A DNA stretch of 64,000 bases from Gonapodya prolifera JEL478. Its lineage: Eukaryota > Monoblepharomycota > Monoblepharidomycetes > Monoblepharidales > Gonapodyaceae. Shown here in pieces: positions 1 to 64,000 of the stretch. Location of the stretch: assembly GCA_001574975.1 (NCBI GenBank), contig KQ965789.1, positions 13,658 through 77,657 of the forward strand. Reading direction: 5' to 3'. The notes under the pieces are model-generated. The model worked only from the letters and a program-made list of their open reading frames with translations. It made no database searches and was not told the DNA's origin. Each line of letters begins with the position of its first letter. The first letter of the stretch is position 1. The translations under genes and the position numbers were made by a program.

Positions 1-2322
1 ATTTTATCACAGAGTCGAAGAACTCGTTCCGGGGCCCCTTTGAGATACAATGTGAGGGACCCTTTGGCGTGTTGTTTCTTGTGAATAGAAAGAGCCCATT
101 TGTTTTCACTGAAAATCGGAAAGCATCCATCAAAACAACGATAAGTGTTTGTAATCACATTTACAAACCTGTTGAATGGTACCTCAAAAACTTTCGGGAA
201 GTTGTTCAACGCGTTGTCGGCGTCCGGTAACCGGGTAGACGCGCAGCGAAGAAGTCCAGCTTCAGTAGCGTCTCCGAATATCTCCCTGTAGACAATATAT
301 GTTAGAGTTCGGCGAATGAACCTCAGGTAAGATCTCCAACTCACCTCTGAGCCACCGGGACATCAAAACGATCAAATTTCGCCTTGGTACACAGGACGGA
401 TGTGTAGAAGAAGTCCAGAACGCCAGGTTTTTCGGGATCGAGGACTTCAACCGAGTCGGAGTTGGTGGCGCCCGATATCTGAGCAATGAACGTTACCAGC
501 CCGGTCCACACGTAGCTGACTGTCATCTGGTTCCGAGTGAGCGTTCCGGTTTTGTCGGTGGCGAGGAGTGTGATGGCACCAAGCGTCTCCACACCCTGGA
601 GGTCTTTTACCAGAACATTGCCTGCACGAAAATGAGGCGCGTGTGAGAGCACCGACTTAAGAACAGCAAATGCGGGACACGAACGTTGCGCCATTCTTCG
701 AGCAGCGATACTCAAAAGCATTGTTACTGTCGCCGGAAGACCCTGCGGTACCCATGCCGTGAATGTGCCGATGGCGAAGTTGGCAGCAGGACCTGTACAG
801 AAGGTGTCGATCGTGAACATTCGGCCAGAAATGGGGATTGTACAAACCGACTTACCCCATCCGGCTTTGAGATATACTTTGTTCACAATGAAGAAGACCA
901 GCGCAGAGAGAGCAGCGACGAACGCAATTTTGTAGACGAAAATCTCGATCTCTTCCGACATTGGCGACTCCTTTTTCTTTTCCGTAGATGTTAATTTAGC
1001 GATCTGTCAAAGCATTCTCGGTGATTGAATGAAGATGAATTGCGTTTGCCGTGACATACCTGTCCAATCACCGTGTTGTCACCCGTCCGAACAACGATTC
1101 CGTAGCCATCGCCGTTGACACAGAGGGTCCCGTTGTATACCATGTTCGTCGCCTCGAGAGGGTTCTCCGCGGTGTTTCGATGGGTGCGCTCCTGCGGCTC
1201 AGATTCCCCAGTCAGCGAACTGTTGTCCACTTTCAGGTCCGTTGCCGAGACGATCACGCAGTCTGCCGGGATCTTGTCGCCCATTCGAATGTAGACGACA
1301 TCACCGATGACGAGGTTCTGAGCTGGAATCGCAAGCGCCGCGCCTCCTCGCACAGCTGTCGCCTTCGACGGAATTAAGTTCTGCCGAATGGGTGTCGTTT
1401 CATATCAATGCGTCGAAAACGTCAACCACAGAAACGATTACCAAGAAGCTCTCCAAAATCGCCTGGCTCTTGCGTTCTTGGTACCATTCGATGAAGGCGT
1501 TGAGGAAAGCCACCCCAATGAGAATAGCACCGATATCTGTGTGTTCCAAGCGGAAAATATGTTTACGGTGCTCCATAGACAACTTATGAATCAAGGACAA
1601 ACACTCACAGACGTTTGGTCCGTTGTTTGCTGCGTCGATACCGTAAATAATATCTGATTTTTCGTTCCGGGTGGTTTGTTTGATCGCAATGTCACCGAAA
1701 TACGAGAGCTTTCGTTACTCACATGTAAGAATACCAGCCGTGAGCATGATTAAGTTGAACAATCCTCGGAGTTTATCGAGGTATTTCAGAAGGGGGTGCC
1801 GTTTTGGTGGTGGTGTGAGTGCATTCGGACCGTTCTCTAACAGGCGCCGTTCTGCTTCGTCGGCGCTCAAGCCCTGCGGTGCGACGGAGAAAACAAGATA
1901 CGTTTGCATATCACTGACACTACAATGACCGGATTGGACTCACGTTGCTGTATCCAGGGCGCGCTCGGTCAACGCTGGTCGAAAATTTTTCTTCGAGCTG
2001 CTCCAGACTCAAGAGATGCTCAATCTGAAGAAGAAATCAACTGAGAAATAGCATCATTACGGAGAATCAGGACTGATCAACTCACAATGTCGAGATTCTT
2101 CTTCTTCGAACCTTCTTCAGGTGGTGCGCTCGGAGACGCCAAGGCTGATGATGTCTTGGCATCTGTTGATGGCCATGCTGCCGGTCGCTTTAGCTCCGGA
2201 AGCTTAAACTCAAGATGCTGCTTGGTCTGATTGCGGTCTGTCGTCTGCGATGAGGAACCGGCGTTCAACGCGACCATCGACGTATTGTTTAATGGTGGGA
2301 CGGACGGTGACGAAGCCATCAA
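1..2322 (-). CDS. Na+/K+-type (type IIC) P-type cation ATPase, 5' part
   Basis: N-terminal half of an ion-pumping P-type ATPase of the Na,K/H,K (IIC) class; the rest lies beyond the left edge. The start ATG is at 2322 and exons are split by short introns (first donor at 2085). In order I see the actuator N-terminus (SLEQLEEKF, NGPNALTPPP), M1-M2 (IIYGIDAANNGPNV), the A-domain DNSSLTGESEPQ, the M4 motif VPQGLPATVT, the phosphorylation loop LLATDKTGTLTRNQMTV, and the nucleotide-binding KGAPERV near the edge. The TGES and DKTGT motifs are intact. M4 reads VPQGL where animal Na,K-ATPases have VPEGL, so a cation-binding glutamate is replaced by glutamine. Reading frames and splice sites look functional. 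Such pumps are known from early-diverging fungi and protists; ion specificity cannot be read from the sequence. Confidence 0.9.
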
Positions 2323-2835
2323 GTTCCTGGGTCAAGAGGAAAGCAAACGCGATTGAGACCGAGTCTGCACTTTATCTTTATCTCTGCTGTGTCGTCAGGA
2401 TTGGTCGCTTTCTGGTCGCGTCAGCTTGACTGCGCCACGATCGGCCCACACCCACAGGTATCAGGTTCTGTCACCAATCCCCTCGCCAAGACAGAAGAAA
2501 ATGGCTGTAAGGTAAACTCGTGTACCAACTGTAAACGGAGCTGGAGTTCCTGTAGTGCATACATAAAGGTTTTGCCATGTGGCAGTAAGTCCGACCACCA
2601 TGTCAAACAAAGGTCATCGATGAGGATTCTGCCATCCACATTTCCCCAAAAGTCGAAAGCGAGAAATAAGTTGAACACAAAACATAGTTTATTCGACGCT
2701 TCTCAGTCTGATAGTGGTGGGTGTTAACGCTTTAAGTAGGTAGTACGGGAGCAGCGAGTGTAGCCTCCATGAAAGTGTACGGGTTATTTATCCATCTCTA
2801 TGCTATGAATGCAGGGGAATAAGTGAGGTTCAAGA
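2323..2835. other. intergenic, ATPase promoter side
   Basis: About 510 bases between the ATPase start and the 3' end of the RNA-binding gene. Open frames on both strands show no recognisable domain or good splice partner. It should hold the ATPase 5' UTR and promoter and the RRM gene 3' UTR. Confidence 0.5.
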
Positions 2836-4931
2836 TCACTGCGACGAATACGCGGTTTGGTAGGGCTGACCAAAAGCGGTGGGATAAGCAGCCCATGCGG
2901 ACCCTTCGACTGGCGACTGCCCAGGCATGGCAGCGACCATTGGGACAACCGGATACTGGCCCATTTGACTTGGTGAAAGGTATATGTACGGTGTCATCGG
3001 AGACGGTGGTACAGGCGATCCAGGGGGGACGGGAGAGTGTGGAATCGGGAGAGGTTCATAGCTGTACGAGAATGAAGGAACCCGAGACGGGCCCGGAGTA
3101 GGAAGCATGTGGAGATTGGGTATACTGGTAATCAGTGTACTCGTGGAAGACTCGGGTCGTGAGAGGTTGTGTTCCACGGGAGAGTCCCCGGTGGGCGTCA
3201 TTGACAATGCACGAAAGTCCACCGAGAGTGAGTCAATATCCGGTGGCCCTCCTCGGAACTGCCCGCCAGGAAAAGCCCTCTGGATGTTCAACGGGTTCAA
3301 ATTGCTTCCGTGATACTCGCCGCCGATGAAGAATGTCGACCCTCCTTGCGAATCCGTTTCACCGTCGATGGGAGCTCCCCGAGGAATCAGTGGTTGATGN
3401 GGTGGGAACTGCATGTGCCTCCAGTCCGGCGACCACCCCCCAGCTCCAGGACCCACAGGACCCCCAGGCCTTGCCGGGGAACCGTAAATGCTTCCGTTTG
3501 AACCTTGAGGTCCCGTCATCATGGGTTGAAAGATTTCCGCTGGGACCATTGCTTGTGCTGAGTGCCGCATCGGCGAGTTGGGACTGCGTGATGTGGGAGT
3601 CTTCGTGGGGGCCGTCTGGTGGTTCGAAATGAAAGCAAGGTGACCGAGTTTGTCAGGGCGCACTCGGAGGCGTCGGCCTTCCAAGCTGAAGCCATCGAAC
3701 ATGACTGGCAGGAGGGGTGGCGTATTGAGCTTGTGACTTTGTGACTCGGCTCGGCGTCGAAAGGTAGGAAACTCACGAATTGCACGGTCGGCTTCTTCCT
3801 TGGTTTCGAAAACGACTACGCCAATACCCTTGCTCAATCCTTCACCGCTTAGAAGCACATCGGCACGCTGTACGTTTCCCGCCATTCGGAATAGCTGCTT
3901 CAAATCCTGCCATCGGAGATTGAAAGGCATCTGTCGATGTGAAAGACAACGAGTGTGTTTTAGCACAACTACTTCTGATTGAGAACGAATTGGGCGCCTC
4001 ACGTTTGTGACAAAAAGCTGACGTCCCTCTGCTGTTAGCTGCTCTGCTCTCCCTGCCCTCACAGGCTGAATAATTATTTTCCGCCCGTTTAAGTCAAAAC
4101 CATGGAATCGCACTTCAAAAAGAGAATGCAATATTCGTATGTTAGTTAAGGTAGCTGAAATTTTCGAACGTGTCAGTTACAACTCACTGGCGGCTGCCTT
4201 TGCGTCTTCCAATGTTTCGAATACAACACTTCCGTACCCTTTGCTCCTTCCTTCGGTATCCAAAGAGACATCCGACCTCAAAACCGAGCCCTTTGTACAG
4301 GCCGTCCTCATCAAGTCCTTCAGATCCTGCCAGGAGAACGAATACGGAAGGTTTCGCACCCAAAGCTGACGGCTTGTGACGTCATCCGGATTGAGTGGTG
4401 TGAGGCGAGATGTCTGGCCAGGAGACTCTAAATAATGTGCGTATTGTCCCGCTTGAATTCCGAGGCCATAGGCTTCGGGGGTTGATGATTCACCAGGCGT
4501 GGCTGTGCCCGACGGCGGGGACTCCCTAGGTGGCGTCATGAGCTGGAAGCGAGGTGGGCTTGGGTACGCCATTCCATGAGTCGCTCCGATGTGGAGGTGC
4601 GGGGGAGTCTGAATCGTAGCTGCCGATGGAAACGGGGAGTTATACCAGACGGTTCGGCACGGTTCCCGGAATAAAACTTTAATCCATCGACGTCAGCCCT
4701 CGGACGCTCCGGAACCGCTCGACCTCCTTCATTTATTTCGAATCGACGCGGTAACTCACGTCCATCTCGGTGCTCGGCATTCGTCGCCGGTGCTGCGCCC
4801 AATCCGGCCACACCCCTAACTTCTGCGACACCTTGGCTTTCCTCGGTCTCCCGTTCGTCATCCTGTCTCGCGGTCACGGATGAGGGGCTTCCAGGCCCGG
4901 ACGTCGACTGGGTGCTTGAGCTCGGTGTCAT
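2836..4931 (-). CDS. two-RRM RNA-binding protein (Gbp2/Hrb1/hnRNP-like)
   Basis: Nuclear/cytoplasmic mRNA-binding protein with two RNA recognition motifs. RRM1 has RNP2 LWVRNLPYSF and RNP1 GRSKGYGSVVFET, closing with FHGFDLNGRKIII after an intron. RRM2 begins at QLFVTN, is cut by an intron, resumes MPFNLRWQDLKQLFR and has RNP1 GLSKGIGVVVFET. The phrase NLRWQDLKDLFR is typical of the yeast Gbp2/Hrb1 group. The tail of more than 200 residues is rich in Pro, Gly, Ser and Met and ends in an aromatic/Gln-rich segment, probably disordered. A first exon starting MTPSSSTQ at 4931 with donor at 4759 is likely. Its junction to the exon carrying MAYPSPPRF (4572) is not certain, so the N-terminus is approximate. 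One undetermined base lies near 3400. Confidence 0.8.
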
Positions 4932-6150
4932 TTGGATGGTCGCGGATGGCGGGGCAAAATTTTGAGGACCGCGGGGAAGTTTCCTCGAACGCGATTGGAT
5001 TTCCGTCCTCTGTCGCGGGATTCCAACTGCTGGTGCCCGGCGATGGCTTGGGAAGTCGCGAATGACTGTACTTCGTGCGTGGCTTTGGGGTTTATTTTGA
5101 GTCTTGATTTGGTGCAAAAACGTCCCTCCACCCTGTAACTCCAAACGGGTGTAGTGGCAAAAACGTTCGAGAAGTCTCAGACCCCACGCTTTCTGCAATT
5201 TACCATTAGAAATCTATTCGGAATCCTTCATATAGCAGTAAATTCACGTCAAACCTGTATTTGACAGGATTGGTTGCAGGTATCGCCCTTTCGATTCGGA
5301 TTCTCTTTGAAATTGTCGCAACTTCCGGGAGCACTGATACTACAAACAAAAATCATCGCTTTACGTTCCATTGAACTATCACGATTTCAGGCTGAGGTCC
5401 CATTGCCTGCATTGTGTGGGGAGAGATGAGGATCCGGAACTTTTTCTCAAAGAGCACGAAACTGACGAGTTTCTCAAATCGAAATTCGCCTTCTCTGACG
5501 TTTCTTGGCATTCCGTGTGCCACACTCTCGAGGTAACGTTTGCGTGCCCTTCGAAAATTGCGGCAGCCGGCTTCGCAGGAGGCCTTGGGCAACCATCCTC
5601 GGGAACTTCGAGAAAACCTTCCGACAACCATGCAAGACCGCACATGTTGTGCTCTCGTTATTGCAAAGTGTGCGCAGAGTATCAAACGTTGGGCTGTGCT
5701 CCCGTGATGTTGTCGAATACTCATACTCATCTTTGTCACGATTCCATTTGGCGTAATTTACTGATAGTCATCACTCATATCGTCTGTGAGTGATATCAAG
5801 ATGAAGTTTGCTATCAGTTTCTGCCACCTTTCACCCGTTTCAGGTCTGTTATCGCCTTCTTTCACCCTTGTAGCACATAGCGCCATTGCTGCCAAGTTCG
5901 TTTGTGTACCACTCTCAAGAAAATATGGTACACCTCGCAATCAAGCTCATAAGCTGGTTTCGGAACCTTGCACCCCCAAGATCCAATTAGGCGGCAGTCA
6001 CGAATCACCAAGCACTGTGCCACTGAACAGGTGCTTGAATCGTTCCATGAGAAGCCACTCAGGCAAAACAAATTGCAAAGCCTGAAATAAATGGCCGCTC
6101 AGTCTGAAATTTCTACAATTGCATGGTACATATGATTGACGTGACAATTG
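4932..6150. other. no supported gene
   Basis: About 1.2 kb upstream of the RRM gene. The longest open frames (for example 5353-5739 minus and 5371-5793 plus) overlap each other on opposite strands and have no recognisable motif. I see promoter sequence of the RRM gene at most. Confidence 0.45.
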
Positions 6151-6360
6151 TCTAGTTTGGACTATTCCTGCGCCTTCATGGAATCCAACATCTGCTAAAG
6201 CACTTGGCAACACATTTTCTACCATCTGCCAGTCTGTGTAGTCCTGTGGGGATGCATTTGTCACAGATCCTGTCCCTGATGATGAGACATTAGAGTCAAG
6301 TCTTGACAACTGCCTCACAAACTTGAAATTTGCATCACAATTCATCCACTCTGCCAGCAT

Positions 6361-6519
6361 CTGCAGTTGACGGATAAATCCCACTTCTGTTGCAGACCTG
6401 ACAAGCTTGACATCTGCAATTGACGGATATATCCCACTTCTGTTGCAGACCTGACAAGCTTGACATCTGCAGTTGACGGATATATCCCACTTCTGTTGCA
6501 GACCTGACAAGCTTGACAT
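6361..6519. repeat. tandem triplication of a 53-base unit
   Basis: Three nearly identical 53-base units (6361, 6414, 6467) run head to tail; they differ at only a few bases. The unit covers the part of the relic that matches the coding stretch just before LLAERMG in the intact paralogue, so it is an internal duplication. Since 53 is not a multiple of 3, the copies are read in successive frames. Confidence 0.9.
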
Positions 6520-9500
6520 CTTCAGTTGACCCTTGATCCTACATTGAGCATCCTGCCTCTGATCCAGCATTGCCTTTACTGTGCCCAGAGAAAAAGATTT
6601 TTGCAATTGCAAACCACTGAGATGCATTGATGAGATCATCTTTGGTGTCAACAAGATCAACACAGTATGCTGTGGGTGAAAATGTAACCTGCAACTAGAC
6701 AATCAGAGATGCTCCACAAAACATTGTCCCTGCTTAAAGGTGCTTTCCCTTGTTTCTCATGGTCAATCATGTCGCACTGACATCCACTAACGTGGAATAT
6801 ATAGAGTAGTATGAGCGTTGGGTATTAGCTGCTGTGCCACTGCTGTGGCCGCGGGTTTAGATGTGCGCACCTGTGGGACGTGCCCCAAGTTTGGCATCAC
6901 GTTCCTGCAGGTGAGTTCCATGCACATTACAACTTGTTATGATTAGGCTTGTGCAGATTACCTAGGTTGTGAAGCAAATCTTGTGTTCCAGCTGGGCAAT
7001 CAAAGTTCATGCTTGAATTGAGTTCCATGACCAAACAAACTCCTTTGTCCTATAAAACCAAACTGGGGGAGCATGTGTTGCAAGAAAGATGGCATGTTCA
7101 CCATAGAGTCCATTCAACACTTTGTGGACCAAATCTAGCCTGAATGACTTGTTTGATGTTATGTACACTGATGTAGACAAGACTTCAATCAACGGAGTAC
7201 TCCAAAGTAGACAGTACATTCTATGGTCGATGAGGTCTGGGCACCGCGTGCATTGGAACATGGAGTTCGTGATTTTGGTGAGGACAGAGGCCCTGTCGCG
7301 GTACTTTTCTTGGAAGTCAATAATTGAGGGAGGGGACCAGGTTTGAAATTCTGCACGTGATATGTTGAATGTCCAGCAAAGTACAACACGTTTCTTGGCC
7401 TTTGATCTGGGTTGAGTCCTGTGTCATCAAGTATCTGCTGTGTCTCATTGCTAATTATGGTTGTAAAGCAGTGGCATCCAGGTGTAGTCAAAAGTGAAAA
7501 GCCAGCTGGTAGTGTAATATCACCAAAATCAAACAAGCAATTATATTTTAAAGGGGCAAGGCTTGTTTGCAAGAATTATCAAGGAGACATTGCCCTAGTG
7601 AGGATCATGTAATAGCAGAGGAACAATGTCATCCTCACAATTTCAAGGAGAACACAACACCAGCCTGTCACTTGCTTCCAAAGTTCATCCCAATTGTACA
7701 TCAAATGCATCAACAGATTCATGAGCCGGCAAAAAGAGAATTGCAGGTACACATTCCAAAGAGCCAGTAGAAGAAGTTTACAGTTGTTTGCAAAATGGTT
7801 GCCCAATCAGCCAAAAAATTGAAACAAAAACTGTTCAGAGCAATTTTGCCACAACCCTGCAACTGCCAATGGAAATAAAACAATCAAAAGATGAGGATGT
7901 ATTTTCTTGATCTTTCTCTGCCATTCCTGTGCCATGATTGTTCTGTTCCTGTGACCAACCAACTTTTGACAATCCCGCATTGTTTTCCCTTGCTGTGGAG
8001 TCAGGGACAGAGGACACAAAACTCATTTTTGCCTTATCTTGTGCCATAAGTCCTTCTTGCAGCCAACATATTGTGTAGTTTCACTCCAAGAGTTGTGGAA
8101 CAGTTTGGAAGTGACTTTGCAATGTGGAGTCAGAGGGGGGACCTTTGTCTGCACCCAATGAAGTGGTAGATAAGCATCTCTGTATTTGCTCCATATGTCT
8201 GCAGTGTGGGAGGGGGCCTCATGAGTGCCCCAATCCTGATACTGGTCAGGTTGGGAAACAGAACAAAGGTTTGCTGGATACACAAATCATAATGTACAGC
8301 ATGGACATAGATAATGCTGAAATGGTAAGGGAGTGGCTTTGAAGCCAGATTGTGATATGCCAAAAGTCCTAGCTGTTCCTGTATGTCCATTGCTTGTCCA
8401 CACCTACCTGGTAGTTTAAAGTTTGTCCTGCAACATATCAAAAGTACTGCACAATTCAAAAGGGGAATGACACTGCCACTCCTGGTTCTGGTGTGGTCAG
8501 GTCAGGACACAGGTCTACATTTTGAGCTCCACTTGGTGCATCTACCATGAAGAGGGCTTGGTGCAGGACTGTGCCAATGTCCACACCATCTGCAGACAAT
8601 AGGTTGGGCTTGGACAAGGCAGATTTGGATGGACATGAGAGAGTGCAGGTTGACAATGAGTTAGACAGGTCAGGGGAATGTTCTGGCAGATTAGCATCTT
8701 CCAAGTAAGAGTCCATGGATACTGCTATGTCTTTCCAGATGGTGGCTTGCATTTGACACTAGACAAAGTCATACCACAGCATTGGGGAATCAATATTGTG
8801 AGTTGCAAAAGCCACCACCAGACTTTCTGATGATATGCTGATGGAACACAGGAACCCAGGAGAGAGGCGTCATCACTAAAAGGTATGTCTTCTAATTCTT
8901 CAAAGCAAACACATCAGTGGTTTAATTTTTTTAATGGTGTGCAGGCTCTAAGCAAAATTTGTTGAACCCTACATCAGCACCCATTTTTCCTGTCTTACAA
9001 ACACCCTTTTTGGGTCCATATATCACTCAGTCACCTGTGCAACATCCTCACAAGAGTTGTATTCAAAGTGTCATGATTGAGTTTGAGAGAGAGGCCATGG
9101 TGAATGGTTTGGTAACTACCAGGCTCTGACCAGAAGGAAAGTCTTTTTGACACCCTTGATGACATGGCAGGATCTCCCTTGCATACAAAGCACTAAAGAT
9201 ACTGATGTTGATGATGGCTACTGTCTTGTCATTGAGAAGAGGGAACAGGTGCAGTTTGGTTGGGATACTGAGGTGCAGGCATATGACACCATCTTGGATG
9301 AAGGAACTGTTGTGATTAGGAAGGAAAGCTTCTGAACAAGAGGAAGTGGTTTGAAGATAGCAGTGTGGCAGATTTCTTATTTCAATAGGAATCTCTTCTG
9401 TTTACATTATATATGAAGTACATGTGACATGCTATGACATGACCAGTATTGCAGTTTGGGTGAACAATGTTTTTGTCACCAGGCTCAATTGATGGATCAA

Positions 9501-9529
9501 ATAATCACCATGTATTGTCAATTTTTTAG

Positions 9530-10610
9530 AAAAGGATACAAACAAACAGCTTCAAAGCAAGATCTCACAACGTCTTTGGTCACATTTTGACATGCCACAT
9601 TGAGAGCTTCATAAGGGGCATCTTTAGATTCAATCCAGTCCCTGTACTTTCTTCTCCACCATTTCAGAAAACAAAACAAACTTTCCACCTATAGATGACC
9701 TGTGAGAAAGACAAAGACCATGCAAATCAAGGTAGGACTACTCACAGGGGTGAGAATTGCGAGTATGGGGGGAGGAATTCCAGCCAAATGCCTTGACTAC
9801 AGTAGAGGTCAATGATGCATTTCATCCTTGTGGATGGAAGTTTTGTCCATGACAATCACAGAGTAGTTGCCAGGATAAGTGTTACGATTAGGAAGCTTGT
9901 CATCACAGTGTGGTTTTAATTTGGATGAGTTTGTCACATGCAAAAAAGCTTGAGTACATACCAGGATCACCTCAAACATCTGCACACAGTCATTGGCATC
10001 CATGGCACCAACTTATATGCTATACCCAAAATATCCATTGTAACCCAATCCTGCTCCAACAGTGAACTGCTGACCTTTGACAAGCAGGCCCCATACTGTT
10101 GCCTTACACCCAGTAACTGCCCAGCCATTTTGTCTCTTGAGTACACTGGTCATAGGCAGACTTGTCATAAAAAACTAGTTGCTGGCAATAATAATGGTCA
10201 TTTGAAACAAGAAGTCCATTCTTGTTTCTTTGTTCCGCTCCTGTGCATGCCTAGATAAGGCTTTCATTGACATCCCATTGCAAGACAGAGTCCTCCACAC
10301 TGTTGCTTCATCTAAATTGACGTCCAGATCCCAATTCAGGTTGAATCATCACCAGAGAAATAATGAAGGAATGGAACTGAGCTGAAGCCACATCAACAAG
10401 ACATGCAAGAACAGACTCACATTTTGCACTAATTCAGAAACTTTACACAGTTGTCCTAATCCTCCAATGTGAGGTGGCACGACGTCTCCAAACTGATCAA
10501 AGGTCTGCTTCCATTGTTGCACTGACCTCTTGGAAACCATCAGACAACTGGTGACTTTGGAAACTGACACAGAATCAAGCAGGAGATATAATGCCGCCAC
10601 TGTAAGTCAG
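9530..10610 (-). mobile_element. dead Tc1/mariner-like (DDE) DNA transposon
   Basis: Minus-strand fragments of a fungal Tc1/mariner-type transposase. From the N-terminus: a helix-turn-helix block (SKRSVQQWKQTFDQFGDV), then LDEATVWRTLSCNG, MKALSRHAQERN, a catalytic-D block VFYDKSAYDQ (usual form VFxDES), the second-D block YPGNYSVIVMDKTSIHKDE, and the third-acid region WLEFLPPYSQFSPL. A tail FLKWWRRKYRDWIESKDAP follows. Several stops and frame changes separate these pieces, so it is inactive. It lies inside the relic paralogue, shortly after that gene's start, and shares its low CpG content. I did not find convincing terminal inverted repeats by eye; the ends given are those of the coding remnant. 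Confidence 0.8.
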
Positions 10611-10720
10611 ACAAGGATTTGGCAGGATACACACGAAAGCAACCACGTGGAGGTTGAGTCACAGAACTTCTGGCGGTAAAAGTTTCATTGCGTCGCTAGA
10701 GTTGGAGTTTTTCAGGAGGA

Positions 10721-11104
10721 CTTCAGACCACTGCCCTCTTGTTGCAACTTGGCTCTCTTGCTGTGAATGGTAGGTGTACCTTGAGTTGGGGTTAGTGCGA
10801 ATTTCTTTGTTTGATAATTGATTGTTTCAGTCTGTATTGTTGTTGCGATATTAGAAGTTTCGAGACTGATGAAGAGTCTAGTCCTCGGCATATGTCAGTC
10901 AGTGGGTAGACACATTCTTTTATGGTGTTTCCTGTTATTTTCCCTCTCTTTTCCAACCCGTCCGTGTCATGGCGCAACCTTTGTGGGGGCTCCATCCTAG
11001 AACACGAGTGATCGGCTCAGCTTGCAGGTCACGAGGACGCAATTTCACTCACTCGATAGACAACCCGATTACCAGCACTACGAGCCCCACCACTAACTCA
11101 TCGG
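10721..11104. other. intergenic, PRODH promoter side
   Basis: About 380 bases between the relic and the proline dehydrogenase start. CpG content rises again here. A CT-rich stretch at 10915-10970 precedes the gene, as is common in fungal promoters. Confidence 0.4.
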
Positions 11105-13727
11105 ATGCCTCTCCCCACTTCGGCGGCCGTACGCCCGGCCGTCCTCGCCTCGGCACTTCCCCAATCACTTTTGAGCGCATCGCTGATTCGAACGGTACAA
11201 CGATCACGCTCGCCGCTCCCATACCAAGCGAAAGGTCGAGATCTTTTGGGCGCCGTCCACACTCGCCCCTTCAGCTCCTCCTCGCACGTCTGCAAACCGC
11301 AAGTCGCCAATCCGAGCCCACGACCTCCCGCACCTCCACCGTCCACTCCATGGCCGCGAACCGCAACGGGATCACTCGTCCGACCTTCCACAGCCGCATT
11401 GAAATCATCTCCCACTGGCAGCTCGACTCATGGACTTGGTGATGTCTCCCCACAACCACCAGCGAGCGCCCCCCAATCAAACGCCGTCGCGAATCACCCT
11501 TCACCATTCTCGGACCCCGAAGTTGTATCCGCCGCCCTGTCACACAAACCCACTTCGAGCCTTCTTCTGTCGTACGTTGTGTTCGGTATGTGTTTGTTCA
11601 AACCGCTCGTCGAACATGCGGATACGTTGCTGGACCTGTCGAGCAAGTTCAAGCTGACGGACGTGTTGGCGAAGGAGACCATTCGTGCCACGTTTTTCAA
11701 GCAGTTCTGCGGCGGTGAGACGGACGCAGAAGTGGAAGGTGAGTTGTCCAAGAGTTGCACTTAAGTACTCGTATCATTTGGAGTTTCAACACCGCACTTC
11801 CATCCCGAAGCCTCCATCTCCGCCCTCCGCGCTAAAAACGTCCGCGCAATTCTTGACCTCGCCTACGAGGCCGACGTGGAGTCCGAAGAGGTGTCGAGTG
11901 CTGGAGCGAGTGGCGCGAATGGCGTGTCAACGGCCCCGTTGGTGACGGAACACTCGCCCATTTTCAAGGCCACGGAGGGGACTATTGATGTGGCGGGGAG
12001 GGTTGGCGAGGGGTTCGTGGCAATAAAGGGTACGTTCTCCCACGCATCGAGTCTGCAGACCAAGTGTTGGGACCAAGTGATGAGATACCTTCCCGATCCC
12101 ACACCGCCACAGTCACAGCCTTCGCCTCCCCAACCTCTCTCTCGCGTCTCTCCAACCTGCTTCGCGCCGCGCGATCCACGTTCGTTCGATACGCCGACTC
12201 TCGTGGGATTATCCGGACACGAGAACGCGCAGTGGAGTGTCTGGAGGACCTCCTCGGCGGGGGCGTCAAGGGTGCCAGTGGTAGGCGAGCTGAGGAGTCG
12301 GTGAAGGTGTTTGATGTGGTGAGGGAACGGGAGTTGCAGACGGGGAGGGCGGAGATGGATTGGGTGGATTTCGCGACGGTGGGTAGACGACCAGGATCTC
12401 TCGTGTGACCGTGTGCTATGAGGACTTACACTGACACGTATGCCCCACCACACGTTTTCAGGCCATATCCCCCACCAACCCCGCTGCACGCACATTCCTC
12501 ACATCCCTCCGCCCCCCTTCCCTCCCGCCACGCACACCCGCGGGCGAGCCCATCATCTCAGGTGACCCTGACTACTCCCTCCCGCTTCAAGGGGACTGGG
12601 CGCACCTTGACCAAGCGGTGCACCTATGCTCGATCCTGGTCGACCGGGCAGTGGCGAGGGGCGTCAAAGTCGCCATCGACGCGGAACAGACCGTGAGCCA
12701 GCCTGCCATCGACCATGTGGCGCATGTGCTCATGGCGCGGTACAATGGTCGTTCCGTTGACGGCGGGTCGGCGGGTGAGGGCGTGCATGTGTACAACACG
12801 GTGCAGATGTATCTGCTTGACGGCCTTCCTCGTTTGCGTGAGGAATTGGAGCGGAGCGGGCGGGAGGGTTACGCGTATGGGGTCAAAGTTGTGAGGGGGG
12901 CGTATATGCAGACGGAGCGGGAGAGGGCGAAGGAGTAAGTTTTCTGTTTCCTACCGGTCAAGACGTCGTTAGACGTCCCTGGTCGCCGCCAGTCACAGCT
13001 TGCGAGAGGCTCATCAAACCCCTTGCAAATTGGACAGGCTTGCGATTCCAGATCCGATCCAACCGACACTCGAAGCGACTCACGCCTCGTTTGATGCTGG
13101 AATAGCTCTCGTTCTTGACTCGGTGGGTTGTCGGCGTTGACGTGCAAAACGCCTCGCAATCTTGTGACACAAAGAAACTAACCGAACCGTCTGCCTTGAT
13201 AGTTCGCTACAGGCCGCACAGACTTATCCATCGTGATCGCCACACACAACGCCGACTCGATCACCAATGCGATGGATCGGATGCAGGAATTGGGAATCGC
13301 GCCGGGGAGTACCGTGGTGAACTTTGCCCAGCTTTACGGTACGTGTCTGTTTCTTAATTGAGGTACGCACGTCTCCCTCACTTTGACACGATGTACACAA
13401 TATCCATCCATGGTCTATATTTCTGTCACAATCCAACGATATTCGTCTGCGTTGCACACTTCTGTCTCAATCTATATGCTCAACCCTCAACTCGACCTTA
13501 CTTCTTCCGCACTAGGAATGATGGACATCCACACCCTAACACTCGCCCAACTTGGGTACCGGGCACACAAGTACGTGCCGTACGGCCCCGTGGACGTGTG
13601 CATTCCGTACCTGCTCCGGAGGGCACAGGAGAACTCTGCGGTGCTGGGCGGCGCGACGAGGGAGCTCAAGGCGATTGGAGGCGAGGTCGGCAGGAGAGTG
13701 GCGAGAGTCGGTGGCGGGTGGGCGTGA
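11105..13727 (+). CDS. PUT1: proline dehydrogenase, mitochondrial
   Basis: FAD enzyme of the mitochondrial inner membrane that oxidises proline to pyrroline-5-carboxylate, the first step of proline use. The start at 11105 gives a Ser/Arg/Pro-rich N-terminus without acids, as expected of a mitochondrial presequence. Exons are joined by introns of about 50-110 bases. Blocks seen in order: HPEASISALRAKNVRAILDL, GEGFVAIK joined to VTAFASP, VKVAIDAEQT, YNTVQMYL, the conserved YGVKVVRGAYMQTER, DLSIVIATHN, a NFAQLYG-type block and, in the last exon, YKYVPYGP-like HKYVPYGP followed by RRAQEN, the arginine pair that binds proline carboxylate. All landmarks of the family are present, so the gene looks intact. 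The junction near 11750-11800 is the least certain. Confidence 0.93.
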
Positions 13728-14203
13728 TGGCGGTGGATGACGACGTTCAGTCACAGTAAGGAAGGTTTATGGTGGTGTTGCGTCGACCGTTGGCCTGATT
13801 GGAGGGCATGCTCGTGCTCCGGTTACGCCGAGAGGGTTGTATATATGGATATCACACGGTACTATTGTGAGTATGTGCAAGTATTGTCTTGTAGAGTATG
13901 CGGTGTTCGGGAAGGAAATGAAGGTATATAATAATATCTATAGCTTCTTTACGAATATTTCCTTGCCAAGGGACGTCCATCGCACCCTTCCGACTCCTTG
14001 TGTTGAAGAAGAAAGTGGCTGGTACGGCGGAACAAGAAATGCAATCGGCGTCCTGCCACGCAAATGCCGGAAGATGGGTCTTTGTGGAAGCTGTGGTGGG
14101 AAAGGCACATTGAGCCGCAACCTACGTGGAATCAGAATCTAATGAACGGAGGTCGTTAAAAGATATCGCTGCAGGCGCCGATGCCACGCACAAACTTACG
14201 CTC
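13728..14203. other. intergenic
   Basis: About 475 bases between two plus-strand genes: 3' UTR of proline dehydrogenase and promoter of the SDR gene. An in-frame upstream ATG at 14126 is possible but the family match starts at 14204. Confidence 0.4.
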
Positions 14204-15087
14204 ATGTCTTCCGAAAGCATCATCGTCATTGCAGGGTACGGATCCGGAATCTCCCAATCGGTGGCCAGAAAGTGGGGAAAGCAAGGGTACAAAGTCGCAC
14301 TCGTTTCGCGGACGAAAGCAAAGGTCGATGCGGGTGCTACGACGCTGGCAAAGGAGGGAATCGACGCCAATGGGTTTGCGGCAGACCTGGCAGACACAGC
14401 AGCCGTCAACGCTGTGCTCGCTGATGTGAAGACGGCGTTTGGCGGAGCAGCAAAGGTCAAGATCATCCACTGGTAGGTTCACTACATGCCATACTGCTCT
14501 GATATCAGTGTCTCATTCTGTTCATCGACGCGACTCGCTCTCTTTGCCCAGGAATGAGACGAAAGGGTAGCAAAAGGTCTTCTTCAAGACGCCGTTGCCG
14601 ACAATCTCGCAAAGGACTTTGCCATCTCCGTCACCAATATTCTTATCGCCGTCAACGCAGTCCTGCCAGATCTGGAAGCCACCAAAGGTGGTATTCTCGT
14701 CACAGGCGGAGCAATGGCAGTGAGTCCTCCACATGGTGATACTACACAACGGATATACATCTGATGAGCATATTCAATCATGATTTTCGACTCATCCTAC
14801 CCAACTTGAATCCCAAGAGCTCGTTGACGCCACCATCACATACAACGCATGCAACATGGCCATCGCCAAAGCCGCCCAGCGCAACACCGTCTTCCTCCTC
14901 AACGCCAGCCTTGCGCCCAAGGGCATTTACGCCGGGCAGGTCATCGTGTCGGGGGGTCATCAAGGGCTCAGAGTGGGACACTGGATCGACCGCCAGCGTT
15001 CCCGTGGTCGACCCGGACGTTGTGGCGACGAGGTTGGCGGAGTTGGAGGCGAAGAGGGACGTGGCGGATGTGATTGTTCATTCGTGA
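14204..15087 (+). CDS. short-chain dehydrogenase/reductase-like protein
   Basis: Rossmann-fold SDR-type protein; substrate unknown. The start at 14204 gives the beta-1 and nucleotide loop SIIVIAGYGSGISQSVARKW, in which the usual TGxxxGIG is AGYGSGIS. Exon 2 joins as HW-VAKGLLQDAV using the acceptor AAAG near 14565, which keeps the frame. ILVTGGAMA ends exon 2. Exon 3 has ELVDATITYNACNMAIAK: the active-site Tyr is there but the lysine of YxxxK is Asn, as in atypical SDRs. In exon 3 the frame changes at a run of six G (about 14951-14957): upstream reads GQVIVSG, downstream GVIKGSEWD to the stop at 15085-15087. Five G would restore one frame, so this is either a homopolymer sequencing error or a real frameshift. 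Confidence 0.75.
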
Positions 15088-15390
15088 GGCGACAGAGGGG
15101 ATTTACAAGTATGATAGAGTAGAACAAAATGTAACAGCTGGGCGCGATGTTTGTTGAATGCAATCATGCCAAATGACCTGACCGATGGAGCTTGATTGTT
15201 GTCCTTTGCCTGTTTGGACTTCATTTCCCTGGACGGAAAAGATTTAGAAGAAACTCTGCCCATACCACATGCGGGATTCCCCCCCTGCATACAAACAACG
15301 TGGCACAATCCCTGTGGCACATCCGTGGCTGAAAGAGTCAACCACCCCTCTCCCTTCCCCTTCCTATCACACCCTCTCCCCCAACCCGCC
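15088..15390. other. intergenic
   Basis: About 300 bases between the SDR gene and the septin start; pyrimidine-rich before the ATG (15340-15385). Nothing else seen. Confidence 0.4.
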
Positions 15391-16162
15391 ATGTCCGCAC
15401 CCATGCCCACACCCGCGGCGGCTCCTGCCCCCGCCCCTGCGGCGCCCGCCGCGCCTGCTGGCCCACCTCCGCTCAAAAAGGTCCGTATCGGGGAGGGAAA
15501 CGATGGGACGAGGGCGTGGCGATGATGGAAAGAAATGAAGGAACAACAGGAGGGAGGGGGGATCGATGGAGGAGTGTCGTTCGGGTTTGGGGCGATGGGA
15601 GGAGGGGAATGAAAGTGCTGTGTGGCGCACATGTCACAAATGGCAGTCGGCACGGCAGGAACGAGTCGTTCGCAACTCGATGCAGATTTGAAGGGGGGAT
15701 GTTGCGTGTGGAAGAGTGCTTTGACCGGTGCGCGGTGGTGGAACGAGCGTGGTGGTGGCAAAGGACATCGGCGAGGTGGTTGAGACTTGCATCTGTTCCG
15801 ACTGAACAACTCTTGCGTGTTTGAATCTCACCATTGCCCTCTCACTCTATCCCAATCCCCACTTCCATCGCCCACCACATCCACACCCCGTCCAGATCCC
15901 CCTGACGGACTATGTCGGGTTCGACACCATCTTGAAACAAAACGAGCGCAAGTTCCTGCAGCAAGGGTTCCGGTTTAACCTCATGCTGGTCGGGCCTACG
16001 GGGTCTGGAAAGACCACGCTCGTCAACACGCTGTATGCGGCCCACGTTATGGAGGATTCGGGACCCAGGAGCGCCGGAGAGGTTAAGAGCACAACAGAGA
16101 TTCAGGCCGTGACACATCGTGAGTTTCAGGCGTGTGAGGTAGTGGGATTGTGTGTGTGGGGT

Positions 16163-16218
<56 letters not shown>

Positions 16219-17500
16219 GTGGGGGGGGGGGGGGGGAGCCGGAGGTGGAAGAAAACCCGTGTCGATTAGGTTTGCCATATGCACCAGCAAACTGGAATCG
16301 TCTGAGGATTGTCACATATGCCCATGCGTCGGGTGGATGTATTGTCCTATCGTCTTCACATCAACTAACCCTCCCTCCTTCAGTCCTCGAAGAAAATTCG
16401 GTCCGCCTCCGCCTGACCATCATCGACACGCCCGGTTTCGGCGACCAGGTCAACAACGACTCGTGCTGGGATGCCATCGTGCGCTACGTCAAGGAGCAGT
16501 ACGCTGCATACCTTCGTCGCGAGCTTACCCCACAGAGGGAGAAGAGGATCCCGGACACGAGGGTGCACTGCGTGCTCTACTTTATCGAGCCCAGCGGTCA
16601 TGCGTGAGTGTTCCTTGAAGGGCGCTGGAGGGTGGAGCGGATTTGTTTGGAGGTGAAGTGGGGTTCGTTGTAGACCTTATGGGATTGACTAAAGGGGAGG
16701 AGAACGGCGTGGGCTGACGTTGAAGTGGGAGTGGTATGAACTGACCAATGCCTCTGAATGGAACTCACCGTCTTTACTCTTCCCTCTTGATTACCATTCC
16801 ACAACTGTTCCTCGCCATTCGCCACACTTCAAACACCCCGGCGCAGTCTCCGCCCCATCGACATCACCGTCCTGCGCGCTCTCTCGTCCATCTGCAACGT
16901 TGTCCCCGTGATCTCCAAGGCCGACTCGCTGACGCTTGCCGAGCGCGAGGCGTTCAAGGTCCGCGTNNNNNNNNNNNNNNNNNNNNNNNNNNNNNNNNNN
17001 NNNNNNNNNNNNNNNNNNNNNNNNNNNNNNNNNNNNNNNNNNNNNNNNNNNNNNNNNNNNNNNNNNNNNNNNNNNNNNNNNNNNNNNNNNNNNNNNNNNN
17101 NNNNNNNNNNNNNNNNNNNNNNNNNNNNNNNNNNNNNNNNNNNNNNNNNNNNNNNNNNNNNNNNNNNNNNNNNNNNNNNNNNNNNNNNNNNNNNNNNNNN
17201 NNNNNNNNNNNNNNNNNNNNNNNNNNNNNNNNNNNNNNNNNNNNNNNNNNNNNNNNNNNNNNNNNNNNNNNNNNNNNNNNNNNNNNNNNNNNNNNNNNNN
17301 NNNNNNNNNNNNNNNNNNNNNNNNNNNTTCCCGTTCACCAAATGCCAGTCGAGGACCCCGCCCACTGCGAGTTCCCACACCTCCGCCAGTTCCTCACCCG
17401 CACACACTTGCAAGACCTGATCGACACCACCTCGCTCGTGCACTACGAGGCGTTCCGGACACGTCAACTGCTTGCGCTCAAAGAGGGAGGGAAGGCGTGA
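15391..17500 (+). CDS. septin GTPase
   Basis: Septin, a filament-forming GTPase of the cell cortex and division site. Exon 1 (15391-15480) encodes an Ala/Pro-rich leader. Exon 2 (15896-16118) has the polybasic/alpha-0 region YVGFDTILKQNERKFLQQGF and the P-loop GPTGSGKTTLVNTL. Exon 3 (16384-16603) carries the switch II DTPGFGD, NNDSCWDAIVRYVKEQY and the septin phrase DTRVHCVLYFIEPSGHA. Exon 4 from 16847 has RPIDITVLRAL and the G4 motif SKAD before an assembly gap of 361 N. The end has the septin-unique element LVHYEAFRTRQLLALKEGGKA (split here only for description) and no C-terminal coiled coil, as in short septins of the Cdc10 or Cdc11 type. The intron after exon 2 holds an extraordinary G tract. 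The exact septin class is not decided. Confidence 0.92.
16163..16236 (+). repeat. giant poly-G tract in a septin intron
   Basis: A run of about 55 G is followed by AGT and about 16 more G, within the second septin intron. The length is likely approximate because homopolymers this long are hard to sequence and assemble. On the transcript it could form G-quadruplexes just upstream of exon 3. Confidence 0.9.
16967..17327. other. assembly gap (361 N) in septin exon 4
   Basis: Undetermined bases interrupt the C-terminal part of the GTPase domain. Open frames that run through the gap carry no information. Confidence 1.
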
Positions 17501-17922
17501 TTGGTGCTGGCGAATTATTGGGTGTGGGGAGGGATTGATTGATTTATTGAGTGAGGAGACGTGGTGCTTGAGAGGACGACGAGAACGATGTGCGCTTGTA
17601 CTTCTGAAATATTATGGAACACCTTTCCTTGTTCCCAAGCTCGATTTATAATTACGCCCCCGGATTGATCGCACTTCCCACAGGCACCCATACGGCGTTG
17701 AATGTCTCAGCTGAAGTGAGCTCACACAGTCTGAATTACAGGAGCGATGGATTATATGAATTCAGAAGTAAAAGATGCTGTTACTGTAATGTAAAGTTAT
17801 TATACTTCTACTAGCAGCATGCCTAAAGACGATCGTCGCGCAAAAGTGTACGGTATTCATGCCATCTGTTCTATCCGAGGTGTGAAACGTTTCCAAGGTG
17901 AGAGAAGCCTCGCTTGAATCAT
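17501..17922. other. intergenic between convergent genes
   Basis: About 420 bases of shared 3' flank between the septin and the receptor-like gene. No further gene seen. Confidence 0.45.
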
Positions 17923-18984
17923 CTACAAGGACTTTGGAAGTTCCCTCCAAAGCTCCGAATGTGTGTAAGCAACAACAAAGGAGTGCACCAACGCATGGCA
18001 ATGTGTCAGAATGGTGAATGATGAGGAGACGTCGAAGCTTGGCACCGGAGCGTCAGGGAAAGAATCCATTACAAGCAGCACAGCAAGCGGGAGCCATAGA
18101 GTAAGAGCAAAAGCGGCAACTGCAAACGATGGGAGAGTTCTCTGAAGATCACTTTATTGCAAATGCTTCACGAAACTCCTTTGTTTCTCTGGATACACAG
18201 CTGGAGATGCCAGATAGGCCGCTGGCCGCAGGGTTAATGCCTGTTGTGTCGAGCCTTGATCTTCAATTAAAGCACAAGAATTTGCAACAGTAGGGGCATC
18301 ATAGGCTGTGGGTTGCAACTTGGTTTCCAAGCCTTCACGTCGGGCTCTCGAAAGGATCAGCCACACTTTCGCACCAATGCGTATGTAGCAGTATGCAATG
18401 ATGACAAGGCTTAGAATATGAAGGCCACCATCCATCCCAGCAAGAATAGCGTCCACATCATCAATGTCTCCAGGTTGGGGCGGCAGAACTACATTGTTGA
18501 GAAGGTGATCAGCACAAACCTCATAAGAACCAAGTTACATGAAAGCTTCTCTCACTGCGGTATTTGGTGGCTGAACGTTTCTGTACAGAATGGCGTGGAT
18601 GAGAGTACAAGCAAGTATGTAACCATCTGCGACAGTAAGAACATACAGCAGCATGGACTTCAACCATTTTCCTTGATCCCCAACCACCACTGTCAGGTAT
18701 CTCTCCAGTGCTAGAGATTATTAGCTCAGTTGACATGAACATAGCTTGTTGTACCCAATGATCATCACCCACCGATGCAGGCTAGAGGAGACATCTCACC
18801 AAGGAGGGCGTACTGTGTTGCCAACGCTGACGTGTCCTTCTTGACCACTCCAAGTGGACTAGAAGGAACATCCAAAATACAATGCAGCGCAAAAGCTGAT
18901 TGCGAACAGGACAGATAACACCGCATTCGCTTTTGAAATAGTTATCGAGCCGGAGAAACTTTCGGATAAACTGTGGCACGCCAT
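17923..18984 (-). CDS. class-A GPCR-like multi-pass membrane protein
   Basis: Putative rhodopsin-like receptor. From the ATG at 18984, exon 1 gives one hydrophobic helix and then SALATQYALL. It splices in frame to ALERYLTVVV, which aligns with the end of TM3 plus the DRY motif (here ERY). TM4 is WLKSMLLYVLTVADGYILAC. TM5 is LHILSLVIIAYCYIRIGAKV, with the YcYirI pattern of class A receptors. A loop of about 50 residues follows. A phase-0 intron (donor GTGTAT, acceptor TTCAG) then leads to TM6 VAAFALTLWLPLAVLLV, with a WLP element in place of CWxP. TM7 follows: TILTHCHALVHSFVVAYTH, then SELWREL, ending at 17923. NPxxY is degenerate. The usual TM1-TM2 are not evident upstream, where a divergent gene begins 59 bases away. 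Between TM4 and TM5 a TAA lies in frame unless a short intron removes it, so the gene may be decayed. Confidence 0.5.
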
Positions 18985-19043
18985 GGCGTAAGAAGTGGAA
19001 TACCCGCCTTACCAACCCACCCGACGGAAACGCAGCAACGGCG

Positions 19044-21809
19044 ATGATGGGCGCAGACGGCGGAGACGGAGAGAGAGAGAGGCGCAGAGTGGACCCTGCA
19101 CTTGCACTGCCTGCCGAGATATTTGTGCGGGTGCTGCAGACGATGGGGACGTCACTGGTCAACACGGGCACACACGCCACGCTGTACGACGGCGGATACC
19201 CGCACGTGAGAGAAAGCAGGCGGAAAAAAAGGGAGAGTGATGTCGTCACCGATTCACACTCTGCGTCGGCCGAGAGGAAGGGGAAGGGAAGAGCGGTCGA
19301 CCGAGATGCCGCGCAGGGATCGCAGGCAGACGGCGACGAATCCACGGTGCTGACACCGCAGACTACTCCTACAACGCCACTTCGCCGCTCGGCACGCCTC
19401 GATCCCGCTTCCGCCTCCACCTCCGACGAAGAGGCCCGGCGGGCTTACGAGCCGTGGGACGTCCCGCCCATTCCCGACACGACATTCGACGCCGTCTCCC
19501 TCTTAAGATGCTCGTGGGTGTCGCGTGCGTGGCGGGCGTTCGCGACGGAGAAGGTGCTGTGGGCTGCCCTGTGTGATATGTTGTGGGAGGGCAAGGTGTA
19601 TGTTCCGGAGAAGTTTCGAGAGTTGAGGGACAGGTGGGACTTTTACCTGTCTGCCTTTCGCATGGAAAACTTTGCGTTGATTGACCCTTCTTGTTCGCTG
19701 ATGTAGTGACCCGCGCCGAGCATACGTCGAATCGCTCATCGACTCTCGCAGATTCATCATCACCAAAGAAGGTCCGTCTCTCCTCGCCTATTCCGTCCTC
19801 GCTTCCCCCTACCCACGTTTACCGTCCCTTTCCCTCCCCTCCCTCCAGAACTACTCTCCGTCCCCTGGCACTTCCGCTTCAAATCCTCGGCGGGCGAGCA
19901 CTTCACCGACGAAGACCCCTGGTGGAACCATCTCCCACCCCGCGTTCGTCGTTTCTTACCCGACCACACCATCGAGGGTCTTGCAGTACCCGGGTGGAAG
20001 TGGCGGTTCGTGGATACGAGCGGAGGTGTGAGAGGTCCGAGGGGGGCGTTTGTGAGAGTGGGGAGGACGCCGGCGAGTGTGTTGAGTCGGCATCGGTGGG
20101 TTTTCAAGCTAGATACGGAACGGAACGAGGCGGAGCCGAGTGGAGTCGAGTCGAGCTGTCCGAGCGTAGCGAGGACACCGAGGCCTAAGCGCCGCTAGAC
20201 GCTGACCGAGGCGATCGTCACACGCGGAGCGTATTCCTCCTCCCGAGGCGAATCACCCACAGAGCGTGTATGAGAGCGCGGAGTGCATACCATGGAGACG
20301 GATGAAGTGGAATGCTCATTAAACACTCGACATTCCTGCCCTCCCCTCCCCCACTCTCACGCTCCCCCCATAACACCCCCCCATGCAGCAACTGGGGCTG
20401 GTACATGCAATCCTGCTGGCACGTCCAAACCTCATTCCCGCTCCCTCCACGCAACGTGGAGGGTGAGGACCCGACAGAGGACCCCGAGTTGACGGACGAG
20501 GCGCTCAAAGTGACCACGGGGGTGCAGAAGTATGAAGTATTGTGTTGTGAGTTGACGAAGCGCGTGGGGGATGGGCGGGCGGAGGGGACAGAGGGTACGG
20601 ATAACCAAGTACTGTTGGAGTATCTCAGTCGAGTTGTCACTCACCCGTTGCCTTCCCACCTCGCCCTCCCACTCCCTCCCCCACTTCCACACACCCGGTC
20701 GTCTTACACGCCCAGACAACGCAGGCCTGTCCTACCCCGACGCCACGGTCCTGGACCGACGCGGGTTCCGCTCGCTGTTCCGGGGAGGTCATTACAGCGA
20801 ACGTGCGTTACGGCGGGCGTGGCGGGACGAAGAAGCTGAGTCTGGGGAGGAGGGTGGCGGGAGTGGGGGGGAGGACGGTGGCGGTGGAGGTGGTGGAGGG
20901 GACGACGACGACGGGGAGGATGGCGATGATGGGAGTTACAGGGATGGAAGCCGCGGAGGCAGGAGCGGCCGAGGTGGAGGCGGAGGCGCGGGAGCGAGGA
21001 GGAGTCCGCGGAGGGCGAAACGGCGCCGCCTTGCAGAAGTCGAGGGCACGCGCGGAAGCATGGAGGAGGACGGGTCTTCCGAAGACAACGGCGACGAAGA
21101 CGGGTGGGAGACCGAGAGCGGGACCGAAACGGACGGGTCGGATTTCTCGTCGTTGGAGGATTACCTTGCCACGGTGGTTGGCGTGCATGAGGGAGATACG
21201 GGGGATGAGGAGGAGGATGATGATGAGGATGGCGACGGACATTACCATGATCATGACCATTACCACACGCACGACCATGACGATGACGAGGATGATGGGC
21301 ACTCGCATGACCACGATCACCACCACACCCACGACCACGAGCACGATCATCCGGAGGGCTGGTCCTGGCGGTACGTCCTCGCTCACGTCGGGTCAAGCGC
21401 CTCAGACGAAGACGAGGAGGACAGCGAGTGGGAGTACGCGGCGGACCTTGACGAGGTGATGGTGTCGTCTGGTGAGGGTGAGGATAGGGAGGGTGGTGGC
21501 GAGGGTGGAGCTGGTGGTGGCGGGGACGGAGGCGAAGGTGCAGGTTCAGGTGTTGGATCACCTCGGGGAAGAAGAAGGAGCCGGACGTCGTCGGGAGCTG
21601 GTTCAGCACGGGACAACAGGGCGAAGAAGAAGAGGCGGACCGAAGGGCGTGGTGGCTCCAGCAGTGGAGGGACAGCGGCTGGACCGAGTGAGAGTGGGAG
21701 TGCAGGAGCTGGCGAGTCTTCAAATGGCGGTGCGAGTGGTGGAAGGGGACGAAGTGGCCGCGGAGGTGGACGTGTGAGGTCGGGAGGGACGTCGGGAAGG
21801 GGGAAGTGA
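19044..21809 (+). CDS. F-box protein with acidic, His/Asp-rich and Gly-rich C-terminus
   Basis: Probable substrate adaptor of an SCF ubiquitin ligase. The start at 19044 precedes the F-box helix DPALALPAEIFVRVLQTM. The second half of the F-box region follows a Ser/Thr-rich insert: AVSLLRCSWVSRAWRAFATE, VLWAALCDMLWEGKVYVPE. I infer exons 19044-19633, 19707-19771, 19849-20095, 20389-20594 and 20716-21809, all joined in frame. The middle has W-rich blocks (SVPWHFRFKSS, DEDPWWNHLPP, NWGWYMQSCWHV) that resemble a beta-rich substrate-binding domain. The last exon starts DNAGLSYPDATVLD, then becomes low complexity: an acidic/Gly region, a long His/Asp alternation, an acidic block around WSWRYVLAHVG and a basic Gly/Ser/Arg tail with AKKKRR, a possible nuclear signal. 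No target could be inferred. Confidence 0.75.
21228..21351 (+). repeat. His/Asp alternating tract inside the F-box gene
   Basis: About 40 codons reading HDHDHYHTHDHDDDED and then GHSHDHDHHHTHDHEHDH. Alternating His and acidic residues resemble metal-binding loops of zinc transporters. Codon usage (CAC/CAT, GAC/GAT) is mixed, so it is not a pure DNA microsatellite. Confidence 0.85.
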
Positions 21810-22508
21810 GCCCGGGCGTTAGTGGGATGACCGTAGAATACCGCCCCGGGACAGTTTATCTTCCTATCTCAGACGCACACCCGTGTCTTTAATCGGGTCC
21901 ACGGTTGTCTATGTCTCTGTTTTGATTTGCATTACATTATGTGAGCGCTGACACGTGCAAGTTCGGTCCTATGGAACGACCAACCATCCAAATACCACAA
22001 AACATCCTGTGGAGACTATTGTTGCCAATCACCTCCTGCCACCTAGTATCGTCGTGTTGGCCTGTGTCCGCGGTCGGCATTTTGGAGCAACCGGTTGATC
22101 AGCCGTTAAATTTTTATTTTTCTAACCCTCGTCGTCAATCCACCTGAACATTGCCTGTGCCCTTTGGAGCATTGATTCGACTGCCCGAAATGGCGTTGAA
22201 GTTACCGTGCCCTGTGCGCTTCTCGCTGATCCTCGGCGATTGCTTCCGGCGCCAAGTGCCCCATATTCACACATGCCGGGAACACTTATCCACTGTTTCC
22301 GTTGACGTAATCCAGCCAATAGATTTGTATGTCCATTACTCAAGTTCTTAATTTAAAAAGAATTGTATCCCTCAAAGTACGTAGTCGTGTTCGAAGATGT
22401 TTCAAAACAAAAAGTACAAAAACATTTCTGCCCTCGCCCAACAATGTCATTTTAGTGCGATGTAAGAGCTAGCATCACACTCGCATAAGGTCCACCGTCC
22501 TTCAACTT
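21810..22508. other. intergenic, AT-richer
   Basis: About 700 bases of 3' flank between the F-box gene and the first peptide-family copy, which faces it. No open frame with support. Confidence 0.45.
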
Positions 22509-23121
22509 TCAGCAGCAGTGACTCGTGGGGTTGGAACCCGACTCGTGATGCCACGGTGACCACCTGGAAAGCTTTTCACCCCGCAGTTGCGCCTCTCGGT
22601 CAGTAGCGCTAACACTCCTTTTCTCCTCCTGAACGCGACCAACTCCAGCGACTTGTGCCTTTCGGACCAGGTTGATATTCTCTGGTGCAACGATGGTGTC
22701 GTCGGCGGCCAAGTTGAAAGGGAAGGGCAAGGCTGTGGCGTGGCGTGCGAGAAAAGAGGAGCCATGTGAGACACATGATCGGGACAACAACTGACAGGTA
22801 GGATAATGCGCAAGTTTAGAAGACTGCATCGCCTTTCAGTCGTGGTCCATCTTCAAGACGCGATGAACGCGATATGCATCCTGTTGCATTCGCCAATCCT
22901 CGCATCAAATTCCATTCTGATCTCCGGTGGCCAGTTGGATCTGGTGCATCAACCCCACGCAACCAACGCAACCCACCTTGACTACCTCCCAACAAAGCGA
23001 TGAGCACCGCAAGGACAACTATTTCATTTCGAATCCGGTGCGACGCGGCCAACGAGAAGGTCACATCGGCTCTCACAAACTTGCGAAGCGACGCCCACTC
23101 ACCAACAAGCGAGATCTTCAT
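22509..23121 (-). CDS. small secreted peptide-precursor family, copy 1
   Basis: Exon 1 (ATG at 23121) encodes MKISLV, then a phase-1 intron of about 75 bases. Exon 2 continues VVLAVLIALLGGSQG, completing a signal peptide, and ends at a second phase-1 donor (GTGGGT). The last exon lies in an open frame that ends at 22509; it contains NINLVRKAQVAGV, QEEKRS, a stretch of about 30 residues unique to this copy, and the family terminus SGSNPTSHCC-stop. Here the terminus follows HE instead of KR; the dibasic site lies about 30 residues earlier. The middle junctions are not resolved. No known domain. Inferred role: secreted precursor, possibly cut by a kexin-type protease. It is the most divergent copy. 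Confidence 0.55.
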
Positions 23122-25618
23122 ATGTATCGACGGTGGTGAGAGTGTACCTGTAGAGTGCTGGCTCGAAAGATGACGGCACAGAGACTCAGACGGTTTCGGG
23201 AGCAACACTTGTAGACAAAAGCGGCGGAGAAAACCGCAGCCACTTTCTAAAAGAAGGCGTGACGCACTTGAGCGATGCTTTCCCTTCTGCGGTCCTTATC
23301 GCGCGTGACCCACACATCTCCACACTAATCCACAACTCCGGAGAAAAGCTTTTTCACATGATCGCGGCACGATCCGGCTGGAATCGCGCTTGTTGCTGAT
23401 ATTTCCTGCATCTTACAGATAGAGTTCATTGGTACTGCGTCCTTTCCTGGTGTACCTGGGTGACAAAATTTTGCACAGACCAAAGACAGGACACGCGGCT
23501 CGGGCCGCGGGTACCCACACTGTACACCTCCCTTTTCTTTTTTGCAAATGAGGTGATTTTGGGGTGATGCGTTTGACAAGTTTGGAACAGAAGCTCAAGC
23601 GCAGTGTTGGGGGAGGAGTTTGTGAGTCCGGAAAGATCCGGCCTTAAACGCTTCATGTGTATGGAGATGCGTTAACCTGGTGGGGTGAAGAGTCGGGCAG
23701 TTAAGATAGTTGAGGCTTTGCCTTGAGCTCGCCCGTAGCGAGCGATATTTGTAATTCGTGCCTCCCCGTCGGAGGCTTGAATTAGAATTTGTAGAAAGGA
23801 TTTGATTATGTACCTGTATCTTAACTTGGCAATACACCTGTGACTACTGCCAAGATCTAAACTCTACGACTCAGGGGCCTCCGTGAAGGCCAATCCAGCC
23901 AGCCTGCGCTCCTCTGCGAGCGAGGCGGACCTTCAAGGTGTCGCTCTTCCACATCCCCGAAACGCACTTGCGGTTGCAGGGTATGATCACTGATCAGTGA
24001 CAGCGAGGTCTCAGATGTGCTTGCAGGGTGAGACAAGGTGACGAAGAGGAGCCACACGCAGAATTCCTTGTCCCCGAGGTCAACCACGGCTTGGGCACGT
24101 AAGATGTACACGAGCAGTATCTGCTCCGGCCAGAGGCTCCTGTCGCCGTCGTCCGTCCTCTGGAAGGGTCTTACCGGCAGCCATCTCACCCTCTCTGGGT
24201 CTTCTGACCCTCCGGCCCTGGTGTTTGGGAAGCTCACCTCACTTACAAATCTCACGGACGTCCACGTTGCTGGCCTTGGGCTTGTGAGTATCGGTAGGCC
24301 ATGCTTCTTTGCACAGCAAGCACAGAAGCAGCTCAATCCTTGCAGCAGCTTTGTGGAATGCGACCGTCTGCTTGACGGAAATGGGCTGTGCATGAAGGAG
24401 TCTGCTCTGAGGAACGTCAAAAGCCGTGTTGTAGACCTTCCACTCCAAGTGCTGCAACTGCTCCCCATTTTGGCTTCGGCGCCGCCCGCCGCGGTTGGTG
24501 GACTGTCTGCGCGCCACGACGGAATGCGGCTCGCTCTCCCTCGCGGCCGCATTGCGCCACGGTGGCCAACCTGTCCCAGAGTCACTGCCCTCTATGTCGC
24601 CATCTGGAGGCGCGCCCGAGTGGGAGGTCACGACGAACAACCTTCTGCTATTAATGGACGATGTCAAGGCGTCCTGGATCGCTTCAAGCGCGGTGCGGGC
24701 TCGCTGCGATCAGCTGACACCCACGTTCGCCATCCCTGAGCCGGCTCCTGGTCAGGGCTACCCCCCTTTCCGCTTTCTGGTTCCAGAAGGAGTCTATTAG
24801 AGTTGTTCAAGCTCCTTCGCGGCCATGAATCTGGCCGCCTCGGCCTGTGCTAAGCGGAGGAGATGCGGGCACATTCCAAAGCTGCGAATCCGGCCCCGGG
24901 ACGGCAGTAACGGAACCCCAGGATAAAATTCGCGTGGTTGATGTGAAATCGCCGGTCCTGGGGCCCGTTCGGAAGGGGAAGGCCGGGCAATGGACGTGGG
25001 CTACCCTTGGGTATCTTCGCGCGAGGGACATGAGCACCAGCACCAGGAAACGATCCCCGAACCTCCGTAGATCGTCCAATGGTTGACCGGCGGCCGAGGG
25101 AGCGTCGCCGGGGGCGGGAAAGGTCACCAAAATGGTGGCACAAAATATTATGGCAGCTTTGACACACACCCACAACCTAAAGCTTCGCACCTTCGTTCGA
25201 CCCTCGCTTCGTTCGTGTCTCCCTAGGGGCTCGCAGTAACATAGTGCAGTGGCAATTGTTCTTCGCAAAGACTTCAGGCCCCTTCGTGGCAAAAGGTCCC
25301 GGTGTAAAATAAAGGACGTCCCATACCCCTGCGTTTTTTTTTTCTGAAGCGTCCCGGGCCCACGGACATCCCCGCGCACCGAAGACGTTCCCTGGCAAAA
25401 AATGGAACCGGCACGCAAGTTGTTTCCACCGATTACACAAAATATTATTTTCAAGAGCAGGTCGTTCGCCCGGTACTATATATAGAAGTAAACGAGTTTC
25501 AAAACTGTCACCACGACAAACTATTTACAGAGACGACCATTTGAGTCAGTTAAAGTCCATTTTCAACCCCCCCCCCCCCCCCCCGCACTATTTTTTCAAA
25601 ATGACGATGCGTCGCGTC
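23122..25618. other. 2.5 kb without a supported gene
   Basis: Upstream side of copy 1 and downstream side of copy 2. Long open frames overlap on both strands at 23857-24740 and at 24807-25454 minus. They are GC-rich, have no recognisable domain and conflict with one another; the minus frame with AQAVVDLGDKEFCVWLLFVT is the most protein-like but lacks a consistent gene model. At 23725-23780 two adjacent short hairpins occur (arms GCTCG/CGAGC and GCCTCC/GGAGGC). A TATA-like TATATATA lies at 25479. Confidence 0.4.
25566..25584 (+). repeat. poly-C tract in 3' flank of copy 2
   Basis: A run of about 18 C lies about 35 bases beyond the stop codon of copy 2. A similar tract lies at the same place after copy 5 and a shorter one (five C) after copy 3. 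Confidence 0.85.
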
Positions 25619-26252
25619 TCAGTTGCAGCAGTGCGAGTGCTGGTTGGGATTGGACCGCTGCTCAAGCTCGACGTTGACACTGGCAGTGCTTCCGACGATG
25701 TCGCCCTCATCTGCGGAGACAACGAGGTTGGGACCGGACTGCTGGGCAAGCTCGATGTTGCCACCGGCAGTGCTTCCGACGACGTGGGATTTGCGAGCGA
25801 GGTCGACAACATCGCCCTCGTCTGCGGAGGTAACGAAGGGTACTGGTCGGGCTGGAATTGAGGAAGAGGGTTGGTGAGACAACCCGCCGTGCATGCCAAG
25901 AAAGCCGGAAAAACAAAAGAGATGGGGCAGTCGTTCTTGGTGGACATATCCGGAACATCAACGAGTGCATGTATCATGCACACTATGGAGCGTCCAGTGC
26001 ATCCCGGTACGACCACGCATTCCAGTTCATAGATCCCGGTGTCGAAAACTGTCTCTCCCATTCGCGAGTCCAGATGTGCGCCACCCAAACTCCCAACCAG
26101 TCCTAACAACTCACCATAAGCGAGACCCAGTATCATAAAGCAGATTGCGAGAATAACTGCGTCGAGAGAAGGTGTTCGTTGGTGAGTTGTTGCTCAGATC
26201 GAGTTCCGTCACGTCAACACAGCGGCAACTCACGAGCGAAGGAGACTTTCAT
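25619..26252 (-). CDS. small secreted peptide-precursor family, copy 2
   Basis: Exon 1 from ATG 26252 encodes MKVSFA; the phase-1 intron removes about 70 bases; exon 2 continues LILAICFMILGLAYG. The next exon plausibly begins VFDTGIYELECVVVPGCTG and has several cysteines. The C-terminal frame has ARKSHVVGSTAGGNIELAQQ, followed by an internal duplication: the pattern SADEGD-x-V...GSTA...N-x-EL-x-Q occurs twice. The end is EQR then SNPNQHSHCC followed by one extra Asn before the stop, the only copy not ending in CC. The site before the terminal peptide is QR, not KR. Together these suggest a functional but diverged member. Confidence 0.55.
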
Positions 26253-27324
26253 GAGGAGTAAGGGTGTACGTGAAACAATTGTACGGTCGGGAATGGGTTC
26301 AATTGATTGTGGTGCGGGAGTGTGTTCCAGACCAAGTCTCTTGCTCGAATGTGTACCAAGAGTGACAGGACGCTTGAATGTAAAGACGGAAATGCAATAA
26401 CGGTCCCGTGCCTGACGGGCCGATTTATGGCCCTTGGCAGGGGAGGCAAAGGGAGGCAAGGATTGGTAAGGGCTACTAGATACGAGTCAGGTGTCTCCCG
26501 ATTTTACCACAGGTACGAACAAGGACGGAATATCTAACAAACCGTGCAAAAACCGATTTCTCTTCAGTCGAGAAAATTAAAAAGATGATATTTAGCCGTG
26601 CACGGTGGCGTAGTGTAATGTTTAGATTCTTTGAAGTCCAATCTGTTCTGGTTTGGAACAATCTGATCTACGATCACTTGTTTATGCCTGACAGCAGACA
26701 ACACAAAGTGTAAACAATTCGAGTCATAAAGATGCTTGTTGAAGTTAAAGTACGATGGGCGTCCTGTTAATGCCCTGCTGAGACACCTGCCGAAACAAGT
26801 TCGAAGACCCGAGAGTTTGGCTGTTAGCATTCAGTATGTTTTTGCGTTCATATGCCATGCCCAACGCTGCAGTACTTGAACGCCTTGGAGTAGAGTTATA
26901 TACCGACCAGGCCAGGTCACAACGTTGTTGGTGACGTCAACCTTGTTCGAAAAACGCTGATGTATGGGCGGACTAAACGTTTTACATAAATATAGTTAGT
27001 TCATCAGGTTGTTCTGCTAAAAATGGAAGAAGTAACGCCATCACCGACGCCTTGTGCAGTGACAGACCCGCACAGATAAAAAAGGGTCGGTTGGACGACA
27101 ACCATTGACCACGAAACGCACATCAGAAACGGAATGGAGAGAGAGGTCAAGAAGAGGACATCAAGGACAAGGGGTCAAGAATTCAAGTTGATCATCTTAT
27201 TTTCAAAAGTTATCTCGCCCCGTCTGGAGACTTCAAAAAACGGCTGCAAATAGACTAATCCAATCCCCCAAAAAGCATCTTTCGTGTCGCTAAAGAGAGG
27301 TCCAGCAAACTTCCGCGCTTCAGC
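26253..27324. other. spacer between copies 2 and 3
   Basis: About 1.07 kb with the promoter side of copy 2 and the 3' side of copy 3. From about 26920 it resembles the 3' flank of copy 5 (29450-29870): both share a GACGTCAA-TTGGTTCGAA-like element, CAAGAATTCA, and TGC-ACAAATAGACTA before a C run. Confidence 0.45.
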
Positions 27325-27800
27325 TCAGCAGCAGTGGGTTTTGGGGTTTGAACCGGACCTCTTCTCCTCCTGGATGGTGGCGGCCTCGCGTGGGACAAAA
27401 GACTTGCGAACAAGGCTGGTGTCTTCGCCTATAAGCGGGAGCGGTGAGGCTGTGGAAGACGATTCAAGGTGTGGTCAGATAGTATCAATGCAGCCGACTT
27501 GCGGAACGTAAATCGCAAGGATATTCAGACCGAGTAACACGCCCTGCGTTGCAGATTCATGGATTTACGCATACTCGACCAGCGAATGCCATTCAGCATC
27601 AACGAGTAATCGTGAATTGTCCCACCCAACGGATGATTCCACTGACCGTTTGAAAGACCGAGGAGCATAAAGCAGATAGCGAGAAGGACTGCGAGCGAGG
27701 AGGGTCGGAGTGGACAAGTAAGCATTTTACGCCACAGAGCACGCAGTTCCAAGAGAACTCGGAACTCCAAGTGGCACTCACAAGCAAAGGAGACCTTCAT
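27325..27800 (-). CDS. small secreted peptide-precursor family, copy 3
   Basis: Exon 1 from ATG 27800 encodes MKVSFA; a phase-1 intron (donor GTGAGT, acceptor CTCGCAG) is followed by FLLAICFMLLGLSNG, a textbook signal peptide. The last exon reads STASPLPLIGEDTSLVRK, then SFVPREAATIQEEKR and the terminal SGSNPKTHCC-stop at 27325. The dibasic KR directly before the decapeptide is a kexin-type site. Compared with copy 5, the segment between signal peptide and last exon seems shortened and I could not place the second acceptor with confidence. The DNA around it (3' flank and upstream block) is shared with copy 5, so these two arose by a recent duplication. Confidence 0.6.
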
Positions 27801-28330
27801 GTTGGCAATAGTACTCGATGTACGTAAAGATGTACGGACTTGATAGACGGTACCGAATTCGGTGCGGGTGATGCTCCTGCTGACCCTGAAGTTGATATAT
27901 GGCCGCCAGGCGAAGATGAAGGATCTTGCACGGCGGACTCTCTATGATTCCGAGCCCTTACGGCCCGACTGCTTGTCCGGGTCTGGCGAGGAGCCGGCAT
28001 TGAGCACTCTGCCAGGACGGAAGAATAACAGCAGATAGGTGCAGTCACTAGGAAGTCATGGTGAGTCAGGGAATGTCTCTCCGAGGCTTTGCTAACGGGG
28101 CACAACAAAGGTGGAGACTGTTGGTACCGGTATTGAGTCCTTGTGTACCTTGGGGACAGGATTATTGTCTCCCCGCGCATTTTGTGCCACGTCGGGTCGT
28201 TAACGAACCCACCGGGACAAGAGTGCGTGACTCCGCCAACGTCTCTACCAAAATCTTGCCACATTCACTGATCCACGAGCTTGTTGGGGTACTGACACAG
28301 CTAAAGAAGAGGTTGAAGTTTGCGATACAC
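27801..28330 (-). promoter_or_regulatory. shared upstream block of copy 3
   Basis: Upstream DNA conserved between copies. TTGAGTCCTTGTGTACC (28133) and GTTAACGAACCC (about 28199) recur upstream of copy 5, and CCGAGCCCTTACGGCCCG (27950) recurs upstream of copy 4 (29294). Conservation at nucleotide level with frames that differ suggests promoter or 5' UTR rather than coding sequence. Confidence 0.5.
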
Positions 28331-28686
28331 ATGAGTCAACAAATTGTTGGTCGAAGAAACAGCAAGAGATCGTTTGTTATTACGCAACAGTATTCTATGC
28401 GGTCTAAAACTGTATTCACGTAGAAAAGTAGCACTTCAAAACGTTTTCTTTGTCCGTTCGAGTGCCGCGTTGAAAAATAGAAATATATTGGAGCGAACGT
28501 ATCGTCTGTTTGGCGACATCAAGGTGCAGCCAAGAGAACAAGCGATGCCCACCGATTTGGAACAGGTAAAGCAAGCTGGTCATATTGTCAAAAGTTATAC
28601 CGCGCTACTAACGGATACAAACATTACACTACTCCAACGCCCGGCCCCTGCTAAATCTCGTCTTTAGGATCTCCGTTTTCAGCTTC

Positions 28687-29152
28687 TCAGCAGCAGTGGG
28701 TCCATCCGTTCCCGCCGGACCTCTTTTCCTCCTGCTCACGAGGGAAGAGGGTCCTTCCGCTCGAACCTGACCTCTTGTCCTCGGAAACTACTGGGAGTGG
28801 GGACGCTGTGAAGAATCGAGATGGGGTCTGATCGACAAAGTAGAAGTACGGTAGAACGTAAGACCGAAGTACTCAAGCAGTGGATATCACTCTGCGTCCA
28901 CGACGAATGCCGGAGCCAGGACCACCCACCCGGAGTTGGACGATTCGGCCACAACGCAAGTCGACATCCACGAGATCCAACCCTTGACGTGAATCTCAGA
29001 GCTCACCGCTTACAAGACCGAGAAGCACTACGAGTCCGATCACGAGAAGCACTGCGAGAGAAGAGGTGGGAGCCATGTGAGCATTTCGCGCAGATCCGAC
29101 ACGCAATCAGAGGGAACACTGGCCGGTACTCACAAGCAAACGAGACTTTCAT
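28687..29152 (-). CDS. small secreted peptide-precursor family, copy 4
   Basis: Exon 1 from ATG 29152 encodes MKVSFA; after a phase-1 intron, exon 2 gives LLLVIGLVVLLGLVSG, ending in a GTGAGC donor. The last exon (after TTCACAG) reads SPLPVVSEDKR, SGSSGRTLFPREQEEKR and the terminal SGGNGWTHCC-stop. This copy alone has two dibasic sites in the last exon, so two peptides could be released, of 17 residues (including the trailing KR site) and 10 residues. The family terminus and the split signal peptide are intact. The central exon is not resolved. Confidence 0.6.
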
Positions 29153-29400
29153 GTTGGTGATCGAGAAGATTACGTAACGAAGTACGGTCTCGATAGAAGG
29201 TAACGAGTTCGGGGTGGAAGGTGTTCCTGACCCTAAAGTAGATATCATCGGGACGAGATGAGGTACACCCTCAGAGACGGAATCTTTGTGGTTCCGAGCC
29301 CTTACGGCCCGGTTGATCGACTCGGTGTTTCGGTGTTTGCCGAGGACCCAGCAAAAGTTTGCGGTGCGGCTGCACCATGCCTGCAGGAATGAGAGCAATC
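29153..29400 (-). promoter_or_regulatory. shared upstream block of copy 4
   Basis: Holds the CCGAGCCCTTACGGCCCG element (29294-29311) also found upstream of copy 3, and GTTCCTGACCCTAAAGTAGA, which recurs with few changes upstream of copies 3 and 5. Confidence 0.5.
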
Positions 29401-29877
29401 ATGGATCTCACAGCGAGGAGAAACGTCTTTCCGATGTCTTCCGATGGCCCACCGTACTAACATAGGGTCCTGGCGACGTCAAGTTGGTTCGAAGCCAGTA
29501 GAACAGATAAACGGACTCTACGACGGTTTAACAGTGATGCAAGTAGCAGAAACCTGTCTACTCCCGATCTCTTTTGTGAGTCGGTTGTCGTTGTCGCCAT
29601 GACCTTCACTTTGTACCCTCTCTTTAATGAACACACCTTACATGCCGAAAAGTGGAGAATTAAGTATAGGCAAAAAGGAATCACTCCGAGAGAATAAACA
29701 AAACGCGCAGATTAAGAGGAAGCCAAGAATTCATGCCCATCATATTCTCAAAAGTAATCGCGCCCCACTAAAGATCAACAACTGCTACAAATAGACTACT
29801 GCAAACCCCCCCCCCCCCCCCCCCCCCCCACACCCCATCCAGTTGACCTCTTATTTCGTAACTCCACATTCGACTTC
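29401..29877. other. 3' flank of copy 5 with poly-C tract
   Basis: Spacer resembling the 3' flank of copy 3. A run of about 24 C lies at 29806-29829, some 50 bases past the stop of copy 5. No gene seen. Confidence 0.5.
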
Positions 29878-30374
29878 TCAGCAGCAGTGCGTCCCACTGT
29901 TCGGACCGGACCTCTTCTCCTCCAGCACTGTGACGGCCTCACGGGGGACAAAAGACTTGCGAACGTTCTCGCCGACAAGTGGGAGTGGTGATGCTGTGGA
30001 ACGGAGATCGAGATGATCAATGCAGTCGAGTTGTGAAATCGCAAAGATTGGCAGACTGAGCGATAAGTCCAGCGTTGCAAGCAAAGTCCGAGTCTACACA
30101 TTCGCGAGCGATGAGGTCTGTTCTGCATCACGACGCTACATCCTGAACACCATGCATCCCGCAAATCTTTCATCCGCGAGTCGAATCGACGTCCCCGAGA
30201 TGCAACGCCTCCACACCAATCTTCGCGACTCACCGTTTGCCAGACCGAGGAGCATGAAGCAAATCGCGAGAAGGACTGCGAGCAAAGCGGTCGGAGTCAT
30301 GTGAGCATTTTGCACTGCAGATCACACAGTCCGATGAAATTCAAGTAGCACTCACAAGAAAAGGAGGCCTTCAT
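29878..30374 (-). CDS. small secreted peptide-precursor family, copy 5
   Basis: Best-preserved copy. Exon 1 (ATG 30374) encodes MKASFS, phase-1 intron, exon 2 FLLAICFMLLGLANG, then donor GTGAGT. With acceptor GATGAAAG, exon 3 reads DLRDAWCSGCSVVMQNRPHR and SRMCRLGLCLQRW, a Cys-rich segment. The last exon, after TTCCACAG, reads SPLPLVGENVRKSFVPREAV, TVLEEKR and the decapeptide SGPNSGTHCC-stop. A dibasic KR precedes the decapeptide. The inferred product is a precursor of roughly 100-110 residues: signal peptide, Cys-containing middle, pro-segment and terminal peptide. It is flanked by upstream and downstream blocks shared with copy 3. Confidence 0.65.
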
Positions 30375-30850
30375 GTTGTCGATAGAAATAGATGCACGCG
30401 AAGAAGCCCGGTCTCGATAGAAGGTGACGAGTTCGGCGTGGGAGATGTTCCTGATCCTTAAGTAGAGATGTTGGGACACCGGGACGAGATGAAGTACATC
30501 GAAGACGGAATATTTATGTTTCCGCGGGTTTGCGGCACGGTTGAATGGCGGTGTCTGTTGAGGAGCCGGCAACGTGTGCGATGTCTTGGCGGCGAAGTGA
30601 GAAGAGACAGGTAATGTCCCTGGACCCCGCAGAGGGGGGCAACGTCTTTGCAATGTGTTCCGCCGGCCAAGATAAAAGTATGAGTCCGTAGTATGGGTAT
30701 CGAGTCCTTGTGTACCTGGGGGAGAGGAATCTTGTGTCCCGCATTTGTGCCAAGTCGGGCTGTTAACGAACCCCAGACATGAATGGGTTACGCCACCGCC
30801 ACCTTCACCTACCTCTTGCCGCATTCACTGATGCACGATGTTGTCGTAAT
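30375..30850 (-). promoter_or_regulatory. shared upstream block of copy 5
   Basis: TCGAGTCCTTGTGTACC (30700) and GTTAACGAACCCC (about 30762) match the block upstream of copy 3 in the same order and spacing. GTTCCTGATCCTTAAGTAGA matches the element upstream of copy 4. Confidence 0.5.
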
Positions 30851-31704
30851 ATTGACGGAAACTGAAGACGGGAGCGATGTTGAGGATGGTTATGAGTCAT
30901 TAGACAAACAAACAACCAGTCATCACTTGTTGACATGAGGACGAAATCGCGGTGGTCTTTTACGATGTGTCATATGTGATAAAAAAAAATCGTATCCAGT
31001 CTCGAATTCCGATAACGGTCACTCCCCTGCATAACAATAAGCCCTTTATATTGGCTTTGCGGGACCTCCGCACCTTCTGGCATTACGCCTCTTCGAGTGC
31101 CACGAAAAAAGTAAAGGAGATTCTCCACCAGTCGTAGAAGCTGGGAAATATGGGATGGCGAGGAGTTCTCAACGATGATGACGAATGGCATGTGCAGGCG
31201 TCACTCTCGGAAAAAGCCGATCGTTCTGTAAATATTCAGACGGGATAAACCATCATTGTTTCGCAAATGAAAAAAAAAAAAAAAAAACAAGGCGTCCAGA
31301 GTGCTAGCATCATTCACGCTCTCTGCTTATGACGACTGCCCATAAAGGACCACAGTGGAGTACTGCGAATTACCCCTGCGAGGTCTTGAACAAGTCGTCA
31401 CGCCAGAGGTAACGATTGACCGTTTTCTCCTCCGGTGGAGGTTTTGCTCACTTTCCATCACGGGCGCGCAAAACATTGTGACGTCAGTTCTAGGCGATGT
31501 CGTGGGGCTACACCAGGAGTATCGAGCGATACCTGGAGACCACGTTGTCAGTAAGCACTGCACGTTATGTGACTAAAATATTTTCCCTCGAACGTAAACT
31601 GCTAAGCAAAATCATATTCTCCCGTTCAGTCCTTCCCCAAACCAATCAGACGTAAAGCTGCAAAGTAATTCATAAAATTCTGTACACTATGTACCCCGAT
31701 TCGT
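30851..31704. other. spacer between copies 5 and 6
   Basis: About 850 bases. A poly-A run of about 19 lies near 31268. Short open frames on both strands at 31327-31576 have no recognisable motif. Confidence 0.45.
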
Positions 31705-32125
31705 TCAGCAACAGTGGGTTCCTCCGTTTGCGGTGGACCTTTTCTCATGCATTTCAATGGAGCTTCCAACCACAGCGACCTTGCGAGCGAGACTACCACT
31801 TGATGCAACGTCTTCGAGATCCGAGACGAATAGGGAAATAGGAGAGGCTAGTGTGCTATGAAGGTCGTTCGTGAGTCCACATAGGCAGTGTCGTGTCGGT
31901 GTGATAACCAATCCTGGCGCACTTCCGCGATTCATCTCCCAAGGACAGACGGTGCACGTCACGGAACTCACCTTTCCCAAAAGTTAAAAACGCGAAACAA
32001 ACTGCGAGAAGCATTGAGTGGAGACGTCCAGACCAGCAGTCAGTACTGTACTGTTGCGCCCAGATTGTGTCCTCAGAGACGACACCCGACACCTAACAAG
32101 CACTCACAAGCAAACGAAACTTCAT
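31705..32125 (-). CDS. small secreted peptide-precursor family, copy 6
   Basis: The last exon has SLARKVAVVGSSIEMHEKR and the terminal STANGGTHCC-stop at 31705, with Cys codons TGT TGC where the other copies use TGC TGC. Exon 2 in the family frame reads FCFAFLTFGK. Exon 1 (ATG 32125) is one base shorter than in the other copies, so MKF is read instead of MKVSFA and the standard splice would be out of frame. This copy is therefore either a recent pseudogene, a sequencing error, or uses another start. The conserved C-terminus argues that selection acted until recently. Confidence 0.5.
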
Positions 32126-32776
32126 ATCACTCGATGAGATGGCTTTGACGCAAAGACTTGGGTGCAACAACGGTGATGGGACGCGATGTAAGAAGCCGTC
32201 GGAGCTTGGTAGTTGCGGACCACGATTGGGAGACGACGCACCGGGACAGGCTATCGTAGTCAAAGACGGAAGTGTAGTGATACCGTGACCGGCAGGAGGC
32301 GCTGGCGAGGATCCTGTGCCGACATTGCATCATGAGCTGGGGCCGCAGAGAGCAACGTTCGAGTGACGCGATTACACCGAGACGGACAAGAACAGACCGC
32401 CACCATTGACGTGCGGAGCGTGATTGGTACAGAGTCCGTTGATACCGACCCCTTGTGTCTTGATGACGTTCCGGTATCCTTTGGTGTAGGATTCGGTTAC
32501 ACTTGAAGCCTTTGTATTTGTACGCGCAAAAAGAAATCGGAAGATGCATAGTAACGCAAAACTTGTCGCGCGATCAACGGAATTTTAGCTGGCTGACATC
32601 ATTATACTTGGTGGAGTGAAGATCCCAATGACGCAATCATTTTTGCATACGATTCATCAGACACTACTGCAACTTCCAATTTCCAAAACGCTTCTTCAAT
32701 TTTGCCATACGTTTTTCCCCATTATTTATGTGACTGGAGAACTATTGCGAATCAGAGACTTCCTGCTTTCACTCTT
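32126..32776. other. spacer after the peptide array
   Basis: About 650 bases with the upstream side of copy 6. One open frame of 140 codons (minus, 32127-32549) has no recognisable feature. Confidence 0.4.
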
Positions 32777-33671
32777 CTAAAGCAAACCATCTGCCCTCGC
32801 CGCCCACAAGGCTGCTCCGACAGCCCCAGCAAGGTCTCCAACTATTGGAATGAATCTCAACAGTAGCCCTGAGACAACACCATATGTTGTGACGTCTCCG
32901 CGGTGCACGTCCATCCACGCCGCGACTTCAGAGACATTCCGAAGGATCCCACGTCGCTCGAGATAAGGAGAGAGATCATGGTATGAAGTCTCGCTTGCGG
33001 TAAGATAAGATGCAATCAATGGTCCGACGACGGGAATTGCGTAGAGTGGAAGGCAGAGAAGATTGATCACTGAAGCACGTAGACCGTGATACGGGACTGT
33101 CCCGAGTGAAACTGCCTCCGTAGAAGCCCCCGCCAATACGCCAGATATTCCCATGCTTATATTGTCCACATCAACCCCGTGAAGTTTCAGTACTTCCAAA
33201 ACGACAGTGGTCTTGAGATTGTGAAGCAAATTCCCTGCCACGAGTCGAGTGAGCAAAGCGCCCTCCAGTCCCACGATGAACACTGTCGCAATTGCAGAGG
33301 CGGCAAGGCGATTCCCCAGGACCCGCCTTCGTGCCGTTGCGGGGCGAAGGAAATGCCGGAAGAATGTCAGACTTTCGAAACCGCCGTACGTCGATCGGGA
33401 ATACTCACCTGGAAACACGTTTCTCGAAAAATTGTTTCTGAGGAGTGTAAATAAGAGCAAGGACCGGGATGATGCTGCCGAAGCCGCCTATTGTGCGAAG
33501 GGCCATGGAAGTGGGAATGCTCCTCGCGATGACGGGGGCTTTCAACAGGAGGTCGATGAGGCCAATGATGGGAAAAAATCCCGCTGGTAGAGCACGTAGG
33601 ATTTGGTTTGTGAGGATCATCGATTTGGAATAGCTTCTGTGGTCGAGAACGGAGAAATGTAAACTCAGCAT
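32777..33671 (-). CDS. Rrt8/EI24-like multi-pass membrane protein
   Basis: Polytopic membrane protein resembling the fungal Lds/Rrt8 (outer spore wall, lipid droplet) and EI24 group. The start at 33671 (MLSLHFSVLDHRSY) is followed by an amphipathic stretch and the helix GFFPIIGLIDLLLKAPVIAR. After an intron near 33405 come VFIVGLEGALLTRLVAGNL, the diagnostic INLLCLPLYAIPVVGPLIAS then YLTASETSYHDL, and the block VHRGDVTTYGVVSGLLLRFI followed by PIVGDLAGAVGAALWAA. The pattern of two glycine/proline-rich helices around a Tyr/His loop, then HRGDY-like plus helix and GAALWAA, is typical of the family. Length near 270 residues. It looks intact; the exact acceptor is approximate. Confidence 0.65.
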
Positions 33672-33830
33672 TTGACGTCACTCCAAACAGAGAGTTTCCC
33701 CAAATGGCAAATCCGAGGCCACACCCGATCTTACAACATGTATTCTGGCCTACAGCAAACCAAAATTTCATTCGTGTACTGCCCATAACATCTCCGTCAA
33801 CCGGATTGCCAACTCGTCCCTCCGCTTGAG

Positions 33831-34760
33831 CTAAACGGGCATTCTACCTTTCGGGCCCACGCTAAGCATCCCGAACTCCTTTCCCTCTATAGTGTCATTC
33901 ACGTCAAACTGGGAAATGACGTCGTACCGGCGAAGAAGGTGGCCGAGCACGATCCGGATCTCGTTGCAGGCAAAGTTCCGACGCAGGCAGTTACCAACGC
34001 GTGTATTATGGAATGTCACACAACTTCGATGGGAAGAGACGTGCCACCCACCGCGATCCCATTGAGGAAGGCATGAACGCTCTCTGGTTCAGCATGCCCG
34101 GTCCGTCATGCTCTGCCACGATGTCGCCGCGACTTCTTCTTTTCGATGGGAGGGACTGAAAGTGAACGCTTCTTCTTCTTTGACGAGGGTCGAACTTTCA
34201 AGCCATCGCTCGGAGGTACTTGTCAGATTGTTCCCTCACTTGAAGCTGGTATCAGTAGTTTGATAGTAACAAATGAGGGATTTGCAGAAAGCTCACCACT
34301 TGGGTTCCACTGTGCCACATACACGTTCGCTCGGATTACCGTACCTTTGGGAATACAAGCCGTCCTAGCCTTGCCGTCATGTCCCTTGACAAGTTGTTCG
34401 ATGTCCATTCTTGCCGTTCTCACCATGGCAGGGTGAAAAGACTTCAGTCGCAGCGCGTCCTTCACGCAGCCGTCAAACCACGGGAGCGTCTTCAGTCATG
34501 CGAGCGAAAGCAGCTCCTTCATTCCATTTGGAAACGTGGCATCGAGTTCTTTCCTTGGTCGATCCAGAGCAGTGGGGTTCTTCAGGAGAAACAGAAACTT
34601 CCACCCCATCGTATTTGACGTCGTCTCGGAGCCCGCCAAAAGGAAGATTCGAGCATGTACTCAGATCTCTTCGTCAGTGATAGGCTCCCCAGTCGTCGGG
34701 TCTCGGTGATCAAGAATGATTTAGAGGAAGTCATGCTTGGAAAACCTACATCCATAGTTC
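33831..34760 (-). pseudogene. cytochrome P450 relic
   Basis: Minus-strand pieces of a P450. The I-helix is FLLAGSETTSNTMGW, preceded by ILDHRDPTTGEPITDEE. The K-helix is CVKDALRLKSFHPAMVR, where ExxR has become DxxR. IPKGTVIRANVYVAQWNP follows. The heme-loop remnant is TRVGNCLRRNFACNEIRIVL, which keeps the Cys ligand and the following helix. In-frame stops lie before and after the TDEE segment and frames change between the K-helix and the heme loop, so it is inactive. The N-terminal half is not recognisable upstream. Confidence 0.75.
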
Positions 34761-35376
34761 GCGGCACTCAACAACAATAAGGAGAAAACCTGGGGAAGTG
34801 GTCTTACCTCACTATTCCGGTTCCCATCGACCTGTGGACATTCTGTGAGAACGAATCCTTTCCCGGCGCGCACCCACACCACTTCCAAAACGGAAACGCC
34901 AGACTGAGGCTTAAGTCGGCACATTGTGTAGTGGGTCGAACCACAGGTGACGGATGATGGACGCAATCCAGCGGCCCAGAAGGAAGAGAGCAAACGCAAG
35001 CGCGAGTGAGATGTGACAAAAGGTTCAGCGAGCTGGTGCGGGAGGTGTGACATGGAGCAGCTGAAGCAGCAAAGATGAGCAAATGTTGGCAGGGAAGTGG
35101 CAGAGTTTAGCCGCGGTTCAAAAAGCAGTCACAAGAAGAAAGAACACGCTCAGCAAGCTGGAATTAATTTTCTAAACGACATTGCATCGGCCATACTCGT
35201 GGGTCAATAAACTTTACATTCCAACACCTACTACTCGCTCTAGAAATCTCTAATTTCTAGTTGTAAATGCGTCGATCCTGACATAATCCAATCATACAGC
35301 TTCTCGGCTCGATCGTTATTGACTCGTCTTCTCTCGCATCTCTCATCTCCCCTGCCAGGTGACAGTCGGCTCCCGG
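34761..35376. other. no supported gene
   Basis: About 615 bases between the P450 remnant and the phosphatase. It may hold unrecognisable N-terminal P450 sequence. Open frames conflict with each other. Confidence 0.4.
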
Positions 35377-37378
35377 CTACACCTTGCACCCTTCCTCCCA
35401 CTCCCGATCCCCCATTCGGACTGCTCCCACCACATCCTTCAAAAAGCTCTGAAGTTCGCACAAGGAAGGGTCCGTGGGGTGTCGCGCGATGCACGCCGAC
35501 AGGGTGAGTGGTTTCAGGTTGTGCAGGATTCGCACGTAGTGTGGTGCGGGGTGGGGTGGGGATGGTGGGTCAGATTTTGTAATGGTGGGCGAAGATTTCG
35601 AAGTCGAAGGCGGGGACGGGTTAGTGGAGGGTTTCCAGTTGAGGACGGAATGGCGGGCGCTGTATGGGCGGGTTTCGACAGGCGTTGGAGTGGCGGAGCT
35701 CGCGAGAGATGGCACAGACGACGTGTCTTCGAGCAGCTCGAAGATAACCTAGCGCCAATAGCAACACAATGTTGAGTTGGGGTGCAGCTAATACAATCAC
35801 AGGAGAAACTCACGTTTGATCCGAATTCGGGCCAGTTTCCGTCCCACGCTTTGAGCGAAATAAGGAGCGGTGCGATCGTCCTAACAGTATGAACAACGAA
35901 TGAAGTCAGGTCAATTGGTTCTGCGGACCGCGGTGATCGCGATCGGGAAGGACCCACAACACTCACGCGTCATGCCCACTCCATATCGCCACTTTCTCCG
36001 CCGCGCTCTCCCTTTGCCCAACAGATACATGATGATCATCCACGGGAACAGCAGGCTTCAGTCCAGCAGCGGCCTCGATGCGGTTCGTGATGCGGTTCAC
36101 AAGACGGCCCATGGAGAGGCGGGTGGATTCGAGGGACCCACAAAACGCCTTTTGGTGCAATTCGGCCAGGGAAGTGATAAATATACGCCACAACGGAGTG
36201 GGGTCGTTCTTGGACTCACCCCGTACCACACTCCCGCAAGAACCCTTCCCATGTCCGTGACGGCTTCCTTCGATACCCCAGGTAAGGTGCCCTTGCCATC
36301 GCCCATGAGGCACGCATTGGCGTCGTATAGATCGTGATGGGTAGCGCGGGTCTTGAACCGTTCTGCCTCCTCCTTGCCCCGGGGGATGATGACGGCGTCG
36401 GGGTCGATGTACTGAGGGTACGCGCGTTCAATGGCCGACAGCTGTGGTCGTGCGGACTTTTCGAACTGTGCATTGAAGGAAGCGTAGAGGGTTTGCAGGC
36501 GAGCACAGGTTGAGGGCGGGTTGTAGATGAATTCAGTCTCCATGGGGCGGACGTGGATGGTCAGGTTCAGGCCCGCGCGACGGAGCGACGCGGGGTAGAG
36601 CCCCGCAAGAAGGTACTGCGTCGATTCCATGACGCGAGCGTAGTCGCTACTTTGGACGTGGAGGAGGCCATCGGTCGAGTCCAGCTTCGGGGGCAGGAAT
36701 CCCGTGTGCGCCACGTATCGCTCTCGGAGCAGGGTTCCGATACTTTGCAAGTGCGTTTTGCCACTGTCGGTGAGTTGGCCGAGGTCGCACGTTCCCGGTG
36801 AGTGCTGGATTCGGTCGAGCGCGTGCACGAGGTGGCGGTACGCCCAGGAGGATTTGTAGAAGGGCTCGCCGTGCTCCCCGACGCGTGATCCCCCGCGCTC
36901 CTCGTAGAAGGAGTGGATTGGGATGGGTCGCTCATGGAAGGGGAAAGACGATTCTGCAGCGGGAGCCGGGTCCGACGACACGTGCCCGGAAGCATTGCCG
37001 TTTCCGACCCCATCATTCCCGACTTTCATTCCCGTCCCACCAATGTTGGGATCGTAGTGTGCCTTGCCCTCGCGGGCGACGCTGAGCAGCTCCTGCGCGA
37101 GAAGGCGGGAATGGAGGGTTGGGGCGAGTGCGCAGGAGCGCGAAAAGACGTCCGATGGCATCCAGCGCAGGGAAAACTCGCGTGCGGGAGTGCGTGCGCC
37201 TGGAGAAGTGAGAGTGATCGTGAGTGCATCCGTGGTGTGATGGGAAGTACATGAATATGGCATTTGGGACATGCAAAGCGAGCTCACCGTGTCTGTGCAC
37301 GATCTGGACGCTTTTCAGCTTCAAGTGCTGCGGATACAGCGAGTCCAAGTCCGCTCCACGTTCCATCTGCGCGGCCAT
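35377..37378 (-). CDS. histidine acid phosphatase (ACP6/PXYLP1-like)
   Basis: Branch-2 histidine phosphatase. Exon 1 starts at ATG 37378 (MAAQMERGADLDSLYPQHLK) and carries VQIVHRHG, completed after the intron by ARTPAREF to give the catalytic RHGxRxP. The large exon 2 (37199 to about 36207) has QLTDSGKTHLQSIGTLLRER, YVHxG-like and DYARVMESTQYLLAGLYP. An intron of about 72 bases then joins WYG to AFCGSLESTRLS. Exon 3 ends KVAIWSGHDA, and exon 4 continues TIAPLLISLKAWDGNWPEFG, giving the proton-donor HD motif in SGHD-ATIAPLL. The last exon adds VIFELLEDT and a Ser/Pro-rich insert, ending near 35377. No signal peptide is evident, in keeping with intracellular members that act on lysophosphatidate or phosphosugars; the substrate is not determined. 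Confidence 0.85.
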
Positions 37379-38377
37379 CGCGTTGCACTGCACGGGCGAC
37401 GAGGTCACTGTGCCACCATGTTCATCCGGCCAGCTTAATCATTAGGTCGAATCCACCCCCCACTCACGACGCGCGCAAGGTCTCCGATTTCCTCATGTGC
37501 GTGCACCGTGTGCGTATGTGCGGTCGCGTGGTTGCATCTTTAAGATGGTCACGTCGTGCGTTGTGATGGAATTGGGGAATTTAATTTCGGCCCATTTGAT
37601 CGAGCCGATTCCAAAATAAATGCAAACGCGACCAAGACCCAATCTTGAAAGGGTCGGCACTCTATGACACACCTGGCAAACGACATATGTACACTGTCCT
37701 TTGGTTCGCCATAATCTGGTCTGACTTCTGTTCGCGACCGTCCACTACATTCTCCGAAAATGGAACGAAGAAAAGCACGACGTACCTCAAGTGAAGTTTA
37801 AAATCACGCTTATATGTATCCTTACCAATGGAAGCATTTGGTGGAGGTGTTGCGCCGCGGCTATCGAGGCATATAGTACTCCCGCGAAGCAAAACTCCCC
37901 GACATCTTGACGAGAAACATGGAGCAAACAAGTAACGCCACTGCGTGGTTCAGATAGCACCATTAATCGAACGGGGGTTTCGGGGGGGGGGGGGGGGAGA
38001 TCCAACCCCCCGTTGAAGATCCCGACCCCTAACCAAACTGAACTGTTCGCTACCAATACCAAGATTCAGGGCCACACGGGATCAAATCTGCAGATCGCAT
38101 AACGTGGACTCACTCGTGGTGACGTGCTACTCTGGTCCGGATCAACCCCGGAAGCAAAGACGACAGACGTCCCGTATATTAGCACTCAAGGACTCTGAGG
38201 ACCAGCGGGACTCCCACCGTAAGGACGAGCCACTCACTCGTGAGGGACGTTTTCCCAAAGCAACTACCGGACAGAAGGTAATGTGAACACCAAGCGGGTG
38301 GTATTGGTTGAGATGGGGGCGCTAACCACGACTCAAGGTCTTAGGCGCTGGGGGTCGCTTTCTCAAGCGAGCACAGA
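37379..38377. other. 1 kb without a supported gene
   Basis: Divergent promoter space between the phosphatase and the zinc-finger gene. A run of about 17 G lies at 37981-37997. Small open frames on the minus strand (37662-38062) have no recognisable motif. Confidence 0.45.
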
Positions 38378-39511
38378 TTGACGTCCCCTTCCAGCGTCCA
38401 TACCCACCCAAACACGGCGTCCCCCTCGATGAAAGCTCCATCCGTCGCGTCCCGGAGCCGGCGCAAATCAGACGAAACGACAGGAGGATTCCCTGGCCGT
38501 GGAATGATTCAGATTCACGTCCTGGAGGGAGCCGTGAACGCGTCGAGCCACAAGCGAAGCACGCGAGAGCGGACGTATCAGTGCCTGGACTGCAGGAAGC
38601 TATTTACGAGAAAAGGTTCGTGGACAGTCAATGGTTGGTGTGGCGAACGCGGAGATGAGCTCAATTGTCGTCAATCACATTCAGATGTGATGAATCGACA
38701 CCGCCAACGGACGTGCTCGGACGGGCTCCGACGGACTGAGGAGAATCAAGGCACCGACACGAATATTTCGTGCTAGCAAAATGTGGGAATGCCTCCATTG
38801 AGTCCGGCCGGGGCTGGTGCATTAACAACATCTGGCGCCAGTTCTTCAGGCCGAGCAAGCGAGCATAGATTTCCAGAGAGTAGAAGTTCACGTGAGCATT
38901 CAAAATTTCGCTTCAGATTTCGTGTTCTGACGTCGAGCGCACAAGACGACGACGCCGGGCAGCCACGGACGCAACCTCATCATTCAGCTGTGCATGTGCA
39001 GGAGGATCCACCCGGCCAAGACCGCCGAGCACCTACCGACATCGCACAGTCGCCTCATCCTCCTCCTCCGTTCCACCCGTCGCGGCCACTGTCATATTCG
39101 TTCCACTTCCCACAAGCGCCACGCCAATCCAGTGCACCTTCCATCCCATCCACGCCTGTATTTCCGACCTCCGAGATAGGGAGTCGTCCGCCAGCGCCAT
39201 TCCCGGAGCCTCTCATTAAGTTGCCCGAGCCGAAAGTATCGTTTCTTTACGGTTCTGAGCGTGTGTCGAACGAACGGTCCCAAATGTTCCCCGTCTGGCT
39301 CTTCATCGTGATCAGCTTCATTCTGGGTGAAGCTATCCCCTCGGCGCACGCACTTGAATCGCCATCGGAGCCCGGAGGGCGCCGATCGACGTTGATGAGT
39401 CCCGCTCGCTCGCTGATTCATTCCGGGGAAAGAGAGCTTCGGACATACTTGCGTTTTTACAGTCCGAAACCTGCCACCTGCCTGGCAGCCCGGTTACATG
39501 TGAACCAATAG
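38378..39511 (+). CDS. single zinc-finger protein with Pro/Ser-rich tail (probable transcription factor)
   Basis: The start at 38378 gives a basic Ser-rich N-terminus (SRSRRKSDE) and RTYQCLDCRKLFTRK. A phase-1 intron (donor GTTCGT near 38616, acceptor CACATTCAG) joins it to DVMNRHRQRTC, making a finger of the form C-x2-C-x12-H-x4-C, a C2HC variant of C2H2. The following frame stops after about 20 residues unless a second intron leads into the long open frame to 39511, which is Pro/Ser-rich (PPPPFHPSRPLSYSFHFP) with LIKLPEPKVSFLYGSERV. I include that frame as the likely second half; the junction is a guess. DNA binding is inferred from the finger only. Confidence 0.5.
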
Positions 39512-39642
39512 CTCAAGAGATCCGCCTCTTCATATACTAATATATTGCATCGGTGGAACACTTGAATACGATGAGTCGGACTTCGGGAGTCGGAGCGTCA
39601 TCGATGAGGGGCATTCTAACTGGACGGAGGCAGACGCTTGAG

Positions 39643-40853
39643 GCACACTTTACATCCAAGGAAAACGATGGACGAGCATCTCGCCACGTAGTCAGTGTGC
39701 AGTGCAAGTCGTCGCGCTGCATAGCGTGGGTCCGTCTCGAACGCATTTGTCGTCGAAAGGACCACACTGATGGCAGACAAGTCCCCTTTCCTGGACACTC
39801 CAACAGTACTTGGATAACTGCGGCTCGTTCGACATTATGGTGCCATTGATGCTTGAAATTGCTCGAGAAAGGCACCCGGAAGTAACCTGGGATATCGTCT
39901 GCTTAGATGTGAGTGACCAAACTCCGACACACAAATTCGATCGCAATCTCATGGTCCGAAACACGTCTGGATCCAAGCAGCTGGTCACGGACGATCTGAC
40001 TACGAACAATCCGGAAACTACCTCCTTCATCGCCAGTGAGTCTGATATTGCTGTTCCTGGAAATGAACTTGAGCATCACATTACTTCATGAAACCCGGTC
40101 TCCTATCCGGTCTCCGCGTGCTCAAGTGTCTATGACGTGTTCAAGGTCGTGAAACAATAAGTATTACCGAATGCACCATCCCTCCTCAAAGATCCTTACC
40201 CGATCTTTCCACTTCGGCCCTGCAGACTAGGCTGCACTCGCCCCCACCTCCTCGGACGCAGCACGGGCTCCTCCAATCTCTCCGTTCTAGCTGGCACCTT
40301 CCCCTCCCTTCCTGCCTCACTCACGTTTCTCGACAACTACGGTCCCCTCGCGCTTCCCGATCCCGAAGTTCCCTCGAACCTTCGCTCCTACATCGAGGCG
40401 CACGAGCGCGCGAGCCGCAAAGCCCGATTCCCCACCGTAGATCACGCCATCGCTGTTCGGAGCGACGCCAAAGCGATCATTTCCGTCTCGCCGGGCACTG
40501 CACGGATCTTGTGTGAGCGAGGACTCGTGGAAGTCCGCGACGACGAGATTGGAGCCACCGCTTATTCATGGTCATCCGACGCCAAACTGATGGTCCCGAA
40601 CGCCGTAGATCTGTGCAGCACCGAAGCTGCGGCAGAGTCGCTCTTGAGAGCGATCCCGTGCCCTGTTCAGATCATTGCCGGGACACAGAGCTTCTATAGG
40701 ACGGAACGGCGAAGGGAGAGGGTGAGGGAGAGAGTAAAGCTGCATGCACATTCGCTGGGAAGTGATAAATTTCTGGTTCGTGAAGGCTCGTGTGATGAGA
40801 TGGCTCGCTTGCCGAACCCTGACCTCCCACGTTATCGGCGCGCTGTTCTATAA
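39643..40853 (+). CDS. alpha/beta hydrolase (SERHL-like)
   Basis: Serine-hydrolase-like alpha/beta fold protein. The exon up to 39725 reads YIQGKRWTSI and QCAVQVVALHS. A phase-0 intron (GTGGGT...CAACAG) joins YLDNCGSFDIMVPLM, matching the family motif ALHGWLDNxGSFD. VTWDIVCLD precedes the next donor. A small exon with VYDVFKV is probable near 40120. The last exon has a nucleophile elbow GRSTGS (GxSxG), then LAGTFPSLPASLTFLDNYGP and the cap region, then IPCPVQIIAGTQSFY, ending at 40853. The start codon and the middle junctions are uncertain. The usual HxxxP loop for the last catalytic His is plausibly VKLHAHSLGSDKF. Confidence 0.65.
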
Positions 40854-41317
40854 AATGTTGACTATGGATCACTTTGGTTTCAGCACCACCTTATTGACGG
40901 CACGCACCATCTTCACCTCGAAGGCAATGACTCCCCTCGGCGTTGCGCGGAGCTTGCAGTTTCGTCTATCGTGGATTCCAAAGACGTCCAAAATTAATGT
41001 GTAATAAATACGTTTGTCACCATGCAGACCCGACGCGGGAACCCGACCGAGAACTCAGCGTAATATGCGGTACAGTCCGTTTATTGATGCGGGAACGCAT
41101 TGAATTCGATCCAACCCAAGGCAAGCAGACTGCGCAGTTGTGGTGCTCCATCGTTTGCCCCAATCAGCGACGAACAAGTTGCGACAATAGCAATCCAGAG
41201 AAAAACAATTGCATTTTCAACATATTTCCAGATACAAGATCACATGGATAAGAAAGTAATCAACGATATTAACAGCGGACACTCGGTCACGCATCCAGCC
41301 CTGTGAGTCACCAATGG
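40854..41317. other. intergenic between convergent genes
   Basis: About 460 bases of 3' flanks. No gene seen. Confidence 0.4.
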
Positions 41318-41820
41318 CTAATCGTGACCATGGTCTTCGGACTCGTCACATTCGACATCACTGGCATGGTCAAAAGGGTCAGGGTAAAGCTCACAGCGTG
41401 CAATAGCCCAATCGTCTAAGATTGAGCACGGGTTGATCTGAAACTAAAGCATATACGAATACCATGAGATATGACAAGAATTCACGTCCAAAAGCTTAGA
41501 GGACGCTCACCTTGGTCTTGACAGGGTTCATGCGACATGCGGGGAAGAACTTGCATCGTTTGATCACACGGCAGTCATGACGTACCATATGACCGCTACA
41601 ACAAGATTACGCAGTAAGATAGCATCACAAGTATGTAACACATGGAGCTTACCAATCCAAAACGTATGCGCCACCTCGCCAGAGGGAACGGGTTCGTCGA
41701 GCGAGCGATCGACACGATGAGTTTGTGTTTGTGCTGGTTCCGTTTTCTGAAGTTTTCCAGCCGGGCGAGTGCGGGGGTGGCTCTGCTCAGAACACCTGGG
41801 ATTCAAAAAGAGACGGATCA
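41318..41820 (-). CDS. small Cys/His-rich hypothetical protein
   Basis: A minus-strand set of exons with good GTAAGC, GTGAGC and TTGTAG, TTTCAG sites. The central exon reads CGHMVRHDCRVIKRCKFFPA followed by CRMNPVKTK; the last reads INPCSILDDWAIARCELYPD, PFDHASDVECDESEDHGHD and stops at 41318. The spacing of Cys and His suggests a zinc-binding fold and CKFFPAC recalls CCCH fingers, but the match is too short to name. The 5' end is not resolved. It may be a short gene or the end of a longer one. Confidence 0.35.
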
Positions 41821-43358
41821 ACGTACCGAGGACTAATGAGACAGCAGCAGTAGCTCAGTGAGAAGGCGATGGATCCCCTCGTCTTCCTTGAACGAGAAGC
41901 TTCTGCGACTGTTCTCTTGGTACTCCGGTGATTGCTCCCACTGATCATGTCTGAAACGGGGGTTCGGATTCTACCGACAACGACGATAGCGCAACGACGA
42001 CGAACGTGAAACAATTATAGTCAACGGTATAGTCTTCGCACGGCCACCCTCATTCCCAAATACCGGAACATGATGAGGGTCCCGTCGGGAGGTTGCGTAG
42101 TTCCGATTACGTGTCGTTGGCATATCGAACCAATCTCGTTCCCTTCCCGTTCTTGATCACACTGCTGCTCCCTGGGTAATATTTCCGAAATGATTTCGAG
42201 CCCCCCGAAGACTCTGAAGCTTGTCTGTTAGCGTTTGGATGATGTTCGAGAACAGCATCGTCGCACTCACGTCACGTTTTGTATGTTCCACTTCTTTTCT
42301 CCATTATGCATCTTTGTCTCGTCCGCACATTCCACTTTCCTTTGTCCGAGTTCCTCGAAGCCCGGGGCACGCTTACCCCGCAATGGAAGCGAAAGTGCAC
42401 CAAAGTTGACGTTACTTCCTCGGCGAAATCAAAGAAAGCTTGGAAGACGAAGGTGGTGTGAACTCGGCGGCAAATTTGCCACTTGTTTGGGCACACGTTT
42501 TGCTCCTCCATTTCGAAGAGCTGCACCTGGGACCATCAGCGGCATTGGAAGCACATAGTGGTCCTCCCACGTCACACTATTGATATCCTCACGACCGGTT
42601 GGTCAAAATTGGCCTTTTGTGTTCCGATCGTTGGTCGGGGCGGTTGGGTTGCCGGGTGGACAAATGACGGAGAGAAAAGCGGTCGACAAAATTCCAAAGA
42701 AGCTCCTGTCCAACGAGAAAACCTTGCTCCCAAACGAAAATCGATGCGATCCAGTCTTCGAATCCTCCTCTTGCCGGGAGACGGGGTCGGGGAATGGTGG
42801 CGTCCGGGACTTCCAGTTCAAGACCTCGTCGAAGCTCTCGAGGGAGCATCATCAACTTTGTCTGGTTGAAGGTTTGTAGGAAAGTAAATCGCCGGGGAGC
42901 ACCTTCCGCTTCTGCGCCACGTCAGCTTAAGACTCTCCAGAGGGCGATATCTTTTAAGAATGAAAGGAGTTTGATATCGGTCACAACCTGGCAAGCTATG
43001 CTACATTCCTATCAGCTCATTTAACCAGTTACACATTCACATTTCACTGCCGAATGACAGAGTTGCAAAACCAATAGAGTCGAGATACGGGACACAAGCA
43101 TCTCGATGGAAGCATATTTTGGGATTACTAACTGGCAGGCTCCACCGACCGGTTGAATGCCGACGATGTCGGGCTTACAAACTAGGAACATCATACCCAA
43201 CGTACACAGGTGGAATGCTTCACGAAACCAGCCCAGGCTCAGAAAAGTGCAAAGACTCAGACACTTTCATCGGCGTAAAAATCATGCAGTGGTATGGTAC
43301 ACGTGAACATGTTCCAGCAAAATACTAGATATTCTTCCGGTGCATGAGTGACCACCGC
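41821..43358. other. 1.5 kb, no gene model
   Basis: At 42272-42860 minus-strand frames look weakly protein-like (FAEEVTSTLVHFRFHCG before a GTAAGC donor), but the frames do not join into one model. 43040-43358 is the 3' flank of the F-box/ankyrin-like gene. Confidence 0.35.
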
Positions 43359-46300
43359 TTATGTTTGTGAAGCTTTCCACTTCTCCTTCTCGACATTGTA
43401 CATCCGCTCAATCACCTGGAGCACCACTTTACTGAGCTCAGGTACGCACTTCACACCTCCAGTCAGTCTGGATAGTTCCAACGGGGTCGGCTTTGCTCCT
43501 GATACTGACGATGCAACGCTTGACCCGTGACCGGACATCTGCCTCACGAATTTGAAGTTTGCGTCGAAACCCATCCTCTCCGCCAACAGCTTCAGTCGAA
43601 AGATATATCCGGCTTCCCCATCAGACGTGACAAGATTGCGGCCTGCCCTATCAATCGAATAGTGGTCTTCGTTTATAGTATACCATGGCATCCAGATGAA
43701 GTCCTGTTCCTCGGCGGCGGCAGGTTTTCGAAGATTCCAGTAAACGCGAACACCCTCCGAGAGCCTCATTCTTCCATCAAACGCATAGAAATGGAGTACC
43801 GCAATTGCAATACATTGCGACGCATCGTCACGAAGATCTCTGCGGTCTGTAAGACCAGGTAGCAATGCTGGGGCGATTGTGACCCCTTTGACTCCCCTGC
43901 TTGATCGACTCCTCGAAGCACCGTTCTTGCTTGAAGTTCCTCTCCTTCTTTTCTGACAATCCATGACGAGTTCAGTCACATTCGAATTCCGCTCTGCAAC
44001 TGCAGTCCACCGAGCAAACTCCCTTGCACGATCAAACCAAACAGGTGGAACTTGCGTTGCAAGAAAAATGGAACTTTCGCCGCAGATTCGAGTCAAGACG
44101 TGGTACATGGAGGAAAATGATGGAATGTTAGGCGATGGGTACGACGTCGTAGACAAGGCATTGGTCGAAGGGGTGCTCCACATTAAGCAGTACATGCTAT
44201 AAAGGAATGGAGGCAATGGCTTGAGTTCGAACTTAGGACGCAGTGGGTCAAAAGAAGTATGCCAAGAGCACTCACAACTGTGCAGCAAAGTACAACCCGT
44301 TCGTTGGTCTTTGTCCTCGGCCAAAGCCAGAATCTTCAAGGATCTGCTGCGATTCATCGTCTATGATGGACGCGAAATGCCGACATCCGGGTGATGACGA
44401 AATCGGTGAGCCGATTGGCAACTTTATTCCGATATCCCTCGATCTAAAGAACGAACGGGTAAGAAATAATCGCAGAAACTGTCACGCGGACATAATCAAG
44501 TTAGGCCAAGAGTTGTGAAACCCGAAAACGAAAAGGTATTCTCACAATCTCAAGAAGAATGCGACACCAGCCTGTGGCCTCCTTCCGAAGGAGATTCCAG
44601 TCCCAATGTACACCAAATGCATCGATTGATGCCCCCAAGTGATCTGAGAAAAATTGCATTGTCACATTTCGAAAAGCAAGGAGGAGAAGTTTTATCGGGG
44701 CGACGTCCCACAGCGTTGTTGAAACCACTTCTTTGGTTGTTGGCTCCGTCGCAAAAGAAGAAAAAGTTGGCTGCTTTGGTATAGGTTGGTTATCTTGCGG
44801 GTCGATTGAGATGATGGGAGAACACAATCCATTGAAGAGGTGAAGTCGCACAATGGGATTCGCCGTCAATGACAGATTCCGCTCAAATTCTTCACAGGCC
44901 CTGAACAGTGTATATAGAATTTCTGGGGTGACGACGGCACCCTTCGTACATATTTGTAATCATATCGGGAATTGATTATTTTGAGAAGATCAAGTAAGAA
45001 TTACCACGAAGAAGCACGCGCACCTGTTTTAGAAGTTCCATTTTGGTTAACGCACTCGGATCAGCGTGTCCAAGAGGGTGCCGAGTGGAGTTCGGGGTAT
45101 GTGAAAGAAGGTCAGAAAATGCGTGACAGATTTCAACAATATCACTTTGAAAACGTCGGAATCTCAGAGTGAAACGGAGAGTATAAAGCGAGACGGCAGT
45201 ACGAGTCACTCACTATTCCATAAGTGCGCTGACAACGTCGTTACGCCAGTGAGGTAAATTGAGACGTAAGACTCCAGCAGCATAAAGTAAACTGATGTCA
45301 TTGGACGCCAAAGCTGCAAGAATTGGGGAACTCTGGATGAGAGCTTTGAGCTTTCCAACATCACCCATGGAAACAGCCCGGCGGAGAAGATGGTTCGAGT
45401 GTAACGTCAAGGGTGCATGAATAGAGGGTGGAAGACGAGTCAAGAAGTCCGGTAAAATGTTCGCATTCCCCTGATAGATGGAGAAACCATCCGAAGATTG
45501 AAAAATGTACACAGACTGGTAGGGATACGTAAACACTTCACTCACGTTCTCTAGAGCCCCATTGACATGGCGCCAATCAACTTTGCAGTCCTTTCGTACC
45601 AAAGAGCTCAGCAGAGATTTCACTTGGGCCGGTGAATCGATCTGGGGTAGAGAAGCGACCAGAACGCCGACGTAGTCCTCTCGATAAGGTCCGTGGAGAG
45701 CGGTTCGAGGAAACTTGTCCGTCAGGGCTTCGAACACCTCATGATGACCCCGCGAAATGGCCAAGAACAGAGCAAATACGGCAAGGAAAATAGGTTCATC
45801 GGGCTTTGAGAATCCATCGCTCGGCAGAAGCTGTACAGACAGTTCTTCGTTTGGTACTGCAGGATTTTGTAATTGGGTTGATGTTGATATGAGTTCTCCG
45901 GTGCGAATCCGCCGAATTAAGCTCTTTACACCGCCGCGATAATTTCCGATTATGGGAGCTTTGTGCCGTTGGTTGCCAAGCCTGTCAACCAGGGGGTTTA
46001 TTAACTCGCTGTGTCCATATTGAATCGCTGTAAGCAAGCAATTCTCCAGGTGGATACGGGAGAACTGCTTCCGCTTGGCTTTGGCAGCAGTGCGCTCCAG
46101 AAAGAGGAGAACAATGGGGAGGCTACCAATGGCACACGCGAGCTGCCCCAAAGAAAATACCGCATGTGGTGAACATAGGCAGTTGTTCGAAATTTACCAA
46201 CGGATGACCAACCTCGCCCGCCCCAGCCTCCAAAGCATCCGTCACACTTATTTTCATTGGTTGGGTTCCCGCAGATTCCAGCTCGTCGTCGTCGTAAGAG

Positions 46301-47598
46301 AACATACTTCCATCCAAAATATTACGCACTCCATCAACATCTTGCATGTGCACGAAATGAAGAAGTCCGTAGATGAGGCGTGAGCGGGTCCTGGGCCACA
46401 GATACTGAGTCAAACGGAACCACTGTTTGAGTTCCACTGGGGCCATCTCTGCGACGCTTATAAACTCAATGATTGTGATTCGTCACATAGCAAAGCGCCG
46501 AATGTTCACCTTCCTCGACACCATATCCCGAAATTACAGTTAGCGCATAGATCCAGGCTTTGTGCATAAACTTGGGCTCCAGATCCAACCCAAGTCTTAC
46601 GATGATACGACAAAAGTTCTCGTATCCAATGAACGGAGTTTGCTCCAGTAATGTTTGAGCTACATCTTGGTCAGACCCCTGGAGTCCTCCATTCGTTACA
46701 TTCATCGGGAGACCGGATGGATGTTGGTCGTTCGGGGTACTGGGGTAGTAATTGTTGAGGTATGTGAGGAGAGGGAGTAGTAGGTCCGGTCTTGAAGAAA
46801 CATTTGCAAACAGGGACGTGGAGAAGAGGTTAGATACTTGGACTTGTCGAGTACACTGGGGTAGGTGCAATCTCATTGTTCGCACCTGTTTTTGTTCCAA
46901 GCAATTGAACATCCTTGTTGCAACTGCCATCGGCTGATATTGGGCCGCACCGTAGGATTTGATGCGCACGGTCTGTACCGGAGAAGTGCGTGAAGTGCTT
47001 GTTCATCCATCAATCGGAAATGGTACTTCAGGCCATAAATCCCGGGGTGCCACTCCATTGGAAGAACGACGAAGTAATCCTCGGGACGAAATTCTGTGCC
47101 CACAAAGTGACAAGAGCTCGCAAGCCATTCATCAAACCAGGGTCCCGACCCAGAGGATGGCGACAGTGCTGCTACAAACTCGTCGTCTTCTGTCGTCAAC
47201 ACCATATCCCCAACTGCGCAAAGACTCAAGAGGGATCGTTTCGGCATCCCACCAGACGAGATACCTCTGCTTACGTCGACAGAAGTCCTTCCAAAGGCCC
47301 GTTTGCGGACTATGTTGTTCACCATGTCATCAAAATGTCTTTCCCTTGACGGATTGAAAGGATCATCTCCCCACGAATGGCCCCACGATTCCCGGGTCTC
47401 CTCCGACGGTTCTTTCGTCACAAAAACGATTGGGTCACCCGAGAGACTCTGCGCCTGAGAGAGGATAAACTTCGCCCGGGTGGAAGGTCTGAGCGAGAGA
47501 GAGTGGAGCTGCCGGGATACACGAGAAAGCGACCAGGCGGAGGCCGGGTCGCAGAGCGCAAAGATAATCTCCTGAACTTCTAGCGGCAAGAGCTTCAT
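43359..47598 (-). CDS. large F-box/ankyrin-like protein, unassigned C-terminal half
   Basis: I read this as one gene. The start at 47598 gives an F-box-like helix MKLLPLEVQEIIFALCDPAS, WSLSRVSRQLHSLSL. Spliced joins kept in frame include NKN-RPDLLLPLLTYL, GHPL-LACAIGSLPIVLLFLE and SALMEY-DIVEICHAF. At the last join a TAG overlaps a GTGAGTG donor (45213), so the apparent stop is removed by a 69-base intron. Ankyrin-like helices recur: CLLTAIQYGHSELINPLVDR, LFLAISRGHHEVFEALTDK, LRRAVSMGDVGKLKALIQSS. The C-terminal half (44.9-43.4 kb) contains TATGWCRILLEI-type sequence, IIDDESQQILEDSGF, MYCLMWSTP, IFLATQVPPVWF and DANFKFVRQ and is not recognised. A junction near 44440-44550 is not settled. Length about 1,150-1,200 residues. 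A decayed copy lies at 6.2-10.7 kb. Confidence 0.6.
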
Positions 47599-47679
47599 GG
47601 CGTCGCTAGAGGTTGGTCAGGTGGGCTGCAACTCAATGCCGGAGACCACAGCCGACTGTTCCAACAACTTCAAACATCG
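47599..47679. promoter_or_regulatory. 81-base divergent promoter
   Basis: Only 81 bases separate the start codons of the F-box/ankyrin-like gene (minus) and SFT2 (plus), so their 5' UTRs and promoter must overlap. Part of this spacer is still recognisable beside the relic near 10720. Confidence 0.6.
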
Positions 47680-48680
47680 ATGACCAGTTACCTGCAGAAC
47701 CTATTTGGACGAGGAGGCGCAGGGGGTTACGAGGCGCTCGAATCTGGCACCGCGAGGGCGCCAGCTCCCGTCAATCAATCGACAGGAACGTTCGGCAGAA
47801 TCAGTGGCTGGATGGGAGGAACAAGCAGTGACGCTACCGAAGCAGAACCATCTGAAGTTTGTTGCGTCAAGTCATGGTGTTTTATTTTCTCTCACTGAAC
47901 GACCCTGTTGCAGTTCGCAGAGCTCTGCAACTTCGAGTTGTCTTGGACGGAGCGCCTTTATGGGTTCGGTGCGGATCCGCCCTTTGTTCAAAGCAAATTC
48001 ACTTATTGACAATACTTGCGAATATCATTGAAGCGATTTGCTTCGGTATTGGGACTCTTATGTCTCTGATGGTGGGAGCAACGCAAGCTACGAATCGGAT
48101 TACAGTGTTCACACTGACGGCTTCACGGTAAAGTCCACCCTGGCGCTCTCAACGCTAAACTTGCGAGGGTTCGCCACTCTCTACACCCTTGGAAATGTCG
48201 TCTCGCTCATTGGGTGCGCAACCTTGGGACGTTTGATCTGTTTATCCACATATCCTGACGTTATCTTTACCAGGACCGGTTTTTTGACTGGATTTGTTCG
48301 CCAGATAAAGGTGTGTTGTTTTTGTCTTCTCACCGAAACCGAAACGATGGCGGATGGTGACTCTATTGCACCCAATAACGCAAGACAATGTTTGATTCCA
48401 ACCGCGCCGTCGCCAGCGCGGTGTACCTCGGTTCTCTCACCATGACACTTATTTCCGCATTCGTAATCCGAAGTGTCATACTCACCCTCCTCTTTGTCAT
48501 AATTCAATTCGGCGCAATGTGCTGGTAAGTTTGATGGTTTCCACCACACACATTATCCAGAAAGTCTTATGATCAATCGACTTCATCTGTCATAGGTACT
48601 CTCTGTCATACATTCCCGGAGCGCGTAGTGTAGTTGCCCAGTTCGTTGGTGTACTGTTCAATCGCCGCATCGTAATATAA
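47680..48680 (+). CDS. SFT2: SFT2 family vesicle transport protein
   Basis: Four-TM Golgi protein involved in retrograde endosome-to-Golgi and intra-Golgi traffic. The start at 47680 gives MTSYLQNLFGRGGAGGYEAL. Spliced exons continue FAELCNFELSWTERLYGFG (soluble N-terminal end), AICFGIGTLMSLM (TM1), RGFATLYTLGNVVSLIG (TM2, with the family signature FAxLYTLGN), GFVRQIK-TMFDSNRAVAS, AVYLGSLTMTLISAFVIRSV (TM3), ILTLLFVIIQFGAMCW (TM4) and YSLSYIPGARSVV before the stop at 48678-48680. Introns are short with good GT/AG. All family landmarks are present. Confidence 0.9.
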
Positions 48681-48875
48681 AGGCGGGATGATTTGTGAAT
48701 CGTGATCGGAAATGTATTCAGCTTTCTATCTCTCTCACTCGATTGGACATTAACTTTTGTAACCGGTCACAGCAAGCAAGTGTTCAGAAATCGAAAGCAA
48801 AACATGAGCAGTCCAGATTTAACCCTTCTCCAGTCGAGCGCCAGAACAACCGGGCGCGCGTCGCGTGCTACGCAA

Positions 48876-51800
48876 TCAATCGTAAAACTTCCACGACTTC
48901 AGCCACTGTCTACTCGCCCAATTTTTGGCTGGACCCTGCATACCGAACGCGAAGTCCTTGAAATGCCACCCCACCATCCACACGAGGGTCGTGCACGCGA
49001 CGAAGGCCACGTCCTGGAGAATCTGGTGTCGGAGCCAGCGGCGGCTGGTGTGGTCGAAGATGAAGGCAGATTGAAGAATGGCGAAATAAAGAGCTGGGAA
49101 GTAGTGATGGAGGCTACCGGCGAGGGGATCATGAGTCATATGAGCGGAAAAGGCCAAGCAGGTACTGCAGCAAATTGACTTACTAGGTGACACGACCCAT
49201 GAGATAGATCGTACAGTAGTGAAAAATCCACCCGAGGAAGGAGATTTGGAGACCGCCGAACATGTATTCCCGAACCTCACCTGATGGAGAGCAAGAAACC
49301 ATAATCAATTCGTTTGAAATTGAAACATTTCCTATACAGTCACACTCACGCCTCGAAGGAGCAATAAGCCCCCTCTGCCACAACAGCGCGTACACTCCTG
49401 TGATTACCACGAACGCCAACAGACTGAAGGCCCCACCCCACCAGACGATCGGGTTTCCCAAAAGAAAGAACTTGACTTTGTCGTCCGCCCATCCACACAT
49501 ACGGAGCCCGACACTGGCCAGAGGCCACTGCGGAGGTGTGGATACGATGGCGTCGGGTTCCTTGTCAGGATCGGGGGTGAGGGCGTTGTTTCCAGTCCAC
49601 ATGGCAACATTGAGATCGATAAAATCCCGGAAGAAGGACGAGCGGAAAGCGGACCGGGGGCCGGGTGGCACTTTTGGTATCGACATCACGAACGAATTAT
49701 TAAGGTATCAACACTACCCAATTATCTCAAGCCCATCACTCACGTTTCTCGTTATAGTGTCTCTCGACATTCCACAAAACGTTGCGTGAGTTCTCTCTCC
49801 CCGACTTATCGCACGTGGTCTCGGCCTGCTTGAAACCCCACTCCGGAAGCGTGACGGCGTGCGACTTGAGCAGGCACCCGGAATTCACATGTCGAATACG
49901 GAACGTGGTCGTGAGTGCGTGAACACGGCCTTTCACACCCCTGTACGTGTCCTGTTCGGGTGCCGAAGTGAGATGTGGCGGGCCAGATATTTGCGGGGGC
50001 TAGGCCTACATAAACGTACCGATACGACTTCGATCCTCCAGTTGTCATTGGTATCCCCGACGTCCTTCCCACCGTAGCAGCTGACTTCATTGTCTCGCTT
50101 GGTGATGGGAGCTTTGTGATTGTGACTGTGCAGGTTCTTCGACGTTTGGTCGTGGACTATACCAAAGGCCCCGTGAGCGTCAGTCCGGCATAGGATACTC
50201 AAAAACACCCAGCTTTCACTTACTAAGGCGGATCACATCCCCGTCATGCAGGTACACAATCTCCTCCTCGCTGCTCGGTGGCGCTCCCTTCCTGCCCTTA
50301 TCATCCACCCACACCTTGAGCTCTTTACCGCTCCACGGTTTCCCCGGGTTGTCGATGGGGACAGACAGGTTGCTCTGCACGCCCGCATCCATTTCCGACT
50401 TTTTGACCAGGTTCCAGTTCTGACCAATGATCCAGTCGTTGTTGCTATCCTTGTGCCCGTAACACGTCACCTGTTGCTGTTCCGATCCCTTGGGGTACTT
50501 CTGCACGTGGGAGTGGAGCAGGCCGCCTCCTGGGCCGTTGTTCTTGATGGTGACACGGGAGCCATACGCGACCTCTGAAGATTGGGGGTGAGTTGATGTG
50601 AGCAAATACGGCGAGACGGCCACAAAAACAACCGGGAGCTAGAGTACATGCTACTCACCAAGCGGATTCTGGTCGAAATCAATCCCTTGGAGACCCGCCT
50701 GGAACAAGCTCGACATTTGCGCGTCCCCCGTGCCGGACCTGTTGAGGATGAAGAAGTGCATCTTGAACGAGAACATGTAGACCAACATGGGGAGGACGAT
50801 GAGGCAAGCGATGCGCGCGCTCCAGTGCATGAGGTACTTGGACTGTCGCAGGGTCGCGCAGGGTGGCGGGTAACATGAGAATTAAACGCGGTGGAGAGGG
50901 TTCCGACAAACAAAAGCTTACCATGGGCAATCTCACGTCCCCCAAGAGTCTCCACAAATCCTCCACGGTGGCAAGTCCGACGACAGCGATGGTGAAGAGC
51001 CCGAACCACTTGACAGAGACAACGCAGCCAAGACTGAGACCCGTCATGGCGAGCCAGTACCACCAAGGTTCTGTGAAGGCTCTGAATGTGGTGTAGGGGG
51101 GAAGGGGTGCCCGGGTTGGGGAGGGGAAGTCGACGATGAGACGGTATCGACCGAACGAACCTTTCTTCCTCGTTGCGGAAGCAGCAGAAGCAGTACACGC
51201 TCAGAACCGTGAAGAAAAGCAACATGGAGTCCAGCAGGATGAACTTGGTGATGGCGATATAACTCGTGTCCCAGAGCACCATCACTGCAGCCAAAAAGGC
51301 TGCTCTCTTGCCCATCCGCATCTCCAGCGCCGTGTACCACGTGAGGGGGACCATGAGCGCTCCAAACGTTGCGCAGAATACGCGCATGATGCCGTAATTG
51401 AGCTCGCGAGGGTAGGTTTGGCTCGAGGGAAAATCCCACGTGCCGTTGTAGCCCGCGATGACGCCGGAGAAACCGAGGAGGATTTTGCCGAGAGGTGGGT
51501 GGACGTCGAAGTAAAATTGGCGTTGGATGTAGTGGGAGGCGAATTTGCTGGGGGGATGTTCGGTATGGTGGATTGGATTGAGAGTGACATGGAAACATCA
51601 ACAGAGGAGAGACAAAGGCTCACCCGAAATGAGCTTCATCCCAAACGACAAAGTCGGCCCAAGAAATCGCCCACATCCGCGTGAGAAACGCGAGGAAGGT
51701 CAGGATCGCGGGAGTTGCCCACCACTCGTTCTCGTTGAACAGGGCGACGTACTGGCCAGGTTTGGGACCGTAGCAAGGTGTATGAGAGTGTCCCGTCATT

Positions 51801-52002
51801 TGAGATGAAGTAGTAGTTGTCGACATACCTTTCCGAATCCGCTCGCGTCAGCGTAGGCGACCAGACCCTCCCGCGGAACGTTGGGTCTCCTCCTTCCTTT
51901 GTCGTTGTCATCATCGTAGTCGTGAGTTTGGTCGAATCCGGGGGCGTCTGACGGGTATGAGGAGTATGGCTGGTGAGCTTGAGCTCGTTTTCGGACGTCC
52001 AT
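48876..52002 (-). CDS. dolichyl-phosphate-mannose protein O-mannosyltransferase
   Basis: ER multi-pass enzyme that transfers mannose from dolichol phosphate to Ser/Thr of secreted proteins. The start at 52002 gives an Asp-rich cytosolic leader ([16 protein letters not shown]). First loop: [13 protein letters not shown] with the catalytic Asp-Glu, then [16 protein letters not shown]. Membrane segments follow ([59 protein letters not shown]). The luminal MIR domain has [35 protein letters not shown] and LHDGDVIRL, a second MIR repeat near [11 protein letters not shown], and a third with [19 protein letters not shown]. The C-terminal helices include [15 protein letters not shown] and [35 protein letters not shown], ending at 48876. 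The MIR phrasing is closest to the PMT1/PMT2 branches. It converges with SFT2. Confidence 0.92.
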
Positions 52003-52576
52003 GGCGCGACAAGCGAGGTGATGGGAAGTTGTCACTTGGTCTGGGAGTAGGGAATCAACGGGATTCCACACACGCGCGATCGAGAAGACGACAGCTCAAC
52101 CTCTTCCACGGCTTCTGTGGCAACGACGACTCACGTTCGCGGTTGTGCTCCCTTGTGCGCCCCTGGTATCCAATGACGCCCACAAACTACTTGGCAAACA
52201 GCAGCCCTCTCCAACGGCAGCGACGGTTTCAAATCTTTTCCCCGCGCAACGGTTGGGCTCCTTTAATGTCGCTTTGATTTTCTCCCGAACCGTTCGCCTT
52301 ACTGTCTTGGGCGGAAGATTGGATTGCTGCGGACGGTACTGTGTGGCGTTTCAACTCCAACTCATGAAGCGACAGGAAATCGACCTACACGAGTCACCAA
52401 CGTTATATCGCCTTACCTCAATGCGAACCTACGCCTCCGAGCTCGAAACAGATAAATAAACGAGACTCTCAGAATCCGCCTCACCTGCCTGAAAGTTGAT
52501 CAGCGAAGAGAATCCAACTCCCACCGCCAAGTATATCGGTTCAACCCCTTTGCGACGTCAGCTGTAGATAGCTCAA
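52003..52576. other. divergent promoter region
   Basis: About 570 bases between the PMT start and the first 7TM copy. CT-rich stretches on both sides; no gene seen. Confidence 0.45.
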
Positions 52577-53882
52577 ATGTCCGACGAGGTCCCAGCTCCC
52601 CTCCCGAACATCGCTCCTGTGGACAATCTCCTGGATCTCCAATTGTGGACCAACGGAGTAACGCTTGCCAGGTATGTGGTGGGACAAGGGGTTTCCATGC
52701 ATTTGGAGTACTATTGCGATTGCAATTGGATAGCTCTCTTGCCCAAGTCTTGATCGTTCTGATCTTCCTCCAAGAATGGAACGTCCTCCCATCATATCTC
52801 AAATGGCTCGGTCTTGGGTCGCTCTTGTCCACGCTATTCGCTTCCGTAAGCTCTATCGCCTCGAACATGAATGCCTGCGATACTCTTTTCGTGTGAGTTG
52901 TTCATTTAAAAGTACCAATTCAAATGAATGTTCTGTCGTTGATTAGTGAACCTGGGATGCCGCAGGTCTGGATGCTACTTCTACCAACTCGGGAAATTGT
53001 TGGGCTGGCTGACATACCTTATACGCATATGGTCACTATCAGGAAGAAATCGGTCTCTTCTCGTAATATCAACGTGCTTCGGGGCATTCACAATGGCACT
53101 TAACCTCTCGTAAGTGCGTTGACCGGTTTTGAATCATATCCGCGGTGCTCACGCAATCATTTCGCGCAGCTTTTGTGTGCGAATTACTGGTGTTCGGGCA
53201 CTGCCTCGGCTATGCGCCCCGGCACTGGCGACTTCAGGGACATTGGACAGCTTCTCGGACAGTGCTGGGCCAATCTCAATGATCTTTTTCCCATTGTACC
53301 TCGCAGTTATTCACGTCGTGTACCTCCGAAAGTTCAGCAAGTCGAGTAAACTCGCTGTACGAGCGGGAATGGACGGGGCGCATTTGAAGCTCCAATCATT
53401 CATGAACATGTTTGGGAGGAGCGTGTTCGTTCTGGTACTAGAAGCCGTCCTTCTGGGAGCGAAGAATTTTTTGGTGGGTTGGCCTAAATTCAGCTTGGAA
53501 TCTATCAGCTTGAAATCACAGTGATGACTAATGTTCGACACAACATCAGACTGGAAGCACCAACGCCGTCCTCTTCTTCATCGCCTTGTGGGGTGGCCAA
53601 GTCTTCCTCGACCTCGCCTACGTCATTTACATTAAAAGTTTTGCGTTGGACCTCCGCCGCGCATCAGCTGGGAGCACTTCAAACTCGGACGCAGAAGCTC
53701 CCCGCAAGCCCAGTAAAGACGCATTACTTAGAAACAAGGGGCCCGGTGCTGCATCCGCATGGGTTCCTCCAGTCGTTACAGGGTTTCAGAAGGTGGATAT
53801 TTTGGGACAAGGCGGTAAGGGTATGGCCACTGTCGACATGTCGAGAGCATTCAAATCGGCGTTGGACGACTCAGAAGCATGA
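52577..53882 (+). CDS. tandem seven-TM family, copy A
   Basis: Unrecognised polytopic membrane protein of about 330 residues. Exon 1 (ATG 52577) has the family signature LLDLQLWTNGVTLAR. Later exons give seven predicted helices: AQVLIVLIFLQEW, WLGLGSLLSTLFASVSSIA, LGKLLGWLTYLIRIW, LLVISTCFGAFTMAL, ISMIFFPLYLAVIHVVYL, FGRSVFVLVLEAVLLGA and VLFFIALWGGQVFLDLAYVI. After TM5 comes RKFSKSSKL, after TM7 YIKSFALDLRRAS, then a tail of about 70 residues ending VVTGFQKVDILGQG and TVDMSRAFKSALDDSEA. Seven exons with short introns. Frames are clean, so copy A looks functional. The seven-helix layout with a conserved cytosolic-like tail suggests a receptor or transporter, but no known family was recognised. 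Confidence 0.7.
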
Positions 53883-54212
53883 GGAAGAGCGCTTTGTATC
53901 ACTTGGTTCCAGAAGGTATTCTTTGTTTTTGTTGGTGGCAAACTCCATAATTATGGACTTTCTTATTGTAATAATACATGCTTTTACGATATGTGAACAA
54001 GTAATTACATATGCTGTTTCGATTGGGTGTTGCGCGAAATTTTGCCATCCCCACCAGGCCTACCCGAGGAAGTCTTTGGATGGATCTCTCGCTCTTTTGG
54101 TGCTTGGCAAACGAATTCCAACGAAACTTTGACACCTCGTTGAGGTGATCAGCGAAGGGGGTCGATTCCCCTTGGGCAAGGCATAAATAATATCGAGCTC
54201 TACCCAGTCCAA
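53883..54212. other. spacer between copies A and B
   Basis: About 330 bases, AT-rich around 53930-54010; probably terminator of A and promoter of B. Confidence 0.4.
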
Positions 54213-54856
54213 ATGTCTGGCGATGGAGTCCCAGTGTCCGATCCACTCCTCGATCTCCACTTATGGTCGAATGGAGTGACTCCTGCAAGGTAGGATGAGT
54301 GAAAATCATCATGCACTTTGCTCCAACTGACGGAAGGTTCTCTGTACAGCTCGCTCGCCCAAGTTTTGGTCATTCTCATCTTCCTCCAAGAATGGAACGT
54401 CCTGCTCGCGCATCTCAAATGGCTCGTCCTGGGGTCGCTCTTGTCCATGTTGTACTCATCCGTGACACAGGAAAATTTGACCGTTTTCCACTTGGTGGTA
54501 ATTCGCGATTCCCACGCGATTTCCACCCCAATTCCCACGCAGTTTCCATGAAATGGTAATCGTGGCCATCACACGGGTGAAAATTTTCGATGGATCCGGG
54601 GGGGATGGGATTTGATTGTTTTGACTCTTGAAATTCCGCCGGAATTACCACCCAGTGTCGAAACAGCGGCGTGGTAAATGTATTTTTACAAACGGAGCTT
54701 TTCCCACCCCCAATTTAACCGGTTTGCACAATGGGTGGAATCTTTGGTTGTACCACATCGCGTAAAATCCCATTCATACTCGAATTTAGTAGCATACTGG
54801 GTTGGGTTAGGTACCCTCTGTCGCCAGAACATATTTAGGCTACAAGCTTAGTTTGA

Positions 54857-56791
54857 TTAGGCGTTTTCGCTCCTTTTCCGCTTCCTCCCAGTTTCGCCGT
54901 TCAGGCGCCTTTCGAATTTCGCTTGGTCGTTTGCTTTCCACTTTGCTTTGTCGGATGCAAGCAGGTTGCTAACTTCCTTGATAATACGCGCGATTTCCTT
55001 CTCTTGCGTCGCATTGGTCTATGTCGATTGGAAGACGTGAGATTTCTGTCTGCAGCTCGGGCGGATACATTAACTTACTATCACGCGCTCCACGTCGATG
55101 GCCTTTGGTTCTTCGTGCCAGTCTGGTGGGAGTGACACGTTGTTTTGTGCGAACAGAATGCTCGCAATGATGACGACAAGCTCTGATTTGGACTGGTTCC
55201 TGATCTGCAGGCGAAAAACTTTGCAGCAAGCTTTCAGCCACACGTTGGAGATCTGCTCCTTGGTCACAAATTTGGTTCTGAAAGTCTTCAGTATGGCTGA
55301 ATAGGCTGTTGTTAGATTTAGCTGTTGTGCATTGGTGCCGCTGATCTTCGAGAAGTTCATATTGCACACTTCCTGGTTGGACGTTTTGGATATGGTACTT
55401 AGTTGATCGCAGGGATGTATGCAGACTGAGAATCCACTCACAGGTTTGGGTTGAGCGCAGCGCAGTCCGCATTGGACCCTGCCTCTGAATCGTCAGTGTC
55501 GTGTTCGTCTGTTGTAGTTTTGGTGACACGCTGGGTGGATTTGTTCGTTATCAGGGTAAGAATAATGTTCAATGAGGTTGGAAACTTACGCGAACATTTG
55601 TGTTGATCTGGTGAGACGACGATGCTCACAAGCCATGTCTCGATATGCAAGGTACATTGCACCTTTCCATAGATGTAGTCAGCAAATATCGTCAAGTGAA
55701 AGCTACAAGCCTTGCACGTACCAAATGTCCAGTTAACTTCCGGCATGGCGTGGTCTTTGGCTCATTTATCGCAGATTAGCCTGGCTTCTGTCCTTTGCTC
55801 GTCTGTAAGAAGATTAGGTATGTAGTCCGAGCCTTTGGCCGTCCAGAGGTCCCTAAGGTGTTGCTGAAATGCAGTTCGGCTGTTGTGATAACAGTTTATG
55901 GTTAGGCTGACCTTTGTCTCACTTGGAGTTCTCAACACTGCGGCACGCCTTGACTTCTATGAGTTTGGTCTTGAAGTCAATCTTGGTGATGTCCGACGAC
56001 TGGGACGATGCCTGTGAGTCGTTTACGGTCAGGACGGATCCGCTGATATGCTGCAGCGTCTTGCAGGGCAATGAGGGGCCAGATTAGTGGTGATCTATGC
56101 ACTCACCGCGGACATACGTACGTTCTCTTTGTCGCAATGTCACAGTTGACCATGTTGTCCTAAACGTCGTCCAGTTTGCGCCGTATGTGGCTCTATTTAG
56201 TGATGTAAATGTTAGTTGTCTTTCAATTTGTAACGTACGTTCCCACCTGGTCCAGCGATTGGAGGTAATTTCGAGTTCAATGATTGTAGAGTACTTGAAT
56301 GATTTCCACATGTTGTTGTTTTGCAATCTTGCCACTTCAAGTGAAGTGAATTGGGCGCCAGTGAGGCCTAGGTTTTGGAACGCTGTTATCTCGTCCGTCG
56401 AAGCTCCCGTTATCTCGCTGAATATCTTGGGGAGCTCTGATGCGCTTAAGGTGCATACGTGACTCTGATTACGCAGGTGGGGTATCGTTAGTGTTCCCGT
56501 GGGCATGTCGTCTTCGAAGAGACACTTAACCTTGTCCGTTATAATGTCTCGATTTCGCTGAAGGATGTTATTTGTGTGCTCTGAACACCGTAGGTTGGTC
56601 TGTTCTTTATACAGGTCATGCCCGTGCCCATGCCCGTGTGCCCGTTGGCCGTTGGCCAAGGGACTGCGCCACCATGCCCTAACCCGGCGTTGGTAAATCA
56701 AGACACGGGCACTGTGGTCGCGAGACGGGCACTGCGGCCAATCTTCGGGCATGACCGTGTTTCTCGAGCGGAACTCAAGATAGTCTGCCAT
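54857..56791 (-). CDS. unrecognised multi-exon gene inside the insert in copy B
   Basis: Several minus-strand exons with strong sites (GTAAGT, GTGAGT, CCAG) read as protein. From the 5' side: LFEDDMPTGTLTIPHL, LPKIFSEITGASTDEITAFQ, QFTSLEVARLQNNNMWKSF and YGANWTTFRTTW. Then DITKIDFKTKLIEVKACRSV, which has an E-x-K after Asp as in PD-(D/E)xK nucleases, though this is weak. Then SRTAFQQHLRDLWTAKGSDY, LLTDEQRTEARLICDK, then an in-frame stop, then MPEVNWTFGTCKACSFHLTI, DDSEAGSNADCAALNP, YSAILKTFRTKFVTKEQISN, LPPDWHEEPKAIDVERV and a basic tail ending near 54857. It may be one decayed gene or two. It lies opposite to the host copy B and could belong to a mobile element, but I see no transposase motif. 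Confidence 0.4.
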
Positions 56792-57330
56792 AGTACCGTC
56801 TTTGGAAGGTTGTTCTACCGACTTACGTCAGTGCTAGCGTTTCGACAAGTGTACAACATCTGCCAATGTTACTGATTCCGTCTGTTGCCCGGGGCAGTGC
56901 AAGCGGCAGGGCCGGGCATAGTGTGCAGGGCATGGGCATCTAGTCTGCGTGTAACTCTCAGAAGTGGTGCGGCGGCTCCCGTTGCGTTGCGCGTGCGTGA
57001 CAACTTCCCGTACTGGCAAGAATGACACGTGTTGTGTCATGAAGGAAAATGCGAAGGCTTCGACCAAAGCTGAACCGCCCCGAACCTCGCCCTACATTAT
57101 TGTGTGTTACTGTGTGGTAACTTTGTGCCAAACAACATATCACTAATACTGACATAAATACTGTACCGTATATGGTACTTTCTTACACGATCACGTCTTC
57201 CTTTTTAATTCGTATCCACCTCAGCGGGTACTGTTTCAATTAGATACTGCGGCCTTGGGATCACACACGGGCACACAAGCACACGGGCGCGGGCACGGGC
57301 ACGGGCACGGGCACGGGCACACGGGCATGA
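56616..57330. repeat. dispersed TGCCCG/CGGGCA hexamer motifs
   Basis: The hexamer TGCCCG or its complement CGGGCA recurs many times: a cluster at 56616-56650 (TCATGCCCGTGCCCATGCCC), single copies near 56700-56755 and 56910-56935, and a tandem GGGCAC run at 57281-57325. The two outer clusters are in opposite orientation (TCATGCCCGTG versus CACGGGCATGA), like subterminal repeats of a DNA element. Confidence 0.7.
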
Positions 57331-58166
57331 CAAATATACATGTAAAGACGCGAACCCCCCCCCCCNCGCCCCCCCACCCTCAAGTGAGACACAGAGCCCT
57401 TTCCCTTCAAACATTGAAACAGAGTCCACGTGATATGTTTCCAAGTGTTTGTGTGCGAGCGTCGAAAATTACCTCGACCTAGCTCTCCCGGGACACCTGC
57501 CACTCCAGGACCGTGGGACCGTTTCTTGGACCTTGCTGGACCTTTGTCATACACGCTGTTTCCCTTGTGTCTCGCATCAATTCACATCGTATACCTCCGA
57601 CGGTTCAGCAAATCGAGCAAACTCATGGCGCGAGGATCCGGAAACAAAGACGGTGCGCAAATGAAACTGACATCATTCATGAACATAATTGGGAGGAGCA
57701 TCGTCGTACTGTTATTGGAAGCAGGTTTCTTTGGAGCGAAGAACTTTATAGTGTGTTTTGTGTTGCTTTTGTGCTTGCCTTGAATGGTCTCGGCCGCAGG
57801 TGACACCTTCTACTTCACAAGCCTGCGGCTGCAAACCCCCTCGTATTTTTTATCTTTTATGGGGAGGTTAAGTTCTCCTCGATCTCGCCAACGTCATTTA
57901 CATTCGGAGCTTTGCGTTGGACCTCCGATGGGCCTCTGCTAGCACCAATTCACACTCGGACGCAGAAACTCCGCGCAAACCCAGTAAAGACGCGCTGCTG
58001 AGAGACAGGGGACCAGGTGCTGCGTCAACGTGGGTTCCTCCGTTCGTCACCGGGTTTTCAGAAGGTGGATATTTTGGGACAACGAGGTATAGGCGCCATG
58101 GCTACTGTTGATATGTCGAGAGCTTTTAAATCGGCTTTGGACGACACAGATGCGCGAGTTGCATGA

Positions 58167-58544
58167 TCAAGAACAACTAGTGCTGGACTTCTGTGTTCAA
58201 ACCGCGTTGTCCACTCTTTCATCTTGCCAAATCGTGCACTTATGCTAATCTACTGTAATGTCCGTTAAGCTTATACTTCATGAAAAGCAAGTCCACGTGT
58301 TACATACATACATCATATGAACCCGATTTTTGCACACTAATGGTACTTTTTACACGAAAACACTTCACAGTTTGTAGCTGAACAAGCGAATTCACGTGTT
58401 TTTCTGGATAAGAATTTACAACAGGACGTTGTATAAATCTTGGCATGGGTTCCGCCAAGGCCATCAGATACCCTGCGAACGTGATCGCACCCTCAGCTGC
58501 TGCTCGATTGGCACACTGCCACCTTCACCTCGAGAATCGCTTCG
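58167..58544. other. spacer between copies B and D
   Basis: About 380 bases, AT-rich; promoter space of the next copy. Confidence 0.4.
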
Positions 58545-59887
58545 ATGGCAGCCGCAGCTCCAGCAGCTTTTCCCACCGTCGCACCGATCGACAGAGCACT
58601 TGACCTTTAGATGTAGACCAACGGCATCACTCTCTCTAGGTTCATCCAGGGTTGCGTCGGAACTTAACGAGCGATAGCACTGGGCGATCATTGTGATCCA
58701 CTTCCAAAATCTAATGCTGTAGCTCAAGTTCTTGTCATCCTCATATTTCTCCAACAGAGCTCAAGGCTCGGTTCGGCATCCTTGGTAATGACCATGATTT
58801 CCTCGCTCAATGTGCTTACGGCCGATTTCTTCGCCTGTAACCACTTTGTTGTGTAAGCTCCGTCCCCTTCAGTGTGTGCGTGCGAATCGGAAATGTGACC
58901 ATATGTCGTCCTCCAAATATTGATAAGTTCGTGATGCTTCTTTAACCAAGTCGGTGCTGTTCAGTTGGTACACGTATTTCTTACGTGTGTGGTTGCTTTC
59001 AAGGAGGAATCATGACCTGATGCTCTGTTCCGCGATACTGTTATTCGGGGCGATATGTTTAAACTTCATGTTCGTGTGACTTTCGTTTGATTCAACGTCT
59101 ACGCGAAGTGGTAGAATCAACCAGGCAGAGGAGCCTCACTCTTTGTATTTGCAGGTACTGTGGAGCGGTCTCTGGATTACGTGGCCTCCCCCGACTTTGT
59201 GTCCAACACCGAAACCTAATGTGGACGCTTCTCTTTACTCATTCGCAATAGAAGTATCATCAGCAGTGGTAATCGGCTATCCGGTTTATCTCGCGGCAAT
59301 TCACATCTACTACCTTCGCAAGCGGAAAGTCATCTCTACGATGTCGTGGAAATCGTCAGTATCTGGGGTACGGCACTCCCGATCTGTAACAACCGGACCC
59401 GAGGAGCAACTCGGGACAATGCTGGACATGTTTAAGAAAAGTATTGTCGTTCTTATCCTCGAAGCTGTTTTGGCTACCATACAACGGGTGCTACTGAGTT
59501 GAGACGAGATTCCAGCAAAACATTACCCTTTCGAATTTGCTTATTACGTCTGCCACGCAACCCCCTAACACCCCCCTAGAATTATTTTTCATCTTCGTAT
59601 GGGCGGGGCAAATTCCTCTGGATCTGTGCTACATCATCTACGTGAAAAGTTTTGCTCGGGACCTGCGACGGGCAGCCGGGGAGTCCTCAAACATATCAAC
59701 AGCTGTCAAAGGAGGCCTCGAGCAGCCAAGCAAATATCGCCTTGTCAAAAATGGAGCCAGGCCACCCGCGTCGGCGTTTCCTCAGGCGATCACAGGATTC
59801 CAGCCTGTGGATTTCCGGGTGGAGCGAGACGTCAACGCTTCAGCCGATATATCCCTGGCGTTCAGGTCTGCACTAAGGGATGACTGA
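58545..59887 (+). pseudogene. tandem seven-TM family, copy D, probably decaying
   Basis: The 5' exon reads MAAAAPAAFPTVAPIDRALD, then L-stop-M-stop-TNGITLSR where functional copies have LQLWTNGVTLAR; both stops are TAG and fit single C-to-T or G-to-A changes of Gln and Trp codons. The next exon has AQVLVILIFLQQSSRLG with a short deletion in the TM1-TM2 loop. Later exons are well kept: WYTYFLRVWLLSRRN, YPVYLAAIHIYYLRKRK, MFKKSIVVLILEAVLATI, LFFIFVWAGQIPLDLCYIIY, AITGFQPVDF and SADISLAFRSALRDD to 59887. If a different start were used the membrane part could still be made, so the status is uncertain. Confidence 0.6.
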
Positions 59888-60301
59888 AAGAAGTACTTTT
59901 GCTTATCATCTGTGTTTGCATTGATCAGGCTTACAATAACATATGCCCCGGAGTGGCCAGTGTTGAGTGCAACTCCAGGAATAAATAATTTATCAAAAGC
60001 AGGTCCGTAAGACTCATAGGCAGTCGACCAGCCTGGGTTCGAACCATCACTCTTGCGTTTTCAAATTGGCGTTTTCAATGAGAATCCCTCTTGCTTCCGC
60101 AGCGTATCCTTCTTCTTGACTCCAGCTCGAAAATAACGCACCAAATGCATGCAATGATTCATCGGCGTTTGCCTGCCTCTCAACCCAGGAGCAGGTTGCA
60201 AGATGATCGGCGAAGAATACCGCTACCCTGGATCCACACCAAGCTACTTTCGCAAGCGGAACTTGATAAATTAAAACTCTCATCTCCAAGTGATTTTTTG
60301 G

Positions 60302-61741
60302 ATGGCAAGTGACGGGTCGACCCTCGCTCCGCCGGATACCCTATTGGACTTGCAGATTTTTACGAACGGAACTCTCTTGGCGACGTTCGTATTCGTAAGC
60401 GGGTACACTCCGACATCCTTTGTCGCTACTCCCTTCTCGCTCATGTAAACTATTCCGCCTACTCCGTTGTACATCATTACCAACGCCAGCGCCGTCGCCC
60501 AACTCCTCATCATCTTCACCTTCCTCCAAGAATGGCGTGTACTACCGGCGCAGCTCAGATACATTGGCTTGTCGTCACTCGTGCCGACAATTATCTCATG
60601 CATGCTCGCAATGGCTGGGAATTGCTTGCAATGCTTTCCGTTTGTGGAGTGAGATTTGAGCTCATGTTATCGCGGCCTTCGCTGTATTGACCGTATCCAC
60701 CATCTAGGGCTGGTTGCTACGTCTTTAATCTGGGCCGTTTCGCATCCTGGCTCACATACATACTCCGCATCTGGGCTCTCTCACGACACAACCGCATCGT
60801 CACCACGACCTGCTTCGGCGCACTTCTCGTCGCCATGGGTGCTCGAATATCGTAAGCATTTCGCTTTCTCGTTTTATGACTCAAAACGTACTGTATCATG
60901 CAAACATGTTCCGACCCAACCAATTACCAATCTCAGCTTTTGCGCCACGTTGGTCTCGTACCGCTCCCTCCCACGGCTCTGCAACCCCGCCGGATCCAGC
61001 GACATCAACAGGCTCCTGAATATTCTCTCCGCCGTCCTGTCCGGTGCGTATTCTCTCTTCCTCGCCACCGTGCACTTATATTACCTGCATAAGAACGGTG
61101 CGGAAGCGCTCATCATGAGGCATAACTCAGCGCGGAAGAATGCGAACTTGAACGGGGGAGCATCTGGTCCCGGAGCGCGAGCGCCAGCGCCTGGTTCAGG
61201 GCGAGTCGGGACGACAGTGCGAATGATGGCGAAAGGCGTCATGGTCCTGGTTGTCGATGCCGTGATGCAGGTTTTTGGGAAGCTCACTGTGAGTCTTTAT
61301 GTAAGGCAGCGACGTGCATTCCTCTGGAGATTGAGTGCATACCTTCCACACGCTCTTATATTTTACTCTTATATGATTCCATGTCATCGATTTCACCAGT
61401 CTCTCATTTCCCCATCATACTTCTTCATCACATTTTGGTCCGGTCAACTCCTCATCGACATCCTCTACGTCCTCTACATCAAGTCCTTTGCTGTCGAACT
61501 CCGTGGGTCCCCGCGCAACTATGAGCTTAATTTGTCCGCACCCGCTGGGGGCTGTCGCGGCACCCCTCCTCGCCCAGGAATAGGATCTCCCGAGAGTCCC
61601 GTCAAGTCTGGGTTCCCTGTCATGGTGACGGGGTTCGAGCCGCTCGGTGTTGTCACGGCGTTGGGACGTGGTGGAGATGGGGTGATGACGGTGCAGATGT
61701 CACGGGCGATCATGTCCGCGATGGGAGAGAGTGATTCATAG
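60302..61741 (+). CDS. tandem seven-TM family, copy E
   Basis: Start at 60302 with MASDGSTLAPPDTLLDLQIF and TNGTLLAT. Helices: AQLLIIFTFLQEWRVLP, YIGLSSLVPTIISCMLAM, FASWLTYILRIWALS, TCFGALLVAMGARI, YSLFLATVHLYYLHKNG, MMAKGVMVLVVDAVMQVFG and YFFITFWSGQLLIDILYVLY. The TM5-TM6 loop is longer and Gly/Ala/Pro-rich. The tail is rich in Gly and Pro and ends VMVTGFEPLGVVTALGRG and MTVQMSRAIMSAMGESDS at 61741. Frames and splice sites look intact. It shares the family signatures LDLQ-x-x-TNG at the N-terminus and VTGF...MSRA at the C-terminus. Confidence 0.65.
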
Positions 61742-61901
61742 GCAATCCATGGAATCTTATTACATATTTTCGATCGTGATGCGACATTATTTGTTGCTTG
61801 TGGCCGATCCTTTCACGTCGCCAGAAGCATTATCCCGATCGGCGAATGCAGCCCTTATCATGTAATCACCGACTTTGCATCGCAGTCATTCCTCATATGA
61901 A

Positions 61902-63241
61902 ATGTCTTTCCCAGTGGTCGCTCCCCGGGACGATGCACTTGATCTCCAAATATGGACAAATGGGGTCGCGCTCTCGAGGCAGGCGTCAATTTCCTTTTCA
62001 CACCATGGAAGTTCCACCGACCTGCTCACACTACCTCACCTTCTCCAATAATACAGCGCAGTGGCCCAAATTCTTATCCTTTTCATATTTATGCAAGAGT
62101 GGAATGTGCTCCCCGCGCAGTTAAAGTGGCTCCCGCTCAGCTCCCTTTTGATCGTGCTTGCTTCAAATATCAGCGCGCTTCTCGGGAATGTTTACGCTTG
62201 CTACCCCTTTATCGAGTGAGTCGGCGAGATGGCGCAGCAAATGTTTATTGCTTTAGTTTTGTAATCCTCCAATTACCTTGTGCAATCACTGTGCAAATGT
62301 CTCGATCACACTAGAGCGGGTTGCTACCTCTTCCAAATCGGAAAATTTTGCGGAGCGCTAACATATATTCTTCGAGTTTGGATGCTTTCGGGTCGAAACC
62401 TATACCTGGCAACTATTGGGCTTGTCATGCTCATCGGCTCCACAGCAACCTCAATTGGGTAGGTGCATCTCTGACAGGATTGACCAAGCAGTGCGAGCGC
62501 TTTTTATGATGTTTATACTTTGTTGCAGGTACTGTGTTACTGTGACTTCATTTCGTGGTTTGCCGCGAATGTGCATTCCAATCCCACGTCTCTCGGTCAA
62601 TAACGATCTATTCCTGGCGACAGCGTACACTACACCATTAACCTATACATATCTGGCTCTCGCTCACGTATACTGCCTCCGGCAAGTCAAGGCATCCAGG
62701 CGCTATGCGTCAAACATGAAGCTTCGTAGCTTCCTTGACATGTTTGCAAAAAGCGTTTTGGTCATCTTCCTGGAAGGATTCAGCATACTTGCCCAAAGAG
62801 TGGTCGTGAGTCTTGATCTGTTGAATGTTGGCTAGCCGTGGGCTGCCCAAGCCCTGTGCCTTTCAAAACTGATCTCCTCCAACGTCCAAGACTGCAAGCG
62901 ATCCCCAGCACTTCTTTGTTGCTCTTTGGGCTGGTCACATTGTTCTTGATCTTGCCTATGTGGTTTATATCAAAGGCTTTGCTGTCGATCTACGGCAATC
63001 ATCCCAACAGGACTTCCTCGTACGGAACGACAATTCACTTCCCCCTTCCCCGGAACACCAGCCAGACCGGGGCGGCGACAAGGTCCATAAAGACGGTGCG
63101 AAAACTGACAAATTGCACAAGTTTCCCCTGGTGACCGGTTTCCAACCTGTCAGTACTGGAATCACAGACCGACCGGTTCTAATGACGGCAGACATGTCCC
63201 GAGCATTTCGATCTGCCTTCGACCCTTCCGAGGAACAGTAA
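61902..63241 (+). CDS. tandem seven-TM family, copy F
   Basis: Start at 61902 with MSFPVVAPRDDALDLQIWTN, GVALSR. The first donor appears to be GC (CTCGAG then GCAGGC) where other copies have GT. Helices: AQILILFIFMQEWNVLP, WLPLSSLLIVLASNISALL, FCGALTYILRVWMLSG, IGLVMLIGSTATSIG, TPLTYTYLALAHVYCLRQ, MFAKSVLVIFLEGFSILA and FFVALWAGHIVLDLAYVVY. The tail is charged and ends LVTGFQPVSTGITDRP and MTADMSRAFRSAFDPSEEQ at 63241. Looks functional if the GC-AG intron is spliced. Confidence 0.65.
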
Positions 63242-63493
63242 TTAACGATTCACTTAACATTGATATTATTCCTTTGGAGGTACGATGTATGGTTTGGCAA
63301 TTGTAGTAAAATGAATGTCCCATATCCGGTTTCAGCTGGCCCGAGTATGATCTCAACTACCGCCCAACATCGCCGAGTCCACTTTGCTCGTCCCCGTTTT
63401 GATCGCCTCGAGCAATATCTGAGACGAGTTCAATATCTGCGGGGCAATCACCGCGCGGTACTTATCCCACTGGACAGAGAAATGTAAGGCACG

Positions 63494-63886
63494 TCAGTCG
63501 CCCACCTTCCGGTACGCATCTTCCGCCTCCGCCAACAACTTTTCTGCGTCCGCAAGGGCCTCCTTCCTACGAGCCTTCCCCCTCTCCACCGCGGCCAACC
63601 GCGCTCGAAGCTTTTCGATTTGATCTTCCATAGCGCTTTGTGTCAAATCATCGTCGCGAAGGAGGCGTAAAAGACTGGCATCGAGTCCCGAGAAAAAGAG
63701 CAATCGTGAGTCCACAAATCACTCCACGGCGGCGATTGGGCGTGAATGTGTCGCTCACTTTTCCCGTTGTTCGCGGAGCTGGTCGATCGATTTGGCGAGC
63801 TCGTTATTGAATGATTGCAAGGAGGAGTAGGGCAGGATTCCTTGGGAGCCGGTAGACGATCGAGGTCCGCTGGGGAAAGACGACAT
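63494..63886 (-). CDS. SSNA1: SSNA1/DIP13 basal-body coiled-coil protein
   Basis: Small coiled-coil protein of centrioles, basal bodies and axonemes that forms fibrils on microtubules. Exon 1 (ATG 63886) reads MSSFPSGPRSSTGSQGILPY, SSLQSFNNELAKSIDQLREQ. A phase-2 intron (donor GTGAGC, acceptor GATGCCAG) joins REN to LLRLLRDDDLTQSAMEDQIE, KLRARLAAVERGKARRKEAL, ADAEKLLAEAEDAYRKVGD. The phrase LQ-x-[FY]NNEL-[AV]-K-x-I-[DE]-[EQ]-L and the ending ETEAAYLK-like EAEDAYRKV match human SSNA1 along its length (about 102 residues against 119). Its presence indicates an organism with centrioles or flagella. Confidence 0.8.
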
Positions 63887-64000
63887 GATTCTGTTCGCTG
63901 TGGTCACTTTCAAAAGCTACATTTCCACTAAGCAGTTTTGTTTTTCGGGTGTTTGGAAACATCCGATACGGTGTTCGCCGTCAACTGTGCCCACAGTCCG

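Follow-up and report, generated by a model that had tools for sequence, protein, structure and literature searches.

A tandem array of genes for predicted secreted peptide precursors with a Cys-Cys terminus in Gonapodya prolifera

Results

A row of small genes in the water-living fungus Gonapodya prolifera JEL478 encodes proteins that are, by their sequence features, very probably secreted precursors, and that end in a conserved ten-residue core closing on a pair of cysteines. We tentatively propose that they represent a lineage-specific family: precursors that enter the secretory pathway, are cut by a Kex2-type protease and yield peptides with an extracellular role, which may be signalling. 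Within the window, the 64,000-nucleotide stretch of DNA analysed here, the copies c1 to c6 lie on the minus strand from 32125 to 22509; a second reading of the DNA returned the same number, strand and coordinates as the first-pass annotation. Table 1 lists these genes and their predicted products.

Table 1. Positions of the array genes, their terminal peptides and the segment missing from the collinear contig.
Feature	Position	Strand	Exons, product or basis
c1	31705..32125	-	exon 1 32125-32108 (18 nt), exon 2 32001-31972, exon 3 31847-31705; end EKR-STANGGTHCC
c2	29878..30374	-	exons 30374-30356, 30275-30234, 29993-29878; 58 aa; EEKR-SGPNSGTHCC
c3	28687..29152	-	exons 29152-29134, 29051-29007, 28805-28687; 60 aa; EEKR-SGGNGWTHCC
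c4	27325..27800	-	exons 27800-27782, 27688-27647, 27449-27325; 61 aa; EEKR-SGSNPKTHCC
c5	25619..26252	-	exons 26252-26234, 26156-26115, 25851-25619; 97 aa; EQR-SNPNQHSHCCN
c6	22509..23121	-	exons 23121-23103, 23018-22977, 22732-22509; 94 aa
Predicted released peptide SGPNSGTHCC plus stop, c2	29878..29910	-	sequence
Ends equivalent to the c2 peptide	c1 31705-31737, c3 28687-28719, c4 27325-27357	-	sequence
Ends equivalent to the c2 peptide	c5 25619-25654, c6 22509-22541	-	sequence
Segment of about 5.2 kb with c3, c4 and c5, missing from contig C89	24242..29470		contig comparison

Gene plan

A three-exon plan is common to c1 through c6, and both introns are in phase 1 in every copy except c1, which is out of frame. 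The start MK[V/A/I]S[F/L] described at first pass holds for five of the six copies, while c1 begins MKFRL. The same division applies to the phase-1 intron after exon 1: it is found in the five copies whose first exon has 19 nt, but in c1 that exon has 18 nt and use of the conserved splice sites does not keep the frame. An ATG at 32014 shares the frame of c1 exon 2, and the counterpart of this gene on contig C89, c1', has kept its frame. Exon 2 (30-45 nt) does encode the hydrophobic half of the signal peptide, as had been claimed, but the terminal "G" ascribed to it is a nucleotide, not a glycine: a codon divided by the intron opens with this base, and in the window's five intact copies the spliced codon reads Ala. 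Signal-peptidase sites follow a rule of the A-x-A type, and in these same five copies the Ala falls at the expected position. The common short end of the last exon is HCC followed by a stop in five of six copies, whereas c5 ends in HCCN.

Precursor anatomy

The N-terminal regions have the features of signal peptides, with Lys at position 2, a hydrophobic stretch of mean KD 2.3-3.7 in all seven intact copies, and a small residue at the cut site. Once the signal peptide is removed, the terminal pair are the sole cysteines (7/7 intact copies). The pro-region usually closes with a Kex2-type EEKR or KEKR, followed by S-x-x-N-x-x-[T/S]-H-C-C, a feature absent from the earlier description. That description had called the end invariant, which is too strong: S1, N4, [T/S]7, H8, C9 and C10 are kept, but positions 2, 3, 5 and 6 vary. 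Each intact copy carries one full core, and c5 has a partial second one (SGPN), tandemly duplicated within the gene together with the pro-region.

A KR pair is present in six of the seven intact copies and stands immediately before the core in five. The core of c5 is preceded by QR instead, and in c6 the KR lies 25 residues upstream of the core, its EEKR being followed by 35 residues with SGSNPTSHCC at the end; release of a ten-residue peptide is therefore not uniform. An additional site, EDKR-SGSSG, occurs in c3. The same genome has a kexin-like gene (contig C15), with S8 domain (Peptidase_S8, E 1.2e-21) and P domain (P_proprotein, E 3.6e-21) in adjoining frames. Release by a Kex2-type protease is probable for most copies, judging from these sites. 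We discounted Rab-type prenylation of the C-terminal CC, given that the precursor is directed into the secretory pathway.

Statistical support and selection

The pattern TCAGCAGCARTG, allowing at most one mismatch, has six matches in the window; 100 shuffles gave 0.55 on average, and none reached six. Five of the six matches are in array copies and the sixth is at 59257; c5 is unmatched. Leave-one-out profiles of exon 3 recovered every copy among the 2,312 window ORFs, at E-values from 3.6e-15 to 1.6e-5, and the best non-members scored 0.11-0.68. The weakest of these recoveries, c6 at 1.6e-5, weakened to 0.0032 when c5 was held out as well. A profile of c1', c2, c2', c3 and c4 only found c5 at E 1.1e-6 and c6 at E 0.0032, with the next non-member at 0.52 and the best reversed ORF at 0.6.

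Comparison of c2 with c4 shows exon identities of 17/19, 37/42 and 93/116 (93 of 125 columns), against 0.68 in intron 1 and 0.44 in intron 2; the near-identical pair c1 and c1' is without such a contrast. Counts of synonymous versus nonsynonymous changes gave Fisher p values of 0.00023 for c2-c4 and 1.3e-6 for c3-c4, in tests that use rounded site counts and comparisons that are not independent. In five of the intact paralogue pairs tested dN is below dS, the exception being c2-c2', where synonymous changes are not in excess (2 S, 5 N, p = 1). Purifying selection acts in most intact paralogue pairs. Together with the signal peptide, the Kex2-type site and the conserved terminal peptide, this lends good support to the original reading of the array as a secreted peptide-precursor family.

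Related loci in the genome

A second, collinear contig, C89, has three copies where the window array has six. Identity between the collinear pieces of C59 and C89 is 74-96%, and the pieces differ by indels and one block that is inverted; the two contigs may be haplotypes or a segmental duplicate. In an MCM survey seven loci fell on one contig each and a single one seemed paired (C134/C149), which suggests an assembly that is for the most part not duplicated. No telomere repeat was found in the four readable pieces among five 10-kb end pieces; the first 10 kb of C59 reads N.

Within the limits of the searches made, members or fragments occur on four contigs, C59, C89, C72 and C121. Five of the twelve loci look decayed, three through loss of frame (c1, c6' and c7) and two as fragments (c8 and c9). 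A search for the end pattern [T/S/R/W/C]-HCC with a TAA or TGA stop, which misses TAG stops and ends like that of c5, gave 57 matches, against 19 for the reversed-pattern control. Nine lie in the known arrays (C59, C89, C72), and one of the other 48 is a fragment on C121, SLGNERTHCC. The remaining 47 lack S-x-x-N-x-x-[T/S]-HCC and were rejected as family members. Six of them have KR near the end; L054 and L072 resemble, by eye, the reverse strand of genes from a single membrane-protein family, and L052, L063, L066 and L067 are frames of at most 13 residues. Two loci with weak protein similarity to c6, at E 0.25 on C9 and at E 2.2 on C64, have no DNA match to window positions 20000-36000. A dispersed mobile or non-coding repeat, a kind of family that the first-pass annotation had named among the findings that would overturn it, is contradicted by the restricted distribution seen in these searches and by the coding constraint.

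Database status and annotation

Among 5.77 billion proteins, only two match the family, both of them hypothetical proteins from the JEL478 genome itself. The best Pfam match is no better than E 0.17 and PDB gave no match, so that the claim of an undescribed family stands within these databases. The locus-tag prefix is not named in openly licensed PMC papers. One of the two proteins, M427DRAFT_34833, is c5 residue for residue and carries the UniRef name "Secreted protein". The other, M427DRAFT_34834, is c2 with a different N-terminus, starting at 30300. That start lies inside intron 1. The upstream start is favoured by the conservation of exon 1, where five paralogue pairs agree at 14-17 of the 19 bases. 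As a control for orphan status, a neighbouring phosphatase gene was compared with the same proteins; it matches Gonapodya sp. JEL0774 at 60% identity, so the database does cover a congener. Since only two of the twelve loci turned up among the annotated proteins even of JEL478, absence from the JEL0774 protein set is weak evidence. Scans of the window with Rfam (gathering threshold) and by tRNA search returned nothing.

Discussion

In the mechanism that we consider, the signal peptide, encoded partly by exon 1 and partly by exon 2, would be cut by signal peptidase at the split codon, and the genome's kexin would cut after EEKR or KEKR in the Golgi. Each precursor would yield one peptide, whose two cysteines could pair only between themselves or with a separate molecule. 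The least certain step is that this peptide would be a diffusible ligand outside the cell, an intercellular signal being likelier than a structural or nutritional protein. A single core per gene, a copy number that differs between homologous contigs and a variable inner core are traits often met in secreted ligands or defence peptides. Signalling is offered as a tentative assignment, within which the hormone or pheromone role first suggested is plausible.

A more specific version, and an improbable one, would have these peptides serve a flagellated, oogamous fungus as pheromones or as attractants for its sperm, through a receptor unrelated to STE2 or STE3. Such ligands would be small and cysteine-capped and would differ in copy number and sequence between two divergent versions of the locus. 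Searches of the genome for STE2 and for STE3 were both silent, as they were in control genomes. Oogamy, with male gametes that bear a single cilium, is described for the Monoblepharidomycetes, a class that is listed together with Gonapodya (PMC6492006). The array supplies concrete short peptides for work on zoospores and gametes; were the pheromone or attractant reading true, a peptide mating signal would have arisen independently of Dikarya.

That the product is a ribosomally made defence peptide, whether an antimicrobial or a RiPP, seems rather unlikely. The Kex2 fragment would harm competitors after cyclisation or cross-linking at its cysteines, and tandem copies, variable core positions and copy-number change fit an arms race; RiPPs are among the fungal Kex2-released peptides (PMC7329392). 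However, no biosynthetic gene was seen among the 18 Pfam-scanned of 40 window ORFs of at least 180 aa, and every core lacks Tyr and Phe. Known dikaritin cross-links use Tyr or Phe. A search for UstYa (PF11807) matched nothing in the genome, and nothing in control genomes either. If the role is defence, the array offers a compact peptide scaffold of a new kind, closed by two terminal cysteines.

That H, C and C are kept in all seven intact copies would suit a metal- or redox-active extracellular peptide, with the terminal His-Cys-Cys either as a ligand for copper, zinc or nickel or as the site of a vicinal disulphide, and a P-type ATPase fragment (PF00122, E 2.3e-7, a match neutral as to substrate) lies at 341-1006, more than 21 kb from the array. 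We hold this improbable, for it leaves the equal conservation of S1 and N4 unexplained, and among the ORFs scanned (18 of 40) none near the array was recognisably metal-related. Quite improbable too is a surface or cell-wall peptide of the repellent or adhesive type, disulphide-linked into a layer: paired terminal cysteines could allow polymerisation, and Kex2 peptides of the Ustilago Rep1 type play such a role (PMC7329392), but the core is short and polar, neither hydrophobic nor repetitive. A functionless decaying relic or tandem-duplication artefact, to which the out-of-frame or fragmentary loci (5/12) and the lack of synonymous excess in c2-c2' might point, is very improbable given dN below dS in the other five pairs and conserved splice sites.

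Comparison with known systems

The preferred reading, a secreted and Kex2-cut peptide precursor, invites comparison with several fungal systems. Ascomycete alpha-type pheromone precursors share the signal peptide and the Kex2 site (PMC6339444, PMC3068285). Their peptides are given in these sources as 9-24 residues long, sometimes with two cysteines, and some precursors carry a single peptide (PMC6339444). The consensus W-C-x-x-G-x-x-C-W is absent from the array, whose core is SxxNxx[T/S]HCC; the comparison is with that consensus. Of the receptors, STE2 is reported from Ascomycota only and STE3 mainly from Ascomycota and Basidiomycota, in the account of PMC12842992. Hybrid-type (HPP1) and a-type precursors resemble the array in having a cysteine near the C-terminus, and HPP1 also in its Kex2 sites, but they end in a CAAX prenylation box (PMC3068285), whereas the array precursors end in HCC or HCCN and have a classical signal peptide. 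To judge by sequence, the known fungal pheromone cores compared here do not fit the array core. The zoosporic-fungus pheromones sirenin and parisin, from Allomyces, are sesquiterpenes and not peptides (PMC3834313).

Dikaritin-type RiPPs such as ustiloxin likewise have a Kex2-flanked core in a secreted precursor (PMC7329392). The array genes do not repeat their core. The Kex2-processed repeat proteins of fungi (KEPs) share a signal peptide, a pro-region, KR sites and short released peptides (PMC6339444, PMC7329392); what defines a KEP is repetition, with a minimum of three repeats in PMC6339444, while the array genes have a single C-terminal core and so fall outside that definition. The internal duplication in c5 and the second KR site in c3 are possibly a first step towards KEP-like repeats.

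Structure of the array copies

Reading the minus strand of window positions 21500-33000 and fitting splice sites recovered all six array copies, c1 to c6, where the first-pass annotation had placed them. Its plan of two phase-1 introns holds for both introns of c2, c3, c4, c5, and c6, and breaks down in c1, whose exon 1 has 18 nt and whose frame is lost with the splice sites used in the other copies. An ATG at window 32014 shares the frame of exon 2 of c1, and the frame is intact in c1', the counterpart of c1 on contig C89. The exons of c2 to c6 measure 19, 42-45, and 116-233 nt, with donors GTGAGT or the near variants GTGAGC, GTCAGT, and GTGGGT.

The signal peptide is of the type MKVSFAFLLAICFMLLGLSNA. 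The codon at the predicted cut site is split by intron 2, and encodes Ala in c2 to c6 and in c2' (counterpart of c2 on C89) and Val in c1'. After the predicted cut comes (S/R/L)-P-x-P, then a cysteine-free pro-region that retains [V/A]RK in six of seven intact copies, followed by EEKR or KEKR, again in six of seven (c5 has EQR). The copies had been said to end in the same short peptide; across the seven intact ends, this is true of S1, N4, T/S7, H8, C9, and C10 of the ten-residue core, while positions 2, 3, 5, and 6 vary, position 5 being where c2 and c2' differ. Once the signal peptide is removed, none of the seven intact copies has cysteines besides the terminal pair. The KR of c6 lies 25 residues upstream of the core, so its predicted product is 35 residues long. 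A second KR-SG site is present in c3, and a tandem duplication in c5 (repeat family D11) takes in a partial core.

Spliced length, C-terminal end, and recovery of family copies by leave-one-out exon 3 profiles (E-values, 2,312 window ORFs)
Copy	Residues	End	E-value
c1			1e-8
c1'		STANGGTHCC	
c2	58	SGPNSGTHCC	1.1e-14
c2'		SGPNGGTHCC	
c3	60	SGGNGWTHCC	1.3e-8
c4	61	SGSNPKTHCC	3.6e-15
c5	97	SNPNQHSHCCN	4e-6
c6	94	SGSNPTSHCC	1.6e-5

Homology and constraint

Each exon 3 profile, built without the copy to be tested and run on the window ORFs, recovered that copy, with top non-members at E 0.11-0.68. With c5 and c6 jointly held out, c5 scored E 1.1e-6 and c6 E 0.0032. Between paralogues, exons are better preserved than introns, a contrast absent in the near-identical pair c1-c1'. 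Non-synonymous change is rarer than synonymous in c2-c4 (Fisher p 0.00023), c2-c3 (p 0.007), c3-c4 (p 1.3e-6), c4-c5 (p 0.0045), and c4-c6 (p 8.1e-5), the counts being rounded and the comparisons not independent; the recent pair c2-c2' has no synonymous excess (2 synonymous, 5 non-synonymous, p = 1).

A profile search of 5.77 billion proteins at E up to 10, which requires shared five-residue words and may let distant relatives escape, found only two matches, both from Gonapodya prolifera JEL478: M427DRAFT_34833, identical to our c5 model, and M427DRAFT_34834, which is c2 with its start put inside intron 1. The seven-copy alignment as query found the same two proteins. The best Pfam match to the family had E 0.17, and PDB gave no match.

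Further copies on paired contigs

The assembly holds 12 family loci, seven of them intact. Collinearity with C89 sets in about 10.6 kb into the window and extends, in pieces of 74-96% identity, to the window end, interrupted by indels and an inverted block. C89 lacks window 24242-29470, and hence c3 to c5; it carries c1' and c2' intact and c6', which is out of frame past EEKRSVSAT. Contig C72 carries c7, whose frame is lost at the core, and a 3' fragment, c8, whose equivalent on C121 is c9 (83% identity, 1,742 aligned bases); c7 was not found on C121 within 1.8 kb beyond c9.

C89 and the window's contig (C59), like C72 and C121, form divergent collinear pairs differing in gene presence or absence, in an assembly otherwise mostly single-copy in appearance. 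An MCM survey placed seven loci on single contigs, with one apparent pair, and the paired contigs therefore look like a minority; they may be either haplotypes or duplicates.

Other features of the window (C59:13658-77657; assembly size 47.6 Mb) and of C121
Feature	Location	Strand	Observation
P-type ATPase fragment	window 341-1006	-	PF00122
Dispersed repeat, ~172 bp	window 6770-6941		about 40 places among matches listed, mostly 91-95% identity
Septin gene	window 15806-17500	+	Pfam PF00735 on two frames
G homopolymer, 18	window 25567-25584	-	few dozen bases past c5 stop codon
G homopolymer, 24	window 29806-29829	-	few dozen bases past c2 stop codon
Probable mobile element	window ~54464-57417		partly repeated on C51, C55, C83, 88-93% identity
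Zinc-carboxypeptidase-like secreted reading frame	C121:136901-138700		near c9 fragment, by eye

Processing and likely function

A genome profile search matched the P-domain family on contigs C15 and C7. On C15, Peptidase_S8 and P_proprotein domains lie on adjoining minus-strand frames, with a transmembrane-like stretch (by eye) after them, so the genome encodes a kexin. No match was found in the genome to the pheromone receptors STE2 and STE3 or to UstYa, the oxidase of dikaritin RiPPs, in an exon-by-exon search that can miss all three and left control genomes likewise matchless.

A signal peptide, a pro-region, a Kex2 site, and a conserved short C-terminus whose inner positions vary are the pattern of a secreted peptide ligand. 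We tentatively propose signalling as the function. The sequence establishes the gene structure, the constraint, the family, and the kexin gene; the precursor would be secreted and cleaved, with the disulphide state and activity of the peptide as further putative steps. A defence peptide is a rather unlikely alternative, a metal or redox role is doubtful, and a wall or surface role is improbable; that the family has no function is very hard to credit.

Comparison with known systems

No openly licensed PMC paper names M427DRAFT, and the one such paper that mentions Gonapodya together with Kex2 deals in its passages with protease families; the genome paper is PMC4494064. The main text of two surveys of KEPs, the Kex2-processed repeat proteins of fungi, leaves Gonapodya unmentioned (PMC6339444, PMC7329392). 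Hybrid-type pheromone precursors of the HPP1 type are described as having CAAX at the C-terminus (PMC3068285). KEPs share their plan with the array family but are defined by their repeats, with a minimum of three in one survey, which also describes alpha-pheromone precursors that hold a single peptide (PMC6339444).
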